A stretch of DNA of 64,000 bases from Agreia sp. Leaf210. GTDB lineage: Bacteria; Actinomycetota; Actinomycetes; Actinomycetales; Microbacteriaceae. A program made the position numbers and the translations under genes. The stretch lies in contig NZ_LMKK01000001.1 of NCBI RefSeq assembly GCF_001421485.1, forward strand, positions 315,717 through 379,716, given 5' to 3'. The stretch's first letter is position 1, and every line of letters starts with the position of its first letter. Positions 1 through 64,000 of this stretch are shown here, piece by piece. The notes beneath the pieces are model-generated. The model did not search any database and was not told the origin of the DNA. It saw nothing but the letters and a program-made list of their open reading frames with translations.

Positions 1-577
1 GTCGACAGAGGGCGGATCGTCACTTCTCGGCCGGCGCAGCATCTTCGCTCACGGGGTGCACTGCACCGACGACGAGCTCGCCCGCCTCGCCGAGACAGGG
101 TCGTCGATCGCACACTGCCCGACGTCGCAGCAGTTCCTCGGCTCGGGAACGATGCCGTGGAAACGCACGACCGGGTCTGGGGTGACCGTCGCGCTCGGAA
201 GCGACGTGGGAGCGGGCGACGAATGGCTCATCTCGCGGGTCATGAACGACGCCTTCAAAGTGCACATCAGCGAGCCGCTCGAGGCGAGCGTCTCTCTGCA
301 TCCGGCGGAGTTGCTCTTCACCGGCACCCTCGCCGGAGCTCGGGCGCTCGACATGGAGGAGCGCTTCGGCAATCTCGACGTGGGCAAAGACGCCGACTTC
401 TTGCTTATCGACCCCGAGCGCTGGGAGCCTCTGGCGATGCTGCTCGAGGGGCGGGTGCGCTCTGACGACGAGCGGGTCGACGCCGACAGGGAACTCTTCG
501 CGCTGCTTATGGGCCTGCGCGAGGCGGCGATCGCGGGCGTCTACGTGCAGGGCACACGCGTGGTGGCGCCAGAGTAG
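1..577 (+). CDS. guaD: Guanine deaminase, 3' part (5' end outside window)
   Basis: Amidohydrolase-superfamily enzyme that converts guanine to xanthine plus ammonia. The reading frame is open from base 2, so about the last 191 residues are present and the start lies upstream. Visible family features are a buried His in FAHGVHCTDDEL, the HCPTSQQFLGSG stretch, and the metal-ligand Asp in VALGSDVGAGDEW; the RVMNDAFK segment is also typical of guanine deaminases. The N-terminal HxH zinc motif is outside the window. The first internal ATG (position 56) is within the conserved core, so it is not the start. The purine-breakdown genes that follow support the call; another aminohydrolase of the same family cannot be wholly excluded. 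Confidence 0.88.
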   Translation, partial: STEGGSSLLGRRSIFAHGVHCTDDELARLAETGSSIAHCPTSQQFLGSGTMPWKRTTGSGVTVALGSDVGAGDEWLISRVMNDAFKVHISEPLEASVSLHPAELLFTGTLAGARALDMEERFGNLDVGKDADFLLIDPERWEPLAMLLEGRVRSDDERVDADRELFALLMGLREAAIAGVYVQGTRVVAPE

Positions 578-600
578 TTGCCCCGTTGGCGCAGCCTCTC

Positions 601-671
601 GCCGAGCGCGCCGTTACCGGGCAAGAGCGCCATCACGGAGCGCGCGTTCACCCGATAACGGCGCGCTCGGC
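601..671. terminator. Large inverted repeat between convergent genes (bidirectional terminator or palindromic repeat)
   Basis: A 21-base arm at 601-621 is matched in inverted orientation at 651-671 with one mismatch (core GCGCGCCGTTA). The loop is 29 bases. It occupies the gap between the 3' ends of guaD (+) and uraH (-). No T-run follows, so Rho-independent function is not certain. Confidence 0.55.
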
Positions 672-678
672 CCAGACG

Positions 679-1023
679 TCAGCTGCCGCGGTACGTCGAA
701 TACGCGAACGGGCTCAGCAGAAGCGGCACGTGATAGTGCGCGTCGCCGTCGGCCAGTTCGAATACCACCTGCACCTCGGGGTAGAACGCTGTCTGACCGA
801 GCGATGCGAAATACGCCTGCGTATCGAACGTCACCCGGTAGCGGCCGACCGGCACACTCTCGGGGCCGAACTGCGAGACGCGGCCATCGGCATCCGTCAC
901 CGCTTCGGCGAGTACTCGCCACGCGTCACCGTCGAGCTGCGCCAGCGTGACCGGAACACCGGCCGCCGGCGTGCCCGTCGCCGCGTCGAGCACGTGGCTG
1001 GTGATGTGGCTGCGGGCACTCAC
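679..1023 (-). CDS. uraH: 5-Hydroxyisourate hydrolase (transthyretin-like)
   Basis: Hydrolyses 5-hydroxyisourate, the unstable product of urate oxidase, to OHCU. The 114-residue length is standard for the family. The N-terminus has the family pattern HITSHVLDAATGTPAAGVPV and the C-terminus ends in the diagnostic YRGS tetrapeptide; VGRYRVTFDT and FYPEV are also family positions. The GTG start at 1023 overlaps the stop of the upstream decarboxylase gene in a GTGA, which fixes the start and implies translational coupling. Its substrate would come from urate oxidase, not present in this window. Confidence 0.93.
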   Translation of the reverse strand: MSARSHITSHVLDAATGTPAAGVPVTLAQLDGDAWRVLAEAVTDADGRVSQFGPESVPVGRYRVTFDTQAYFASLGQTAFYPEVQVVFELADGDAHYHVPLLLSPFAYSTYRGS

Positions 1024-1523
1024 TCGGCCACCTCGATGCCCCGCTCGGTGAACGTCTTCTCGAGGCGAAGCAGGGCGATCTCTCGAAGCTGCTGTTCGAC
1101 GATCGCGAACTCCTCGTCGTCGTCGAGGCGGATGCGTCGGTTCAGTTCGGCGAGGATCTCGGCTCGGCTGCGGCCGGCGGCGCGGATGAGGAAGACCCGG
1201 TCGAATCTCTTTTCGTAGATCGCGTTGCCCTCGGCGATGGCCGCCGCTGTCTCGGCATCGTCGTCGCCCAGCGACTCCTGCTCCGAGCGAGAGAAGGTCT
1301 GCGCTGCGCCCTCGCCAACGGGCTTGTCGCCGATGCGCGGGTGATCGGCCAGCGCCGCTTCGACCTCGTCGCGGGTCAGGGGGTTCGCGGCGGTTCGGCC
1401 GGCCTCGAGCAGATCGTCGACCGATCCGAACGGAGCCTGCTCGGCGACCTCGTCGATCCAACGCGGAACGGCGAGGCAGGCGCGTAGATCGACACGCAGA
1501 TGGTCGGCAGAGTGATCGGTCAT
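1020..1523 (-). CDS. uraD: OHCU decarboxylase
   Basis: Decarboxylates 2-oxo-4-hydroxy-4-carboxy-5-ureidoimidazoline to S-allantoin, the last step of urate-to-allantoin conversion. The protein is 167 residues, normal for the family. The catalytic-His motif HPRIG and the downstream SRSEQESL segment are present, as is the FLIRAAGRSRAEILAEL region near the C-terminus. ATG at 1523 is preceded by GAAAGG; longer in-frame extensions are very basic and not family-like. It is co-transcribed with uraH, overlapping by 4 bases. Confidence 0.93.
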   Translation of the reverse strand: MTDHSADHLRVDLRACLAVPRWIDEVAEQAPFGSVDDLLEAGRTAANPLTRDEVEAALADHPRIGDKPVGEGAAQTFSRSEQESLGDDDAETAAAIAEGNAIYEKRFDRVFLIRAAGRSRAEILAELNRRIRLDDDEEFAIVEQQLREIALLRLEKTFTERGIEVAE

Positions 1524-1606
1524 GACCGGCCTTTCGGGCACTGTGCAGCCTCGCCGTGGTGCGGGGCAGACACCCGATTCTATTCGGAGGCACCGACGGC
1601 CGGGCC

Positions 1607-1618
1607 TACGATGAGGCC
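1607..1618 (+). promoter_or_regulatory. Leaderless-type -10 element for the mocA-like gene
   Basis: TACGAT at 1607-1612 lies six bases before the ATG at 1619, the spacing expected if transcription starts at the A of the start codon. There is no Shine-Dalgarno sequence, which fits leaderless translation. Confidence 0.55.
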
Positions 1619-2239
1619 ATGTCCACAGCCCACGCATCCGTTGCCGGGGTGGTGCTCGCGGCAGGTGCGGGCACCCGCTTCGGCATGCCGAAGGCACTCG
1701 TCGAGTCGGCCGACGGAACCTTGTGGCTCGTCAACGCGGTTCGCAGTCTGCTGGGCGGCGGATGCGCGCCCGTCGTCGTTGTGCTCGGGGCACGTGCCGA
1801 CGAGGCCGAGGCCCTGTTGCGCCGTTCGTTCCCCGACGCGGATTCGGTGCGGGTCGCGCGCGCTACCGGATGGGAATCGGGCATGGCGGCATCGCTCCGC
1901 AGCGGGTTGGCCGCCGCCGAGGCACTCGTGCCCGAGGTCGACGCCGTCGCCATCGTCACGGTCGACGTGCCGTCTCTCGGCTCGGCCGAGGTGCGGCGAC
2001 TCAGCGGGCCCGAACCGGATGCGATGGGTCGCCAAACCCTGCGCCAAGCCACATTCTCGGGTCGCCCCGGGCATCCGGTGGTCATCGGTCGCGACCATTG
2101 GAAGGCGCTGTCCGACAGCGTGACGGGCGACGTCGGCGCGCGGCCTTACCTCGTGCAGCACGGAGCGCGGCTGATCGGCTGCTCAGACCTCGGCGACGGC
2201 GCCGACGTCGATTCGCCCGACGACACTCACGAACGGTAA
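1619..2239 (+). CDS. MobA-like nucleotidyltransferase, probable molybdenum cofactor cytidylyltransferase
   Basis: Transfers CMP (or GMP) to molybdopterin, making the cofactor used by xanthine-dehydrogenase-type hydroxylases. The 206-residue protein starts with the nucleotide-binding signature VLAAGAGTRFGMPKAL and has TVDVPSLGS at the position of the metal-binding acidic motif, then GHPVVIG, where the family has G(x)P. A frame extension to 1556 exists but the TACGAT box six bases upstream argues for ATG at 1619. The location in a purine catabolic cluster suggests that it serves a nearby xanthine dehydrogenase outside the window; the exact nucleotide cannot be told from sequence. Confidence 0.8.
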   Translation: MSTAHASVAGVVLAAGAGTRFGMPKALVESADGTLWLVNAVRSLLGGGCAPVVVVLGARADEAEALLRRSFPDADSVRVARATGWESGMAASLRSGLAAAEALVPEVDAVAIVTVDVPSLGSAEVRRLSGPEPDAMGRQTLRQATFSGRPGHPVVIGRDHWKALSDSVTGDVGARPYLVQHGARLIGCSDLGDGADVDSPDDTHER

Positions 2240-2541
2240 GACGTCGAGAACAGCCTGTCGTCGAAAGCGCCGTGACTGCGGTTCTTGGCCGCTCGCTGGT
2301 TCAGGATCTCTGCCTCGGTGATGCCCTCGTGCCGCGCCAGCGCGAGAGCCACCTCGACGAGATCTGCCAGCTCCTCGAGGAGAGCAGCTCGACCAGCGGC
2401 ATCGTGCGCTTCGCGCGCTTCCTCGAGGAGCTTGTCGCGCAGTGCGGCCGCATACTCGTCCGCCGCCAGCTCCCGCACCTCGATGTGATGGCCCAGCTCG
2501 CGCACGATGTCTGGAACGCGGTCACGAATGAGTTTTCCCAT
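2227..2541 (-). CDS. MazG/HisE-like nucleotide pyrophosphohydrolase
   Basis: Small (104 aa) all-helical protein of the MazG/phosphoribosyl-ATP pyrophosphohydrolase superfamily. It begins MGKLIRDRVPDIV, the hallmark N-terminus of this subgroup, and has the acidic metal-binding set in KLLEEAREA and LLEELADLVEV (the ExxE and ExxD pattern). The specific substrate is unknown; house-cleaning of noncanonical nucleotides is a family-based guess. ATG at 2541 was chosen because the -10-like CAGAAT ends six bases upstream; an alternative start five codons further up lacks support. Its last 13 bases overlap the convergent mocA-like gene. Confidence 0.8.
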   Translation of the reverse strand: MGKLIRDRVPDIVRELGHHIEVRELAADEYAAALRDKLLEEAREAHDAAGRAALLEELADLVEVALALARHEGITEAEILNQRAAKNRSHGAFDDRLFSTSYRS

Positions 2542-2642
2542 CCCGCCATTCTGCAACCGCGCGGTTCAGTTCGCGGTCTGATACTCGCGTCGGAGCGCGC
2601 CATAATCGAGTGAAGCCCCACCCGTCTCCGCGAAGGACCGCC

Positions 2643-3599
2643 ATGCCCGCACGCCCTTATCTGCTCGACTGCGACACGGGAGTCGATGACGCGCTCGCGC
2701 TGTTCCACCTGCTGAGCGACCCCGACGTGAACCTCGTGGGGGTCTCGACCGTGTCGGGCAACACCTCGGCAGCGCAAGCCGCCGACAACACTCTGCGTCT
2801 GCTCGCCGCGGCGGGTCGCACCGATGTGCCAGTGGCCATCGGCGCTCACCACTTCCGCATGGCGGAGTACGACGGAGGTGTGCCGCACATCCACGGCGAC
2901 AACGGCATCGGCGGGGTCGAACTACCCGCGTCGCACGTCGACCCGCTACCCGAATCGGGCCCCGAGTTCATCGTGCGCATGGCCCACCGGTACCCGGGCG
3001 AACTGCGGTTGATCGCCATCGGCCCACTCACCAATCTGGCGCTCGCGCTGGAGCTCGAGCCGCGTCTTCCCGAGCTCGTCGGCGACCTCACGATCATGGG
3101 TGGAGCGGCACTGGTGGCCGGAAACGCCTCGCCCGTCGCCGAGGCGAACATCATCAACGACCCGCACGCCGCCGAGCTCGTCTTCGCCGCCCCGTGGACC
3201 ATCACGATGGTCGGACTCGACGCCACCATGGATCAGCTCATCGAGGAAGACGACCTCGAACGGCTACGCTCGGCACCGGGCACCATCGCGCCGATGCTCG
3301 CCGAGATGCTCGGCATCTACTACGACTTCTACGTCTCTGTCTTCGGTCGGCCCTGCTCAGCGCTGCACGATCCTCTCGCCGTGGCGATCAGCACGGGCGA
3401 GGTCGTTCCGACCCTCGCCCCGCTCGTTCGGGTGACGGTGGATGCGACAGACGGGCCCGGGCGCGGACAGACGATCTGCGACATGCGCGGCGTCTACAAC
3501 GGCTATCCCCCTCAGCGCGGCGCGCATGTGCGGGTCGTGCTCGAGGTCGACCGCCCATACGCTCCGCTGTTGATGGACCGGCTCCTGAGCTTCGCCTGA
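2643..3599 (+). CDS. Inosine/uridine-preferring nucleoside hydrolase
   Basis: Cleaves the N-glycosidic bond of ribonucleosides to free base plus ribose, feeding the purine and pyrimidine pathways encoded on either side. The 318-residue protein carries the calcium-binding signature DCDTGVDDALAL at residues 8-19, GPLTNLALAL and the MGGAALVAGN region, and the C-terminal metal-ligand Asp in SALHDPLAV. ATG at 2643 follows GAAGGACCGCC, a good ribosome-binding site. CATAAT at about 2601 is a possible -10 box. Base specificity is not predictable from sequence alone. Confidence 0.93.
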   Translation: MPARPYLLDCDTGVDDALALFHLLSDPDVNLVGVSTVSGNTSAAQAADNTLRLLAAAGRTDVPVAIGAHHFRMAEYDGGVPHIHGDNGIGGVELPASHVDPLPESGPEFIVRMAHRYPGELRLIAIGPLTNLALALELEPRLPELVGDLTIMGGAALVAGNASPVAEANIINDPHAAELVFAAPWTITMVGLDATMDQLIEEDDLERLRSAPGTIAPMLAEMLGIYYDFYVSVFGRPCSALHDPLAVAISTGEVVPTLAPLVRVTVDATDGPGRGQTICDMRGVYNGYPPQRGAHVRVVLEVDRPYAPLLMDRLLSFA

Positions 3600-3639
3600 T
3601 AACGGGAATCCTGTGAGAGGTGCGTGCGTTCCCCTCACC

Positions 3640-4290
3640 ATGACTATTCCTGGAATCACGACCATCGGACTCATCGGCGCCGGACACATCGGTAGCCAGC
3701 TCGCACGGCTGAGCGTCGCCAGCGGCTATGACGTCGTCATCAGCAACTCCCGCGGCCCCGAGACGCTGAGCGATCTCGTCGAGGAACTCGGACCGAAGGC
3801 ACGCGCAGCGACGGCAGAGGAGGCTGCGGCCGCCGGAGACCTCGTGATCGTGACGATCCCGTTGAAGGCGTACGAGTCGGTTCCCGTCGAGCCGCTCGCC
3901 GGCAAGATCGTGATCGACACGAACAACTACTACCCAGAGCGCGACGGCAACATCGACGAACTCGACTCGAAGTCGACCACGTCCGCGGCACTTCTGCAGC
4001 GTCACCTTCCTGCGTCACGCGTGGTGAAGGCGTTCAACCACATCGAGGCGGCGAAGCTCACCTCCGAGGCACAGGCATCCGGCACCGAGGATCGCCGGGC
4101 CCTCGTGATCTCGAGCGACTTCGGCGACGCCAAGACGATAGTCACGAGCCTCATCGACGGCTTCGGCTTCGATGTCGTCGACGACGGATCACTCGCGAAC
4201 AGCTGGCGAGTCGAGCCCGGAACCCCGGCCTACGGACCCCGCGGCACCGTCTCCGAGATCACCGAGATGCTGGCGGCCGCGACCCGCTGA
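3640..4290 (+). CDS. NADPH-dependent F420 reductase-like dinucleotide-binding protein
   Basis: 216-residue Rossmann-fold protein of the F420-dependent NADP oxidoreductase-like family. The N-terminus has GLIGAGHIGSQLARL, then VISNSRGPETL, where the Ser-Arg after the second strand suits NADP(H). IDTNNYYPERDG and VKAFNHIEA match the family core. It could move hydride between NADPH and F420, consistent with the cofC/D/E genes at 29-33 kb, but several paralogues in actinobacteria reduce other substrates. ATG at 3640 precedes the first strand; the nine-codon extension to 3613 is not family-like. Confidence 0.8.
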   Translation: MTIPGITTIGLIGAGHIGSQLARLSVASGYDVVISNSRGPETLSDLVEELGPKARAATAEEAAAAGDLVIVTIPLKAYESVPVEPLAGKIVIDTNNYYPERDGNIDELDSKSTTSAALLQRHLPASRVVKAFNHIEAAKLTSEAQASGTEDRRALVISSDFGDAKTIVTSLIDGFGFDVVDDGSLANSWRVEPGTPAYGPRGTVSEITEMLAAATR

Positions 4291-4314
4291 TCGACGACCC
4301 CGGGCGAGCAGGTT

Positions 4315-4375
4315 TGTGCCCGATTACCTCCATTCCGTACGAATTGCGCGGCCCAGATGGAGGTATTCGGGCACA
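4315..4375. repeat. 19-bp inverted repeat with 23-nt loop between convergent genes
   Basis: The arm at 4315-4333 (TGTGCCCGATTACCTCCAT) is matched in inverse at 4357-4375 with one mismatch. It sits between the 3' ends of the reductase (+) and rpiR-like (-) genes. It may terminate both transcripts; the GTGCCCG/CGGGCAC tips resemble those of the hairpins at 42-45 kb. Confidence 0.6.
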
Positions 4376-4407
4376 GTCACGTGTGCACAAGAAACCGTCG
4401 GCCCGCG

Positions 4408-5262
4408 TCACACTGTCGATTCGAGCTCGTCGAGCGCGTCGTAAACGCTCGTGATCGTAGCGATTCGCGTCCGCCCCTCGCGCACGTCGACTCCGAGTAC
4501 GCCGCTCGCCAGCAGGTTCATCAGACTCATCGCGGCCGCGTAGCTGTCGAACGCCGAGACGCTGTCGACGGGGCACTCCAACCAGAGAGTAGTCGCCTCC
4601 GCGTGCCGACGTGCAGACGAGTCCGAGATGAACACCACGGGCACCCCGCGCTCCCGGAGAGCCTGCGTGATCAGCGCGAAACCCGACGGACGTCGCCGAA
4701 AGCCCACGAGTACCACCACGTCGTGCGCACCCAGGCCGGCGAGCTCCTCGCCCAACGATTGCCCCGGCGCGGGAGCAAGTCGCACACGACCTCGTGCCTG
4801 AGCGAGCTGCTGACGCAGATGCAGCGCCAGCGGATAGCTGTTGCGCAGACCGACCAGCACGACCTCGCCGGCGCCCGCGATGAGCCGCGCCGCGACATCC
4901 AAGCGCCCATCGTCGAGCCCGGCGAGCATCTTCTGCAGATTCTCGCTCTCTTGACGCGCGTGCGCGGCGAGCGCCGAGGGCGTTCCGGCCGCGGCCCCGA
5001 TGCCGCCGAGGGGAGCACCCTGATTGCGCAGGCTGCGGGCGTGCTCGCGCACCTCGGCCGAATCAGAGAACCCGAGGCGGCGAAACAGCCGCGACACCGT
5101 GGCCTTCGACACCCCGCTCAGCCTCGCGAGCTCCGTCGCGTTGTACACAGCCAGATCGCCGAGATGATCGAGGATGAAGTCGGCGGCCCGCTGCTCCTGC
5201 GGAGAGAGGGCTCCGTACTGGCTGTCGATCCGCTGCCCGATCGTGGGCGGCGCGGTGTCCAC
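4408..5262 (-). CDS. MurR/RpiR-family transcriptional regulator (HTH + SIS)
   Basis: DNA-binding regulator of 284 residues. Residues 1-80 form the RpiR helix-turn-helix, with YNATELARLSGVSKATVSRL as the recognition region. Residues about 125-260 are a SIS sugar-isomerase-like ligand domain (EVVLVGLRNSYPLALHL, VVVLVGFRRRPSG). It is the last gene of the aminotransferase-allC-regulator operon, three bases after allC, so it probably controls ureide breakdown in response to a pathway metabolite; the ligand is unknown. RpiR regulators are frequently found with allantoin and purine catabolic genes. Confidence 0.88.
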   Translation of the reverse strand: MDTAPPTIGQRIDSQYGALSPQEQRAADFILDHLGDLAVYNATELARLSGVSKATVSRLFRRLGFSDSAEVREHARSLRNQGAPLGGIGAAAGTPSALAAHARQESENLQKMLAGLDDGRLDVAARLIAGAGEVVLVGLRNSYPLALHLRQQLAQARGRVRLAPAPGQSLGEELAGLGAHDVVVLVGFRRRPSGFALITQALRERGVPVVFISDSSARRHAEATTLWLECPVDSVSAFDSYAAAMSLMNLLASGVLGVDVREGRTRIATITSVYDALDELESTV

Positions 5263-5265
5263 CTG

Positions 5266-6513
5266 CTACTCCTCGTATCCGTCGGCCAGCTGCAGCACCG
5301 TGGCTTCGAAGGCGTCGAGGGCCTTCGCCACGTCTGCCTCGGTGACGTGCTCTTCGGGGTTGTGGCTCACGCCGCCCTTGCACCGAACGAAGATCATGCC
5401 GATGTCGGCGATCTCCGCGATGGCCATCGCGTCGTGGCCGGCGCGGGAGAACAGCGACATCGGTCGCGCGTCGCCCGTCGAGCGGATGCCCTCGGCGATC
5501 GCGTCGCGCAGCCGACGCGCGCAGACGGCCGCCTTGGCCGAGTGCGTCTGGATGCTCGTGAGCCGCAGCCGTCGTCGCTGGCAGATCTCGAGGATGGCCT
5601 CCTCGATCTGCAGCCACACCTTGTCGCGCTCGGTGTCGTATTCGCCGCGCAGGTCGAGGCTGAACTCGACCTTGCCGGGAATCACGTTGACCGCGTCGGG
5701 AAAGACCTCGAGGTGGCCGACCGTCGCGATGAGCTGCGCGGATCGTGCGATGCGCTCGATGGTGGTGATGGCCTCGGCTGCCCCCGCGACAGCATCGCGT
5801 CGACGTTCGTATGGAGTGCCCGAATGGCCCGCCTGCCCGGTGATCGTGAGCAGGAAGCGGCGGGCCCCCGCGATCGACGAGACGACCCCCAGCGCTTTGT
5901 TCTCGTCTTCGAGGTACGGACCTTGTTCGATATGGGTCTCGAGGTAGCCCACGAAGTCGCCGCGCGACCGCGCGGCCTCGCCAACGGCATCCGGATCGAG
6001 GCCGAAGTGCACATAGGCATCGCGCAGCGAGACACCGTCTTCGTCTTCAAGCTGCCACCACTCCTCGAGCCAGGTGCCTGCGAGCGCGCGACTGCCGAGC
6101 AGAGCGCGGCCGAAGCGGGTGCCCTCTTCGTCGCCGAACGCCACGACCTCGAGGGCGAACGGCAGTTGGCGGCCGGACGACCGGATTCGATCGACGACGG
6201 CGATCGCGGAGAGCACGCCGAGGATTCCGTCGTATCGTCCCGCCGAGGGGACCGTGTCGAGATGCGAGCCGAGCAGCAGCGCGGGAAGACCGGGAGTCAC
6301 TCCTTCGAGCCGCCCGCACTGGTTGCCGGCGGCGTCCTGCCAGGTGGTCATGCCCGCCTCGGTCATCCACCGTCCGGCGAGGGCGTTGACGGCAGCGTGC
6401 TGGGGTGAGAGGTAGACGCGCTCGATGAGCCCGTCATCCATCGACGAATAGGTGGCGAGTTCGTCGCAGCGCTCGAGAATCGCCTGCGCGCTCGTCGAGG
6501 CCGGCTGCGTCAC
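5266..6513 (-). CDS. allC: Allantoate amidohydrolase (M20 hydantoinase/carbamoylase family)
   Basis: Binuclear metal enzyme releasing ammonia and CO2 from allantoate to give ureidoglycine. The 415-residue protein shows the M20 metal-ligand motifs GSHLDTVPSAGRYDG, VVAFGDEEGTRFG and SHNPEEHV, plus the lid-domain GQAGHSG. Related N-carbamoyl-amino-acid hydrolases share the fold, but the neighbouring ureidoglycine-type aminotransferase favours allantoate. Its ATG overlaps the aminotransferase stop by 4 bases. Confidence 0.86.
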   Translation of the reverse strand: MTQPASTSAQAILERCDELATYSSMDDGLIERVYLSPQHAAVNALAGRWMTEAGMTTWQDAAGNQCGRLEGVTPGLPALLLGSHLDTVPSAGRYDGILGVLSAIAVVDRIRSSGRQLPFALEVVAFGDEEGTRFGRALLGSRALAGTWLEEWWQLEDEDGVSLRDAYVHFGLDPDAVGEAARSRGDFVGYLETHIEQGPYLEDENKALGVVSSIAGARRFLLTITGQAGHSGTPYERRRDAVAGAAEAITTIERIARSAQLIATVGHLEVFPDAVNVIPGKVEFSLDLRGEYDTERDKVWLQIEEAILEICQRRRLRLTSIQTHSAKAAVCARRLRDAIAEGIRSTGDARPMSLFSRAGHDAMAIAEIADIGMIFVRCKGGVSHNPEEHVTEADVAKALDAFEATVLQLADGYEE

Positions 6514-7721
6514 GCCTCGGCTCCGACCCGTACGGCCCGATCGGCGTCGGCGTAGATCTCGTAGGCCGCGCCGACTCCCCCTCCGGGTGTCACGGATGCG
6601 CCGGACCGGCGCAGCACGGCCTCGAGAGCGGCGAGCGTGGTGAGCACGGTGTCACGGCGAGCGTTGTAGCCCATGGTGCCGATACGCCAGACCTTGCCGT
6701 GCAGGGGCCCGAACGAGGTACCGATCTCGATTCCGAAGTCGTTCAGCAGCTCGCCGCGCACGGCGTCGCCGTTCACTCCCTCGGGGATCATGACCGCGAC
6801 GACGTTGTTCATCTTGTGCTCGAGATCGCCGAATACGGCGAGGCCGAGGCCCTGAACCCCGGCCAGCATGGCGGAGCCGTGCAGCCGGTGTCGTTCGACG
6901 GCGTTCTCGACGCCTTCCTCGATGAGCAGGCGCGCGCACTCGCGCGCGCCGTAGAGCATCGTGGTGGCCTCGGTGTGGTGGTTGAGCCGCTTCGGCCCCC
7001 AGTAGTCGAAGATCATCGCGAGGTCGAAGTAGTTCGAACGAATCGGATGCGAGGCCACCGCGTCGCCGGCCTCGCGAATACCCGCCTCGATACTCTTGCG
7101 CGCCACGATGCGTTCCACCGCGGCCGCCGAGAATGTGGAGGGCGCGGAGCCCGACGGGCCGGCCAGGCATTTCTGGAGGCCGGCGGTCACGACATCGATG
7201 CCCCAGGCATCCGTTTCGATGGTGTTGCCGCCGAGCGATGCGGTGACGTCGGTGTAGAGGAGCACGCCGTGCTGCGCGCAGATGGCTCCGAGCTCATCGA
7301 GCGGCTGGGCCACGGTGGTGGAGGTGTCGCCGTGCACCACGGCGAGCAGCGAGGGCTGCACCTCGACGATGGCGGCCTCGATCGCCTCAGGCGTGAACAC
7401 CTGGCCCCAGGGAACCTCGATGACGTGCACGTCGGCTCCGCAGCGCTCGGCAATCTCGCGCAGCAGGTGACCGAAGCGGCCGAAGATAGGAACGAGTACC
7501 CGGTCGCCCGGCTCGATCAACGAGACGAGGGCGGCCTCGATGCCGGCTCGGGAGGTGCCGTCGACGACCAGCGTCTGCTCGTTCGAGGTCTTGAAGACGC
7601 CGCGATAGAGCTCCATGGTCTCGTTCATGTACTCGGTCATCGCGGGGTCGTACTGGCCCACGAGCTGCGCAGACATGGCGCGCAACACCCGCGGGTCGGC
7701 GTTGATCGGGCCCGGCCCCAT
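6510..7721 (-). CDS. Class V aminotransferase, probable (S)-ureidoglycine-glyoxylate aminotransferase
   Basis: PLP enzyme of the PucG/AGXT type, predicted to transaminate ureidoglycine with glyoxylate, giving oxalurate and glycine. Seen in sequence: MGPGPINADPRVL, VDGTSRAGIEA, TDVTASLGG, and the PLP lysine in GLQKCLAGPSG. It is the first gene of the operon with allC and the RpiR regulator. The start is odd: ATG at 7721 cuts into the conserved LLMGPGP segment, and the open frame upstream (back to a TGA at 7800-7802) encodes PINPPQRLL, which looks native, yet contains no ATG, GTG or TTG. Initiation at a rare codon (CTG 7757 or ATT 7796) or an early frameshift from GTG 7803 are alternatives. Confidence 0.85.
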   Translation of the reverse strand: MGPGPINADPRVLRAMSAQLVGQYDPAMTEYMNETMELYRGVFKTSNEQTLVVDGTSRAGIEAALVSLIEPGDRVLVPIFGRFGHLLREIAERCGADVHVIEVPWGQVFTPEAIEAAIVEVQPSLLAVVHGDTSTTVAQPLDELGAICAQHGVLLYTDVTASLGGNTIETDAWGIDVVTAGLQKCLAGPSGSAPSTFSAAAVERIVARKSIEAGIREAGDAVASHPIRSNYFDLAMIFDYWGPKRLNHHTEATTMLYGARECARLLIEEGVENAVERHRLHGSAMLAGVQGLGLAVFGDLEHKMNNVVAVMIPEGVNGDAVRGELLNDFGIEIGTSFGPLHGKVWRIGTMGYNARRDTVLTTLAALEAVLRRSGASVTPGGGVGAAYEIYADADRAVRVGAEA

Positions 7722-7818
7722 CAGGAGTCGCTGCGGCGGATTGATGGGCTGGGGCAGAGACGAGAGTGAGATGAGCTGACCGCTTTCGCTGAGAATGAAT
7801 CACCTGTTTCAGGCTTCG

Positions 7819-7850
7819 ATTCTACGGAACCGTCGTTTCACGCGCGTTAC
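7819..7850 (-). promoter_or_regulatory. GlnR-type box and -10 element of the ureide operon
   Basis: On the minus strand GTAAC-N6-GAAAC (7850 to 7835) is an exact match to the GlnR box consensus GTnAC-n6-GAAAC. TAGAAT at 7824-7819 follows ten bases later and is a good -10. No separate -35 is seen, as expected for an activator-dependent promoter. This predicts induction of the aminotransferase-allC-rpiR operon under nitrogen limitation. Confidence 0.6.
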
Positions 7851-7867
7851 AGCTTCGGGGTGCCTAC

Positions 7868-7990
7868 GTTCCCTGAGCTTGTCGAAGGGCCGCAGAGCAT
7901 CGACTCGGCGCGAATGCACCCTACGGAACGATTTTGGGCGCATCTTCGACGTGTCGATGGAAGCGCTGCCCTTCGACAGGCTCAGCGAAC
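7868..7990. repeat. Inverted pair of CCCTGAGCTTGTCGAAGGG-type repeats
   Basis: A 22-base unit at 7868-7889 (core CTGAGCTTGTCGAAGGG) recurs in inverse at 7969-7990 with two differences. The same unit occurs again at 20209-20269. The spacer is about 80 bases. This small palindromic repeat is common in actinobacterial intergenic DNA; here it lies downstream of the amidase gene. Confidence 0.75.
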
Positions 7991-7999
7991 GGCGGCCGC

Positions 8000-9562
8000 T
8001 CAGGAAACGAACGTGGTCGCGATGTCGATGAGCGCCAGGTCGGTGCCCCGTGGTCCGACGAGGCAGAGGCCGGCCGGTGCACCATCGACCTCGAGCAGCG
8101 GAACGGACAGTGCGGGGTATCCACCGATGCCCGCGAGGCAGGTCAGGGCGAGCGTCGCCGCCCGGGCAGCGTCGATCTCGGCGGGGTCGGCGGTCAGCGA
8201 CGGCGCGGTCGACGCCGTCGACGGCAGCAACAGGATGCGCCCGGCCAGGGCCTCGTCGAGCTGGGTGCGAGCGGCCCCGAGCACCTCCCGAGCAGAGGAT
8301 TCTTCCTCGTCGGTAATCGTCGACGCCACCTCGAAGCGCGACGCGACGTCGTCTGCCAGCACTCCCGGATGAGCGGTGATCCACTCGCCGTGCCGACGCC
8401 ACGCCTCCGCGCCCTGCACGGTGCGGAACGCCGCGAAGAAACCAGAGATGTCGCCGAGGTCGACGACGCCCACCTCGCCGATCAGCCCCGCGGCCTCGAG
8501 CCGGCCCACGGCATCCACCAACGCCCCCTGCATCGCGGGGTCGGCGGCGAAGAGCAGCTCGGTCGAGATCACGAACTGCGGCTCGACAGGCTGCTGCGCG
8601 GCGTCGTCGAGCGTGCTCGCGGCAGCGGCGCGCAGCACGGAGGCAGATCTCGTCAGCCATCCGATCGTGTCGAACGACGCGGCCAGCGGCAGCAGCCCGC
8701 CCGAGTCGACGGCGCCGTGCGTGGTGCGCAGACCCCAGAGCCCCTGATACGACGCGGGAACCCGGATCGACCCCGCGGTGTCGGTCGCGAGCCCGATGCT
8801 GGCGTGCCCCAGGGCCACCGCCGAGGCGGGTCCGCTCGATGAGCCGCCGGGAGTGGCTCCGGCAACCGCCGCGTTCGGCGGGGTGCCGTAGCGCACGTTC
8901 TTGCCAGCGATCGAATAGGCGAACTCGTCGGTCTGCGCGATGCCGCGAACGGATGCGCCGGCCGCGAGCAGCGCGGCGAGGGCGGGCGCGTTCGCCTCGG
9001 CAGGAGTCGCCTCCGCGAGGTATTCGGGAATGCCAGCGCCGACGGCGAAGCCCCGCACATCGAACAGATCCTTCACCGCGACTGTCTCACCCTCGAGCGC
9101 GCCGCCTTTCGAGGCGGTCGAGCCCACCAGCGGATTGCCCAGCACGCGCCAGATCGCCGTGTTCATGGCTGCGGGGGCGCCGGCCACCTGGGCGGACTCG
9201 ATGACCCAGCCGACGGCATCCGGGCGTCTCGCCCACAGCTGCGTGATGAGCCCACGCCCACCCGAGCGGGGCCGGTTCTCGCTGACGATGAGGGCATGCT
9301 CGCTCGAGAGCACGCGCACGTGCAGCGCCGTGACGGTGCGCGTGGGCGCACCACCTCGAGCACCGCGGAACGAGCTGATGCGCTCGTGGCCGACGAGCAA
9401 CCCTGACGCGTCGCCGCGCAGAGTGGAGTCACCGGGGGCGAACGCCGCGTCGAGCGCCTCGAGGTCGTTGTCGAGAAGCGCGTCTTCGTAGGCCCAGAAG
9501 GCGTCGATCAGGCCGTCGGGCAGCTCGCCGGTGACGGAGGTGGGAGAGAGTCGCTCAGCCAT
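8000..9562 (-). CDS. AtzH-like domain fused to amidase-signature hydrolase
   Basis: 520-residue fusion. Residues about 10-130 resemble the DUF3225/AtzH (HpxZ) NTF2-like fold (LIDAFWAYEDALLDND, LVGHERISSFR). Residues 150-520 are an amidase-signature hydrolase with catalytic Lys in TVAVKDLFDV, GGSSSGPASAVA and the nucleophile region TAGSIRVPASYQG. AtzH/HpxZ partners AtzE/HpxY-type amidases acting on small ureido or oxalurate-like acids, so hydrolysis of a ureide-pathway intermediate is likely; the substrate is inferred from context only. It overlaps the preceding formamidase-type gene by 8 bases. ATG at 9562 begins the conserved N-domain. Confidence 0.82.
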   Translation of the reverse strand: MAERLSPTSVTGELPDGLIDAFWAYEDALLDNDLEALDAAFAPGDSTLRGDASGLLVGHERISSFRGARGGAPTRTVTALHVRVLSSEHALIVSENRPRSGGRGLITQLWARRPDAVGWVIESAQVAGAPAAMNTAIWRVLGNPLVGSTASKGGALEGETVAVKDLFDVRGFAVGAGIPEYLAEATPAEANAPALAALLAAGASVRGIAQTDEFAYSIAGKNVRYGTPPNAAVAGATPGGSSSGPASAVALGHASIGLATDTAGSIRVPASYQGLWGLRTTHGAVDSGGLLPLAASFDTIGWLTRSASVLRAAAASTLDDAAQQPVEPQFVISTELLFAADPAMQGALVDAVGRLEAAGLIGEVGVVDLGDISGFFAAFRTVQGAEAWRRHGEWITAHPGVLADDVASRFEVASTITDEEESSAREVLGAARTQLDEALAGRILLLPSTASTAPSLTADPAEIDAARAATLALTCLAGIGGYPALSVPLLEVDGAPAGLCLVGPRGTDLALIDIATTFVS

Positions 9563-10652
9563 GATGTCCTTCGAAATCCGAGACGCGCACACGGGCATGC
9601 ACACCGGTGACCAGGTCGACGACCTGAGAGATGTTGAAGTCGGTGGCCGCGCTGAGGTAGGCGTAGGCGAGGTCCTCGTCCATGCCGTAGCGGGCATGCA
9701 GCAGAGAGATGGCGGCGCGCACGCATTTGCGCAGGGCCTCGTCGAGGTCGTCGTCCATTCCCGTGGGAACGAGGAACTCCGCGGTCTCGGCGAGAGGCCC
9801 GACGAGAGCGCCGAACGCCTTCAGCGCCTCGCTCTGCGGCACGACCTCGAAGCGCACGGTCACGCGAAGCGAGGCCTCCATTGCGGTGAGCGCGACCTCG
9901 CCGTCGCCCTGGGCGAAGTGCGGGTCGCCGACGTAGGCCAGCGCGCCGTCGACCTGAACCGGGATGTAGAGCGAGCTGCCCTCGGTGAGCAGGTTGATGT
10001 CGATGTTTCCGCCGTGCGCGCCGGGCGGTACCGAGTGCGGGCGCGTCATCCCGGCGACGGCCACCCCCATGATCCCGAGGAACGGACGCAGCGGGAACCG
10101 CACGGTGTGCTCTGCTCCGGCGACGAGCGGCAGGGTTCCGACCTGGCTTCCGTCGGCCTCGTCGTCGACGGCGGAGAAGACGCTCACCGAGCCCTCGACG
10201 AGCGGAAACTCGCCGGGAAGCGCTCCCCTGCCGTGCCTGTTCGAGATCACGCCGTAGGGAACGCGCGGCGTCGCCTCGAGCAGGGTCATCTTCAGCAGAT
10301 CGCCCGGCTTCGCACCCCGGATGCGGATGGGTCCGGTCACGACGTGCGGCCCGTCGACCTTGGGGTCGCGCTGATATCCGGATGCCGCGAGCGCGATCGC
10401 GTCGTCGAGCACGTTCTCGCGCCCCACGCCGTGGCCGACGAAGTACGCGACGGGGTCGCGGCCCTGGTCTTCGAGCACGCCCTCATGACTGAGGGTGTCG
10501 ATGGTGACCTCGTCACCCGACTCGATGGTGATGACCTCGGTGTCGGCGGCGCAGGGCAGCCTGCCCCAGAGCACGTTCTCGATAGACGCCGGCAGGTAGT
10601 GAGCGGCCTGGATGAATCCCTGGCCGGGCTGGAGCGGTGCAGTGAACGGCAT
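9555..10652 (-). CDS. Acetamidase/formamidase family protein
   Basis: 365-residue member of the FmdA/AmdA family, which hydrolyses formamide, acetamide or related short amides to the acid and ammonia. Family segments seen are GVLEDQGRDPVAYFVGHGVG, GPIRIRGAKPGDLLKM, the PHSVPPGAHGGNID core (near-universal in this family), LYIPVQVDGALAYVGDPH and QGDGE. It is the first gene of a two-gene operon with the AtzH-amidase fusion. Together they probably recover nitrogen from amide products of purine or pyrimidine breakdown. GATACT about 60 bases upstream of the start is a possible -10. Confidence 0.88.
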   Translation of the reverse strand: MPFTAPLQPGQGFIQAAHYLPASIENVLWGRLPCAADTEVITIESGDEVTIDTLSHEGVLEDQGRDPVAYFVGHGVGRENVLDDAIALAASGYQRDPKVDGPHVVTGPIRIRGAKPGDLLKMTLLEATPRVPYGVISNRHGRGALPGEFPLVEGSVSVFSAVDDEADGSQVGTLPLVAGAEHTVRFPLRPFLGIMGVAVAGMTRPHSVPPGAHGGNIDINLLTEGSSLYIPVQVDGALAYVGDPHFAQGDGEVALTAMEASLRVTVRFEVVPQSEALKAFGALVGPLAETAEFLVPTGMDDDLDEALRKCVRAAISLLHARYGMDEDLAYAYLSAATDFNISQVVDLVTGVHARVRVSDFEGHHG

Positions 10653-10762
10653 CCGAATGCGCGCCTTCCGAAGTCTGGAAAGATGGGAGGGTCGCTTCGA
10701 GAGTATCGTGCGCCAGCCGACAGCCCCGCCACGCCCAGAGACATCGAAAGATCAGGTGCACC

Positions 10763-11482
10763 GTGCTCCGAAGACTCCGCAGCAAGCCCGCCAATCTGCA
10801 TCTGGGTCTGATGCTCGCCCTCACGTTCTCGACCGGAATCGCCGACGCGGTCGGCTACCTCGGCCTCGACAAGGTCTTCACCGCGAACATGACCGGCAAC
10901 GTCGTGATCCTCGGAATGGCGATCGCCGGCGCCGACGGTCTGCCCGTCATCGGCCCGCTCGTCGCCCTGTTCGGGTTCATGCTGGGCGCCGCGATCGGCG
11001 GCCGCGTACTGCGCCCCGTCAAGGTCGGCTGGACCACCCACAGCACCGTGCTGTTCAGCATCGTGGGCACGGTCATGGTCGGCCTCACGATCGCGCTGTT
11101 CGTCTACGACGGGCCTCCCCCGCAGCCCTACGAGTACATCTTCACCGGATGCTTCGCCCTGGTCATGGGCGTGCAGGCCGCGACGGCGCGACACATCGCC
11201 GTGAAAGACGTCACCACCGTGGTGGTGACCTCGACCATCACCGGCCTCGCCGCCGACTCGCGACTGGCCGGCGGCTCGGGGCAGCCGTGGTTCCGGCGGG
11301 CCGGCGCCATCCTGCTCATCTGCGGGGGCGCCGCCGTGGGCGCGCTGCTGCTTATGATCCACATCGGCTGGGGCGTGGCCCTGGCCGCCTTCATCACTCT
11401 TCTGGTCGCCTTGACCGGGCACCTCGCGGGTCGGCCGCACCACGCTCCGGTGGAGCCGGCCGAGGTCGACGCCTCCGCCTGA
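10763..11482 (+). CDS. DUF1275 (YoaK-type) integral membrane protein
   Basis: 239-residue polytopic membrane protein. Family hallmarks are FSTGIADAVGYLGLDKVFTANMTGN near the N-terminus (quoted only as far as residue 45) and GVQAATARHIAVKDVTTVVVT in the middle. About six hydrophobic segments are visible. The function of DUF1275/YoaK is not established. GTG at 10763 is chosen because the conserved region begins 16 codons later. It is divergent from the formamidase-type gene, 110 bases away. Confidence 0.85.
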   Translation: MLRRLRSKPANLHLGLMLALTFSTGIADAVGYLGLDKVFTANMTGNVVILGMAIAGADGLPVIGPLVALFGFMLGAAIGGRVLRPVKVGWTTHSTVLFSIVGTVMVGLTIALFVYDGPPPQPYEYIFTGCFALVMGVQAATARHIAVKDVTTVVVTSTITGLAADSRLAGGSGQPWFRRAGAILLICGGAAVGALLLMIHIGWGVALAAFITLLVALTGHLAGRPHHAPVEPAEVDASA

Positions 11483-13093
11483 TCAGCGGCGGCGCTGCTC
11501 CGACTGCTCGCGATCCCACTCGTCGAAGAAGTCCTGGCTCTTGCTGCGCACCCGGTCGTCGAGTCCGAGGTTTCGCTCCTTGCCCGTGGCGAGCGCCAGT
11601 TCCTCCTCGTGCTCGGCCAGCTGTCTGAGCGTGGCCAGCCTGCCCGTGGTGATCTGAGCATCCAGAAGCGCCTGGTCGCGCTCGAGCGCGAACTGCTGGC
11701 GCACCCGAGCGATCTCGGTGCGGTCGTGTTCGCGCGCCGTCTCGTCGTGCACCGACTCCTTGTTGCCGAGGTTGCGCAGCAGCTTGATGATCACGGGAAG
11801 CAGCTCGATCGCGAAGAACAGCAGGAACACCATGACGTGCGCGAGCCCCGCAGACGGGCTCTCTTTGCTCAATCGATCGAGCGCGGTGAGACGGTTGCTG
11901 ATGCCATCGCTCGACGACACGGCCGCGTCGTTCTGGGCCTGGAAGTCGGACTTGCGCTGCTCGATCGTGGCGAGGTCTGCCTGCGCCTTGGTGAGCGCGG
12001 CCTCGGCCGTGGTCTTCGAGTCCTTCAGCTGCGAGGCTAGGGCGGGCTGCGCCGTCGCGAGTGCCGCGGCGGTTGCTTTCTGCGCCTGGTCGTAGACGGT
12101 CTGCGCCGAATCGACGGCCTGTCGCGCGATCTGCGTCACGGCTCCGTCACCGACCTGGCCCGAGCCCCCGGTGCCATTGGCCTCGGCCTGCCACGCGGCG
12201 GTCTTGGCGTTGAGATCGGCGAGTGCCGCGTCTTCTGCAGCCTTGGCGGCAGCGTAGGTGGGGTCGGTGAGCGGGTCGACGGCATCGCTCTTGTCGATGA
12301 TCGCCTGGTTGCTGGCGATCGAGGCTCGCACGGTGTCTTCGGTCGAGAGGATCGGATCGCTGGCGAGCTGGTTGGCGAACGACGTACGCGCCTCGGCCTC
12401 CATCACCAGGATCTGAGCGCTGATCTCGGGTGCGAAGATCTGCAGGGTGACCGGCGTCGAGATGACAGTGCCGAGGATCGCGGCCAGCAGCACGCGGGGA
12501 ACGACGGCGAACGTGGTCTTCCAGGCACCCTTGGTGTTCGAGAGCTGGATCGTGAGAGCGCGGTCGATGGCGAAGATCCCCGCGCCCCAGAAGATGCCCA
12601 CCGGAATGAACCAGAACCAGTCGGCGTGGAACACCATGCCGAGGGCGAAGGCCATCGACAGAGCGGCCACGGTGGCCGTGAACATCAGGATGAGGGCCAT
12701 CGACGAGTAGGCCTGCCGATCGCCGGGTGCGCCCTCGATGGCGTCGGGGCGGGCTCCTCCGAGCACGGCGAGGCTGGTGCGGCGCAAACGGCGACGGCGC
12801 GCATTCGGCCTCTCGCCGGGCTCGACCGGTGCGGCGGCAGCGGTCGCCTCACCCTCGGTTCCGGATGCCTCGGGCTGGGCATCGATGTCCCGCTCGAACC
12901 AGGGCTGCTCCTGCTGCTCGACGGAGAGCTGCTCGGTGGGCGCCGTGGTCATCGGCGAGGTGTCACTCGACAGGTCGACGCCGGACAGCGCCTCGATCGG
13001 CACCGTCTCCGCCTCGGGGCGTCGGCGCGGTTTCGGGGTTTCGCTGAACCAGGGCTCCAACTGGGGCCCACTCGATGAGTCGTTTTCGCTCAC
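11483..13093 (-). CDS. DUF4407 membrane protein with long coiled coil
   Basis: 536 residues. The first about 100 residues are acidic and low-complexity, with two PWF(S/E) motifs. Then a basic patch (RRRRLRRTS) and two or three membrane segments (residues about 130-230) are followed by an Ala-rich coiled coil to about residue 400, a further membrane helix (AHVMVFLLFFAIELLPVI), and a charged C-terminal coiled coil. This architecture is DUF4407. The role is unknown. Its stop lies immediately next to that of the DUF1275 gene (convergent). Confidence 0.85.
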   Translation of the reverse strand: MSENDSSSGPQLEPWFSETPKPRRRPEAETVPIEALSGVDLSSDTSPMTTAPTEQLSVEQQEQPWFERDIDAQPEASGTEGEATAAAAPVEPGERPNARRRRLRRTSLAVLGGARPDAIEGAPGDRQAYSSMALILMFTATVAALSMAFALGMVFHADWFWFIPVGIFWGAGIFAIDRALTIQLSNTKGAWKTTFAVVPRVLLAAILGTVISTPVTLQIFAPEISAQILVMEAEARTSFANQLASDPILSTEDTVRASIASNQAIIDKSDAVDPLTDPTYAAAKAAEDAALADLNAKTAAWQAEANGTGGSGQVGDGAVTQIARQAVDSAQTVYDQAQKATAAALATAQPALASQLKDSKTTAEAALTKAQADLATIEQRKSDFQAQNDAAVSSSDGISNRLTALDRLSKESPSAGLAHVMVFLLFFAIELLPVIIKLLRNLGNKESVHDETAREHDRTEIARVRQQFALERDQALLDAQITTGRLATLRQLAEHEEELALATGKERNLGLDDRVRSKSQDFFDEWDREQSEQRRR

Positions 13094-13171
13094 GCCGAGT
13101 CCTTCCTGTTCGAATGATCAGCGGCAAGTATGCACGCACCGACCCTGAGCATCCGGTGAGCATGCCCTCAA

Positions 13172-14092
13172 TCAGCCCTGCGGAGCACTCCGCAGCTTCT
13201 GGCAGTGGGCGCAGAAATGCGAGCCGCGATTCATGAAGCTCTCACGCACGATCAGGCGTCCACAGCGCGGGCACGGCTGCCCCTGCCGACCGTAGGCATT
13301 GAGGCTGTGCGAGAAGTATCCTGATGCGCCGTTCACGTTCACGTACTGCGCGTCGAAGCTCGTTCCGCCCTCGGCGAGCGCCTTCTCGAGCACGAACCGC
13401 ACTTCGGTCAGCAGCAGCTTCGCCTTGGCGCGCGACAGCGACGACGACGGCTGGGCGTAGTGGATGCGTGCCGCCCACAGCGACTCGTCGGCGTAGATGT
13501 TGCCGATGCCGCTGATGAGGTTCTGGTCGAGCATCGCCCTCTTGATGCCGGTGTTCTTCCGAGCGAGCGAGGCGAAGAACGCGGCGTCACTGAAGGCCGG
13601 ATCGAGCGGGTCGCGCGCGATGTGCGACACCTGGCCGGGAATGGATGCGAGCTCGCTCCCACGGCCGGCCGCGCGCCCATCGTCGGTCGGCAGCAGAGCG
13701 TCGACGGCCATCGAGCCGAAGATGCGCTGGTCGACGAAGTTCACCCAGAACTCGCCGTGCTCGGGATGCTCGATGTGCAGGCGAATGCGCAGCAGGCCGT
13801 CTTCCTCGACGCCGGGCGTGCGCAGCAGAACCTGTCCACTCATTCCGAGGTGGGTTACGAGAGCTCGGCCTCCGGCGTCGGTCGCGTCGTCGAGCGGGAA
13901 CCAGAGGAACTTGCCTCGGCGCACGGCCGAGCGCATCCGGTGCCCCTCGAGCAGGTCGACGAAGGCGCCCGCCGCGGGGACGTGCCGTTTGAGCGAACGC
14001 TGGTCGAAGACCTCGACCGCGCTGATGAGCGCGCCTGACACGGCCCGCTCGAGGCCAGCACGCACGACCTCGACCTCGGGGAGTTCGGGCAC
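13172..14092 (-). CDS. mutM: Formamidopyrimidine-DNA glycosylase
   Basis: Bifunctional glycosylase/AP lyase removing 8-oxoguanine and ring-opened purines. After the initiator the protein begins PELPEVE, giving the catalytic Pro and the Glu required for activity. GKFLWFPLDD carries the conserved Lys. Near the C-terminus is the zinc finger CPRCGRLIV...CAHC. 306 residues is normal to slightly long for the family. The GTG start at 14092 is fixed by the requirement for Pro at position 2 and falls one base after the rnc stop. Confidence 0.96.
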   Translation of the reverse strand: MPELPEVEVVRAGLERAVSGALISAVEVFDQRSLKRHVPAAGAFVDLLEGHRMRSAVRRGKFLWFPLDDATDAGGRALVTHLGMSGQVLLRTPGVEEDGLLRIRLHIEHPEHGEFWVNFVDQRIFGSMAVDALLPTDDGRAAGRGSELASIPGQVSHIARDPLDPAFSDAAFFASLARKNTGIKRAMLDQNLISGIGNIYADESLWAARIHYAQPSSSLSRAKAKLLLTEVRFVLEKALAEGGTSFDAQYVNVNGASGYFSHSLNAYGRQGQPCPRCGRLIVRESFMNRGSHFCAHCQKLRSAPQG

Positions 14093-14093
14093 T

Positions 14094-14825
14094 CTAGGCC
14101 GACGCCACTTCGGTCGGCAGAGCCGCCAGCATCGCCACGGCATCACGAGCGGCGGATGCCTCGGCCTGCTTCTTGGACGGTCCCTCGCCCGTGGCCTGCA
14201 CCACGACGGCACCAGCCGCGGTCGCTACGCGCACGGTGGCGACGAACACTTTCTGGTGATCGGGCCCGGATTCGCTCAACTCGTAGACGGGAGCGGCCAG
14301 GCCCTTCTGGCCCGCGGCCTCCTGCAGGGACGTCTTGGGGTCCATGGAGATGCGGAAGTGACCGGGAGCAGTGGCGAGGGGGGCTACGAGACGAAGCACG
14401 AGCGCGGTCGCCGCATCCGGGCCCGCACCCAGATAGCTGGCGCCGATGACGGCCTCCATCGTGTCGGCGAGGATCGACGGCTTGTCTCGACCACCCGTGA
14501 GCTCTTCGCCGCGACCGAGTCGAACGAAGCGACCCAGTTCGATGCCTCGGGCGATCTCCGCCAGAGCGACCGTCGACACGAGACTCGCGCGGCGCTTGGC
14601 CAGCTCTCCCTCTTCGAGATCGGGAAAACGGCGGTAGAGCATGACCGTGACCGCCTGGCCCAGAATCGAGTCGCCGAGAAACTCGAGGCGCTCGTTCGTG
14701 GGGATGCCGCCGTGCTCGTACGAGTACGAGCGGTGGGTCAGGGCGAGCTCGAGCAGATCGTCGGGAAGCTCGATCTGCAAAGTCGCCAAAAGGAGCGACC
14801 CGTCGGTTTCGTGTTCAGAAACCAT
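14094..14825 (-). CDS. rnc: Ribonuclease III
   Basis: Double-strand-specific endoribonuclease for rRNA and mRNA processing. The 243-residue protein has the RNase III signature NERLEFLGDSILG, the second acidic cluster DTMEAVIGASYLG, and a C-terminal double-stranded RNA-binding domain (PKTSLQEAAGQKG to EASAARDAVAMLA). ATG at 14825 (MVSEHETDG) gives a typical N-terminus. It lies in the conserved order DUF177-rpmF-rnc-mutM. Confidence 0.97.
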   Translation of the reverse strand: MVSEHETDGSLLLATLQIELPDDLLELALTHRSYSYEHGGIPTNERLEFLGDSILGQAVTVMLYRRFPDLEEGELAKRRASLVSTVALAEIARGIELGRFVRLGRGEELTGGRDKPSILADTMEAVIGASYLGAGPDAATALVLRLVAPLATAPGHFRISMDPKTSLQEAAGQKGLAAPVYELSESGPDHQKVFVATVRVATAAGAVVVQATGEGPSKKQAEASAARDAVAMLAALPTEVASA

Positions 14826-14875
14826 CGAGGCGCTCCTTGGTGACGCATCTGTTGTCGTTGCCGACAGCAGGAGTC

Positions 14876-15079
14876 TTAGATGTCTGCGACCTTGCGGCCC
14901 TTGTACTCCATGAACAGGGGGGTGCCTGCGGAGTCTTCGACGATCTTGGCGCGGTGCGGCAAGCTGTAGACAGTCTTGCCGTTCTCGATCGTCTTGACGA
15001 GGGTGGGGGCCGTAGCCTTCCACTGAGCGCGACGCATGCGGGTGGAAGCCCGCGACATCTTTCTCTTCGGAACAGCCAT
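14876..15079 (-). CDS. rpmF: 50S ribosomal protein L32
   Basis: 67 residues beginning [20 protein letters not shown], the usual L32 N-terminus. The Cys residues of zinc-binding L32 forms are absent (no cysteine in the whole protein), so this is the zinc-independent form. It sits directly downstream of the DUF177 gene, as in most bacteria. Confidence 0.97.
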
Positions 15080-15106
15080 GATCTTCTCTTTTCTCTATCG
15101 TTCAGG

Positions 15107-15670
15107 TCACTCGGGTCGCGCGGAGGCGTCGGTGTCTGCTTGGTCAGTCTGTGTGGAGGCTTCGAAGCCGGCGAGCGCAGCCCAGCGCGGATCGGTGATC
15201 TGCTGGGGTTCGTCATGCGGCTGATCGGCCAGCTTCTCACCCGTCTCCGGGTCTAGTCCTGGGCAATCCGGCCGACAGACCGGTTGGAACGGCAGTGAAA
15301 GTACCACCGCATCCCTGATCATCGGTTCGAGGTCGACGTGATCGTCGAGAACCGAGTAATCAAAAGCTTCGTCAAGAGAATACGCGAAAACGTCTTGGAA
15401 TTCGACTTCTACCGGCAGATGGATGTCGGTGAGGCAGCGCCCGCAGACTCCGTCGGCCGTTCCGGAGACATGAACCGACGCCAGGATGCCGTCGTGCAGG
15501 CCTTCGAGACGAAGGTCGACATCGAGGATCGAGTCGGCCTGAACGGCCACGAGGCCCTCGCCGAGCTTCTCGGGAACAACGATCTCGAGTTCGTGCTCGC
15601 GCATCTCGCCGGGCCGGTGGATGAGGTCGTGCACCCCCACGGTGTAGGGCGTCTTCTTGAATTTGTTCAC
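15107..15670 (-). CDS. YceD/DUF177 family protein (23S rRNA accumulation protein)
   Basis: 187-residue acidic protein. The family is linked to 23S rRNA metabolism and nearly always precedes rpmF. Seen: HDLIHRPGEMRE near the N-terminus, the SGTADGVCGRCL segment with its CxxC, and a C-terminal CRPDCPGLDPETG. GTG at 15670 is chosen because the conserved sequence starts there; upstream frame is antisense to the next gene. TAGACT eight bases before the GTG could be a -10. Confidence 0.9.
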   Translation of the reverse strand: MNKFKKTPYTVGVHDLIHRPGEMREHELEIVVPEKLGEGLVAVQADSILDVDLRLEGLHDGILASVHVSGTADGVCGRCLTDIHLPVEVEFQDVFAYSLDEAFDYSVLDDHVDLEPMIRDAVVLSLPFQPVCRPDCPGLDPETGEKLADQPHDEPQQITDPRWAALAGFEASTQTDQADTDASARPE

Positions 15671-15731
15671 AACATTCGAGTCTACCGGCGATCGCCGCGC
15701 GGCGTCCCCTGAGGGTGCGCAGGAAAAAGTC

Positions 15732-15782
15732 TTGACACGGCGAGGCAAGCCTGGTTGGTTAGTTACATGAGTAATGAACCAA
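15732..15782 (+). promoter_or_regulatory. Promoter and palindromic operator of the GntR/ABC operon
   Basis: TTGACA (15732-15737) is a consensus -35. A 28-base palindrome follows at 15755-15782: half-sites TTGGTTAGTTAC and GTAATGAACCAA around ATGA, 10 of 12 positions symmetric. It covers the -10 and start region, where repressor binding would block transcription. The next gene encodes a YtrA-type GntR protein, the likely ligand of this site. Confidence 0.7.
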
Positions 15783-15797
15783 CGAAGGGAACACGTC

Positions 15798-16154
15798 GTG
15801 GATGACTCTCGACCGATCTTCGTGCAGATCGCCGAGCTGATCGAGAACGACATCATCGCCGGTGCCCTTCCCGAAGAGTCGCAGGTTCCATCGACGAACG
15901 AGTTCGCCGCATTCCATCGCATCAACCCCGCAACCGCAGGCAAGGGAGTCAATGTGCTCGTCGACGACGGCATCCTCTACAAGAAGCGCGGCATCGGCAT
16001 GTTCGTCGCATCCGGCGCCCGAGACCGACTGGTGGCCAAGCGCCGAGACCAGTTCCAGAACGAATTCATCGCACCGCTGATGGTCGAGGCAGAGAAGCTC
16101 GGCATAGGCGAAACGCAGTTGATCGACATGATCAGAAAGGAAGGCACAGCATGA
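15798..16154 (+). CDS. GntR-family (YtrA-type) transcriptional regulator
   Basis: 118-residue winged-helix regulator with a short C-terminal dimerisation tail, typical of the YtrA subfamily that represses ABC-transporter operons. Seen: SRPIFVQIAELIENDI, SQVPSTNEFAAFHRINPATA (recognition helix) and YKKRGIGMFVA (wing). GTG at 15798 is preceded by GAAGGGA at a good distance; the ATG at 15774 lies inside the operator palindrome and is less likely. It overlaps the ATPase gene by ATGA and probably autoregulates. Confidence 0.9.
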   Translation: MDDSRPIFVQIAELIENDIIAGALPEESQVPSTNEFAAFHRINPATAGKGVNVLVDDGILYKKRGIGMFVASGARDRLVAKRRDQFQNEFIAPLMVEAEKLGIGETQLIDMIRKEGTA

Positions 16155-17041
16155 GTGCAGTAGTAGAGGTGTCTCACCTCACCCGCCGTTTCGGCGAGAC
16201 GACCGCCGTCGACGACGTCAGCTTCAGCGTCCAGAAGAACACCATCCACGGGCTGCTGGGCCGCAACGGCGCCGGCAAGACGACTCTGATGCAACTGCTG
16301 ACCGGCCAGGACTTCGCCACCCGCGGCGAGATCCGCATCTTCGGAGAACACCCGGTCGAGAACTCGGGTGTGCTGAAGAACGTGTGCTTCATCAAAGAGA
16401 GTCAGCGCTACCCCGACGACTTCAAGCCGCGGCACGTGTTCACCAGCGCTCCCTGGTTCTTTCCCAACTGGGACGCCGCCCTGGCCGAACGCCTCATCGC
16501 CGACTTCCGGCTGCCGCTGAATCGCCGCATCAAGAAGCTGTCGCGCGGCCAACTGTCGGCCATCGGGGTCATCGTCGGGCTGGCATCCCGCGCCCCGCTG
16601 ACGTTCTTCGACGAGCCGTACCTGGGTCTGGATGCCGTGGCGCGGCAGATCTTCTACGACCGGCTCCTCGAGGACTTCGGCGAGCATCCCCGCACGGTGA
16701 TTCTCTCGACGCACCTCATCGACGAGGTCAGCAACCTGCTCGAGCACGTTCTCGTGATCGACGAGGGCAAGCTGCTCATCGACCAGGACGCGGAGACCCT
16801 GCGCGGATCTGCCACCACCGTGGTCGGTACCAGGCAGGGCGTCGACTCGTTCGTCGTCGGCCGAGAGGTGCTGCATCGCGAGGGCATCGGCGGTCTCGCC
16901 TCGGTGACGGTCGGCCGTCTCACACCTCAGGATCGCGCACGCGCCACCGAGATGGGCCTCGAGCTGTCGCCCGTGTCGCTGCAGCAACTCGTCGTGCGCC
17001 TCACCGGCAGCAGCCAGACAGCATTGGAGCAGAGCGCATGA
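16151..17041 (+). CDS. ABC transporter ATP-binding protein
   Basis: 296-residue ATPase of the YtrB-like/ABC-2 export type. Walker A GRNGAGKTT, a variant signature LSRGQ in place of LSGGQ, Walker B LTFFDEPYLGLD and the switch His in STHLIDE are all present. The C-terminal 90 residues are a family-specific extension. It would energise the membrane protein encoded next, with which it overlaps by ATGA. Substrate unknown; YtrA-type operons are often induced by cell-envelope-active compounds. Confidence 0.92.
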   Translation: MSAVVEVSHLTRRFGETTAVDDVSFSVQKNTIHGLLGRNGAGKTTLMQLLTGQDFATRGEIRIFGEHPVENSGVLKNVCFIKESQRYPDDFKPRHVFTSAPWFFPNWDAALAERLIADFRLPLNRRIKKLSRGQLSAIGVIVGLASRAPLTFFDEPYLGLDAVARQIFYDRLLEDFGEHPRTVILSTHLIDEVSNLLEHVLVIDEGKLLIDQDAETLRGSATTVVGTRQGVDSFVVGREVLHREGIGGLASVTVGRLTPQDRARATEMGLELSPVSLQQLVVRLTGSSQTALEQSA

Positions 17042-17829
17042 GCACCCTCACTCAACCGACCATCGACGAGGCGCGGATCGACCGACCTGGCGGGGCCTCG
17101 AACATCCTCGCCGTCGTTCGGCTGCACCTCGTGAACCGATACAGCGTCTTCGCCGTGCCGTGGATGATCATGGGGGGCATCTTCGTGGTGAACGTCGCTA
17201 TCTGGTGGATCATCTTCTCGTCGATCTCGAGCGAGGCAGACAGGGCCGACGCGCGAGACGGCCTCGAATTCTCCGGCGCCCTGTTCTACATCTTCGTCTA
17301 CATGCTCGTGCTGGGCATCCAGGCCGTTGCCTTCACGTTCCCCTTCGCACTCGGGTTCAGCGTGACGAGGCGTGATTTCTGGCTGGGCAGCGCGCTCACC
17401 TTCATCGGGCTCTCGGCGGTCTACAGCGCGGGTCTCACCGTGCTGGCGGCCATCGAGGTGGCGACCGACGGGTGGGGGCTCGGCGGGTCCATGTTCGCGA
17501 CGTTCTACTTCGGCGGCGCGGACGCGTCGTGGATCGAGCGATTCGGCCTCTACTTCGCGGCGTATCTGTTCTTCTACTTCGTCGGAGCCGCGATCGCGAC
17601 CATCTACCAGCGCTGGCGCAACAACGGCATGCTCGTTCTGTTCGGCACGCTCGCCCTGCTGTTGGTCGCGGGCATCGCTCTGGCGTCGTTCACCAGCAGC
17701 TGGCCGTCGGTCTGGGCCTGGTTCGGCTCGAACGGCCCGTCGGGCGTGATCGCCTGGAGCCTCGTGCCCACCGCGATCGCCGCCATCACGGGCTACTTCA
17801 TCCTGCGAAGGGCGACGCCGAAGAACTGA
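17038..17829 (+). CDS. ABC transporter membrane protein
   Basis: 263-residue integral membrane protein with about six hydrophobic segments (starting at VPWMIMGGIFVVNVAIWWII and ending at PTAIAAITGYFIL), completing the GntR-ATPase-permease operon. FSVTRRDFW between TM2 and TM3 is a recurrent motif in such permeases. ATG at 17038 overlaps the ATPase stop. The reading frame is open much further upstream but that part is antisense-like shadow of the ATPase gene. Confidence 0.88.
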   Translation: MSTLTQPTIDEARIDRPGGASNILAVVRLHLVNRYSVFAVPWMIMGGIFVVNVAIWWIIFSSISSEADRADARDGLEFSGALFYIFVYMLVLGIQAVAFTFPFALGFSVTRRDFWLGSALTFIGLSAVYSAGLTVLAAIEVATDGWGLGGSMFATFYFGGADASWIERFGLYFAAYLFFYFVGAAIATIYQRWRNNGMLVLFGTLALLLVAGIALASFTSSWPSVWAWFGSNGPSGVIAWSLVPTAIAAITGYFILRRATPKN

Positions 17830-17850
17830 CGAAAGTCCACACAGCCGCAG

Positions 17851-18786
17851 CTAGGCGGCCGGCGGGTTGCGGTGCTTGTTCGCCTCGACCACGGCGGCCG
17901 CTTCTGCGCGCAGTGCGTCCACCACGGTGCGCACGGCCAGGCGTTCGGCGCGGTCGGGGCGCATCAGAATCGCGATGTGCCGTTCGGCCACGACTCCCTG
18001 CAGGTTCTTGAGCACGATGCGGTCGCGATAGGCACCCGCCGCCGTGTAGCACGGGAGCACGGCGACACCGAGGCCCGCCGCGACCAGCGCCTCGGTCACC
18101 CGGGTATCGCCGAAGCGCTGAAAGAAGTTCACGGGAACCCCGGCGGCCTCGAAGATGTCGTTGAGCGTGCGCTCGAACGGGTACCCCCAGGGCACCCCGA
18201 TCCACTGCTCGCCGATGAGGTCGCTCGGCACCAGGAAGTCCTTGTCGGCGAGGCGGTGTCCGGGCGGGAGCGCGATGTCGAGCGGCTCCGTCATCAGCGG
18301 CACGGCCAGCAGATTTTTGTCGTTCCAGAAGGCCGCCGGCTTCGGCGAGTGCGCGAGCACGATGTCGAAATCGCTCGTGAGCGACGGGAAACCCTCGGAC
18401 TCCGGGTCGCGGTCGGAGCAGTGCACCGTGAGGCCGCCGGTCTCGGCCACGCGCTTGAGCATGCCCGGCAGCAGCATCTGACCTGCCGTCGGGAAAGTCG
18501 CCAGCGACACCGTGCCCGTGGGGTCGTTGCGGAACTCGTCCCACACGGCCTCGGCCTTCTCGAGCGCGATCGCGACATCGGTCGCACTGCGCGCCAACGC
18601 TCGGCCCGCATCGGTCAGGGCGATCCCCCGCCCCACCTTCTCGGTGAGCGGGAGACCGGCCTCGGACTCGAGCTTGCGCAGCTGCTGCGAGATGCCCGAA
18701 GCGGTGCGATGGGTGGCCTTGGCCACCTCGGTGATGCTGCCCCGCTCGGCGAGTTCGCGCAGCAGATTGAGTCGTCCGACGTCCAT
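17851..18786 (-). CDS. LysR-family transcriptional regulator
   Basis: 311 residues: N-terminal winged helix (LNLLRELAERGSITEVAKAT, SGISQQLRKLE) and a C-terminal periplasmic-binding-fold ligand domain starting near residue 90. It lies upstream of, and in the same orientation as, the pyrimidine-catabolic genes' terminal aminotransferase, separated by 64 bases; this may be a separate transcript. TAGACT eight bases before the ATG is a possible -10. The effector is unknown. Confidence 0.9.
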   Translation of the reverse strand: MDVGRLNLLRELAERGSITEVAKATHRTASGISQQLRKLESEAGLPLTEKVGRGIALTDAGRALARSATDVAIALEKAEAVWDEFRNDPTGTVSLATFPTAGQMLLPGMLKRVAETGGLTVHCSDRDPESEGFPSLTSDFDIVLAHSPKPAAFWNDKNLLAVPLMTEPLDIALPPGHRLADKDFLVPSDLIGEQWIGVPWGYPFERTLNDIFEAAGVPVNFFQRFGDTRVTEALVAAGLGVAVLPCYTAAGAYRDRIVLKNLQGVVAERHIAILMRPDRAERLAVRTVVDALRAEAAAVVEANKHRNPPAA

Positions 18787-18850
18787 AGTTCGACAGTCTA
18801 GAAGCCGAACTAAGGAGTCAGGCTCGAACTCTTCACGTGCGGTACACGAT

Positions 18851-20182
18851 CTAACCTTCGAGACTCGAGAACGCCTGGTCGTAGAGATCGAGCGCCCGAG
18901 CCACCTCGTCGTCGGTCACCACGCAGGGCGGCACCACGTGCAGCCTGTTGTCGGCGAAGAAGGGCAGCAGCCCGAGCGACAGCAGCGTCTTCTTGAGCAC
19001 ACCGATCACAGAGGGCGCCACCGGCTCGCGCGTCTCGGGATCGGCGACGAGGTCGAGCGCCCAGAAGACGCCGAGCCCGCGCACCTCGCCGATGATCGTC
19101 GGATGCTTGGCCTGCAGCGCGCGAAGGCCCGGTCCGATGACATCCGCACCCACACGCTTCGCGTTCGCGACGATGCCCTCGCTCTCCATGGCGTCGAGCG
19201 CCCCGACGATCGAGGCCATGGCGAGCGGATGCCCCGAGTACGTGAGCCCTCCGGGGAACACCGTCTCGTCGAACGTGGCCGCGATCGACGGCGAGATGAT
19301 GACGCCGCCCACGGGAACGTAGCCCGAGTTGACGCCCTTCGCGAAGGTGATGAGGTCGGGCACGACGAGGCCCCCGTCGTCGGCCAGTGACTGGAACGCG
19401 AACCAGTCACCGGTGCGGCCGAAGCCGGCCATGACCTCGTCGAAGATCAGCACGATACCGAACTCGTCGGCAAGTGCCCGCACCCCCGCGAGGTAGCCGG
19501 GCGGGGGCACGAGAACACCAGCGGTGCCCGGGATCGTCTCGATCAGGATCGCCGCGATCGACGACGCGCCCTCGCTCTGGACGACACGGCGCAGATGGTG
19601 CAGAGCCCGCTCGCTCTCCTCGGCCGGGCTGGTGCTCCAGAATTCCGAGCGATACGAGAACGGACCGAAGAAGTGCACGTGTCCGCGCGCGTACTCATTG
19701 GGAACACGACGCCAGTCCCCCGTGGCCACCACGGCGGCGCCGGTGTTGCCGTGATACGAGCGATACGCCGACAGCACCTTGTCGCGCCCCGTGTAGAGCC
19801 GCGCCATGCGGATCGCGTTCTCGTTGGCATCCGCCCCGCCGTTGGTGAAGAACACCTTGCCGAAGCCCGATCCTGCACGATCGAGGATGCGCCGGGCCGC
19901 CTCGCCTCGGGCGAGGTTGGCGTGGGCGGGGGCGACGGTGGTGAGAACGTCGGCCTGAGCCTTGATCGCGTCTCGCACCGCCGGGTGCTGGTGGCCGATG
20001 TTCACGTTGACGAGCTGGCTCGAGAAGTCGAGGAACTCGTTGCCGTCGTGATCCCACACCCGCGTGCCCGACCCGCCCGCGATGACCATGGGGTCGAGGG
20101 CGGCCTGCGCCGACCAGGAGTGGAAGACGTAGGCCCGGTCGAGGTCGTACGCGCGCTTGCCGTCGTCAGAGGTGGGAATCAC
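18851..20182 (-). CDS. Class III aminotransferase, probable beta-alanine (omega-amino acid) transaminase
   Basis: PLP enzyme of 443 residues. Seen: FFTNGGADANENAIRMAR, the Asp of FDEVMAGFGRTG and the Schiff-base Lys in ITFAKGVNSGY. In a cluster with dihydropyrimidinase and an N-carbamoyl-amino-acid hydrolase the natural substrate is beta-alanine or 3-aminoisobutyrate, converted to the semialdehyde. Other omega-amino acids are possible. It is the most promoter-distal gene of the pyrimidine island, separated from the binding protein by a repeat. Confidence 0.85.
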   Translation of the reverse strand: MIPTSDDGKRAYDLDRAYVFHSWSAQAALDPMVIAGGSGTRVWDHDGNEFLDFSSQLVNVNIGHQHPAVRDAIKAQADVLTTVAPAHANLARGEAARRILDRAGSGFGKVFFTNGGADANENAIRMARLYTGRDKVLSAYRSYHGNTGAAVVATGDWRRVPNEYARGHVHFFGPFSYRSEFWSTSPAEESERALHHLRRVVQSEGASSIAAILIETIPGTAGVLVPPPGYLAGVRALADEFGIVLIFDEVMAGFGRTGDWFAFQSLADDGGLVVPDLITFAKGVNSGYVPVGGVIISPSIAATFDETVFPGGLTYSGHPLAMASIVGALDAMESEGIVANAKRVGADVIGPGLRALQAKHPTIIGEVRGLGVFWALDLVADPETREPVAPSVIGVLKKTLLSLGLLPFFADNRLHVVPPCVVTDDEVARALDLYDQAFSSLEG

Positions 20183-20208
20183 GGTGGTGCCTGTTCTTTC
20201 TGTGTTGT

Positions 20209-20269
20209 GTTCCCTGAGCCTGTCGGAGGGAAGTTCTTCGACAGGCTCCCTTCGACAAGCTCAGGGAAC
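20209..20269. repeat. Inverted pair of CCCTGAGCCTGTCGGAGGG-type repeats
   Basis: Unit at 20209-20230 (TTCCCTGAGCCTGTC core) and its inverse at 20248-20269, with a third partial copy (CTTCGACAGGCTCCC) between them. Same family as 7868-7990. It lies in the gap between the binding-protein and aminotransferase genes and could act as a transcript-end or attenuation structure. Confidence 0.75.
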
Positions 20270-20292
20270 GATGGTGATGGTGAAACTGGGTG

Positions 20293-21441
20293 TTACTCGC
20301 CGCCGGCCTTCAGTGTGACGTCGATGGGTGTGAAGTCGGCACCTTCGGTGTCGACTCCTTCGTCTTTCAACTCGGCCAGCGCTTTCTCGACGTACTCATT
20401 GGTGTGAGCGGATGCCGGTGGCTCGGCCGAGATCACGGTCGCGCCGGTCTCGTTCTTCGTTCCCATGGCGATGTCGACGGTCTGCTTCCAGGCGTCCTCG
20501 TCGATCATGCCGATGCCGCCGGAGGTCGACGGCCAGATCAGCTTGTTGACCTCGTTGGTCATCCACAGCTGGTGGCTCTCACCGAGCGTCGAGCCCGCGG
20601 CGGTCACGATGGCCGCGGCCTCCTCGGGGTTGTCCTTCGCGTAGATCCATCCCTTGATCGAGGCCTTGATGAATTTGACGGTCTGGTCTGCGTAGGCGTC
20701 ATCGTCGGCGAGCTTGGCCGAATCGGCCCAGATCGCGTCCTGAAGCATGGCCGTGCCCTCCTTGTTCCAGTCGATCACGTTGAGGTCGTCGGGGGTGAAC
20801 AACTCGCCCGTCGCCGGGTTCACCGACTCGAGTACCTGTGCGTATTCGTTGTAGGTCATGGCCTGGGCCGCATCGATGTCGCCGGCGAGGAAGCCGTTCA
20901 TATCGAAAGCCTGCTGCACCAGGTCGATCTTCGAGGCGTCAACTCCGGCCTTCTGCATACCGGCGAAGAGTTCCCACTCGTTGCCGTAGCCCCAGCTGCC
21001 GACCTTCTTGCCCTCGAGATCGGCGGCGGTCGTGATGTTCTTGTCTTTCATCGAGATCTGCGTGGTGGCGCTGCGTTCGAAGATCTGCGCCACGTCGGTG
21101 ATCTCGGCGCCCTGTTCGATCGAGCCGAGCACCTTGGGAACCCACGAGATCGCGTAGTCGGCGTCTCCGCCCGACAGCACGTCCTGCGGAACGATGTCGG
21201 CGCCGCCCTCGAGGATCGTGACGTCGAGGCCCTCGTCTTCGTAGTAGCCCTGGTCGAGCGCTGCGTAGTAGCCAGCGAACTGCGCCTGTGCGAACCACTG
21301 CAACTGAAGAGTCACGGGGGTGAGCTCGCCGCTCGCGGAATCCGTGGAGTCGTCGGAACCGCTCGAACTGCAGCCCGCGAGCGCGAGAGCCGAGACAGCC
21401 GCGATGGCGCCGGTGACAATGAGGCGTTTGCTGTGTTTCAT
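20293..21441 (-). CDS. ABC transporter substrate-binding lipoprotein (NMT1/THI5-like)
   Basis: 382 residues. A lipoprotein signal peptide ends at the lipobox LALAGC, so the mature protein is anchored outside the membrane. The mature part is an NMT1/THI5-like solute-binding protein (LQWFAQAQFAGYYAALDQGYY, GSWGYGNEWELFAG). This family binds pyrimidine-like, hydroxymethylpyrimidine and alkylsulfonate ligands. The neighbouring catabolic genes suggest that a pyrimidine, dihydropyrimidine or hydantoin is imported. Confidence 0.9.
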   Translation of the reverse strand: MKHSKRLIVTGAIAAVSALALAGCSSSGSDDSTDSASGELTPVTLQLQWFAQAQFAGYYAALDQGYYEDEGLDVTILEGGADIVPQDVLSGGDADYAISWVPKVLGSIEQGAEITDVAQIFERSATTQISMKDKNITTAADLEGKKVGSWGYGNEWELFAGMQKAGVDASKIDLVQQAFDMNGFLAGDIDAAQAMTYNEYAQVLESVNPATGELFTPDDLNVIDWNKEGTAMLQDAIWADSAKLADDDAYADQTVKFIKASIKGWIYAKDNPEEAAAIVTAAGSTLGESHQLWMTNEVNKLIWPSTSGGIGMIDEDAWKQTVDIAMGTKNETGATVISAEPPASAHTNEYVEKALAELKDEGVDTEGADFTPIDVTLKAGGE

Positions 21442-21499
21442 TGTTCCTCCTGTGATGGTGCGGTGAATGGTGCAGGGCCGCCAGAAAGAGGCGGACGTT

Positions 21500-22279
21500 C
21501 TAGGGGGTCGAGACAGAGGCGCGGTGCGGGGAGACGAGCTTCTCGAGACCCAGCGTCACGACGTAGAAGACGAGTCCGAGAAGAATGGCGCCGAGCACGT
21601 AGGCGTAGGCGAGCGAGTAGTTGCTCGACGCAGCGGCCGAGGTGATCGACTTGCCGAGTCCACCGATCGGGCCTCCGAAGTACTCTCCGATGAGGGCGGA
21701 GATCACGGCCAGGCTCGACGCGATGCGCAGCCCGATGAACAAGAACGGAACCGCACCGGGCAAGGTCACGGCACGCGTCGACTGCCACGCCGACGCACCG
21801 TAGGCCCTCATGAGATCGCGGTGCACGGGCCTGGCCTGACGCAGACCGCGCAGAGTGTTGAGGTAGACCGGAATGAAGACGGCGAGCGCGGCGACGAGTT
21901 GCCTCGCCGTCTCTTTGTCGGCACCGAACATCGTGTAGAACACCGGGGCCAGGGCGACGATCGGAATCACCGACGCGGCTGCCACCAAGGGCGCGCTCAG
22001 CTCGTCGGTGAGAGGCAGCACGGTGGCGATGATCGCCGCAATGATGCCGACGATCGCGCCGATCAGCAGACCGATGAGAGCGTTCGCGCCGGTCACCAGG
22101 CTCGCCGTCCACACGCTCGAGACGCTCGACGAGAACTCCGTCGCGATCGACACGGGTGAGGGCAGAACGAACGGCTTGATCTCGAGCACCACCACGGCGA
22201 GCTGCCAAAGCGCGACCGCGAGCACGCCGAGAAGGATCGGCGCGAGGATCGTGCGCGGCATCGACGCGGACTGTTTCAT
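21500..22279 (-). CDS. ABC transporter permease (SsuC/TauC-like)
   Basis: 259-residue inner-membrane protein with about six helices and the EAA-type cytoplasmic loop around MRAYGASAWQSTRAVTLPGAVPFL (residues roughly 155-180). It belongs with the NMT1-type binding protein and the ATPase. Its start overlaps the ATPase stop by 4 bases. A second permease is encoded upstream, so the transporter is probably a heterodimer. Confidence 0.9.
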   Translation of the reverse strand: MKQSASMPRTILAPILLGVLAVALWQLAVVVLEIKPFVLPSPVSIATEFSSSVSSVWTASLVTGANALIGLLIGAIVGIIAAIIATVLPLTDELSAPLVAAASVIPIVALAPVFYTMFGADKETARQLVAALAVFIPVYLNTLRGLRQARPVHRDLMRAYGASAWQSTRAVTLPGAVPFLFIGLRIASSLAVISALIGEYFGGPIGGLGKSITSAAASSNYSLAYAYVLGAILLGLVFYVVTLGLEKLVSPHRASVSTP

Positions 22280-23133
22280 CGTTGGTCGACCCCTCGCACC
22301 GCGGACGCCCCGGCCGGTTCTCCGTGCAGGCTCTCGCGCACGGCCACCACGGCCTCGAAGAAGCTGTCGGCCTCGCGCAGACCCTCGTCGCGCCCTTCCG
22401 CGCGCCCGAGGTCGACAGCGATGACGTCTCGGATGCGACCCGGGCGCGGTGACATCACGACGACCCTGTTCGAGAGAAAGACCGCCTCGGGGATCGAGTG
22501 CGTGACGAAGACCACCGCTGCCCCTGTCTCAGCGCAGATGCGCACGAGTTCGGTCTGCATGCGCTCGCGCGTCATCTCGTCGAGAGCGCCGAACGGTTCG
22601 TCCATCAGCAGAAGACCGGGGCTCTCGGCGAGCGAGCGGGCGATCGCGACGCGCTGCTGCATTCCGCCGGAGAGCTGGTCGGGGTATTTGTCGGCGAAGT
22701 CCAAGAGCCCGACGAGCGCGAGCAGCTCGGAGGAGCGCGCCGCCCGATCGGCCTTGCCGACCTTGTGCAGCTCGAGCGGAAGCTCGATGTTCGCGCGCAC
22801 CGTTCGCCAGGGCAGCAGGCCCGCCTGTTGAAACGCGATGCCGTAGGCCTGATCGATACGAGCCTGCCTGGCCGTCTTGCCGAAGACCTCGATCGATCCG
22901 CTCGTGGGCGAGTCGAGGTCGGCGATGAGTCGCAGCAGCGTCGACTTCCCGCATCCCGACGGCCCGATGAGCGAGACGAACTCGCCCGGCGCGATCGTGA
23001 GGTCGACGGCCTCGAGCGCCGTCACATCCGCGCCCTTGCGAGCGGCAAACACCTTGCTCACGCCGGCCACAGAGACGGCCGCGGGGTGGGTGGATGCGAT
23101 GGGCTGGCCCTGTGCAGACGTTTCGGTGCTCAT
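22276..23133 (-). CDS. ABC transporter ATP-binding protein (SsuB/TauB-like)
   Basis: 285 residues with Walker A GPSGCGKST, Q-loop FQQAGLLPW, signature LSGGMQQR, Walker B LLLMDEPFGALDE and the switch His in VFVTHSIPEA, the standard nitrate/taurine/sulfonate-type set. ATG at 23133 overlaps the permease stop (ATGA). It powers uptake by the two permeases and the NMT1-like lipoprotein. Confidence 0.94.
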   Translation of the reverse strand: MSTETSAQGQPIASTHPAAVSVAGVSKVFAARKGADVTALEAVDLTIAPGEFVSLIGPSGCGKSTLLRLIADLDSPTSGSIEVFGKTARQARIDQAYGIAFQQAGLLPWRTVRANIELPLELHKVGKADRAARSSELLALVGLLDFADKYPDQLSGGMQQRVAIARSLAESPGLLLMDEPFGALDEMTRERMQTELVRICAETGAAVVFVTHSIPEAVFLSNRVVVMSPRPGRIRDVIAVDLGRAEGRDEGLREADSFFEAVVAVRESLHGEPAGASAVRGVDQR

Positions 23134-24014
23134 GCGGGGGTCTCTCCTCGACGGTAACGGGTGAGGGCGAGGCCGATCAGGGCGACGACGCCCGCGGCCA
23201 GGAGGCCGACGACGACGGCTCCGAAAATCGGTGCCCACGGTTTGGCCGGGTCTCCCCCGGCCGCGGCGGCGTACTCCACGATCATGCGCCCGATGCCGCC
23301 GCGCAGTCCGATCGAGACCTCGGCCACCACGGTGCCGATCACGGCGTTGGCTGCGGCGAGGCGCAGGGCGGGAAGGAGATAGGGCACACTCGCCGGCAGA
23401 CGGAGCCTGATGAGGGTCGCCCACCATCCGACCGAGTAGGTGCGCATCAATTCGACGTGGTTCACATCGGGAGACTCGAGTCCGCGAAGCGCTCCGATCG
23501 AGACGGGGAAGAACGCCAGGTACGACGCGATCAGGGCCACCGACATCCAGTTCTCCCAGCTGAACGAACCGATCTCGATCTGCGATCCCCATCGCTTGAC
23601 CAGCGGAGCGATGGCGATGAGCGGCACGGTCTGGCTGAGCACGATCCAGGGAAGCAGCGCAGACTCCGCCGTGCGGAACCGCTGCATGACGACGGCGAGG
23701 AGCATGCCCACGACGACGCCCACGAGCCAGCCCACCGCGGCCACACCGAGGCTGAAGAACGACGCCTGCAGCACGGCCTGCCACATCATCTCGTCGTCAC
23801 CGGCCGAGCGAACAGGGCGGAACAACCGGGCCACCATGTCCCACACGTGGGGCATGGCCAAGTCGCTCGTGCGCGGAAGCACGGTCAGGTCGCCGAGCAC
23901 CACGCCCGTGGCAGGGCCGAGCGCCTTGTACAGCTCCCACACGGCGGCCAGCACCACGACTCCGAGCACTCCGAGGAGTACGCGGCGCACGAGCGGGGAG
24001 CCGGTTCGGGTCAT
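23130..24014 (-). CDS. ABC transporter permease, second subunit
   Basis: 294-residue membrane protein with about six hydrophobic segments and an EAA-like loop (LMRTYSVGWWATLIRLRLPA). Compared with its partner it has a longer periplasmic loop (residues about 30-80). Its stop overlaps the ATPase ATG and its start overlaps the LLM-oxidoreductase stop by 4 bases. Confidence 0.9.
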   Translation of the reverse strand: MTRTGSPLVRRVLLGVLGVVVLAAVWELYKALGPATGVVLGDLTVLPRTSDLAMPHVWDMVARLFRPVRSAGDDEMMWQAVLQASFFSLGVAAVGWLVGVVVGMLLAVVMQRFRTAESALLPWIVLSQTVPLIAIAPLVKRWGSQIEIGSFSWENWMSVALIASYLAFFPVSIGALRGLESPDVNHVELMRTYSVGWWATLIRLRLPASVPYLLPALRLAAANAVIGTVVAEVSIGLRGGIGRMIVEYAAAAGGDPAKPWAPIFGAVVVGLLAAGVVALIGLALTRYRRGETPA

Positions 24015-25027
24015 GCCTTGGCCGTGATGTGCTCTTTGAGCGCGGGGATGACCATCTCGCCGTACACGCGCAGGGTCTCCTCTTTGTTGTCGTGCTGGAG
24101 GTAACCCGCGAACTGGGTCACGCCGATGTCCTTCAACTTCTTGAGCTTCTCGATGTGCTCGTCTGCGGTTCCGAGCAGACAGAAGCGGTCGACGATCTCA
24201 TCGGGCACGAATGCCGTGTGACTGTTGCCCGCACGGCCGTGCTCGTTGTAGTCGTAGCCCTCCCGATCTTTGATGTAGTCGGTCAGAGCCGTGGGAACAG
24301 AGGAGTCGGCACCGTACTTCGAGACGATGTCGGCCACATGATTGCCGACCATGCCGCCGAACCAACGGCACTGATCGCGCATGTGCTGCCAGTCGTCGCC
24401 GATGTACATCGGAGCCGCGACGCAGAAGGCGATCTCGTCGGGATCGCGGCCGACGTTCTCCGCGGCCGAACGAACCGTCTTGATCATCCACTCGGCGATG
24501 TCGAGGTCGGCCAGCTGCAGGATGAAGCCGTCGCCGACCTCACCCGTGAGCTTCAAGGCGAGCGGACCGTAGGCGGCGACCCAGACATCCAGCTCGCTGC
24601 CGACGCTCCACGGAAAGCGCAGCTCGGCGCCGTTGTACTCGACCGGTCGGGAGTTGGCGAGTTCACGGATGACGTGAATGGACTCGCGCAACGCCTTCAG
24701 AGTGGTCGGAGCGCCATTGGTGACGCGCACCGCCGAGTCGCCCCGCCCGATGCCCATGATGGTGCGGTTGCCGTACATCTCGTTGAGCGTGGCGTAGAGC
24801 GATGCCGTGACGGTCCAGTCGCGCGTGGCCGGATTCGTGACCATCGGGCCGACCTTCACGCGGTGGGTCTCGTTCAAGATCTGGCTGTAGATCACGTAGG
24901 GCTCCTGCCAGAGCAGGTGCGAGTCGAACGTCCACACGTACTCGAAGCCGTGCTGCTCAGCGAGCTTGGCGAGATGCACCGTGCGGGAGGCGGGCGGATT
25001 GGTCTGAAGTACTGCGCCGAATTCCAT
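24011..25027 (-). CDS. LLM-class flavin/F420-dependent oxidoreductase of the pyrimidine cluster
   Basis: 338-residue luciferase-like TIM-barrel protein (MEFGAVLQTNPPASRTVHLA, EYVWTFDSHLLW, VGPMVTNPATRDW, IMGIGRGDSAVR). Relatives of this subfamily are recurrently found beside dihydropyrimidinase genes in actinobacteria. F420 dependence is plausible because the genome makes F420 (29-33 kb). It might reduce uracil/thymine to the dihydro form, replacing an NADPH dehydrogenase, but this is inference. ATG at 25027, nine bases after dihydropyrimidinase. Confidence 0.82.
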   Translation of the reverse strand: MEFGAVLQTNPPASRTVHLAKLAEQHGFEYVWTFDSHLLWQEPYVIYSQILNETHRVKVGPMVTNPATRDWTVTASLYATLNEMYGNRTIMGIGRGDSAVRVTNGAPTTLKALRESIHVIRELANSRPVEYNGAELRFPWSVGSELDVWVAAYGPLALKLTGEVGDGFILQLADLDIAEWMIKTVRSAAENVGRDPDEIAFCVAAPMYIGDDWQHMRDQCRWFGGMVGNHVADIVSKYGADSSVPTALTDYIKDREGYDYNEHGRAGNSHTAFVPDEIVDRFCLLGTADEHIEKLKKLKDIGVTQFAGYLQHDNKEETLRVYGEMVIPALKEHITAKA

Positions 25028-25035
25028 GGGGTCCC

Positions 25036-26457
25036 TTAGATGAGGTACTGCGAGAGGCCGCGCTTGATGAACCTGCCGTCGCCCTTGGCGCCCAGGTAGG
25101 TGTTGTCGTCGACCACGACCTTTCCGCGCGAGAGGACGGTATCGACGTGACCGTCGATCTCGTAGCCCTCGTAGGCGGAGTAGTCGAGGTTCATGTGGTG
25201 CGTCTTCTCGTAGCCGATCGACGTGTGGCCGTTCGGGTCGTAGACGAGGATGTCGGCATCGGCACCGGGCTGGATGACGCCCTTCTTTCCGTACATGCCG
25301 AACATGCGAGCCGGAGTCGTCGAGGTGATCTCGACCCAACGCTCGAGCGAGATGTGACCGTTGACGACACCCTGGTAGAGCAGATCCATGCGGTGCTCGA
25401 CAGAGCCGATGCCATTGGGGATCTTGGTGAAGTTGCCCACACCGAGCTCCTTCTGGCCCTTCATGCAGAAGGGGCAATGGTCGGTCGAGACCATCTGGAT
25501 GTCATTGGTGCGCAGCGCCTGCCAGAGCTGATCCTGGTGGTGCTCGTGCTTTGAGCGCAGCGGCGTGGAGCACACCCACTTGGCACCTTCGAATCCATCA
25601 GCACCCAGGTTGTCCTCGAGCGAGAGATAGAGGTACTGCGGGCAGGTCTCGCCGTAGACGTTCTGGCCGTTGTCGCGTGCCGTGGCGATCTGGCCCACCG
25701 CCTGCTTCGCCGAGACGTGCACGACGTAGAGCGGCGCACCCGTGAGGTTCGCCAGCATGATCGCGCGGTGCGTGGCCTCCTCCTCCATCTGCCACGGACG
25801 CGAGACGCCGTGATAGTAGGGCTCGGTGTAGCCGTCTTTCACCAGCTGCTGGGCGAAGACGTCGATGGCCGAACCGTTCTCGGCGTGCATCATGGTCATC
25901 AGGCCCGTGGCGGCCGACTTCTGCATGGCCTGCAGGATCTGGCCGTCGTTGCTCAGGAACACTCCGGGGTAGGCCATGAAGAGCTTGAAGCTCGAGACGC
26001 CCTCGTCGAGGAGTCCGTCCATGGCGCGCAGCGACTCCTCGTTCACGTCGCCGATGATCTGGTGGAATCCGTAGTCGATGGCGCAGTTTCCCGCCGCCTT
26101 CTCGTGCCACGCCGCCAGGCCATCCTGCACTTTCTCGCCGTACGACTGGATCGCGAAGTCGACGATCGTGGTCGTGCCGCCCCAGGCCGCTGCCCGGGTT
26201 CCGGTCTCGAACGTGTCGGATGCCTCGGTTCCGCCGAACGGCATCTGCATGTGGGTGTGCGCATCGATTCCGCCCGGAATCACGTACTTGCCCGTGGCGT
26301 CGATGACCGTGTCGACGGCCGAGGTGAGGTCGGTGCCGAGAAGCACGGAGCCGGGCTCGAGAACCGCGGCGATCGTCTCGCCGTCGATGAGCACATCTGC
26401 TCGGGCGCGACCGGTCGAAGACACGACCGTCCCCCCGGTGACCAGTGTCGTTGCCAT
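25036..26457 (-). CDS. hydA: Dihydropyrimidinase (D-hydantoinase)
   Basis: Ring-opens dihydrouracil, dihydrothymine or hydantoins to N-carbamoyl amino acids. The 473-residue protein has the zinc motif GGIDAHTHMQMPFGG, the carboxylated Lys in SSFKLFMAYPG, further ligand His residues in MMHAENG and YVVHVSAK, and the Asp in STDHCPF. ATG at 26457 is the conserved start; the longer open frame to 26841 is a shadow of the neighbouring gene. It is the central enzyme of this island. Confidence 0.95.
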   Translation of the reverse strand: MATTLVTGGTVVSSTGRARADVLIDGETIAAVLEPGSVLLGTDLTSAVDTVIDATGKYVIPGGIDAHTHMQMPFGGTEASDTFETGTRAAAWGGTTTIVDFAIQSYGEKVQDGLAAWHEKAAGNCAIDYGFHQIIGDVNEESLRAMDGLLDEGVSSFKLFMAYPGVFLSNDGQILQAMQKSAATGLMTMMHAENGSAIDVFAQQLVKDGYTEPYYHGVSRPWQMEEEATHRAIMLANLTGAPLYVVHVSAKQAVGQIATARDNGQNVYGETCPQYLYLSLEDNLGADGFEGAKWVCSTPLRSKHEHHQDQLWQALRTNDIQMVSTDHCPFCMKGQKELGVGNFTKIPNGIGSVEHRMDLLYQGVVNGHISLERWVEITSTTPARMFGMYGKKGVIQPGADADILVYDPNGHTSIGYEKTHHMNLDYSAYEGYEIDGHVDTVLSRGKVVVDDNTYLGAKGDGRFIKRGLSQYLI

Positions 26458-26474
26458 GTCAGTCGCCCTCCCCG

Positions 26475-27323
26475 TTACGGCGCGACCGTGGCCACGTAGG
26501 AGTCGGGGCGGCGATCGCGATAGAACTGCCACGAGTTGCGCACCTCGCGCAGAACCTCGAGGTCGAGGTCGCGCACGACGATCTCCTCGGTGTCCGTCGA
26601 GGCGACGTCTCCGACGTAGTTGCCACGCGGATCGACGAAGTAGGAGCTGCCGTAGAAGGTGACGGCGTCGTCGCCGAACTCCTCGGTCTCTGTGCCGATG
26701 CGGTTGTTCGCGCCGATGTAGTACTGGTTCGCCGCCGCGGCCGCGGGCTGCTCGAGCTCCCAGAGGCGGTTCGACAGGCCGGGCTTCGTGGCCGACGGGT
26801 TGAAGACGATCTGTGCGCCGTTCAGGCCGAGTTCGCGCCACCCCTCGGGGAAGTGGCGGTCGTAGCAGATGTAGACGCCGACCTTGCCGACGGCGGTGTC
26901 GAAGACCGGGTAGCCCAGGTTGCCGGGGCGGAAGTAGAACTTCTCCCAGAACTGCTGCAGGTTGGGGATGTGGTGCTTGCGGTACTTACCGAGCACGGTG
27001 CCGTCGGCATCGACGACCACCGCGGTGTTGTAGAGAACGCCCGGCTGCTCCTCTTCATAGATCGGCAGCACGATGACCATGGAGAGCTCCTTGGCCAGCG
27101 CCTGGAAGCGCTGCACCGTGGGACCGTCCGCGGCCTCGGCGTAGTCGTAGTACTTCGCGTCTTGGATGATGCCGAAGTACGGCCCGTAGAACAGTTCCTG
27201 AAAACAGATGATCTGCACGCCCTGAGCTGCCGCGTCGCGGGCGAACTGCTCGTGCTTGGCGATCATGGACTCTTTGTCGCCCGTCCATGTCGCCTGGGTG
27301 AGTGCTGCGCGTACTACCGTCAT
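26475..27323 (-). CDS. Nitrilase-superfamily hydrolase, probable N-carbamoyl-beta-alanine amidohydrolase
   Basis: 282-residue C-N hydrolase. The catalytic Glu-Lys-Cys triad is visible in FQELFYGPYFG, RKHHIPN and YICYDRHFPEG. It is predicted to hydrolyse the dihydropyrimidinase product to beta-alanine (or 3-aminoisobutyrate), CO2 and ammonia. It is the promoter-proximal gene of the seven-gene catabolic/transport run. Related enzymes cleave N-carbamoylputrescine, but the context decides. Confidence 0.9.
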   Translation of the reverse strand: MTVVRAALTQATWTGDKESMIAKHEQFARDAAAQGVQIICFQELFYGPYFGIIQDAKYYDYAEAADGPTVQRFQALAKELSMVIVLPIYEEEQPGVLYNTAVVVDADGTVLGKYRKHHIPNLQQFWEKFYFRPGNLGYPVFDTAVGKVGVYICYDRHFPEGWRELGLNGAQIVFNPSATKPGLSNRLWELEQPAAAAANQYYIGANNRIGTETEEFGDDAVTFYGSSYFVDPRGNYVGDVASTDTEEIVVRDLDLEVLREVRNSWQFYRDRRPDSYVATVAP

Positions 27324-27462
27324 TGCATCGTCCTCTCGCTGAGCATTTCCGCTCGAACCCCGTTTTGTTATTGTCGGGGTTGAACATTTCTCTTAGATTT
27401 CAGATTGTGACGTCGGCGTAAATAAGTCAAGAGTCGCTAGCCCCCACGAAAGGACGGCAGGA
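27324..27462. promoter_or_regulatory. Divergent control region of the pyrimidine operon and mocR-type gene
   Basis: On the minus strand TTGACT (27431-27426) and CAATCT 17 bases later form a plausible promoter for the hydrolase operon. On the plus strand TTGAAC (27380-27385) could serve the regulator. AACCCCG (27356-27362) and CGGGGTT (27375-27381) form a perfect 7-base inverted repeat in the operon's leader, and ATTTC occurs twice in direct orientation near 27387-27402. These are candidate operator elements for the MocR protein. Confidence 0.45.
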
Positions 27463-28800
27463 GTGCTCGACACCATCACCGGCGCCGTCGAGAGCAAGAC
27501 GCCCGAGGGCATCGCCGCCGCCATCTCCCGCCTGATTCGCGGAGGCGCGCTGCGATCGGGAGAACGGCTGCCGACGGTGCGCAACGTCGCATCGGCCCTG
27601 GGCGTGAGCCCGGCAACGGTGAGCAACGCGTGGCAGGCGCTCTCGAAAGTGGGGCTGATCACCTCGCGGGGCCGCGCCGGCAGCTACGTGCTCGAGGCCT
27701 CGACGGCCTGGATGCCGCCGCACTTCGGCGAGCTGGCCGGCTCGCACGTGGTGGCGCGGCTCGATCTGTCAACGGGAACGCCTGACCCTCTGCTGCTGCC
27801 CGACCTCGCCCTCGCGCTCGCGCACGTTCCGACCCGAGCCGACACAGCGAGTTATCTCGACATGCGCGTGCTGCCCGACCTCGAGCGGCAACTGCGCGCA
27901 TCCTGGCCCTTCGTGCCGGCGAGCCTCACGATTCTCGACGGGGCCCTGGATGCGATCAGCCGGTCACTCGAGGCGATCGTGCGTTACGGAGACAGGGTCG
28001 TCGTCGAGAGCCCTGGATTCCCCCCATTCTTCGATCTGCTCGAACAGCTCGGGGTCGAGGCGATCCCCGTGGCCATCGACTCCGAGGGCATGAGGCCCGA
28101 GCTGCTCTCCGCAGCGCTCGATCTCAATCCGGCCGCCATCATCATCCAGCCCCGAGCACAGAACCCGACCGGAGTGTCTCTCACCGCCGAACGCACGCGC
28201 GAACTGGCGCGCGTCATCCGGGCCAAGTCGCACGTCTCCGACCCCGTGATCATCGAGGACGATCACTCCGGGGAGATCACGACGGGCACGGCGTTCAGCC
28301 TCGGCCAGTGGTTTCCGCACCGCACGCTGCACGTGCGCAGCTTCGCGAAGTCGCACGGGCCCGATCTACGCATCGGAGCCCTGGGCGGTCCGACCGCGAT
28401 CATCGACCGGGTGATCGCCCGGCGTATGGTCGGCCCCGGTTGGACGTCGCGAATGCTCCAGACGATCCTCTACCAGCTACTCACCGCGTCGCCGAGCGTC
28501 ACCCAGATCTCCGAGGCCCGGAGGGTCTACCACGCCCGACAGCGGGCGCTCTCCGAGGCCCTTGTTCGCTCCGGCGTCGAGCACTCCCCCTCCGACGGAA
28601 TCAACACGTGGCTCCGCGTGCACGACGAGAAGGCCGCGATCCTGTCGCTCGCCGCTTCGGGCATCAAGGTGGCCGCCGGAAGCTCGTTCTATGCGGCACC
28701 CCTCGAGAGCGAGCAGTTCATCCGCATCACGGCGGGCCGCATCCGCGACGACTTCGACCAGATCGGCGCGCTGCTCGCGGCAGCGGCACTCGCGCGATAA
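27463..28800 (+). CDS. MocR-type GntR regulator with aminotransferase-like domain
   Basis: 445 residues: N-terminal GntR winged helix (GERLPTVRNVASALGVSPATVSNAW, residues about 32-56) linked to a fold-type I aminotransferase-like domain with the PLP Lys in RSFAKSHGPDLRIG. Such proteins bind PLP-amino-acid adducts as effectors. Divergent from the pyrimidine-catabolic operon, it probably senses its amino-acid product, for example beta-alanine. GTG at 27463 follows AAAGGACGGCAG. Confidence 0.92.
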   Translation: MLDTITGAVESKTPEGIAAAISRLIRGGALRSGERLPTVRNVASALGVSPATVSNAWQALSKVGLITSRGRAGSYVLEASTAWMPPHFGELAGSHVVARLDLSTGTPDPLLLPDLALALAHVPTRADTASYLDMRVLPDLERQLRASWPFVPASLTILDGALDAISRSLEAIVRYGDRVVVESPGFPPFFDLLEQLGVEAIPVAIDSEGMRPELLSAALDLNPAAIIIQPRAQNPTGVSLTAERTRELARVIRAKSHVSDPVIIEDDHSGEITTGTAFSLGQWFPHRTLHVRSFAKSHGPDLRIGALGGPTAIIDRVIARRMVGPGWTSRMLQTILYQLLTASPSVTQISEARRVYHARQRALSEALVRSGVEHSPSDGINTWLRVHDEKAAILSLAASGIKVAAGSSFYAAPLESEQFIRITAGRIRDDFDQIGALLAAAALAR

Positions 28801-28812
28801 CGCGCCGCGCAC

Positions 28813-29457
28813 CTACCGGTTCGACGCCAGGGCGACCGCGAGCGAGTCGAGCATCTCTGGCACGAGCGGATGCCGCCCGCTCTCGTGCGCGGCGAGCAGG
28901 GCAGCGGCGTCGGCTGAGCGCCGAAGTGCGAACCACGACGCGACGCTGACGCCATGGTCGGGGCGATCAATGACGCGCACGGCGTCTCCGGCGCGGACTT
29001 CTCCCGCTGTCACGACGCGGAGATAGGCACCGGGTCGCCCCTCCGCGGCGAAGCGCCTGACCCACCCGCGCTCGCCCATGCGGCGGCCGAATGTGGCGCA
29101 GGGGGTGCGTGGGCAGGTCACTTCGAGCACGACCTGCGCGCCGAGCATCCACCGCTCCCCGATGACCGCGCCCGAGACATCCACTCCACGCGTGCGAACA
29201 TTCTCGCCGAAGAGGCCGTAGCCGATCTCTCGGCCGAGAAGGCCCGCCCAGTGCTCGGCATCCTCCGAGGCGTAGGCGTAGACGGCTTTCGACAGTCCGC
29301 CGTGGTACTTGCGGTCGGCCTGCACATCGGCATAGAGCCCGTATTCGCCGAACCTCACCGGGCCCTCGACCGGCCGCTTGTCTATGCCCGTCACCCCCAC
29401 CGACCCGGGGTCGGGAAGCAGGCTGTGAACGCGGCAGAGTGATTCGACCAGAGACAT
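28813..29457 (-). CDS. MOSC-domain protein (YiiM-like)
   Basis: 214-residue MOSC-domain protein, a family that binds molybdenum cofactor or carries sulfur for it. Seen: YADVQADRKYHGGLSKAVYAY, GLFGENVRTRG and CPRTPCATFGRRM with the conserved Cys. The most likely role is molybdoenzyme-type detoxification of N-hydroxylated compounds, as for YiiM/YcbX, but it is untested here. CATAAT seven bases before the ATG at 29457 suggests a leaderless mRNA and fixes the start. Confidence 0.87.
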   Translation of the reverse strand: MSLVESLCRVHSLLPDPGSVGVTGIDKRPVEGPVRFGEYGLYADVQADRKYHGGLSKAVYAYASEDAEHWAGLLGREIGYGLFGENVRTRGVDVSGAVIGERWMLGAQVVLEVTCPRTPCATFGRRMGERGWVRRFAAEGRPGAYLRVVTAGEVRAGDAVRVIDRPDHGVSVASWFALRRSADAAALLAAHESGRHPLVPEMLDSLAVALASNR

Positions 29458-29536
29458 GCCGACGATTATGGCACCGCGGGCACGGGCATTCCGGCCCCCG
29501 GCGAGGTCGGACCGAGAGCCGGGATAAACTCGGCTC
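29458..29536. promoter_or_regulatory. Divergent leaderless promoters of MOSC gene and cofD
   Basis: Minus strand: CATAAT lies seven bases upstream of the MOSC ATG. Plus strand: TAAACT (29525-29530) lies six bases upstream of the cofD GTG. Neither gene has a Shine-Dalgarno sequence. Confidence 0.55.
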
Positions 29537-30544
29537 GTGAAGATCGCCGTACTCGCGGGAGGTGTCGGCGGGGCCAAGTTCCTGCGGGGACTCCGCCACC
29601 ACCTGTCCATCGTCCATCCCGACGGAGACGGCGACGGCGGCCACACCGACGAGGTGAGCGCCATCGTCAACACCGGCGACGACGTCTGGCTCACCGGCCT
29701 CAAGGTGTGCCCCGACCTCGACTCGATCATGTACTCGCTCGCCGGCGCGAACGACGAGGTGCGCGGCTGGGGACGGGCGGGCGAGTCGGAGCGAGTGAGC
29801 GCCGAACTCACCGCGTTCGGGGTGGGCTGGCCCTGGTTCACTCTGGGCGATCTCGACCTGGGCACGCACATCGCCCGGTCGCACTTGCTGCGCGAGGGGC
29901 TTCGGCTGACCGAGGCGACCGAACGCATCCAGGCCCGCTGGCCGTCGATCGGCGTGCGCCTGCTGCCTGTGACCGACGCCGACGTGCCCACCTTCGTCTC
30001 TGTCACCGACGACGGCGTCGATACTCAGATCCACTTCGAGGAGTGGTGGGTGAAGCACCGCGCCAACCTGCCCACGCGGGGCTTCGTGCAGCGGGGCGTC
30101 GAGGACTCTCACATCACGCCCGAGGCGCGCGCCGCCATCCTCGAAGCCGATGTCGTGCTGATCGCACCCTCGAACCCGGTCGTCTCGATCGGCACGACGC
30201 TCGACATCCCCGGGGTTCGCGAGGCTCTCGCCGAGACCCGGGCGCCCGTCGTCGGTGTCTCGCCCATCATCGACGGTGCGGCGGTGCGGGGCATGGCCGC
30301 CGCCTGCCTGACCGCGATCGGCGTCGGAGTCACCGCCGAGGCCGTGGGGCTGCACTACGGATCCCGCGCCAGCGGCGGCATCCTCGACGCGTGGCTCGTG
30401 GACTCCACCGATGCGGCGGCCGTTCCCGCCCTGCACGGAGCGGGAATCCGGTCGCGCCCGGTTCCGCTCTGGATGAACGACGACGAGGTCAGCGGGGTGC
30501 TCGCGGCCGCGGCTCTGAAGACGGCACGAGAGCTCGGGGTCTAG
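29537..30544 (+). CDS. cofD: 2-Phospho-L-lactate transferase (F420 biosynthesis)
   Basis: Joins the activated phospholactate or phosphoenolpyruvate moiety to Fo, giving (dehydro)F420-0; called FbiA in mycobacteria. The 335-residue protein begins KIAVLAGGVGGAKFLRGL, the family signature, and has VNTGDDVWLTGLKVCPDLDS and APSNPVVSIGT. GTG at 29537 is the conserved start and matches a leaderless promoter. The partner genes cofC and cofE lie on the opposite strand about 1 kb downstream. Confidence 0.95.
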   Translation: MKIAVLAGGVGGAKFLRGLRHHLSIVHPDGDGDGGHTDEVSAIVNTGDDVWLTGLKVCPDLDSIMYSLAGANDEVRGWGRAGESERVSAELTAFGVGWPWFTLGDLDLGTHIARSHLLREGLRLTEATERIQARWPSIGVRLLPVTDADVPTFVSVTDDGVDTQIHFEEWWVKHRANLPTRGFVQRGVEDSHITPEARAAILEADVVLIAPSNPVVSIGTTLDIPGVREALAETRAPVVGVSPIIDGAAVRGMAAACLTAIGVGVTAEAVGLHYGSRASGGILDAWLVDSTDAAAVPALHGAGIRSRPVPLWMNDDEVSGVLAAAALKTARELGV

Positions 30545-30577
30545 TCGAGCCCGAGCCGCCGGTATCGGGCAAGCAGG

Positions 30578-31021
30578 CTATTCGCCGGCCGGCCTCTTGA
30601 AGGCCGAATGGTCGACCGCCCGCTGGCGCTGCCGGAACCTCTGCGGTTCGAAGGGCAGCGGATCCTCCTGCTGCGCACCGTTCGCGGGCGACGGGGTCTC
30701 CGCCACTTCCGCGCTGGTGGGCACCTCGGAAGCCGCAGCGCGGCGAGCCTCGGTGGCGAGCGAAGCAACGTGCCGGGCGGCGAGGACTGCCGCCGCGCGA
30801 AGGGCCAGTGCCACGGCAGCGGCGATCAGGCCCGCGGTCACGACGGCCGGTCCGAGCGTATAGATCACTTGAACGGCGACGAAGCCCTCGCTCGACGGCC
30901 CTCCCCCGAGACCGAGGCGGCTGACGGACCAGACCTGAGCAGCCACTCCGCCGATGGTCAGCACGGCGGCTACCGCCCAGAGCGCGATCTCGAACGGATT
31001 GATACGGGTTCCGCGGTTCAT
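30578..31021 (-). CDS. Small membrane protein, paralogue of the next gene
   Basis: 147 residues: NPFEIALWAVAAVLTIGGVAA begins the first membrane helix, a second helix spans about residues 46-70 (VIYTLGPAVVTAGLIAAAVALAL), followed by an Ala-rich, then Pro/Gln-rich cytoplasmic tail. No known domain is recognised. It overlaps the upstream paralogue by ATGA. Both share the INPFE(I/V)ALW motif and the same two-helix layout, so they arose by duplication. The frame is open further upstream but that part is not protein-like. Confidence 0.75.
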   Translation of the reverse strand: MNRGTRINPFEIALWAVAAVLTIGGVAAQVWSVSRLGLGGGPSSEGFVAVQVIYTLGPAVVTAGLIAAAVALALRAAAVLAARHVASLATEARRAAASEVPTSAEVAETPSPANGAQQEDPLPFEPQRFRQRQRAVDHSAFKRPAGE

Positions 31022-31332
31022 GCACTCACTCTCCCATGTTCCGGGCGCGCGACCGGCCACGCCCGCAGTGCAAAGGCGACGATGATCGCGATGAAGCCCG
31101 ACGTCAGCACAGACGGCGCCAGGGCGAGAACGGTGTGAACGAGCGCGTAGTCGTAGAGCTCCTTGCAGTTGCCCGCATCGTCGCAGTAGTAGCCTCCGTT
31201 GGCGATCGAGAGGGTGCCGTTCGCCCAATGGGTACTCCACACCGCGGCGGCGACGGCGACCAGACCGACGATCCACAATGCGACCTCGAACGGGTTTATC
31301 CGGCTACCTGGTGCATCTTCGGAAGGCTCCAT
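31018..31332 (-). CDS. Small two-helix membrane protein
   Basis: 104 residues. INPFEVALWIVGLVAVAAAVW is the first helix; an extracytoplasmic loop contains two Cys (YYCDDAGNCKEL) that could form a disulfide; a second helix lies near LAPSVLTSGFIAIIVAFAL. Function unknown. Translationally coupled to the downstream paralogue. Its position among F420 genes may be coincidental. Confidence 0.75.
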   Translation of the reverse strand: MEPSEDAPGSRINPFEVALWIVGLVAVAAAVWSTHWANGTLSIANGGYYCDDAGNCKELYDYALVHTVLALAPSVLTSGFIAIIVAFALRAWPVARPEHGRVSA

Positions 31333-31376
31333 TCCCCGACCCTGCCAGCTGCACGCGTCAGCGGGAAGCCATTGCG

Positions 31377-32018
31377 TTACTGGCCGAGCACGGCTCTGGC
31401 TCGCAGACCGAGGCCGAGGGCTCGCGCGGTCGCCAGATCGTCGGCCGTGTCGATGTCGAGGCGCATCCGGTCGCCCCGGGCGATCTCGAGTTCGAGGTGG
31501 CCCGCCTCACGGTGCCGCCGTGCCGACCCCAGGCCGAATCTCGGCACGAGGGCGCGCGGCGACAGCGCGGTCAGCAGCGTGGTTCCTGTTCCGTCTTTGT
31601 CGGTGAGCATACCGAGTGGCGTCTCCGAAGCGAGGTCGAGAGCGGCGGTCACATCGCGCGGCCTGATCGACGCGAGGTCGCTCATCAGCGCTGCGACGGG
31701 CCGGCCCGGGTTGAGTTCCATGGCCGATCGGATGCCCCGGGTGAAGGCGGCGTTGAGGCCGGTTCCCGGATCGCGCCGCACAAGCGCGCCGAGCGCTTCG
31801 AAGCGCTCGGAGACCTCGGCGCTCGTGACCACGACGACCCGCACGACGGGCAGCGCCGTGCGCACAGCATCGACGGCGTCGAGCGCGAGAGCCAGCGCGA
31901 ACTCGGCGCGACGATCCTCGGGGATCTCGGAATCGGCGAGGCCGCCGAGCAGTCGGCTCTTCGCGCCCGCCGTGCCCTTGACGGGCATCACGACGACCCA
32001 GTCGCCGGTGGCACTCAT
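31377..32018 (-). CDS. cofC: Phospholactate/phosphoenolpyruvate guanylyltransferase (F420 biosynthesis)
   Basis: Activates 2-phospholactate or phosphoenolpyruvate with GTP for CofD (FbiD in mycobacteria). 213 residues. The nucleotidyltransferase N-terminus [29 protein letters not shown] and [11 protein letters not shown] match the family. Its ATG at 32018 overlaps the cofE stop in ATGA, which fixes the start against the much longer open frame. Confidence 0.92.
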
Positions 32019-32881
32019 CGGGCGTTCCAACGCGAGCGTGCACGCAGCCGAACCCGCGACGGACGAGCGCCCGCACGATGGCCGCGTCGCGCGTCTGCCA
32101 GCCCTTGGCCGTAGCCCTCGGCGAAGCCCTGAGCATGTGCCTCGTCTGTGCCGAGCCGGAACATGTCGCCTTCGGGCCGTCGCACGAGCGCGCGAGCGGG
32201 TGTGTCGAGCGAGTCGACCACGAGGCGGGGCAGGCCGCGCACAAGAGCGACCGGCATGCCCGTGGCCTTGCCCTTCACCAGATCTGTGGCCGACGCCAGT
32301 TCGTCGCCCGTGGCGGCCTGGGTCACCGACAGCGTCTGCCCGAAGGTGTCGGTGCTGCCGCGCAGGTCGTCGATGACGATCACACCGGCCGCGCCGATCG
32401 CCGCATCGATCTGGCCCTCGCGCCACGCCCTGCCGAGCGTGTCGGAGATGACGATGCCGATACGAGCACCGGATGCCTGACGCAGGCCCGCGCAAAGAGC
32501 CCGCGCCGACGCATCCGGGTCTTCGGGCAGCAGGAGGACGGTGCCGTCGGGCGTGTTGCTGGCGTCGACCCCCGCCGCCGCCTGAACGATGCCCTGGCGG
32601 TTCTCGACGATGCGGGTGACGCCGCCGGGGTACGCGCGCGACGCCACCAGGCGAACCGTCTCGCGGGTGATCGCCTCCTCGCGGTCGGTCGCCGCGATGA
32701 CCCGGCCCTCTGCCTTCGAAACGATCTTCGACGTGACCACCAGAATGTCGCCGTCCTCGAGCGACAACTCCTGAGCATCGAGCGCCGACGCGATCACCGT
32801 CACCAGGTCATCGCCCGGGGAGATCTCGGGAATGCCCTCGACGCCGATCAGCCGGATCTCCGCGGCGTGGGATCGGGCCAC
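32015..32881 (-). CDS. cofE: Coenzyme F420-0:L-glutamate ligase
   Basis: Adds glutamates to F420-0 with GTP. 288 residues, starting GTG at 32881. Seen: [29 protein letters not shown], the [14 protein letters not shown] loop and [11 protein letters not shown]. It lacks the nitroreductase-like C-terminal domain of mycobacterial FbiB. The last about 25 residues are unusually Arg-rich ([15 protein letters not shown]) and not part of the known fold. Its GTG touches the preceding oxidoreductase stop. Confidence 0.93.
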
Positions 32882-33882
32882 TAGCGGTGCAGCTTAGGCA
32901 GCACGTCGCGACCGAAGACCTCGATCCACTCCTTCTGGTTGCGGCCGACGTTGTGCAAATAGACGCGGTCGAAGCCCAGATCGATGAAGCTCTGGATGTA
33001 GGCGCGGTGCACGTCGGGGTCGCTCGAGATCACGAGGCGGCCTTCGAAGTCTTCGGGGCGCACGAGCTTGGCCATCTGCTCGAGTTCGAACGGCGAGCGG
33101 ATGTCGCCCTTCGGGAACTTCATGCCGCCGTTCGGCCACTCGGTCATGGCGTTGACGAGGGCGATCTCATCGGTCTCAGCCCACGACATGTGCAACTGCA
33201 GCACGCGCGGCATCGTCGACGGGTCTTTGCCGGCCTCGCGTGCGCCCTCTTCGAACTTGGCGAAGAGGCCCTCGATCTTGGCCAGAGGAGCTCCGACGGT
33301 GATGAGGCCGTCGACGTGGCGGCCCGCCCGCTTCGCGGTCACCGGGCCTGCCGTGGCGACGAGAATCTCGGGAGCCACGGGCGGCATCGTCCACAGGCGC
33401 GTCGACTCGAGCTTGTAGAACTGGCCCGAGTGCTTCACATCTTTTCCGGCGATCGATGCCGTGAAGAGCTTGTTGATGATCTCGATGGCCTCGAACATGC
33501 GGTTGATGCGCTCGGGCGCCTCGGGCCAGTAGCCGCCCACGATGTGCTCGTTCAGGGCCTCGCCCGAGCCCAGTCCGAGCCAGTGCCGGCCCGGGTACAT
33601 GGCACCGAGGGTTGCGGATGCCTGGGCCACCATCGCGGGATGCCAGCGGAACGTCGGGGCGGTGACGCCCGGACCGAAGTCGCCGGTGGTCCGCTCGCCG
33701 AGGGCCGCGAGGACCTCCCAGACGAAGGCGCTCTGACCCTGCTGCGGAACCCAGGGTTGGAAGTGGTCCGCCGCCATCACGCCCGTGAAGCCGTGCTGTT
33801 CGGCGAGCGCCGACAGAGCGACGGCCTCGGTGGGGTGGAACTGCTCGAGCATGGCGGCATAGCCGATGGAGAGATCAGACAT
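32881..33882 (-). CDS. F420-dependent LLM oxidoreductase (FGD-like)
   Basis: 333-residue luciferase-like TIM-barrel enzyme, closest in pattern to F420-dependent glucose-6-phosphate dehydrogenase and its relatives ([51 protein letters not shown]). Its co-operonic position with cofE and cofC supports F420 as the cofactor. The natural substrate cannot be assigned. Confidence 0.88.
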
Positions 33883-33965
33883 GCTTCCATCCTCCCACTC
33901 GCGTGTGAAGAACAGGTTTCGAAGATGCGCCCTATTGCGTGTTCACGCCTATTGGCTGTTGAGCG

Positions 33966-34448
33966 TTATTGACTGTTCAGGAAGTCTGCGACGGCGGCCG
34001 GCACATACGGCGCGACGTCGCCGCCCAGCGACGACACCTGCCGCACGAGCGAACTCGAGACGTGCGCGTGAGCGGGGTCGGGAAGCAGGAACACGGTCTC
34101 GACGCCCGCCAGATTGCGATTCACGATGGCCATCGGCGTCTCGTAGGCGACGTCGACCTGCGAGCGGATTCCCTTGACGAGTGCCCGCGCTCCGACATCG
34201 GTGCAGTAGTCGACGAGCAGGCCGACGCTCCACGAGTTGACGACGATGTTCGACGGCAGACCCTCGTCGAGAATGGCCTGCTCGATCAGGCGCACTCGCT
34301 GCGAGATGGGCAAGAGCGCGGTCTTCGCAGGATTGTGCACCACGAGAACGTGCACCTCGTCGAAGAGGCCCGCGGCTCGCGAGATGACATCGAGATGCCC
34401 GAGTGTGACGGGGTCGAAAGACCCGGGGACGACGGCGACACTGCTCAT
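33966..34448 (-). CDS. coaD: Phosphopantetheine adenylyltransferase
   Basis: Fourth step of coenzyme A synthesis: ATP plus 4'-phosphopantetheine to dephospho-CoA. 160 residues with [13 protein letters not shown] (the (T/H)xGH nucleotidyltransferase motif), [14 protein letters not shown] and the C-terminal SSSLVRQ motif. Length and motifs are complete. Confidence 0.97.
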
Positions 34449-34457
34449 TGTTCGACC

Positions 34458-36113
<1,656 letters not shown>

Positions 36114-36157
36114 GACTCCATGGTGTCAGGAGCGCGGGCCGCAGGCGAGTTGGGCGG

Positions 36158-36902
36158 TCAGCGGGAGCCTTCATCGCGAAGGGAGACGATTTCAGCCGGT
36201 GGTATTCGTCGTACGAACTCGATTCGCACGTGTTGCAGCTCGTCGCGAGGGATCACTGCCGTGAGCACCGTGTCGGGGGCAAGTTCAACCCCGATTGCGT
36301 AGACGAACGGGTCGGTATCGATCTCGATCGCTGGCATCTGAACGCCGTCGACGATCGCAGTGGCCCGCGGGGTGACGGCGCGTTCGGTGAGTCGAGCCGC
36401 GAAACGATCGGCGTGAAGGTCTGCGAGACCCCAGCTCTGTGCGGAATCGATTCATCAGGATGTAGTTGGCATGCTCGACGAGAAGATACGACGGTGTTGA
36501 GAAGTCGGTGGGTTCACGATGCCACGAGGTGCGCACCGCTTCCCACAGCATCGGATAACGCATGCGAGCCACTTGCTCAACAAGCCAGGCCGGGCGAGGG
36601 TGCGGTGCCGGCCCGTCGAAGGCTCGGCGTGTCGACTCGTCGAGTTCTGTGAGGTTCACGGGGTCGGAATGATCGAGTGGATTGCGCCAGAGCGTGTAAT
36701 TGATACTCACTGACATCTGTGACATTCCGCTGTCACCGCTGGAGATAGTGGTGCTCTCCATGTTGATGTCGTCGAGCGATGGTTGGGGCACGAGTCCCAG
36801 CACCGGAACCGGCATGAGCTTGACTTTCTCGGCTTGCGCAAGACGAGGGTCAGGTGCATCCTCCGGGAGAAATCCGGCAAAGCGCATCGGTGCGGATCCC
36901 AT
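36158..36902 (-). pseudogene. Hypothetical protein gene with +1 frameshift
   Basis: The ORF starting at ATG 36902, eight bases after AAGGAG, reads well to about EHANYILMNRFRTELG and then continues as Arg-rich nonsense. If one base is removed from the C4 run at 36429-36432, the frame continues as LADLHADRFAARL...VYAIGVELAPDT... to a TGA at 36158, giving an intact 247-residue protein. The restored protein has no domain I recognise. It is either a disrupted gene or a sequencing error in a homopolymer. It marks the start of the accessory, repeat-rich region. Confidence 0.75.
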
Positions 36903-37457
36903 GTTCGCCACTCCTTCGACTCTGGGCTGCCTGCCAGCTCTCTCGACGCTAGGTGACGTCCAAAGATTAAGCGACCCGCAGTCGCTCCCAGCGCTCTGAC
37001 TGCTGCTTTTACCTCTAAACGGTGGGGACTCAGCCGAGGCGGCACTTTTCTTGACGGGTGTAGTGGTGGGCCTCCGCCCTGCACCACAGCGCTATCTAGG
37101 CTCAGTCACCGTCCTCATGATGTGCTGACCCGTTGAGTCCGCCACAAACATGACGAGGCGTCTCATGGGCCATTTTCCGGGGGAACAAGCCCCGTTTCGT
37201 ATCCCATGGCTCTCGAGGCACTGAGGTTGTGAGACACGGGAACGGTCCGGGAGTGCCCCGCCAGTGCCCGTTAGATGATCGGCTTGCGGGTACCCGCATG
37301 GCACTCCTCAAGCGTTCCGGTGTCTCATAACCTCAGTGCTTCGAAACCCATGGGATGAGGAGCATCTGATCTGATCTGGGTGCGTTGGAACACCAGTTGG
37401 TGTCTGGCACGGCGGTCGGTAGGACGGTGGGCCGAGTCGACGCAATAGTCTGCATGA
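36903..37457. other. Non-coding stretch with repeat element
   Basis: About 550 bases with no supportable gene. It holds the 57-base inverted repeat at 37201-37356 and, at 37446-37451, the -10-like TAGTCT of the next gene. Short ORFs on both strands (for example 37092-37311 minus) lie across the repeat and have no protein-like character. Confidence 0.7.
37201..37356. repeat. Long inverted repeat element (57-bp arms)
   Basis: Arm 37201-37257 is matched in inverse by 37300-37356 at 48 of 57 positions; both ends read ATCCCATGG. The 42-base centre contains the perfect palindrome GCGGGTACCCGC (37286-37297). Part of one arm recurs at 37988-38025 and more weakly at about 45733. It may be a mobile-element end pair, a recombinase site or a MITE-like repeat. 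Confidence 0.75.
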
Positions 37458-37826
37458 ATGCGCGTGGTCGGCGGGATGGTGTTGTGGGTGGTGGCGACCC
37501 TTAGTGGGGTATTGGCGGCAGCCTCTTTTTCGCTTGCTGGACTCGGTTGGTCCGGTGGCTTCGTCGAGCGGCGGTACTGGGAAGAGGGCGAAGGCCAGAT
37601 CGGTGTCGCGTTCGGGGCCGCCGCGCTACTGACCTGGCTCGTTCTTTTGGGACTTTCTGTGGCTGTCTTTCGTGGCGGGTCTCTGCGGCAGTCCGGGCCG
37701 GCTCGCGCGACAGCGGTGGGATTGGCCGCCCTCAGCGTCACCGTGGTCGTGGGGTTGTGTGTTCTGGCGATCGGCTGGCCCGAGCCGGCTAGCGAGATTC
37801 CGTCGCCTCCATGGAATCGAGCGTGA
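37458..37826 (+). CDS. Small membrane protein of unknown function
   Basis: 122 residues with three hydrophobic segments (about 5-27, 49-69 and 88-106), no known domain. TAGTCT six bases before the ATG gives a leaderless promoter of the type seen at a dozen genes here, which supports a real gene. It stands alone between repeats, so there is no operon context. Confidence 0.6.
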   Translation: MRVVGGMVLWVVATLSGVLAAASFSLAGLGWSGGFVERRYWEEGEGQIGVAFGAAALLTWLVLLGLSVAVFRGGSLRQSGPARATAVGLAALSVTVVVGLCVLAIGWPEPASEIPSPPWNRA

Positions 37827-38426
37827 CATCTTGACCTTCCTCGCCCCGCGCTCCAATGGATGCGATTATGCGATCTCTGGCCGTACGTCTTTGCTGTTCT
37901 AAACAGACCGAGCAAGGCATACCCGTTTCGTTGAAGCGACCGAAATACTGTGGGCATCCTCAAACGCCTCTGCTCGAGCCCCCATTCGGTGTCTCGTAAC
38001 CTATCTGTCTCGAAAGCCATGGGATGCGAGACGGTCTCGAGCCCGACCACGCCAGTGAGCGATCACAGAACACCGCCACTTACCGATCAAGTCCACAGAT
38101 AGCCACCCCCGGAAACTCGCGGTTCACATCGGGCCAACGTCGACCTGCTCGCAAACGATCGTTTTCGGTGTGAGTCCACAGTCAACGACTCTGCGAATTC
38201 GTATCGGACGGCACTCTTCGATTTCGCAGCTTTTGACGCAGGGTGCGCACCTTTGGTTCTCCCGCATAAATGCTGGGCATACGCCGCGAAAGTCGTCATT
38301 TGAGTTCTTAGTGGAGCGCTCTCACATACGCTCATCGTACTCAGACGATCGTCTAACAAGATCGTCAAATCGCCGGAAGGCTTGCTCCACATTGTTCACA
38401 GCACCACGATCCCTGAATGGAACCCG
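37827..38426. other. Non-coding stretch with a dispersed repeat copy
   Basis: About 600 bases of lower GC content without a convincing gene. It carries the repeat copy at 37988-38025 and small palindromes such as AAACGATCGTTT (38152-38163) and GACGATCGTC near 38344. A minus-strand ORF at 38087-38392 was judged unlikely. The last part should contain the promoter of the YrdC-domain gene. Confidence 0.6.
37988..38025 (-). repeat. Single arm copy of the 37.2-kb inverted-repeat element
   Basis: 38 bases matching 37319-37356 at 31 positions: GGTGTCTCGTAACCT at one end and CGAAAGCCATGGGAT at the other. The opposite arm is missing, so this is a solitary or partly deleted copy. Confidence 0.65.
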
Positions 38427-39203
38427 ATGAGCACCACACCCATCCACTGGACCAGCGGCACGCCGACCGAGGCAGTCGACCTGCTATCGGCAGATGGCGG
38501 CATCGCCGTTGTCCCCACCAAAGTCGGCTACATCATCATGACGACCGATCGTCAGGGCCTTGAACGTAAGTTCGATGCCAAGGAGCGCAACCGCAACAAG
38601 CCGGGCGTCGTACTGGTGAGCTCTCTCGAGATGCTGCGCAAGCTGGCCCAGCTCACCCCCGAGATCGATTCGCTCTACGAGACCTGCTGGAACGAAGATG
38701 TGTTGCTCGGCTGCATCCTTCCGTGGAGTGAGACCGGCAAGGCCGTTCTGCCCGACGGGGCAGACGAACTGATGATGGACACGCGAGGCACGTCGTGCTT
38801 CGTGATCAAGTTCGGTGTCCCCGGAGAAAATGCCGCCCGCGAACTCTACGAGAAGCACGGCAAGATCGCCTTCGCCAGCTCCGCAAACCCTTCCGGGAAG
38901 GGCAACCGAGGCGTCGTCGCCGGCGTCGGCGAGCGCATCCTGGCAGCGGCCGACGTGATCATCGAGGCCGACGACTACGTTGCGTCGATCCAGCCCGACA
39001 AGAACGCCGACACCCGCTACGAGCAGGGCGTCATGGTATCGATGGTCGACGAATACGGGTCTCTCGTCCCCGAGCAGAACGGACAGCGGTCGATCACGCC
39101 CACGCCGGTACTCATTCGAAAGGGCCTGGCCGTCGACCGCATCATGTCGCTGCTGGCCGACACGTTCTCGAGCTGGAACTACCGCCAGGGCGAGTACTAC
39201 TAA
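38427..39203 (+). CDS. Sua5/YciO/YrdC-domain protein
   Basis: 258-residue protein of the YrdC fold, which binds threonine, bicarbonate and ATP in tRNA threonylcarbamoylation or carbamoyl transfer. Seen: VVPTKVGYIIMTTD (the conserved PTxxxY-like start), LERKFDAKERNRNKPGVVLV (KxR-K basic pocket), MDTRGTSCFVIKF and ASSANPSGKGN. It diverges from housekeeping TsaC/Sua5, so it is probably an accessory paralogue. ATG at 38427 is set by the conserved N-terminus. A degraded copy of its 3' end lies at 40531-40599. Confidence 0.82.
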   Translation: MSTTPIHWTSGTPTEAVDLLSADGGIAVVPTKVGYIIMTTDRQGLERKFDAKERNRNKPGVVLVSSLEMLRKLAQLTPEIDSLYETCWNEDVLLGCILPWSETGKAVLPDGADELMMDTRGTSCFVIKFGVPGENAARELYEKHGKIAFASSANPSGKGNRGVVAGVGERILAAADVIIEADDYVASIQPDKNADTRYEQGVMVSMVDEYGSLVPEQNGQRSITPTPVLIRKGLAVDRIMSLLADTFSSWNYRQGEYY

Positions 39204-39334
39204 GCCCGCAGATGAAGCACTGAGCCGGTCCTTCTGTGGCCGGACAAGAGGTCAAGGAGCAACGTCCTCTCAGCATCTCCGTGCCACATGTATCACTTCC
39301 AAATATCAGCACGACGGCAGACCGGAGATCCTCA

Positions 39335-39860
39335 ATGAAAAACGTGTTTTGGGCCGGCGCTCGGCACCGCCCCGTGCTTGTCTCACTTGCTGTACTGGCG
39401 CTGATAGTCGTTGGCGCATTGATCGGATCCGCCCTCGTGGCCACGACCGGCTCACCGATGGAAGATTTCACTTCCACAGAGGCACCAGGGAATGGTACCG
39501 ACGACTCCAAACCAGAAGAAAACTCGCTCAATCGCGGCAAGGGTACAGACGGCGAGGGTGTGAAGGAACTGAAGGACATCGTGGTCGTCTGCTCAAACGT
39601 GCGAAGGAGACCGGACAACCGACTTCTTGCATCATGGCCCGATGGGGCAAATGATGCCCAAGAACGACACCTCCAAGTCTCTTTGTCTACCGCGACAGCA
39701 CTGACCGCGTCCCGAGAGACGCGGACGTTTCAATGCCATGTTCGCTTCATCAAACGCAGTCCACTGACGTTTGTTCGCGGCAGAGCGCACCGCGGCACAG
39801 TTCGGCTTTCCTCTTAGCGAAGCCCAACTTGATTCGGCCGTGAGAGAGCACCGTGGGTGA
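39335..39860 (+). pseudogene. Decayed gene for a membrane-anchored protein
   Basis: ATG at 39335 opens a protein with a membrane segment (VLVSLAVLALIVVGALIGSAL) and an acidic Ser/Thr/Gly-rich linker. After about residue 85 the reading frame (to 39817) becomes unlikely, while plausible protein continues in other frames: VYRDSTDRVPRDADV, NAMFASSNAV followed by a TGA, then AAQFGFPLSEAQLDSAVREH ending at TGA 39858. This looks like several indels plus a stop in a once-functional secreted or signalling protein. The original domain is not recognised. Confidence 0.55.
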
Positions 39861-39952
39861 TCTATGTCCTCCTGCGGCCGGCTTCGAAAACACAACGGCT
39901 GAAGGCACGCGTCGTTGTTCCACTAACAAAGCACCGAAAGAAGAAAGAAACA

Positions 39953-40429
39953 ATGCGAATCCCTCAACGACTGAAACGACCTCTCTCCGGAGCATTGGCG
40001 GTGCTGGCTATCACTGCCGCCACCTTCGTGTTCTCTCCGACGCAGGCCGCCAATGCACAAGCTGGCTACCGGGTCTGCGGCGCCTGGAACTCTGCTAGCG
40101 CTGCCGGTGTCTACGGAAAAGGTGTGGACCTGACGGACTTCCCATGGATGGTGGGCACGGGCCTGGTCGTGAAAGTAGCAAACGGCGGCAAGGGTACCTG
40201 CGAAAGCAAGCTCGGCTTCATGAAGACGTTCTACGGACAGGCCTACGACGGCACCCTAGCCAGGCGCTCCTTCAGCATGGTGACGTGCGAAAACTTCGGT
40301 AATGCGATCGGCGGTCAAGGGTGGGACCCGTGTAGCAACCTCGAAGTCAACAAGATCTACAAGTACACGTCGAGATTTGACGAGATTCACCCGGTGAAGT
40401 ATCCGGGGTTTCAATTCTGGAATAACTGA
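39953..40429 (+). CDS. Small secreted protein of unknown function
   Basis: 158 residues. A Sec signal peptide (MRIPQRLKRPLSG, hydrophobic core ALAVLAITAATFVF, cleavage after NAQA) exports a mature protein of about 120 residues with four Cys, which could form two disulfides. No domain recognised; it is rich in Gly, Lys and aromatic residues. ATG at 39953 follows an A/G-rich GAAAGAAGAAAG leader. It is followed by a perfect intrinsic terminator, so it is a monocistronic unit. Confidence 0.75.
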   Translation: MRIPQRLKRPLSGALAVLAITAATFVFSPTQAANAQAGYRVCGAWNSASAAGVYGKGVDLTDFPWMVGTGLVVKVANGGKGTCESKLGFMKTFYGQAYDGTLARRSFSMVTCENFGNAIGGQGWDPCSNLEVNKIYKYTSRFDEIHPVKYPGFQFWNN

Positions 40430-40440
40430 TCCCAAAGACA

Positions 40441-40482
40441 CGAGACCAGATTGATTCGGGGTCAAATCTGGTCTCGTTTTTT
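40441..40482 (+). terminator. Rho-independent terminator
   Basis: Perfect 12-base stem CGAGACCAGATT (40441-40452) / AATCTGGTCTCG (40465-40476), 12-base loop, then six T. It lies 11 bases after the stop codon of the secreted-protein gene. Confidence 0.92.
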
Positions 40483-40530
40483 GCGCGAATGATGCGTGCT
40501 TGTCTCATGCGGTCGCTCAGGGCATCAAAG

Positions 40531-40599
40531 GCTTGGGTATCGTCGCTGCTGACAGAAACGTTCTTGAAATGGAACCGCTGCCAGGGCGAGTACTCCTAG
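40531..40599 (+). pseudogene. Remnant of the 3' end of a YrdC-domain gene
   Basis: The stretch resembles 39136-39204, the last about 22 codons of the intact YrdC gene, including GTCGCTGCTG and the 15-base identity GCCAGGGCGAGTACT just before the stop (CCTAG here, ACTAA in the intact gene). No upstream part remains. It is either a relic of a second allele or one end of a duplication created by insertion of the intervening 1.3 kb. Confidence 0.65.
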
Positions 40600-40821
40600 G
40601 CCAGCACTCTTCACTGATGTCCGACATCTAGGGGCGGACTCACATGCGATGTCTGATCGATCTTGAACTCGGGCGGTCTCGGCATTCACGACAACGATGC
40701 CGTGGTGAGCTCGGGTGACGAGGATGTATCTCCATCTGTCACTGCGTTAGCCGTGGTCAAAGCATTACCCCTGGAGGTTCTGATGTAACGCAAATCGAGC
40801 CAAAGTAGCAAAGGAATACCC

Positions 40822-41933
40822 ATGTATATATTTTCGTCTGGGATCGGTAGATCCGCTCGGGCCGTCGCTATCGCATCCTGTGTGATGCTCGCTCTAATTT
40901 CTGCTCCTACAACCGCACAAGCTGACCCTTCAGCTCCAAGCGAACAATCGGATGGCTCTGATGGAGGGATGAAGACCGACTCCCCAGGCGGAACAGAACA
41001 GACCGACCCCCCAGGCGGAACAGAACAGACCGACCCCCCAGGCGGAACAGAACAGACCGACCCCCCAGGCGGAACAAACAGACCGACCCCCCAGGCGGAA
41101 CAGAACAGACCGACCCCCCGGGCGGAACAGAACAGCTGGATCCCTCAGATCTGGGTGAACAAGCTAAAGACCTGGATCAGAGCGAATTTGTGTCCCCGTC
41201 ACGCACAGAGCTGCCCGTGGTCGCAGGTACCCGGGTCAGGCTAGGAGAGGGTGGAGACTGCACCGTGGGCGTAGTCCTAACAAAGAGGCCAGGGTATTTC
41301 GAATATTTCGATCCGAAGTTTAGGGCGACCCGCTTCGGTATTATCGCTGGCCACTGCGCACACCGAGTAGGTGAAGCTGTTCTGGTAGGTCGGACGGTTG
41401 TAGGTTCTGTGGTCTCGCGTGATCCGCACATCGACGTGTCGCTATTCAAAATAGAGCCGGAGCGGCATGGGCACTATGACTGTCACCCCACCTCCTTTGG
41501 GCCACATTGCTTTGGCGTAAATTTCACCTACTCACCTCGGGGATTCGGGAAGGTCATCCTTCGACCGGGCGAGAGGCAAGCTTCGACGGCAATTCCGATG
41601 ACCGGAACTGGTGTCCCAACAATTGCCGAACAGTATTGCATCAGCGGCTCCACAAGCGGCCTCGACTGCCGATTTAGCGAAGCTAGTATTCCCCCGGACT
41701 CCGCGTGGACGCGCTCCAACGTACCGCGCGCCGCATTCAATCAATGGCATAACGTGCAACCAGGCGATTCAGGAGGCCCGGTGGTGAGTGTCAACGGAAA
41801 GTTCTATGGCATCGTGACTGATGCCGGACACCTGCTCCGCTCCGACTCACGTTTTGAAGACCTAACCGGGTATGTACCCGCAGGGCTGGTGTTCCAATAC
41901 GCAAGAGGGTACTCAATAGCTCCTCCCAATTAG
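40822..41933 (+). pseudogene. Secreted trypsin-like serine protease, frameshifted in its linker repeat
   Basis: ATG 40822 (after AAAGGAATACC) encodes a signal peptide ending near TAQA and then tandem GGTEQTDPP repeats. One repeat unit (41068-41093) is 26 instead of 27 bases, shifting the frame; the downstream frame from about 41190 to TAG 41933 encodes a chymotrypsin-fold domain with the triad AGHCAH (His), HIDVSLFKI (Asp) and PGDSGGPVV (Ser). Adding one base after 41076 gives one 370-residue protein: signal, Pro/Thr-rich linker, protease. Alone, the second half lacks export and the first half lacks the enzyme. It may be a phase-variable gene, a pseudogene or an assembly error. Confidence 0.8.
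40987..41135 (+). repeat. Tandem 27-bp repeat in the protease linker
   Basis: Units at 40987-41013, 41014-41040, 41041-41067, 41068-41093 (26 bp, one G missing), 41094-41120 and a 15-base partial unit to 41135. Units 1-3 are identical. Each encodes GGTEQTDPP in the original frame. Confidence 0.9.
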
Positions 41934-42014
41934 TCCTTGTTGACCGGTCCGCGCGCGGCCCCGAAAGGATCTATCGGGTCGCGCCGCTCTGTCGAGCTGT
42001 CCGCAAACGATCCC

Positions 42015-42314
42015 TCAGCGGGCGCGACTCTGCCATTCAAAGCTCACCTTCGCGGCAGGCGTCAGCTCAGCAGCAAGCGCAACGCTGAGGTCCCTTCCGT
42101 GCGCTGTCCATCGCTCTTCATCGGCCGAACTGCTCCAGCCTCGCTCGGGCGAGAACCTTGTCCGCCAAAGCTCCATCCACGTCTTTAAGTCGGAGGTGAG
42201 TGAACTGGAGAGATTCAGGTCAGTTGGCGTGAGTGCGTAATTTTGGCCGCCGTCTTCCCACAAGGGCCAGTTATGGCCCCAGTCGGGAAACATTCGGATC
42301 AATCTGATCGGCAT
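42015..42314 (-). CDS. Conserved hypothetical small protein
   Basis: 99 residues, rich in Trp, with PDWGHNWPLWEDG near the N-terminus and SSSLTSDLKTWMELW in the middle. I recall similar short actinobacterial proteins with DYG(H)xxPLWE and LSxDLTxxLxxW patterns of unknown function, so this is likely a real family. TAAACT six bases upstream of the ATG at 42314 supports a leaderless transcript and fixes the start. Confidence 0.65.
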   Translation of the reverse strand: MPIRLIRMFPDWGHNWPLWEDGGQNYALTPTDLNLSSSLTSDLKTWMELWRTRFSPERGWSSSADEERWTAHGRDLSVALAAELTPAAKVSFEWQSRAR

Positions 42315-42348
42315 TGATCGAGTTTACGTCTGCACGAATTAACGTCAT

Positions 42349-42380
42349 AGTGCCCGTAAGACGGTGGTCTTACGGGCACT
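42349..42380. repeat. 32-nt hairpin repeat, copy 1
   Basis: Perfect inverted repeat AGTGCCCGTAAGAC / GTCTTACGGGCACT with a GGTG loop. It lies between two divergent genes, so it is not simply a terminator. Copies with the same AGTGCCCG...CGGGCACT ends and the same 32-base length are at 44989 and 45594. Confidence 0.85.
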
Positions 42381-42457
42381 CGCTCATCGACTCAAGACCA
42401 AGTACTCGTTGAGGGATCGGCTAACGGACGCCTTGCCTTCAACGATACGGTCGTGAA

Positions 42458-42838
42458 ATGACTTCTCCCGATGATGCTAGCCAGACTCTAGATGCTGCCG
42501 AAGACGAGCTGTTGGCTGCCATGCGTTCGAGCGACCTTGTCGCGTTGGACAAGTTGATCTCTGATGACCTGATTTTTGTTGGGCCTCAAGGGCACGCCAT
42601 CACCAAAGAGGCCGACCTGGAGTCACATCGCACGGGAACGACCAACTTTGAACGGATCGATGAACTGGAACGGCGCTCTGTCACGACGGGTGGACGCGGC
42701 ACTACTGATACGGAAGCCACCGCAGTGCTACGTGTAGATGGTGCACCGATTCAGATGCGCTTGCTCTGGCACCGCGAATGGCAAACCGTCGATGGGCAAT
42801 GGAAAGTTGTCGGAGGTTCCGTTGTGGGGATTGAATAG
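42458..42838 (+). CDS. DUF4440/SnoaL-like NTF2-fold protein
   Basis: 126-residue protein with the DUF4440 pattern: AAEDELLAAMRSSDLVALDKLISDDLIFVGPQG, then alternating strands ending RLLWHREWQTVDGQWKVVGGS. The first quoted stretch spans residues about 11-45. NTF2-fold proteins of this group are mostly of unknown activity. TACGGT six bases before ATG 42458 indicates a leaderless start. Confidence 0.8.
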   Translation: MTSPDDASQTLDAAEDELLAAMRSSDLVALDKLISDDLIFVGPQGHAITKEADLESHRTGTTNFERIDELERRSVTTGGRGTTDTEATAVLRVDGAPIQMRLLWHREWQTVDGQWKVVGGSVVGIE

Positions 42839-42971
42839 CGCCCTGACATCCATCTATCCGTTGATATGCCGTTGCCCGTTAACGGATCGTCTAAAGGGCA
42901 TCAGCAAACTGGCCGATCGCTACAAGTTCAGCTGGGATGCCCGCAAGCCGATGGATAAGCGAATAGTGACG

Positions 42972-43385
42972 TCATGCCGCGGGTTGCGCGCTCGAACTCG
43001 TCGTGGCAATGGTCTGACGGTACGCGGCGATCTTGCGTTCCAGCGCAGCCACATGCCGCTGAACCTCGGCCTGTCGGTCGAGGACGGCCGCGTGGTGCTG
43101 TTCGAGGAGGGCCAGACGTTCAGCATCATCAGCGCCGGCCCGGTACGCGGCCGCGTACTCGCGCATCTCGTGGACGCTCATCCCCGTGCCACGGAGCATT
43201 ACTGTTCCGGCAAGCCAACTCAATGCAGCCGTGTCGTACCGACGCCAACCGTCCGGACTACGGCCGGGTGCGGGTGCGATGCCTTCCTTCTCGTAGTAGC
43301 GGATCGTGTCGACGGTGATGCCGAGTAACTCCGCGGCGACGCTGATCGTGACGGACTGGTCGACGTGGACCTCCGGAAGAAGCAT
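42972..43385 (-). CDS. MerR-family transcriptional regulator
   Basis: 137 residues: MerR helix-turn-helix (VAAELLGITVDTIRYYEKEGI), RRYDTAALSWL, then a coiled-coil dimerisation helix. No effector-binding Cys is present, so it belongs with the aldo/keto-reductase-linked MerR group rather than the metal sensors. It is divergent from the aldo/keto reductase gene, with a MerR-type operator between them. ATG at 43385 is used; the longer frame reaches into the operator. Confidence 0.88.
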   Translation of the reverse strand: MLLPEVHVDQSVTISVAAELLGITVDTIRYYEKEGIAPAPGRSPDGWRRYDTAALSWLAGTVMLRGTGMSVHEMREYAAAYRAGADDAERLALLEQHHAAVLDRQAEVQRHVAALERKIAAYRQTIATTSSSAQPAA

Positions 43386-43400
43386 GCTCTGAGTCTCCCA

Positions 43401-43430
43401 CTTGACATGGTGTGCGCACCAGGGTCGAGA
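43401..43430. promoter_or_regulatory. MerR-type operator/promoter for the aldo/keto reductase
   Basis: TTGACA (43402-43407) overlaps the dyad TGGTG-TGCG-CACCA (43407-43420), flanked by CTTGAC and GGTCGAG. A palindrome starting at the -35 and filling a long spacer is the usual MerR arrangement. The -10 is not clear. Confidence 0.5.
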
Positions 43431-43473
43431 GTTAGGTCGTCCGGGTCGACCCGGCGGTGAACGGAGAACACAC

Positions 43474-44457
43474 ATGCAGCAGATTCCTCTCGGCTCCCAG
43501 GGCCTCGTCACGTCCTCGCTCGGACTCGGGTGCATGGGGATGAGTGCCTTCTACGGCGGCGCCACCGAAACCGGTTCCGTCGAGGGTATCCGCCGAGCAC
43601 TAGACCTCGGGATCACGTTGTTCGACACAGCAGAGGCGTACGGACCGTTCGAGAACGAGCAGTTGCTTGGCCGGGCTCTCGGTGCCGACCGGGACCGGGT
43701 GGTCGTCGCGTCGAAGTTCGCCACAGACTTCACCGACGACGGCACCCCGATCGGCCTTGACGGGTCCCCAGAGCATGCCCGTCGCGCGATCGACCGGTCT
43801 CTCGGCCACCTCGGTGCCGACCACGTCGACCTCTGGTATCTGCACCGCGCCGACCCGAACGTGCCGATCGAGGACACCATCGGTGCAATGAGCGAAGCCG
43901 TCGCCGCCGGCAAGGCCCGGTACATCGGCGTCTCAGAAACCTCAGCAGAAACCCTGAGACGGGCGCACGCAACGTTCCCGATCACAGCGATCCAGTCCGA
44001 GTACAGCCTCTTCGAGCGTGACGCCGAGCACAATGGCGTCCTCGACACCGCCTCGGAGCTCGGCATCGGGTTCGTACCGTTTTCCCCGCTCGGCCGCGGG
44101 TTTCTCTCCGGCACCGTCACCCGGAAAGACGACCTGCCTGAGGGGGACGCCCGCCGGAACCTTCCCCGGTTCTCGGACGAAGCCATCGACGCGAACCTCC
44201 GCGTCGTCGACGCGCTCGGGGTCATCGCCGATGAGAAAGGCGTCACCACCGCGCAGCTCGCACTCGCGTGGCTCATCCAGGCTGGCACCGTCCCGATTCC
44301 CGGCACCACGAAAGCGTCGCGGGTCGAGGAGAACGTCGCCGCCGCGGACGTTGTGCTCACCGCCAGCGACCTCGAACAGATCGAGGCTGCCTCACCGCAC
44401 GGCGTGGCCGTCGGAACCCGCAATACCGAAGCAGGGATGGCGCGAGACCGCGGCTGA
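43474..44457 (+). CDS. Aldo/keto reductase
   Basis: 327-residue NADPH-dependent TIM-barrel oxidoreductase of the AKR13/YajO-like group. Seen: GLGCMGMSAFYG, FDTAEAYGPFENE (active-site Asp and Tyr), VVASKFATDF (catalytic Lys), DLWYLHRADP (catalytic His) and IPGTTKASRVEEN (cofactor phosphate site). It reduces aldehydes or ketones; the physiological substrate is not known. RBS ACGGAG precedes ATG 43474. The divergent MerR gene probably controls it. Confidence 0.93.
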   Translation: MQQIPLGSQGLVTSSLGLGCMGMSAFYGGATETGSVEGIRRALDLGITLFDTAEAYGPFENEQLLGRALGADRDRVVVASKFATDFTDDGTPIGLDGSPEHARRAIDRSLGHLGADHVDLWYLHRADPNVPIEDTIGAMSEAVAAGKARYIGVSETSAETLRRAHATFPITAIQSEYSLFERDAEHNGVLDTASELGIGFVPFSPLGRGFLSGTVTRKDDLPEGDARRNLPRFSDEAIDANLRVVDALGVIADEKGVTTAQLALAWLIQAGTVPIPGTTKASRVEENVAAADVVLTASDLEQIEAASPHGVAVGTRNTEAGMARDRG

Positions 44458-44708
44458 CTCACACCTGGTGCAGAGCTGGTGAGATCCTCCAACGAGCGGA
44501 GCTTGTTCAGAATCGATCGTTTCCGGTCTGAGCGCGGCACTTTTGATCTAGGCCTGTTGTCCTTAAGTGTGTGTGAAGTCGATTGCTAGATGGCGGCATT
44601 CTGTGATCGAGTAGTGACGGTTGAAGCCCACCCGCAAGACGATCGTTTTACGTGCACGCATAGTCGCTTACCCATGCGTTGGCGGCGCGATCAAATAATG
44701 TGTGACCA

Positions 44709-44912
44709 ATGAGAGTAAGAAGCTGGCTATACATACTGGTGGCTGCAGCCGCCGCAGCGACTACCGCTCTAGTAGTTGCGCACGTCCACAACTACTTTGG
44801 CTCCAAACTCGCCTTGCTTGTGACCAACGGCATGTGGATCGTGGGCTTAGCTGGCGTGCTCGTGTCTCTGGTCGCCATAGCGTTTCTTCTCAGGCGTCAC
44901 CGCCGACCGTAA
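44709..44912 (+). CDS. Small two-helix membrane protein
   Basis: 67 residues, two hydrophobic helices (about 6-24 and 35-60) with a basic C-terminus RRHRRP. No family recognised. TAATGT seven bases before the ATG fits the leaderless promoters seen elsewhere. Upstream (44458-44708) I see no gene, only short palindromes such as CGATCG. Confidence 0.5.
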   Translation: MRVRSWLYILVAAAAAATTALVVAHVHNYFGSKLALLVTNGMWIVGLAGVLVSLVAIAFLLRRHRRP

Positions 44913-44939
44913 ATGACGAGCCTTTGCCGACCTCGAGCC

Positions 44940-45020
44940 GCCCGTGAGCCGGTGGTCTCACGGGCACCTACTGACCACACCGAGACCGAGTGCCCGCTGA
45001 GGGATCCTTCAACGGGCACT
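44940..45020. repeat. Paired hairpin repeats, copy 2
   Basis: First hairpin 44940-44965 (GCCCGTGAG / CTCACGGGC) and second 44989-45020 (AGTGCCCG / CGGGCACT, 32 bases). The block resembles 42349-42430, where the same order of a CGGTGGTCT hairpin followed by GAGGGATC is seen. It abuts the 3' end of the acetyltransferase gene. Confidence 0.75.
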
Positions 45021-45577
45021 TAGCCAGCGGGCCAACCGTTCTGAGGGATACGGTCGTCAGCGCGACCCAACGTTCCTGTCCACGAGCGAACCGCGGAACC
45101 ATCGCGCCCCGGAACGATCCCTGACGCTTCTCCTGTGTATCGGAAGCCGACCTTGCGGGCGACTCTCGATGAAGCGATATTGCCCACCACGCACTCCCAT
45201 AGAACTTCAGAACGCCCTGTCTGTTGGAAAACTGCTTCTATTGCCGCGGCGAGTGCTTCTGGCATGACCCCGCGTCCGCGATGTGGGCGGCCGAGCCAGT
45301 AACCCACCATGCCGGTGTTCATGCGGACCCCAACGACACCCAGGAGCGGTTGGCCGACGCCGTCTCGGATTGCCCAGGTCCATTCACGGCCGCTCGACCA
45401 GCCTGTCGGCACGAAATCATTGACGAAGTATTCGGCATGCTCTCGTTCGTACGGCCAAGGAGTCGTCATGAAATCCCGGAACACCAAGTCCGTGCAATAG
45501 ACGCTAATTCGATCCACGTCCGTTGCGCTCGGTTGGTCGAGCACGAAGCGTCTCGTTGATAGTGGGTACGGCTCCAT
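45020..45577 (-). CDS. GNAT-family N-acetyltransferase (RimJ/RimL-like)
   Basis: 185 residues. The acetyl-CoA-binding pattern GYWLGRPHRGRGVMPEAL and NIASSRVARKVGFRYTGE are clear RimJ/RimL-type motifs. The target amine (ribosomal protein N-terminus, antibiotic or small molecule) is unknown. ATG at 45577 is preferred to a TTG three codons upstream, since TAGCAT lies eight bases before the ATG. Its stop lies inside the hairpin repeat. Confidence 0.88.
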   Translation of the reverse strand: MEPYPLSTRRFVLDQPSATDVDRISVYCTDLVFRDFMTTPWPYEREHAEYFVNDFVPTGWSSGREWTWAIRDGVGQPLLGVVGVRMNTGMVGYWLGRPHRGRGVMPEALAAAIEAVFQQTGRSEVLWECVVGNIASSRVARKVGFRYTGEASGIVPGRDGSAVRSWTGTLGRADDRIPQNGWPAG

Positions 45578-45593
45578 GTTCGGCAATGCTAGT

Positions 45594-45625
45594 AGTGCCC
45601 GTAAGACGGTCCCTCAACGGGCACT
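45594..45625. repeat. 32-nt hairpin repeat, copy 3
   Basis: AGTGCCCGT (45594-45602) and ACGGGCACT (45617-45625), total 32 bases, same ends as copies 1 and 2. It lies just upstream of the acetyltransferase promoter. Confidence 0.8.
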
Positions 45626-45732
45626 TCACATTCAATCGCGATGCCGCGCCCGCGTCGTTGGTGGGATGCCCGTTTACCCCGCCCGACTTAATTGCCCGGA
45701 AGGGTGCCCTATCGGCAACACGATTCAGCGAC

Positions 45733-45752
45733 TCGAAACCCAAGGGATGGGA
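45733..45752 (-). repeat. Partial copy of the 37.2-kb element end
   Basis: CTCGAAACCCAAGGGATG matches the outer end of the 37.2-kb inverted repeat (TTCGAAACCCATGGGATG) with two differences. The inner part has diverged. It marks the right edge of the repeat-rich region. Confidence 0.5.
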
Positions 45753-45806
45753 GACGTGACATTCTCTGCTGTGCAGCGATGACGACCCATCTCCATTCAG
45801 CGCCGG

Positions 45807-46700
45807 CTAGGTCGCCGACGCCTCCGAGGCGCCGAGCTGAACCGCCAGCTCCATAGACCGCAGGCGGGCCGGGGAGAAGTCGTAGGGCATGCTTCGGATG
45901 ATCTTCGCCGCGTTCTTCGCACGAGAGTCTCTCGTCGTGTCGGGCGCCGGATCGGCGTTCTCGGTCGGGTGCAGTTCGTCCCAGGCGTCGAAGAGAGCAT
46001 CGTCCTCCTCCGCCTGACCGGACTCCTCTATGACGCGCATCAGCTTGGTTTCGAACGCGTGCCGTTCGTTTGCAACCTCGGTCACCCGGGGGCTGTCGAC
46101 GGCGACCGTGTCGTCCAAGGTGTTCTCTGTGGCGTCGACGCGGTCGGACTCCGCTCGCAGCGCGGGGTCGAGGGCGAGGGCGAGAAAACGGCCGGCCTGC
46201 ACGGCGGCGCCGAGCGGACCGAAGATGCGCTCGGTGACCAGCAGGGTGTCGAGGTCGTCCTGACGCAGCGAGCCCTCGGGGGCGCCCTCGAGGCGGTTCG
46301 AAACGAGATCGTCGAGCAGCCCCAGACGACTACCGAGTGCACGCATTCGCTGCACCGAGGCGCGCTTGCGCTGCAGCTCCGCTTCCTGCTCGGCGAGGGC
46401 GTCCTCCAATCGGGCAAGGACGCCTGCGACCTCATCTTCGTCGTCGGCAAGGCTCGGAGCGGCGCTCTCGAAGGCGTCGCGGATGTCGTCGAGCGCGATG
46501 CCTGCGTCGGCCATGCGGCGGATCCAGAGCAGGCGGATGATCTCCTCGTAGCCATACCGACGTCGGCCGTCGCCGCCCCGCTCCCGCTCGGGCAACAGCC
46601 CGACCTGGTGGTAGTGGCGGATCGTCCGAGGAGTGACGCCGACGAACGCCGCGGCGTCGCCGATGAGGACCTGTCGGGGCGGAGTCGGGAACGGGTGCAT
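45807..46700 (-). CDS. MerR-family transcriptional regulator, long form
   Basis: 297 residues: N-terminal MerR helix-turn-helix (VTPRTIRHYHQVGLL, GRRRYGYEEIIRLLWI), a dimerisation coiled coil (residues about 85-135) and a C-terminal helical domain of the TipAS-like size but without a recognisable ligand motif. ATG at 46700 follows GAGAGG; an ATG ten codons upstream is possible. No target gene is adjacent: the next gene is recG in the same direction. Confidence 0.87.
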   Translation of the reverse strand: MHPFPTPPRQVLIGDAAAFVGVTPRTIRHYHQVGLLPERERGGDGRRRYGYEEIIRLLWIRRMADAGIALDDIRDAFESAAPSLADDEDEVAGVLARLEDALAEQEAELQRKRASVQRMRALGSRLGLLDDLVSNRLEGAPEGSLRQDDLDTLLVTERIFGPLGAAVQAGRFLALALDPALRAESDRVDATENTLDDTVAVDSPRVTEVANERHAFETKLMRVIEESGQAEEDDALFDAWDELHPTENADPAPDTTRDSRAKNAAKIIRSMPYDFSPARLRSMELAVQLGASEASAT

Positions 46701-46810
46701 GGGGGACCTCTCGGAGTGGGACGGGGACATGCTTCCAGCAGATCACATGACGCTACGGCAGGTGCAAGCTGGCGAGGCCCAGACATAGGGCTTTCTCTCC
46801 GGGCGTCGCG

Positions 46811-49021
46811 TCAGCTCTTGACGAGGAACTCCGCCTCGACCTCGCGCAGCCGCCTGTCGAGCGCCTGGCGCAGCGCCGGATGCGCCCCGAAGCCCGGGTC
46901 TTCATCGATGATGAGCGACGCCGCCATGCGCGCATCGGTGATGAGGTCGCCGTCGGTGGTCACCCGAAGCAGGCGCAGGCTGGACTTGCCGCCCGACTGG
47001 TTGCGGCCCAGCACGTTGCCCTCGCGGCGCAGCTCGAGGTCGACCTGGGCGAGCTCGAAGCCGTCGAGCGTCGAGGCGACGGCGTCGACCCTCTGCCGGG
47101 CCACGCTCTCGAGCTCGGCGTTCGTGACCAGCAGGCACAGGCCCGGCACCCCGCCGCGACCCACGCGACCCCGCAGCTGATGCAGTTGCGAGACGCCGAA
47201 GCGTTCGGCATCCATCACGACCATGGTGGAGGCGTTCGGCACGTCGACGCCGACCTCGATGACCGTGGTCGCCACGATGATGTCGAGCGACCCCTCGGCG
47301 AACGCGCGCATCACCACCTCTTTCTCGTCGCTCGGCATGCGGCCGTGCAGCGGGGCGACTCTGGCGCCCGCGAGCGCCGGGTTGGCCTTGACGAGCGCCG
47401 TGATGGCCTCGACGGATGCGACGGGCCGGACTGGCCCCGCGGCCTCGGCCGGTTCGTCGAGCGGCTCATCGCCCGCCGGGTCTTCACTGGCTGCCGCGTC
47501 GATGGCCGGACACACGACGAACGCCTGACGCCCGAGTGCGAGCTCTTCGGCCATGCGGGTCCAGATGCGGGAGCTCCACGTGGGCTTCTCGGCCAGCGGA
47601 ACGACGAACGTCTCGATGCCCTGTCGCCCGGCGGGGAGTTCGGCGATGGTCGACACATCGAGGTCGCCGAAGACCGTCATGGCCACGGTGCGAGGAATCG
47701 GCGTTGCTGTGAGCACCAGCACGTGCGGCGGGGTGGCCCCCTTGCGGCGCAGATCGTCGCGCTGATCGACGCCGAAGCGGTGCTGCTCATCGACGACGAC
47801 CAGGCCGAGGTCGTAGAACGTGACCTTGTCGCCGAGCAGCGCGTGCGTGCCCACGACGATGCGCGCCTGACCCGAGACCATGCGCAGCAGCGCCTTGCGC
47901 CGATCGGCGGTGGGCATCTGACCGGTGTGCAGCGTGGGAATGAGCTCTGCGGCGAGGTCGGGGCCGAGAGCACGCACGATGGAGCGCAGGTGCTGCGACG
48001 CCAGGACCTCGGTCGGCGCGAGCAGGGCCGACTGCCCGCCCGAGTCGGCGGTGGCCAGCATGGCCCTGAGCGCCACGATGGTCTTACCCGAGCCGACCTC
48101 GCCCTGCACCAGCCTGTTCATAGGCTCGTTGCGTGCCATGTCGTCGGCGATCTCGCGGCCCACCAGCTGCTGGTCGCCCGTGAGGGTGAAAGACAGCTGC
48201 TTGTCGAAGCGTTCGAGGAAGCCGCCCGGCTTCGGCACGCGGGGCACAGCCTCGTGCTGGTGGGCGAGACGGCGCTGCTCGAGCAGGGCCGCCTGAAGAA
48301 CGAAGGCCTCGTGAAAGCGCAGGGCGTCGCGCGCCCGCTGCCAGTCGGAGGTCTTGGTGGGCCGATGGACGAGCTCGAGCGCCTGCCGGTAAGAGAGGAG
48401 GCCGCGTTCGTCGGCGACGACGGCCGGAACGGGGTCGGGAACATCGCCGAGCCCGTCGAGGATGAGCGCCACCGTGCTGGCGATCTGCCAACTCGCGATG
48501 CTGCCACTCGCGGGGTAGATGGGAATGGGCTGCTCGAGCCACTTCGAGGTGGCGGCCGCACCGTCTTTGAGTTGGATGTCGTCGAACATCTCGTAGTCGG
48601 GGTGCGCGAGCTGCAGGGCGCCCCGATAGTCGGACACCTTGCCGGTGAAGATGCCGCGAGCGCCGACGGGCAACTGAGCCTCGCGCCACGCCTGATTGAA
48701 GAAGGTGAGCGTCAAGAAGCCCTGGCCGTCGGAGATGCTCACCTCGAGAATCGAGCCGTGGCGCGACTTCATCGTGCGCTTCTTGACGGTGCGCACCTCG
48801 GCCACGATCGTGACGTTCTCGCCGAGCGGCAACTGATCGAGCGCAGTGAGCTCTCCGCGCTTCACGTAACGGCGGGGGTAGTGGCTCAGCAGATCGCCGA
48901 CGGTGACGATGCCGAGCGTCTTGGCGAGTGGAGTAGCCGTCTTGCCGCCCAGGCTGCCGGAGGTGAGCTTGGCATCGAGGATGCTGCCGCCGTGCGGCGA
49001 GACAGTATCCGGCGCGGTCAT
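46811..49021 (-). CDS. recG: ATP-dependent DNA helicase RecG
   Basis: Branch-migration helicase that rescues stalled forks and processes Holliday junctions. 736 residues: N-terminal wedge/OB domain (residues 1-200), helicase motif I GEVGSGKTIVAL, the DExH box VVVDEQHRFGV, LTATPIPRT, and the C-terminal motif VI LRGRVGRGG. An acidic insertion with Asp/Glu/Pro (residues about 510-540) is extra relative to the core. TAGAAT six bases upstream of the ATG gives a leaderless start. Confidence 0.97.
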   Translation of the reverse strand: MTAPDTVSPHGGSILDAKLTSGSLGGKTATPLAKTLGIVTVGDLLSHYPRRYVKRGELTALDQLPLGENVTIVAEVRTVKKRTMKSRHGSILEVSISDGQGFLTLTFFNQAWREAQLPVGARGIFTGKVSDYRGALQLAHPDYEMFDDIQLKDGAAATSKWLEQPIPIYPASGSIASWQIASTVALILDGLGDVPDPVPAVVADERGLLSYRQALELVHRPTKTSDWQRARDALRFHEAFVLQAALLEQRRLAHQHEAVPRVPKPGGFLERFDKQLSFTLTGDQQLVGREIADDMARNEPMNRLVQGEVGSGKTIVALRAMLATADSGGQSALLAPTEVLASQHLRSIVRALGPDLAAELIPTLHTGQMPTADRRKALLRMVSGQARIVVGTHALLGDKVTFYDLGLVVVDEQHRFGVDQRDDLRRKGATPPHVLVLTATPIPRTVAMTVFGDLDVSTIAELPAGRQGIETFVVPLAEKPTWSSRIWTRMAEELALGRQAFVVCPAIDAAASEDPAGDEPLDEPAEAAGPVRPVASVEAITALVKANPALAGARVAPLHGRMPSDEKEVVMRAFAEGSLDIIVATTVIEVGVDVPNASTMVVMDAERFGVSQLHQLRGRVGRGGVPGLCLLVTNAELESVARQRVDAVASTLDGFELAQVDLELRREGNVLGRNQSGGKSSLRLLRVTTDGDLITDARMAASLIIDEDPGFGAHPALRQALDRRLREVEAEFLVKS

Positions 49022-49065
49022 ACGGCGATTCTAGGTGCGACCGCCGACACGGATAACATGCAGGC
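49022..49065. promoter_or_regulatory. Compact divergent leaderless promoters (recG / rsmD leader)
   Basis: Within 44 bases: minus-strand TAGAAT six bases from the recG ATG and plus-strand TAACAT (49054-49059) six bases from the ATG of the small ORF at 49066. Confidence 0.6.
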
Positions 49066-49113
49066 ATGATCCGTTCGTGCGTCTCCGCTCGCTGTCAGGG
49101 AGTGTTCGCATGA
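49066..49113 (+). CDS. Tiny leaderless ORF upstream of rsmD
   Basis: 15 codons reading MIRSCVSARCQGVFA, then TGA at 49111-49113, which overlaps the rsmD ATG (49110) as ATGA. The ATG is six bases after the -10 TAACAT, so it is probably the first codon of the mRNA. Its two Cys codons and stop-start overlap suggest a translational coupling or attenuation leader. Not recognised as a known protein. Confidence 0.5.
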   Translation: MIRSCVSARCQGVFA

Positions 49114-49679
49114 CCCGCATCATCGCCGGATACGCCGGATCGAGGCGCATCGCCGTTCCCCGCTCGGGCACCCGACCGACCAGCGACCGCGTGCGCGAGG
49201 CCGTGTTCTCCGCGCTCGAGGCCCGCGATGTGCTCCCCGGCTCGACAGTGCTCGACCTCTATGCCGGGTCAGGCGCGCTGGGGCTCGAGGCGGCCAGCCG
49301 CGGCGCCGCCACGGTCATTCTCGTGGAGAAGAACCCGGCAGCGGCCAAGGTCTGCCGCGAGAACGCTCGCCTTCTTCAGCAGGGAGCGCCGAAGCCGGCT
49401 CCCCGCATCGACGTGCAGGCGAGCTCGGTGTCGAGCTACCTCGGGGCTTCGTCCGACCGCGGCATCGTCGACATCGTCTTCATCGATCCGCCCTACGAGC
49501 TGGGCGACGACGAGCTCGCCCAAAATCTCGACGCCCTCGTCGGCCAGCTCTCCCCCGATGCGGTGGTGGTCGTCGAGCGCAGCGCACGCTCGCCGCAGCC
49601 GACGCTGCCCGAGGGCCTCGAACTCGACCGCCGCAAGGACTACGGCGAGACGACCCTGTGGTGGATCTCTCCCGTCTGA
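49110..49679 (+). CDS. rsmD: 16S rRNA (guanine(966)-N(2))-methyltransferase
   Basis: SAM-dependent methyltransferase acting on G966 of 16S rRNA. 189 residues: MTRIIAGYAGSRRIAVP start, SAM motif VLDLYAGSGALGLEA, and the N6/N2-MTase motif IDPPYEL. RBS-like CAGGGAG lies inside the preceding small ORF. The usual neighbour coaD is not adjacent here (it is at 34 kb). Confidence 0.95.
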   Translation: MTRIIAGYAGSRRIAVPRSGTRPTSDRVREAVFSALEARDVLPGSTVLDLYAGSGALGLEAASRGAATVILVEKNPAAAKVCRENARLLQQGAPKPAPRIDVQASSVSSYLGASSDRGIVDIVFIDPPYELGDDELAQNLDALVGQLSPDAVVVVERSARSPQPTLPEGLELDRRKDYGETTLWWISPV

Positions 49680-49683
49680 GTCA

Positions 49684-50784
49684 CTAGCCCGCCGCGCCGT
49701 CCCAGTCGGCGTAGGGGTCCCATCCGCCAGGGCGTTCGTAAGCCGCCCCTCCGACCGTCACGGCACGCGCGCCCCGCTGCCGAACCGTTCCGATGACCCG
49801 GAATCCCTCCGGGGCGCGGCCTGCGGGGAACGTCGCCAAGAGCGAATGGTCCTCTCCCCCGGTCAGCACGAAGTCCGCGGCGCGACGGCCGACGACAGGG
49901 TCGATCGCGACGAGCCCGGCCGCTTCGGCGTCGATCGCGTCGGCGTGCAACTCGATCGTCACCTCACTCGCGTCTGCGATGCGTGACGCGTCGAGCACCA
50001 GCCCGTCCGACACATCCAGCATCGCCGTGGCCCCGGCGTCGGATGCGGCGACACCCAGCCCGATCGGCGATCGAGGCGCGACCTGTTCGCGCACAAGCTC
50101 CGGATGCTCGTGGCGCACGACGCGCGCCCGTCGCGCGTCGGGCTCCCGCCCACCCTCGGCATCCGCGTCTGTGGAGCCGTCTCGATACAGGAGCCAGACA
50201 CCGGCGCCCGCGAGTCCGAGCGACCCGGCGATCGCGAGGTCGTCGCCGACCGCGGCGCCGGAGCGCACGACGGGGTCGCGGCCCTCGAGATCGCCGATCG
50301 CCGTCACGGTGATGGTCAGCGCCCCGGCCGTCGACAGGTCGCCGCCGACGACGCCGCACCCCGGGGCGAGGTCGGCGCACGCGTCGCGCATGCCGTCGGC
50401 GAACTGCTCGAGCACGGCGACGGGGGTGTCGGCTGGGGCGGCGAGGGCGACGAGCAGCGCGGTCGGGACGGCGCCCATGGCGGCAACGTCGGCGAGGTTC
50501 GACACGGCGGCCTTCCAGCCGAGCTCATAGGGCGTCGACCAGGCGAGCCTGAAGTCGGGGCCCTGCACCATCATGTCGGTGGTCAGAACGGTTCGCCCGT
50601 CGGGGGCGGCCACCACCGCCGCGTCATCTCCGGGCCCGAGAAGCTCGGCCCGGGTTCGAGGCAGGCGGCGCACGATGCGGCGCAGCGTCTCGCGCTCGCC
50701 GAGTGAGGTCACGGTCTCGCCGGGGGCGGAGACGGGCAGGGCGGAGGACGGCCGACCGTCGGGCTGCGCGGAGGTTTCTGTCAC
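49684..50784 (-). CDS. thiL: Thiamine-monophosphate kinase
   Basis: Phosphorylates TMP to the active cofactor TPP. 366 residues: LGPGDDAAVV and VLTTDMMVQGPDFRL metal sites, VSNLADVAAMGAVP, GGDLSTAGALTITVTAIG and the LDVSDGLVLDASRIA motif. An Asp/Glu/Arg-rich insertion (residues about 205-240) is unusual. GTG at 50784 is chosen because TACCGT lies six bases upstream (leaderless); the longer frame to 50835 would run into the neighbouring promoter. Confidence 0.94.
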   Translation of the reverse strand: MTETSAQPDGRPSSALPVSAPGETVTSLGERETLRRIVRRLPRTRAELLGPGDDAAVVAAPDGRTVLTTDMMVQGPDFRLAWSTPYELGWKAAVSNLADVAAMGAVPTALLVALAAPADTPVAVLEQFADGMRDACADLAPGCGVVGGDLSTAGALTITVTAIGDLEGRDPVVRSGAAVGDDLAIAGSLGLAGAGVWLLYRDGSTDADAEGGREPDARRARVVRHEHPELVREQVAPRSPIGLGVAASDAGATAMLDVSDGLVLDASRIADASEVTIELHADAIDAEAAGLVAIDPVVGRRAADFVLTGGEDHSLLATFPAGRAPEGFRVIGTVRQRGARAVTVGGAAYERPGGWDPYADWDGAAG

Positions 50785-50807
50785 CTGCAAACGGTAGCCT
50801 GTGGAGG
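50785..50807. promoter_or_regulatory. 23-bp divergent promoter with overlapping -10 boxes
   Basis: Minus-strand TACCGT (50796-50791) serves thiL and plus-strand TAGCCT (50795-50800) serves the DUF3515 gene; the two hexamers overlap by two bases. Each lies six or seven bases from its start codon. Confidence 0.55.
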
Positions 50808-51356
50808 ATGTCTCGACCACCTCTCGCGCGGCCAAATGCGGTCCGAACAGCCGCCCGCCGCACAGCCGCCTTTCTCGCGATGGGGTTCATCGTCGTCGGC
50901 CTCAGCGCCTGCGCCCAGACCGTCTCGCTCGAGCCTGCAGAATCAGCGGCCGACCCGGCGTGCGCCGACATCATCGTGAGCCTGCCCCTCGTGCTGCCGA
51001 GCGACGCCGAGAATCAAGACATCCGCCAGACCGATGCCCAGGCGACGGCGGCGTGGGGCTCGCCTGCGAGCATCCTGCTGCGCTGCGGAATACCGCCCCA
51101 GGGGCCGACGACACTGCCGTGCATCAACATCAATGGCATCGACTGGGTCGAAGACGACTCGAACAAGCCGAACTACCGCTTCGTCACCTATGGGCGGGTT
51201 CCCACGACCGAGGTGATCGTCAACTACGACGTGGTCTCGGGCACCTCCACCCTGGTCGACCTCGGTCCGTCCATCTCGAAGATCCCGCAGACCCACAAGT
51301 GCCTCGGGGCCGAAGACACACTCGACCTGCCTACCGACGCTCCGTCGGCCGGCTGA
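50808..51356 (+). CDS. DUF3515 family lipoprotein
   Basis: 182 residues. An N-terminal membrane segment ends at the lipobox-like GLSAC, so the protein is probably an exported lipoprotein. The rest matches DUF3515: DPACADIIVSLP, TAAWGSPASILLRCG and INGIDWVED. DUF3515 genes commonly lie next to thiL in actinobacteria, which agrees with this position. Function unknown. Confidence 0.88.
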   Translation: MSRPPLARPNAVRTAARRTAAFLAMGFIVVGLSACAQTVSLEPAESAADPACADIIVSLPLVLPSDAENQDIRQTDAQATAAWGSPASILLRCGIPPQGPTTLPCININGIDWVEDDSNKPNYRFVTYGRVPTTEVIVNYDVVSGTSTLVDLGPSISKIPQTHKCLGAEDTLDLPTDAPSAG

Positions 51357-51378
51357 CCTCCACAGACAAGAGCACCCC

Positions 51379-52356
51379 ATGACCGTGATCGACAACGCCA
51401 TCTACGTCGACGGGGTGCGCACCGACAACCCGGAGACCCTCGACGAGACGTTCGAGCTGCTCACCGAGCGTCGCGGCTTCGCGTGGATCGATCTCGACCG
51501 GCCGAGCCCCGAAGAGCTGCAGGCCGTCGCCGACGAGTTCGAGCTGCACCCTCTGGCCATCGAAGACGCCCTGGCCGGTCACCAGCGGGCGAAGCTGGAG
51601 CGCTATGGAGACACCCAATTCGTCGTGCTGCGACCCGCTTTCTACCGCGACGACATCGAGAAGGTGGAGTTCGGCGAGGTGCATCTGTTCGTCGGCAGCA
51701 CCTTCGTGGTGACGGTTCGCCGGGCCGCGCGGCCGGATCTCAACGTCGTTCGAGAACGTCTCGAGGCCGCGCCGGATCTGCTCGCGAGAGGTCCGCAAGC
51801 GGTGCTGTACGCCGTTCTCGACCGTGTCGTCGACGACTACGCGCCGGTGGCCCTCGGGCTCGAGAACGACATCGACGAGATCGAAGACGAACTCTTCGAA
51901 GGGGGCGCCACCGAGCTCTCCCGCCGCATCTACGAGCTCTCCCGCGAGGTCATGATGTTCCAGAGGGCCACCCATCCACTACTCGATGTCGTCGGCGAAC
52001 TCAAGCAACACGTCGGCGACCACGCGGTCGATATCGAGGTGGCGCGCGGCTTTCGCGACGTGCTCGATCACACGCACCGCATCGTCGACCGGATCGACGC
52101 CTATCGCGCACTGCTCGAAAACGCGCTCACCACACACCTCACCCTCGTGGGTCAAGACCAGAACGACCAGGTCAAGAAGATCTCGTCGTGGGCCGCCATC
52201 CTGTTCGCCCCGACCCTCGTCGGAACCATCTACGGCATGAACTTCGACAACATGCCCGAGCTGCACTGGACCTTCGGCTACCCGCTCGCCGTCGCGGCCA
52301 TGGTCGCCATGGGCGGAGTGCTCTACAGCGTGTTCCGACGCAAGGGATGGCTCTGA
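51379..52356 (+). CDS. corA: CorA-family magnesium/cobalt transporter
   Basis: 325 residues. Long cytoplasmic N-domain (FAWIDLDRPSPEELQ, HPLAIEDAL), long helix (residues about 170-260), then two C-terminal membrane helices separated by the selectivity motif YGMNF and MPEL. Acts as a homopentameric divalent-cation channel. It follows the DUF3515 gene by 22 bases and may share its transcript. Confidence 0.95.
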   Translation: MTVIDNAIYVDGVRTDNPETLDETFELLTERRGFAWIDLDRPSPEELQAVADEFELHPLAIEDALAGHQRAKLERYGDTQFVVLRPAFYRDDIEKVEFGEVHLFVGSTFVVTVRRAARPDLNVVRERLEAAPDLLARGPQAVLYAVLDRVVDDYAPVALGLENDIDEIEDELFEGGATELSRRIYELSREVMMFQRATHPLLDVVGELKQHVGDHAVDIEVARGFRDVLDHTHRIVDRIDAYRALLENALTTHLTLVGQDQNDQVKKISSWAAILFAPTLVGTIYGMNFDNMPELHWTFGYPLAVAAMVAMGGVLYSVFRRKGWL

Positions 52357-52387
52357 CAAGGGCCGGAGGGCACGGCGGGCTAGACGA

Positions 52388-52393
52388 TATAGT
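52388..52393 (+). promoter_or_regulatory. -10 element of the telA-glnX-glnH-pknG cluster
   Basis: TATAGT lies about 48 bases before the first ATG of the cluster. No clear -35 is visible at the expected distance. It would start a transcript distinct from corA. Confidence 0.45.
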
Positions 52394-52440
52394 GAAGCGA
52401 TTCCGTTGAACTCTGAAGGCTCCGCCCCCGTTGTGAGGAC

Positions 52441-53655
52441 ATGATGACCGACGCCGCTCCCCTGCAGGCCCCTTCCGACAGCGTTCTCACGCTGACCGCA
52501 CCCCAGCCCGTAGCTCCGGTCGCGGCCACCTCCGCGCCCGCGATGGCACCGAAGGTCGATCCCGCGGCGCTGCCCGGTCTCGATGCCAAGGTCGACACCT
52601 ATCTCGACACTCTGGTCAGCACCGACACGCGCTCTCCCGCCTTCGCCGCCAAGGCGAACGACGTGCGCACCATGGGCGACGTCGACATCCGCCAGGCGGC
52701 GGACTCGTCGAACAGGCTTCTCGCGACGCCGGTGAAGGCCCTCCAGTCGGGTGGCCTCTCCGAGAGCTCGAAGATCGGTTCCACGCTTCTCGAACTGCGC
52801 CGCACCGTCGAAGACCTCGACCCCAGCGAGCAGAGCATCGAGCGCAAGATCCTCGGCTTCATTCCTTTCGGCCGCAAGATCGCCGACTACTTCCGCAAGT
52901 ACGAGAGCGCGCAGTCTCACCTGAACGCCATCATCAAGGCGCTCTACGACGGCCAAGACGAACTGCGCAAAGACAACGCCGCGCTGAACCTCGAGAAGCA
53001 GCACCTCTGGGAGACGATGCAGCGGCTCAACGAGTACATCTACGTCGCCGAGCGCCTCGATGTGAAGCTCTCGGCCAAGATCGCCGAGTTCGACAGCACC
53101 GACCCCGACAAGGCGAAGGCGCTGCGCGAAGACGTGCTCTTCTACGTGCGCCAGAAACACCAGGATCTGCTGACCCAGCTCGCCGTGTCGATCCAGGGCT
53201 ACCTGGCCATCGACGTGATCATCAAGAACAACCTCGAGCTCATCAAGGGCGTCGACCGGGCGACCACCACCACCGTCTCGGCGCTCCGCACGGCCGTGAT
53301 CGTGGCGCAGGCCCTGGCCAACCAGAAGCTCGTGCTCGATCAGATCACCGCGTTGAACACCACCACCTCGAACATGATCGAGGCCACCTCGAAGATGCTG
53401 GCCGATCAGTCCGCGTCGATCCAGTCGCAAGCTGCATCGGCCACCGTGGGTCTGCCGCAGCTCCAGGCCGCCTTCGCCAACATCTACGCGACCATGGACT
53501 CGATCTCGGAGTTCAAGGTGCAGGCACTCGACAGCATGGCTCAGACCATCGGAGTTCTCGAGACCGAGACAGAGAAGGCCAAGCCCTACATCGAGCGCGC
53601 GCGCCGCAGCGAGACGACCGAGGTCGCGAGCACGCTCGACCTCGACAAGCGCTGA
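52441..53655 (+). CDS. TelA-family (toxic anion resistance) protein
   Basis: 404 residues. After a Pro/Ala-rich N-terminus the body is helical with TelA family patterns: LLELRRTVEDLDPSEQ, ILGFIPFGRKIADYFRKYESAQ, IKALYDGQDELRKDNAAL and GYLAIDVIIKNNLELIKGVDR. TelA proteins are linked to tellurite and envelope-stress loci and may organise membrane-associated complexes; no biochemical activity is established. RBS-like GAGGAC precedes ATG 52441/52444. First gene of the nine-gene cluster. Confidence 0.92.
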   Translation: MMTDAAPLQAPSDSVLTLTAPQPVAPVAATSAPAMAPKVDPAALPGLDAKVDTYLDTLVSTDTRSPAFAAKANDVRTMGDVDIRQAADSSNRLLATPVKALQSGGLSESSKIGSTLLELRRTVEDLDPSEQSIERKILGFIPFGRKIADYFRKYESAQSHLNAIIKALYDGQDELRKDNAALNLEKQHLWETMQRLNEYIYVAERLDVKLSAKIAEFDSTDPDKAKALREDVLFYVRQKHQDLLTQLAVSIQGYLAIDVIIKNNLELIKGVDRATTTTVSALRTAVIVAQALANQKLVLDQITALNTTTSNMIEATSKMLADQSASIQSQAASATVGLPQLQAAFANIYATMDSISEFKVQALDSMAQTIGVLETETEKAKPYIERARRSETTEVASTLDLDKR

Positions 53656-53680
53656 GTCGACGGGTCGAGCACGTCACGCA

Positions 53681-54199
53681 ATGGGCTTTTGGCAGAACCT
53701 CCGCGACTCGGTGACGGGGCGAACTGCTGAGCGCGAATACGAGTTCGAGCTGCCACCGGCTCCGACCAGCGCCGACATCCTGTCGTCGATCGCCGATGTG
53801 CAGGCAGACACGACCGGCAAGGTGCCGCCCATCGTCATCGCGCGCATCAACCGCATCGCGAACACCGTGGCCGTGATGGTTCCGCGGCTCGATCAGCTCG
53901 GCGGCGGCAGTGCGCAAGCGCACACCGTCGTCTCGACCGCCACAAGCTATCTGCCCGAGGCCGTCGGCGGCTACCTCCGGCTCCCCCGCGATTTCGCCGA
54001 CCGGCGGGCCGTCTACAAGGGCAAGACCTCGCTCATGCTCCTGTGCGACCAGCTCGACCTGCTGGGCGCGACGCTCGACAAGATCTCGGATGCCGTGTCT
54101 CGCGCCGACGCCGCCGCTCTCGTCGCGCACGGCCAGTTCCTCGCGGAGAAGTTCCAGCCCTCATCGAGCCTGACCCTCCCGTCCGAACCCCTGAGCTGA
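53681..54199 (+). CDS. Unknown helical protein paired with TelA
   Basis: 172 residues, N-terminus MGFWQNLRDSVTGRTAERE, then mainly helical with no membrane segment or known domain. In other genomes TelA genes are often paired with a short partner (XpaC-type); this protein holds the same place but I cannot identify it as XpaC. It begins 25 bases after the TelA gene and ends 11 bases before the AAA+ gene. Confidence 0.75.
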   Translation: MGFWQNLRDSVTGRTAEREYEFELPPAPTSADILSSIADVQADTTGKVPPIVIARINRIANTVAVMVPRLDQLGGGSAQAHTVVSTATSYLPEAVGGYLRLPRDFADRRAVYKGKTSLMLLCDQLDLLGATLDKISDAVSRADAAALVAHGQFLAEKFQPSSSLTLPSEPLS

Positions 54200-54210
54200 G
54201 CGAAGACACC

Positions 54211-55851
54211 ATGACACCCTCTGATCCGCACGAGCTGCGCCAGGCTCTCGACGCCCTCGTCGCGGCGGCGCAGACTGCCGGCCTCGATTCCGCCGCCGCC
54301 CGAGACGAGGGCGTGCGCATCGCCGCCGCCGTCGCCGAGTCCGCCATCGGCGCATCCGTTCAATGGGTCGATCAGACCGGCGCGGGCAGCACAGACGAGT
54401 TCTTCGAAGCCGCGTCGAGCGCGAGGCGCTGGCGTGCGTCGCCCACCGACCTGCTGAGCAGACTGGCCGCCGACTCTCCGCAGCACGCCGGCGACTATGC
54501 GAAGGCGCTCACCGGTGTCGTCGCGGCCGCAAGCGAACTGGGCGAGCCCTCGATCGGCGTTCTCGGTGCGGCGTCTGCCACCGCAGCCGCCCAACTCGCG
54601 GGTGCACGGCAGGCTCCTTCTCTTCCTCCGCTCTCGCGCACCGAGGCCACCCTGTTCCCCTCGACGACGCTGTCTGCGGTTCCCCCGGTCGGCCAGCAGC
54701 TCAGCGCCGACCACTTCGATGTTCAGCAGCCCGACTTCGCACGGCCGGGCGATGCCACCATGGCCGAGCTCGCCCGCAAAGCCGGCCTCACCCCGTCCGA
54801 ACCGCAACCGGATGCTCCGACTGCCGAGCAGCCCGCTCCCGCCGACGCGCCGGTCGCGGCCCAAGACGAAGAGAAGCCGAAGAAGAGCGTCGAAGAGCTA
54901 CTCGCCGAGCTCGACAGCCTGATCGGACTCGACAGGGTCAAGAGAGAGATCCACCGGCAGACGCAGCTGCTGCGCGTCGACCAGCTGCGAACGGCCGCGG
55001 GGCTCACCACTCCGACGCTCACAAGGCACCTCGTCTTTCTCGGCAACCCGGGCACGGGCAAGACCACCGTGGCCCGTCTCGTCGCCGGCATCTACGCGGC
55101 CCTCGGCATCCTGTCCAAGGGCCATCTCGTCGAGGTCGACCGCTCCGAACTCGTGGGCGGCTATCTCGGGCAGACGGCGACCAAGACGAGCGAGGTCGTG
55201 GCCGGGGCCATCGGCGGCGTTCTCTTCATCGACGAGGCCTACGGGCTGGCGCTCGACCAGTACGGCGCCGAGGCCATCACGACCATCGTGAAAGACATGG
55301 AGGATCACCGCGACGACCTCGTGGTGATCGTGGCCGGCTATCCCGAGCCGATGCGCGGATTCATGGAGACGAACCCCGGGCTCGCCAGCCGGTTCTCGAC
55401 CTCCATCACGTTCCAGGACTACACCGACACCGAGCTGCGCGACATCTTCGTGCGCCTGGCCGAATCGTCCGACTTCGAGCCGACGCCCGAGGCGCTCGAG
55501 CGGTTCGAACAGATCGTGTCGATCGAACCCCGAGACGAGGGTTTCGGCAACGGTCGCTACGCCCGCAATCTGCTCGACAAGGCGATCGCACGGCACGCCT
55601 GGCGCCTGCGCGACGTCACGGAGCCGACGCTCGACGACCTGCGCCTGCTGCTGGCCGACGATCTCAACGACTCGAACGACGGCGAGGTGCGGGGCACCGA
55701 CGACGAGACGATCGACTCGCCGATCCTGGTCGACGTGCCGCAGACTGATCAGGCGAGCGCGCTCGAAGCCGAGTCGTCCGATGCCGCGCCCACCGCAGAT
55801 CACCCCTCAGACGATCCCGCAGAACCGACAACGTCGAAGGACACCGAATGA
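54211..55851 (+). CDS. CbxX/SpoVK-type AAA+ ATPase
   Basis: 546 residues. Residues 1-220 are Ala/Pro-rich and helical. The AAA+ module of the CbxX/CfqX family follows: LDSLIGLDRVKREIHRQ, Walker A LGNPGTGKTTVAR, the pore-region LVGGYLGQTATKT, Walker B GGVLFIDEAYGL, and sensor region NPGLASRFSTSITF. Such ATPases remodel partner proteins (Rubisco activase, ESX EccA). No type VII secretion gene is nearby, so a partner in this cluster is likely. Overlaps the next gene by ATGA. Confidence 0.92.
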   Translation: MTPSDPHELRQALDALVAAAQTAGLDSAAARDEGVRIAAAVAESAIGASVQWVDQTGAGSTDEFFEAASSARRWRASPTDLLSRLAADSPQHAGDYAKALTGVVAAASELGEPSIGVLGAASATAAAQLAGARQAPSLPPLSRTEATLFPSTTLSAVPPVGQQLSADHFDVQQPDFARPGDATMAELARKAGLTPSEPQPDAPTAEQPAPADAPVAAQDEEKPKKSVEELLAELDSLIGLDRVKREIHRQTQLLRVDQLRTAAGLTTPTLTRHLVFLGNPGTGKTTVARLVAGIYAALGILSKGHLVEVDRSELVGGYLGQTATKTSEVVAGAIGGVLFIDEAYGLALDQYGAEAITTIVKDMEDHRDDLVVIVAGYPEPMRGFMETNPGLASRFSTSITFQDYTDTELRDIFVRLAESSDFEPTPEALERFEQIVSIEPRDEGFGNGRYARNLLDKAIARHAWRLRDVTEPTLDDLRLLLADDLNDSNDGEVRGTDDETIDSPILVDVPQTDQASALEAESSDAAPTADHPSDDPAEPTTSKDTE

Positions 55852-57179
55852 GCACGACCGCAGCCGCGCCCCCGCCGCCGGTACCCCAGGCATCCCCGCG
55901 GCCGAACGCCGCGTCGACGACGGCCGTGCAGGCTCAGAGCGCACCGGCCCCCGCGCCCGCGAAGAAGACGCGCTCCACTCCCGCCACCCTCCGCCTGCTG
56001 CTCGCCGTCTCCGTGCTCGCCAGTCTGGCGTTCGGAGCCGCCGGCTTTCAGACGGGGTCGTCGCAGGCCAGGTCCACGGCCGACGCGAGTGCCGAGGCCG
56101 CCCAGCTGATCGGCATCCAGTCCGTGCGCAACGATCTGGTGCGTGCCGACGCGATCGCCGCCAACGCGTTCCTCGTCGGTGGCTTGGAGCCCGCCGATCA
56201 GCGAGCCGAGTACGACACCGCGATCGACGACGCCACCCGCGAGATCACCCTCCTCGCCGCCGACGACAAGGCCGGAGACACCGACTTCGCCAAGGTCAAC
56301 GCCGAGGTCGCCATCTACACCGGCCTCATCGAGCAGGCGCGCGCGAACAACCGTCAGGGCTTTCCCGTCGGCGCCGCTTACCTGTCGCAGGCCTCCGCCC
56401 TGCTGAACGACAGCACCCTTCCGCAGCTCGAAGCCCTGGTTCTCGCGAGCGCCGACCGGGCGGCGGGCAGCTTCACCGCCTCGACCGTGTCGCTGGTCTG
56501 GCTGATCATCGCCCTCGCGGCCCTGATCGCTCTGATCTGGGTACACCTCTGGATCACGCGGCGCTCTCACCGCTACCTCAACTGGCCACTGCTGATCGCC
56601 GCCGTCGCCATGCTCATCGTCGGCGTCATCGGTGTGGTCACCTTCTCGAACACCACGGGGGCAGCCATCGAGGCCAGGCAGAACTCCTACGCCAAGACCC
56701 TCGCCCTCTCTCAGGCGTACACCTCGGCCACCGAGGCCAAGTCGCTCGAGAGCTTCACGCTCATCAAGCGCGGCTCAGGGCAGACTCTCGAGGCCGACGT
56801 GCAGACGGCCATCGCCGACGCTCAGACACGTCTCGACTCGAGCGGCAAGAACTACCTCATCAGCGACGATCTCAGCAACGGCTTCGACTCGTGGGTCGAG
56901 AAGCACGCAGAGATTCGCAAGCTCGACGACGCGGGTGACTGGGACGGCGCGGTCGCGCAGGCGATCAGCCAGGAGCCCGGCAGCGCCAACGCGGCCTTCA
57001 CCGCGTTCAGCACCGCGGCACAAGACGACATCGCCTCGAGTGCCGCCACGACGAAGAACGCGCTCGACGCGGGCGGCACTCAGTCAGCGCTCCTCGGCTG
57101 GCTCTTCCTCGTGGCCGGCCTCGCCGCCGCCGTGCTCTCCTGGCGCGGCGTCTCCCTTCGACTCAAGGAGTACCGATGA
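55848..57179 (+). CDS. glnX: GlnX-like membrane sensor protein
   Basis: 443 residues with four membrane helices at about 48-68, 207-230, 239-262 and 414-432. Between helices 1-2 and 3-4 are two extracytoplasmic helical domains of about 140 residues each, resembling the four-helix sensory domains of chemoreceptors (NDLVRADAIAANAFLVGG). The Pro/Ala-rich N-terminus is cytoplasmic. Order and layout match mycobacterial GlnX, which passes the GlnH ligand signal to PknG. Its start and stop overlap both neighbours by 4 bases. Confidence 0.82.
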   Translation: MSTTAAAPPPPVPQASPRPNAASTTAVQAQSAPAPAPAKKTRSTPATLRLLLAVSVLASLAFGAAGFQTGSSQARSTADASAEAAQLIGIQSVRNDLVRADAIAANAFLVGGLEPADQRAEYDTAIDDATREITLLAADDKAGDTDFAKVNAEVAIYTGLIEQARANNRQGFPVGAAYLSQASALLNDSTLPQLEALVLASADRAAGSFTASTVSLVWLIIALAALIALIWVHLWITRRSHRYLNWPLLIAAVAMLIVGVIGVVTFSNTTGAAIEARQNSYAKTLALSQAYTSATEAKSLESFTLIKRGSGQTLEADVQTAIADAQTRLDSSGKNYLISDDLSNGFDSWVEKHAEIRKLDDAGDWDGAVAQAISQEPGSANAAFTAFSTAAQDDIASSAATTKNALDAGGTQSALLGWLFLVAGLAAAVLSWRGVSLRLKEYR

Positions 57180-58168
57180 GCGCCATCCGTTCACGTACGG
57201 GCCGCATCGCGATCATCGCGACGCTGATCGGCATCCTTGCGCTCACCGCCTGCGCGCCGCGATCGGGAAGCGACGACCTCGGTCTCACTCCCACCCCGAC
57301 GCCCACCGAGAGTGCACCGAGCAACCCGGCGCCCGCGTCGACCTGCAAGAACGTCGAGGGCGAAGTGCAGCCGTCGTACTCCCCCATCTCGCCCGACTCG
57401 ATTCCCGCGGGTGGCGCGGTCGACGCCATCCGCGCCCAGGGCGTGCTCCGGGTCGGCGTCTCCGCCGACACGCTGCTCATGGGCTCCCGCAGCCCGCTCA
57501 CGGGCCAGATTGAGGGCTTCGACATCGACGTCCTGCATGAGATCTCTCGGGCGATCTTCGGCGATCCGAACAGGTTGCAGTTCAAGGTCATCACGTCGGC
57601 CCAGCGCCTCGACGTGCTGACCCCCGGCGCCGATGGCAAGACGCAGGTCGACATCGTTGCGCGCACCATGACCATCAACTGCGCCCGCTGGGAGACCATC
57701 GCGTTTTCGACGGAGTACTACGACGCTGGCCAGAAGGTTCTCGTCGGAGCCGACTCCGACGCGACGTCGATCGACGCCCTCAGCGGCAAGAAGGTCTGCG
57801 CCCCCGCCAGCACGACCACGCTCACACGGCTTCAAGACGAGTTCCCCAATGTCGAGGCCGTCTCGGCCGCGACACACACCGAGTGCCTCGTACTGTTCCA
57901 GCAGGGCAAGGTGGATGCCATCACCGGCGACGACACGATCCTCGCCGGATTCGCCGCGCAAGACCCGTACGCCAAGGTCGTGGGCGAGCCGATCAGCGCC
58001 GAGCCCTATGGCCTGGGAATGCCGGCCGACAAGGTCGAGCTCGTGCAGTTCGTGAACGGTGTGCTCGACCGCATGCGCAGTGACGGAACGTGGACGAGCC
58101 TCTACACGAAGTGGCTCAGCGTGCTGGGCCCGGCGCCGGCTCCGCCCGTGCCCGTCTACGGGCGTTGA
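57176..58168 (+). CDS. glnH: GlnH-like amino-acid-binding lipoprotein
   Basis: 330 residues. Signal peptide with lipobox LALTAC, then a Thr/Pro linker and a bacterial extracellular solute-binding (family 3) domain: LRVGVSADTLLMGSRSP, IEGFDIDVLHEISRAIFG, VDIVARTMTINCARWETIAFS, GKKVCAPASTTT and VDAITGDDTILAG. No ABC permease or ATPase is present, so it is a sensor rather than a transport component, as for mycobacterial GlnH, which reports aspartate/glutamate availability through GlnX. Confidence 0.9.
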   Translation: MSAIRSRTGRIAIIATLIGILALTACAPRSGSDDLGLTPTPTPTESAPSNPAPASTCKNVEGEVQPSYSPISPDSIPAGGAVDAIRAQGVLRVGVSADTLLMGSRSPLTGQIEGFDIDVLHEISRAIFGDPNRLQFKVITSAQRLDVLTPGADGKTQVDIVARTMTINCARWETIAFSTEYYDAGQKVLVGADSDATSIDALSGKKVCAPASTTTLTRLQDEFPNVEAVSAATHTECLVLFQQGKVDAITGDDTILAGFAAQDPYAKVVGEPISAEPYGLGMPADKVELVQFVNGVLDRMRSDGTWTSLYTKWLSVLGPAPAPPVPVYGR

Positions 58169-58244
58169 CACGGACTCTGACGCGTAGCGCAGAGCACCTG
58201 AAGCACCTGACACCCCCAACTTCGATCCGCCGAGAGGAGCAGCG

Positions 58245-59384
58245 ATGACGATGACCGCCAGCGGAAGCACGCCAGTCGCTCCCGGGCGCCTCGGAGAGGC
58301 GATCGACCCGGGTGAGCTGCTGAAATACCTCACCGGCCTCGGCGAGTGGGTCGACCGGCAACGAAAAGAGCTCGATCGCCTCGGGGCCGCGGCCCTCGCA
58401 TCGCAGGAGCCCGATTCCTACACCTCCGACATCGTTCTCGCCGAGACGCTGTGGGAGGCCACGCGAAAACGCCGTGAGAGCCTCGAAAGCGTCTGGGACT
58501 CGGGCCGCGTCGACACCGTCGCCAGGCAGAAGATGTCGCAGCTGATCTGGGGCCGGTTGGACTCCGGAGGCGGGGCAGAACTCGTCTCGCTCGTCGAGGC
58601 CGTCAGACTCGCCGACGCTCTCGTCTCGCAGCTGACCACTCGACTCAGCCTCGACCCGCGCGCGGCCGGCACCACCGCGCGCATCGTCGGCCTGCGCGCT
58701 GAACTCGAGCGGTCGCGCGACCTGGCCGCATCCGACCCCGACAGCGCACAGCGGGTCTCGACCCTGCGCAACCGGCTCGAGACCCTCGCCGAGAAGGCGG
58801 GCCGAGGCGCCGATGTGACCGGCCCGCTCGGCCAGCTGGTGCAGGATTCGGCGCATCTCGAACGCGACCTCATCGTCGCCAGTTCTCAGAAGCGCGACCT
58901 GGCCAGGGATGCGCGCAAGGCCGCAGACGACGCCGCGGCCGCAGAGCGACGCGAGCCGGTGCTGCGGGCCCTGGCCGACCGGTGCCGCCGCGAGATCGTC
59001 GACCCGCCTCGCCTGGCGATTCCCGACGTGTCGAAGCTCGGACCGGTGCCGCAGACGCGTGCCGCCCTCGACGCCTGGACCGCGCGCCTCGCCCTGGTGA
59101 ACCGCGCCTTCGAGGCGGTCGAAGACGCGTACGCCGGTCAACTCCGCGAGCGCGCCGAGTTGCGCTACCGCCTGTCGGGCTACCACGCGAAGGCCGAGAG
59201 CTCCGGCCGTTCCGCGTCGCCCACGGTCGCCGCCGGTTACATCGAGGCCAAAGAGGCCGTCGACACCACTCCGTGCGACCTGCGCCTCGCCCGCTTCTAC
59301 GTCGAGCAATACCAATTTCTCACCCGTGACCTGCCGCCGGCATCCTCGCCGCGTCAAGGTCAGGAAGGACGCTACACGTCATGA
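58245..59384 (+). CDS. Coiled-coil protein of unknown function in the pknG cluster
   Basis: 379 residues, almost entirely charged and helical (coiled coil over about 130-260), no signal peptide or membrane helix. One Cys pair (DRCRREIVDPPR and TTPCDLRL). No family recognised. RBS GAGAGGAGC precedes ATG 58245. It overlaps pknG by ATGA, so the two are likely made in equal amounts; it could be an adaptor or scaffold for the kinase. Confidence 0.8.
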   Translation: MTMTASGSTPVAPGRLGEAIDPGELLKYLTGLGEWVDRQRKELDRLGAAALASQEPDSYTSDIVLAETLWEATRKRRESLESVWDSGRVDTVARQKMSQLIWGRLDSGGGAELVSLVEAVRLADALVSQLTTRLSLDPRAAGTTARIVGLRAELERSRDLAASDPDSAQRVSTLRNRLETLAEKAGRGADVTGPLGQLVQDSAHLERDLIVASSQKRDLARDARKAADDAAAAERREPVLRALADRCRREIVDPPRLAIPDVSKLGPVPQTRAALDAWTARLALVNRAFEAVEDAYAGQLRERAELRYRLSGYHAKAESSGRSASPTVAAGYIEAKEAVDTTPCDLRLARFYVEQYQFLTRDLPPASSPRQGQEGRYTS

Positions 59385-61702
59385 CCGATGTCCAGCACTG
59401 CCAGCAGCCCGGCTGCACGGGCGTGATCGAAGACGGTTACTGCAACGTCTGCGGTTCTCCCGCTGCGCCCAGCCCACTTCCCCCCGCTTCGGGCACCGGC
59501 ACGGCCGCCGCGGCATCGCCCTCGGCCAAGCTCGGCACCGGGTTCTCGGCCGGACCGCAGACCGGCGCCGGGGCCGACCCCGACTTCGCGCAGGCCGGAT
59601 CGACCCGCACCGGCCGCACCTCGTCGGCGCGACTCGCCACGGCGGCCCTCGGATCGGCGCGCACCGCGGCGACCGGCTCGAAGGCCACCCGCCGATTCGG
59701 AACCACCTCCACGCGCCTCCGCGGCCCACGCCTCGGCGCCGGGCTCACGACGGTTCCCACCGAGCCGCCCGCAGATCCGCTGAAAGCGGTCATGGCCGTC
59801 GCCGAGCTGCCGGAGGCGAAGCGATTCTGCTCGAACTGCGGCAAGCCCGTGGGCCGCGGTCGCGACGACAAGCCCGGTCGCACCGAAGGATTCTGCCCGA
59901 ACTGCCGCACGCCCTTCTCCTTCACCCCGCAGCTCAAGCCGGGCGACGTCGTGGGCAGCCAGTACGAGGTCGTCGGATGCCTCGCGTTCGGTGGCCTCGG
60001 ATGGATCTACCTCGCCCGTGACCAGAACGTCTCGGGCCGCTGGGTGGTTCTGAAGGGTCTGCTCAACTCGGGCGATCCGGATGCCTATGCCGCGGCGATC
60101 ACGGAACGCCAGTTCCTCGCCGAGGTCGAGCATCCGCTGATCGTCGAGATCTACAACTTCGTGATGTTCAACGGCGCCGGCTACATCGTGATGGAGTACG
60201 TGGGCGGTCCGTCGCTCAAGGTGATCCTCAAAGAGCGCATGAAGGCGAACAACGGCGTCGTCGACCCGCTGCCGGTCGACCAGGCCCTCGCCTACGTGCT
60301 CGAGATCCTGCCCGCCTTCCAGTACCTGCACGACATCAATCTGCTGTTCTGCGACTTCAAGCCCGACAATATGATCCAGGTCGGCGACACGGTGAAGCTG
60401 ATCGACCTGGGTGGCGTGCGCCGCATCGACGACCAGACTTCGGCCATCTTCGGAACGGTCGGATTCCAGGCACCAGAGGTCCCCGATGTGGGGCCGTCGG
60501 TCGCCGCCGACATCTACACGATCGGCCGCACCCTCGCCACGCTCGTCCTCGACTTCCGCGGCAATCAGACGACCTTCGTGTCGTCGCTGCCCGATGTGGC
60601 GGACACGCCCGTGTTCCAGACGTACGACTCGTTCTATCGGCTGCTCGCCAAGGCCTGCGCCTTCGACCCGTCAGACCGTTTCGCGTCGGTCGACGAGCTG
60701 CGCGCGCAGCTGCTGGGTGTGCTGCGCGAGGTCGTGGCCACCGACCGTGGGCCGGGTCACCCCGCGCTGCACTCCGCGGCATCCGTTCTCTTCGAGGCGC
60801 CCGTCGCCGATGTCGTCGACCGACCGCTGCCCTGGGACGCCCTGCCCGGTCTCAAGGTCGATGAGTCCGACCCCGCGCGCAGCTGGCTTGCCGGCGTGAA
60901 CATGGAAGACCCGGCCGCGCGCCTGATCGCCCTCGAGTCCGCCCCGAACGTCACGGTCGAGATCCGTCTCGCGCGTGCCCGTGCGGCCATCGAGTCGGGC
61001 AATTTCCAGGCCGTCGACGCCGTGATGAGCGAGATCCTCACCGACGATCCATGGGAGTGGCGTGCCGTCTGGGTCGCCGGTCTCGCCGAACTCGCGAAGG
61101 GAGACGCCCGCAGCGCCCGCGCGTCGTTCAACACCGTCTACGGTCAGGTGCCCGGCGAGCTCGCCCCGAAGCTCGCCCTTGCCGCGGCCTGCGAGGCGAG
61201 CGGCGAGCCCGAGATCGCCGAGAGCCTCTACATCATCTGCGCACGTTCCGACGCGAACTACACCGCTGCGGCCGCCTTCGGCCTCGCCCGCATCCGCGAG
61301 CAGCGAGGCGACCTCGACGGCGCGCTGACAGCGCTCGACCTCGTCACCCCGACCCGCAGCTCGTACGTCGACGCCCGTCGTCGACGCGCGGAGCTGCTGG
61401 CGACCTCGAAGCGTGGACTCGCCTCGCTGGCCGCCGCGCTCGACAGCGTCGCCACGGTGTCGATCGACTCGAGGTCGCGAGTCGAGCTCACCGCCAGCGT
61501 CCTGGCGTCTGCCCTGGCCGTGGTGCGTGATTCCGGGCCATCCACCGATGCGGTGGTCGGAGGCATCCCCGCCCAGGAGGGACCGCTCCGCGACGGTCTC
61601 GAGCGCGCGTATCGCGAATTGGCGGGTCTCACTGAGAACCAGGCGGAGCGCGTGCACCTGGTCGACGAGGCCAACCGCGTTCGACGGTGGACCCTGTCAT
61701 GA
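59381..61702 (+). CDS. pknG: PknG-type serine/threonine protein kinase
   Basis: 773-residue soluble kinase. N-terminal zinc-ribbon CQQPGCTGVIEDGYCNVCG, a rubredoxin-like pair CSNCGKP...CPNCRTPF (residues about 148-183), a kinase domain (residues about 190-460) with Gly-loop LAFGGLGWIYLA, Lys in WVVLKGLL, catalytic CDFKPDN and the metal site IDLGGVRR (DLG for DFG), then helical TPR-like repeats to the C-terminus. This is the exact PknG layout. In mycobacteria it phosphorylates the FHA protein GarA to adjust glutamate/2-oxoglutarate flux; no GarA gene is in the window. Confidence 0.95.
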   Translation: MTDVQHCQQPGCTGVIEDGYCNVCGSPAAPSPLPPASGTGTAAAASPSAKLGTGFSAGPQTGAGADPDFAQAGSTRTGRTSSARLATAALGSARTAATGSKATRRFGTTSTRLRGPRLGAGLTTVPTEPPADPLKAVMAVAELPEAKRFCSNCGKPVGRGRDDKPGRTEGFCPNCRTPFSFTPQLKPGDVVGSQYEVVGCLAFGGLGWIYLARDQNVSGRWVVLKGLLNSGDPDAYAAAITERQFLAEVEHPLIVEIYNFVMFNGAGYIVMEYVGGPSLKVILKERMKANNGVVDPLPVDQALAYVLEILPAFQYLHDINLLFCDFKPDNMIQVGDTVKLIDLGGVRRIDDQTSAIFGTVGFQAPEVPDVGPSVAADIYTIGRTLATLVLDFRGNQTTFVSSLPDVADTPVFQTYDSFYRLLAKACAFDPSDRFASVDELRAQLLGVLREVVATDRGPGHPALHSAASVLFEAPVADVVDRPLPWDALPGLKVDESDPARSWLAGVNMEDPAARLIALESAPNVTVEIRLARARAAIESGNFQAVDAVMSEILTDDPWEWRAVWVAGLAELAKGDARSARASFNTVYGQVPGELAPKLALAAACEASGEPEIAESLYIICARSDANYTAAAAFGLARIREQRGDLDGALTALDLVTPTRSSYVDARRRRAELLATSKRGLASLAAALDSVATVSIDSRSRVELTASVLASALAVVRDSGPSTDAVVGGIPAQEGPLRDGLERAYRELAGLTENQAERVHLVDEANRVRRWTLS

Positions 61703-62946
61703 GCGACGCACAGCTGCACGGCGACGCCGTGGACCCCGTGGACCCCGTGGACCCCGTAGCAGAGCCCGTCATCGAAGCCGTCGTAGAGCCTGACCCTGAA
61801 CCTGACGCGGCGCCTGCCGCGGAACCCGTGGTCGAGGCCGCTCCGGCGGTGCCGATCCTGTGCCCCGCGTGCGGCACGGTGAACGATCCCGACGCGAAGT
61901 TCTGCGAGGAGTGCGGCACCCAACTCGGCGAGCTCGTCGAGGTGAGCTCCGGCCCCGATGCCAGCGAGGCTGAAGCCGGGGTCGAACCAGACCAGGTCAC
62001 CTCGTCGACGTCGGCACCACGGCGCGCCTGCGTCTATTGCGGAGGCAGCATCGCCGACGACGGCTATTGCGAACTCTGCGGCAAGCCCGCTCAGAGCGAA
62101 CGCGACCACTGGCAGGAAGCGCCCGCGGCCTGGGTCGGCGGAGTGTGCGACCGCGGCATCCGGCACGAGATCAACGAAGATGCCATGGCCCTGGCCGCAG
62201 ACCCGCAGGCCGGCGAGTTCGCCGTCTTGGTCGTGTGCGACGGGGTCTCGTCGACTCCGGGCTCCGACAAGGCGAGCCTCGCCGCTGCTCGCGCTGCGAC
62301 CGCCCATCTCGCGGCCGGGCGATCGACCGACCTGGCAGAAGGCACCAGCGACGAACTTGCGCAGGCCCGATGGTCTGCCCGGATGCTCGAGGCCGGCGAA
62401 AGGGCGAGCGCCGCGATCTACGAGGCGATCGGCGAGCTCGCGGCGAGAACGAATCCGCCGTCGTGCACCTTCGCCGCAGCGGTCATCGACGGCCCCCTCG
62501 TCGTGGTCGGAGGCGTCGGAGACAGCCGGGTCTATTGGATCGCGGACAGCGGCAAGTCCCGACAGCTGACCACCGACGACTCGTGGTCACAAGAGATGAT
62601 GGCCCACGGCATGTCGCGCCAGCAGGCGGAGAGCGCCCCGCAGGCGCACTCCATCACGCGCTGGCTCGGCGCCGACTCTCCCGACGAGGCCCCCCACGTC
62701 GTGCCGACCTATCCCACGGGAGCCGGATGGATTCTGGTCTGCTCGGATGGGCTCTGGAACTACTGCTCCGACGCGGACGACCTCGCCGAGCTCGTGCACA
62801 GGGTCGTGGGAATGGTGGGAAGCAACCCCGTTCAGGTCTCGTCGTCTCTCGTCGACTGGGCCAATGAGCAGGGCGGCCAAGACAACATCACCGCCGCGCT
62901 CGCTCGATTCGATAGCGTTGTACCTACACCGGCCCAGCCGGCCTGA
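61699..62946 (+). CDS. PP2C-type serine/threonine phosphatase with two N-terminal zinc ribbons
   Basis: 415 residues. After an acidic DPV-repeat N-terminus come two zinc ribbons, CPACGTVNDPDAKFCEECG and CVYCGGSIADDGYCELCG, then a PP2C domain (residues about 145-410) with RHEINEDAMAL, VVCDGVSSTPGSD, GVGDSRVYWI, CSDGLWNY and GGQDNITAAL, covering the metal-binding Asp residues. The second ribbon resembles the one at the PknG N-terminus. It overlaps pknG by ATGA and is the obvious counter-enzyme to the kinase. Confidence 0.94.
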   Translation: MSDAQLHGDAVDPVDPVDPVAEPVIEAVVEPDPEPDAAPAAEPVVEAAPAVPILCPACGTVNDPDAKFCEECGTQLGELVEVSSGPDASEAEAGVEPDQVTSSTSAPRRACVYCGGSIADDGYCELCGKPAQSERDHWQEAPAAWVGGVCDRGIRHEINEDAMALAADPQAGEFAVLVVCDGVSSTPGSDKASLAAARAATAHLAAGRSTDLAEGTSDELAQARWSARMLEAGERASAAIYEAIGELAARTNPPSCTFAAAVIDGPLVVVGGVGDSRVYWIADSGKSRQLTTDDSWSQEMMAHGMSRQQAESAPQAHSITRWLGADSPDEAPHVVPTYPTGAGWILVCSDGLWNYCSDADDLAELVHRVVGMVGSNPVQVSSSLVDWANEQGGQDNITAALARFDSVVPTPAQPA

Positions 62947-62971
62947 TCTATGACAGATAGAGGAGTCCCCC

Positions 62972-64000
62972 ATGGCAGAGTTCACCGCCAGCGTTTTTCA
63001 GAATGAATTCCTCTCAGACGGGGCCACAGACGTTCACGCCATCGTGACGGTCACGGTCTCGGGCGCGGGCCAGGCGGGGCAGGGGCAGGGCATGGCTGCC
63101 GGCGAGATCATCATCGTCGACACGTCAGGGTCGATGACCGGCGAGAATCTCGGCGCTGCCAAGCACGCGGCCGCGGTGGCGATCGACCAGATCCTCGACG
63201 GCACCTGGTTCGCCGTCATCTCCGGAACCGATACAGCGGCTCGAGCGTTCCCGTATCCGAACGCCCGACTTCCCATGGTGCAGATGGAGCCGGGCGCCCG
63301 CGCCGCGGCCAAGCAGGCCGTCGCCTCGTTCCAGCCCTCCGGCGGCACCGCTATGGGCACGTGGCTCACGCTCGCTCGTGAACTCTTCCAGGCCACACCG
63401 CAGGCCACCCAGCGTCACGCGATCCTTCTCACCGACGGCAAGAACGAGCACGAGTCGGCACAGGCGCTGAGCCAGGCCATCTACAACGCCACCGGCGTCT
63501 TCCAGTGCGACGCCCGCGGCGTCGGTTCACGCTGGCAGGTCGACGAGTTGCGCCAGATCGCCACCGCTCTGCTCGGCACCGTCGATCTCATCGCCAAGCC
63601 CGCCGACATGGCCGCCGACTTCGAGAGCATCATCAAGCAGTCGATGGGCCGAGGCGTGGCGTCGGCCGAGCTGCGCGTCTGGGCTCCGCAGGGGTCCGAG
63701 GTGTTGTTCGTGCGACAGGTCGCCCCCACCGTCGAAGACCTCACCACCCGCAAGACCATGGTCAACCCGCTCACGGGCTCGTACCCCACGGGATCGTGGG
63801 GTGATGAGTCGCGCGACTACCACGTCGCCGTCCGGGTCGCCTCGAAGCCCGTGGGCTCCGAGCAGCTCGCGGCCCGCGTGCAGCTGACCGTGCGCGACGA
63901 GGTCGTCGCATCCGGTCTCGTGAAGGCGCGCTGGTCGAACGACGACGCCCTCACGGCGCGGATCGACCCGGCCGTGGCGCACTACACGGGCCAGACCGAG
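62972..64000 (+). CDS. VWA-domain protein (TerY-like), 3' end outside window
   Basis: 343 residues before the window ends in open frame. RBS GAGGAG precedes ATG 62972. The von Willebrand factor A domain has a complete MIDAS: DTSGSMTGENLG (DxSxS), GGTAMGTWL (Thr) and LLTDGKNEH (Asp). The part after residue 230 is beta-rich. No signal peptide, so cytoplasmic. VWA proteins act as metal-dependent scaffolds; with the kinase and phosphatase it forms a triad recalling TerY-P loci. Confidence 0.92.
   Translation, partial: MAEFTASVFQNEFLSDGATDVHAIVTVTVSGAGQAGQGQGMAAGEIIIVDTSGSMTGENLGAAKHAAAVAIDQILDGTWFAVISGTDTAARAFPYPNARLPMVQMEPGARAAAKQAVASFQPSGGTAMGTWLTLARELFQATPQATQRHAILLTDGKNEHESAQALSQAIYNATGVFQCDARGVGSRWQVDELRQIATALLGTVDLIAKPADMAADFESIIKQSMGRGVASAELRVWAPQGSEVLFVRQVAPTVEDLTTRKTMVNPLTGSYPTGSWGDESRDYHVAVRVASKPVGSEQLAARVQLTVRDEVVASGLVKARWSNDDALTARIDPAVAHYTGQTE

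Follow-up and report, generated by a model that had tools for sequence, protein, structure and literature searches.

The kinase PknG, known from tuberculosis research, has been studied intensively and is a drug target. In Mycobacterium and Corynebacterium its gene belongs to an operon described as glnX-glnH-pknG (PMC6069109), and signalling from GlnH through GlnX to PknG is established for this three-gene system (PMC6069109, PMC9769921). A second system relevant here is the archaeal ArnA-ArnB-ArnC/D-PP2A switch (PMC6509490, PMC12852372). The Sulfolobus kinase ArnC acts on threonines close to the C-terminus of ArnB, and PP2A reverses the phosphorylation; the FHA domain of ArnA binds phosphorylated ArnB, and the ArnA zinc finger binds unphosphorylated ArnB, under nutrient control (PMC12852372).

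The locus described here shares with the mycobacterial and corynebacterial system the GlnX family, the GlnH lipoprotein, the rubredoxin/kinase/TPR architecture of PknG and the glnX-glnH-pknG order, but comprises ten genes rather than three, with an additional N-terminal zinc ribbon on PknG and a dedicated PP2C, VWA and FHA protein. In common with the Arn switch it has a zinc-ribbon FHA protein, a VWA protein with a probable beta-sandwich and C-terminal helices, a Thr-rich VWA C-terminus, a TPR-bearing Ser/Thr kinase, a phosphatase and a nutrient link. It departs from Arn in that PP2C replaces PP2A, the kinase and phosphatase are encoded in the same operon and carry ribbons of their own, the input is GlnH/GlnX, TelA and an AAA+ ATPase are present, and there is no archaellum. 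On the evidence of its parts, the locus is real, ancient and larger than an earlier note on this DNA had recognised, and represents a variant of the PknG system that would work like the Arn switch. Among the open papers searched, none joins PknG with TelA or describes the ten-gene locus, and PknG partners outside mycobacteria and corynebacteria appear to be undescribed there.

Organization of the ten-gene operon

The window, by which we mean the whole stretch of 64,000 nucleotides analysed (G000:C1:315717-379716), holds nine plus-strand genes that run from telA at 52441 to vwa, which continues past the window edge (Table 1). The nine genes and four ATGA start/stop overlaps reported in the earlier note were all found as described, the ATGA being read exactly at 55848, 57176, 59381 and 61699 by sequence inspection. 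The FHA gene that the same note had predicted outside the window lies immediately downstream and overlaps vwa by another ATGA (64249 versus 64252), giving the order telA, hyp172, AAA, glnX, glnH, cc, pknG, pp2c, vwa, fha. Convergent ddl and gpsA come next, followed by plsC and murA (all named by eye), and the operon therefore ends at fha.

Table 1. Genes of the ten-gene operon, in window coordinates unless indicated.
Gene	Position	Strand	Product and features
telA	52441..53655	+	404 aa; TelA/toxic-anion-resistance family; PF05816, E 3.5e-93; first in the conserved ten-gene order
hyp172	53681..54199	+	172 aa; small all-helical TelA-partner protein
AAA	54211..55851	+	546 aa; CbxX/SpoVK/EccA-like AAA+ ATPase; ATG at 54211; PF00004, PF17866 (AAA_lid_6)
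glnX	55848..57179	+	GlnX-family membrane sensor; NF058618; four predicted TM segments
glnH	57176..58168	+	GlnH-family solute-binding lipoprotein; SBP_bac_3; lipobox LTAC
cc	58245..59384	+	379 aa; all-helical coiled-coil protein between glnH and pknG
pknG	59381..61702	+	N-terminal zinc ribbon, Thr/Ser-rich linker, rubredoxin PF16919, kinase PF00069, TPR PF16918 (PknG_TPR)
pp2c	61699..62946	+	PP2C phosphatase, two N-terminal zinc ribbons; PF13672, PF12773; ATG at 61699
vwa	62972..64252 (window edge 64000)	+	VWA protein, 4FX5/ArnB type
fha	64249-65178, extended coordinates (L004 13966-14895)	+	zinc-ribbon FHA protein, PF00498; wholly beyond the window

Three features of the surroundings may be recorded here. 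A CorA-like magnesium transporter gene (named by eye, 51379-52356) lies on the same strand, 84 bases upstream of telA, and is possibly the first gene of the transcript. A TerC-like membrane protein (by eye) is encoded on the minus strand at about 71761-72789 in extended coordinates, roughly 6.6 kb beyond the operon. Window positions 36001-44000 have a G+C content of 0.59-0.60, compared with about 0.67 elsewhere, and possibly represent an island.

The domain names given in the earlier note hold in Pfam and NCBIfam searches, the 172-aa and 379-aa products matching no named family. PknG, for instance, matches PDB 2pzi (E 1.6e-142) and has the kinase motifs VVLK, CDFKPDN and DLG, and the catalytic Asp motifs of the PP2C phosphatase proposed to accompany GlnH-GlnX-PknG are intact on motif inspection. 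The AAA protein has Walker A and B motifs and an Arg finger, with the NCBIfam models spore_V_K, EccA and CbbX all below cut-off. For hyp172, no Pfam match was obtained and no PDB fold match for its model, which is a helical bundle (AF2, pLDDT 89). The cc protein, with no Pfam or NCBIfam family and no PDB fold match for its model, is all-helical (AF2, pLDDT 92).

Conservation of gene order and junctions

Two sets of PknG loci were compared, the first consisting of 21 loci from an even sample of the taxonomic order, and the second of 80 named loci that were best matches and are hence biased toward near relatives, some contigs being in both sets. The full gene order is found in 19 of the 21 sampled loci (one interrupted by a contig end), the two exceptions being L025 and L017, the latter a second copy within one genome. 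Sufficient flanking sequence was available for 101 PknG loci, of which 58 have ten genes, 16 have seven (glnX glnH cc pknG pp2c vwa fha) and nine have three, and the canonical relative order is kept in 100. Given these counts, the shared gene order is not due to chance.

The junctions are similarly conserved. In 55 distinct ten-gene loci, four-nucleotide overlaps occur at AAA/glnX in 54, glnX/glnH in 55, pknG/pp2c in 49, cc/pknG in 48 and vwa/fha in 47. Since the two modules distinguished in the earlier note meet precisely at AAA/glnX, the locus is one unit, and the conservation of order and overlaps across ten-gene loci makes it a single ancient locus. The claim of one co-inherited system, for which a gene-order search across Actinomycetota had been suggested, is thus borne out across families, the gene order being shared by many Actinomycetota. 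The notion that two modules were merged here is not, the seven-gene form being widespread and apparently ancestral, and telA-hyp172-AAA apparently a later addition in the ten-gene lineage.

In one locus (L056, G580:C1:1195679-1204300), pp2c and vwa are separated by about 7.3 kb that include genes, named by eye, for an aminotransferase and for an aldehyde dehydrogenase; short repeated segments surround this stretch. A loss of VWA and FHA from this locus was considered and rejected, the VWA gene of G580 lying about 7.3 kb beyond pp2c.

Predicted ligand sensing by GlnH and GlnX

GlnX scores 305 bits against NF058618 (E 7.4e-91), above the NCBIfam cut-off of 250, and 111 against the stricter equivalog model for PknG-activating GlnX, for which the cut-off is 780; its four TM segments are predicted from hydropathy. 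GlnH matches the M. tuberculosis GlnH structures 6h1u and 6h2t (E 1e-73). With pocket residue roles taken from the M. tuberculosis protein (PMC6069109) and in its numbering, R147, R169 and D250 are kept in ten-gene GlnHs and T162 is variable, whereas W232 is replaced by His in 53/64 and K161 by Arg in 60/64. Aspartate or glutamate, the ligand named for mycobacteria in the earlier note, is doubtful here because of the W232 replacement, and, because both W232 and K161 are replaced, the ligand may be a different one.

In some Propionibacteriaceae (L132, L130, L135, L129, L146), GlnX, often divergent, is found with the other genes of the cluster but without GlnH. The input is therefore modular, and to judge from these gene contents the GlnH lipoprotein is presumably dispensable or replaced there.

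The VWA and FHA proteins

The FHA protein consists of two zinc ribbons and an FHA domain and is an N-terminal-ribbon homologue of ArnA. A profile search of the PDB with the FHA protein returned ArnA (8s05_C, E 3.9e-12; 5a8i, E 1.8e-11) ahead of GarA, and a single-sequence search gives the same ranking. The VWA protein has an ortholog of solved structure in Catenulispora acidiphila (PDB 4FX5; E 2.6e-108, residues 3-425 of 426). No function had been assigned to 4FX5, which Hoffmann et al. 2019 found to share its tripartite fold with vWA2, a paralog of ArnB (PMC6509490). Through this orthology, and so indirectly, the protein is predicted to comprise a VWA domain, a beta-sandwich and a C-terminal helix bundle. 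The match to ArnB itself (8s05_A, E 8e-8) spans the VWA domain only, and the C-terminus did not match the ArnB_C family, Pfam assigning it to VWA_3_C (PF18571). We therefore say that the system would work like Arn, and do not claim membership in Arn.

The MIDAS of the VWA protein and the FHA motifs are intact on motif inspection. The C-terminal tail of the VWA protein, here DTASTKTTRVRK, has the consensus DEMxLDTxSTKTxRV with a near-invariant DTxSTKTxRV, STKT being present in 84/89 sequences, and its mean conservation exceeds that of the VWA domain (0.90 versus 0.64). The motif is LDSTKT or LDSTRT in Streptomyces VWA paralogs. In 82/84 sequences the residue at +3 from the second Thr of STKT is V or I. 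The +3 position is one that FHA domains read. The tail could also be conserved for a reason other than phosphorylation.

Zinc ribbons and the occurrence of VWA

Two ribbons are found in 84/95 PP2C and 85/89 FHA proteins, and none in VWA or cc. The N-terminal ribbon of PknG is present in 62/63 ten-gene rows, the exception (L147) resembling a broken draft gene, and in 6/6 rows without GlnH, as opposed to 0/8 mycobacterial-type three-gene rows; the strict pattern used misses several ribbons that can be seen in Streptomyces. The PknGs of L012, L132 and L033 have two tandem N-terminal ribbons.

Of the genomes tested, all 8 that have the larger cluster encode a member of the VWA family, which was found in 0/9 PknG-positive genomes lacking the cluster (eight three-gene genomes and G404) and in 0/18 PknG-negative genomes. 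The two exceptional sampled loci follow the same pattern: L025, in G404, encodes a PknG without ribbon in a genome without VWA, and L017 is a three-gene copy with ribbon inside a genome holding the full cluster elsewhere. The PknG ribbon thus tracks VWA in the genome and is absent from mycobacterial-type three-gene loci. This co-occurrence, behind which lie few independent losses, is what docking to VWA predicts; docking of the ArnA kind is an analogy, and zinc ribbons are common.

A proposed model: the operon as an Arn-like switch

The best joint explanation, to which we assign a probability of roughly 0.55, is that the ten-gene operon encodes a membrane-coupled, Arn-like phospho-threonine switch, for which we infer all of the phosphorylation and binding steps and the output. 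GlnH would bind an extracellular amino-acid-like ligand and signal via GlnX to cytoplasmic PknG, with PknG as writer and PP2C as eraser. The VWA protein would be the main local substrate, with the phospho-threonine or phospho-threonines in its DTxSTKTxRV tail, and the zinc-ribbon FHA protein would read the phosphorylated tail, as ArnA reads ArnB. The N-terminal ribbons would dock PknG, PP2C and FHA onto VWA, as the ArnA ribbon docks on ArnB. TelA, hyp172 and the AAA+ ATPase would be the probable output, at the envelope, and GarA possibly a second, shared target.

GarA as a possible main target

The genome also encodes GarA with a TDTT site, and PknG may therefore mainly act on GarA. Under this canonical PknG function, the locus would chiefly control GarA/OdhI and 2-oxoglutarate metabolism, with the additional proteins serving only to tune or localise PknG. 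It would fit with glnX, glnH and pknG being the most conserved core and with the presence of GarA in 45/45 genomes tested. The Thr-Thr site of GarA occurs in 25/25 PknG-positive versus 15/21 PknG-negative genomes (Fisher p 0.006), but the association is not independent of ancestry, with 3 to 11 independent pairs only, and once ancestry is counted it is weak and no more than suggestive. In addition, GarA is universal whereas PknG is patchy (29/248 genomes), and a main action on GarA leaves the dedicated PP2C, FHA and VWA proteins and the conserved VWA tail unexplained. We consider this account less likely than the Arn-like switch.

TelA and the comparison with Ter and defence systems

In the Arn-like switch, TelA and the AAA+ ATPase are linked to the other components by gene position only, and it is from gene position that a role of TelA as output is suggested. 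TelA is found in 27/29 PknG-positive versus 56/219 PknG-negative genomes (uncorrected for ancestry). Without PknG it is mostly of a more distant type, often standing alone beside a hyp172 relative. The independent scattering of genes in relatives, which the earlier note had named as a refutation, is seen for the distant-type TelA, and not for the TelA type of this locus or for VWA, which was found only with the larger cluster. In one locus (L071, G139), AAA directly follows a cluster-type telA (70% TelA) without pknG or hyp172. A TelA-XpaC pair was considered for hyp172 and rejected, neither it nor the relatives beside stand-alone telA genes giving an XpaC match in Pfam.

The earlier note had placed the locus among tellurite-type systems, and a Ter-type stress system (TelA, a TerY-like VWA, kinase and PP2C) that borrowed an amino-acid sensor would account for the TelA family match and the adjacency of kinase, PP2C and VWA, features shared with TerY-P triads and TelA operons; TelA mutants of Listeria are, moreover, more sensitive to nisin (PMC12791056). 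However, no TerD-family protein was found in the genome, the VWA is of the 4FX5/ArnB type, and seven-gene loci without telA and AAA exist, mostly in genomes without TelA, so that the tellurite framing has to be abandoned as very improbable. A conflict- or defence-like phospho-signalling system is more improbable still, for although actinobacterial zinc-ribbon kinases, PP2C and VWA proteins can accompany GTPases or proteases, as in the sets adjoining GAP1-N2 GTPases (Kaur et al. 2020, PMC7159879) and a protease/cc, PknG-like and VWA paralog set in Streptomyces, the PADLOC matches here are to generic kinase, AAA and PP2C domains only, the locus has no effector gene, and it is conserved between housekeeping genes.

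Distribution and evolution of PknG loci

Across the 248 genomes of the taxonomic order, two independent PknG models agree on the 29 that exceed the cut-off. The locus is seldom found in Microbacteriaceae, where screening 60 genomes for TelA led to one other (G580) and the named set adds two more (L086, L137). In a PknG tree of 113 rows, nearly all ten-gene PknGs fall together in a group whose base is occupied by PknGs from seven-gene loci of Acidimicrobiia and Micromonosporaceae, and the three-gene PknGs lie beside seven-gene Streptomyces and relatives. When the tree is rooted with Streptomyces paralogs its base is a polytomy, and among the lineages in it the three-gene group alone lacks cc, pp2c, vwa and fha. 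An ancestral seven-gene form is thus suggested by parsimony, and not by the tree root. On this basis the seven-gene form looks ancestral, with telA-hyp172-AAA gained on the ten-gene branch, and parsimony favours the mycobacterial three-gene locus as a reduced form. The Streptomyces-like loci L044, L211 and L212 include the paralogous set, which consists of a fusion of a trypsin-like protease to a cc-like C-terminus, a ribbon-bearing PknG-like kinase, and a VWA protein that has a zinc ribbon at its C-terminus as well as the LDSTKT/LDSTRT motif.

A bolder and more tentative proposal, to which we give somewhat less than an even chance, is that PknG was originally the kinase in a cross-domain switch of the Arn kind, with VWA as substrate and hub, FHA as reader, and ribbons that tag kinase, phosphatase and reader for docking. 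The mycobacterial three-gene system would then be a reduced descendant that has lost VWA, PP2C, FHA and the ribbon, and keeps only the GarA branch.

Implications

If the Arn-like switch proposed here is correct, PknG would have a phosphatase and a phospho-reader dedicated to it, as well as a substrate whose phospho-tail can be read, and the archaeal ArnA-ArnB nutrient switch would have a bacterial counterpart. The orphan crystal structure 4FX5 would gain a testable function from locus context, and TelA would be tied to nutrient-controlled phosphorylation.
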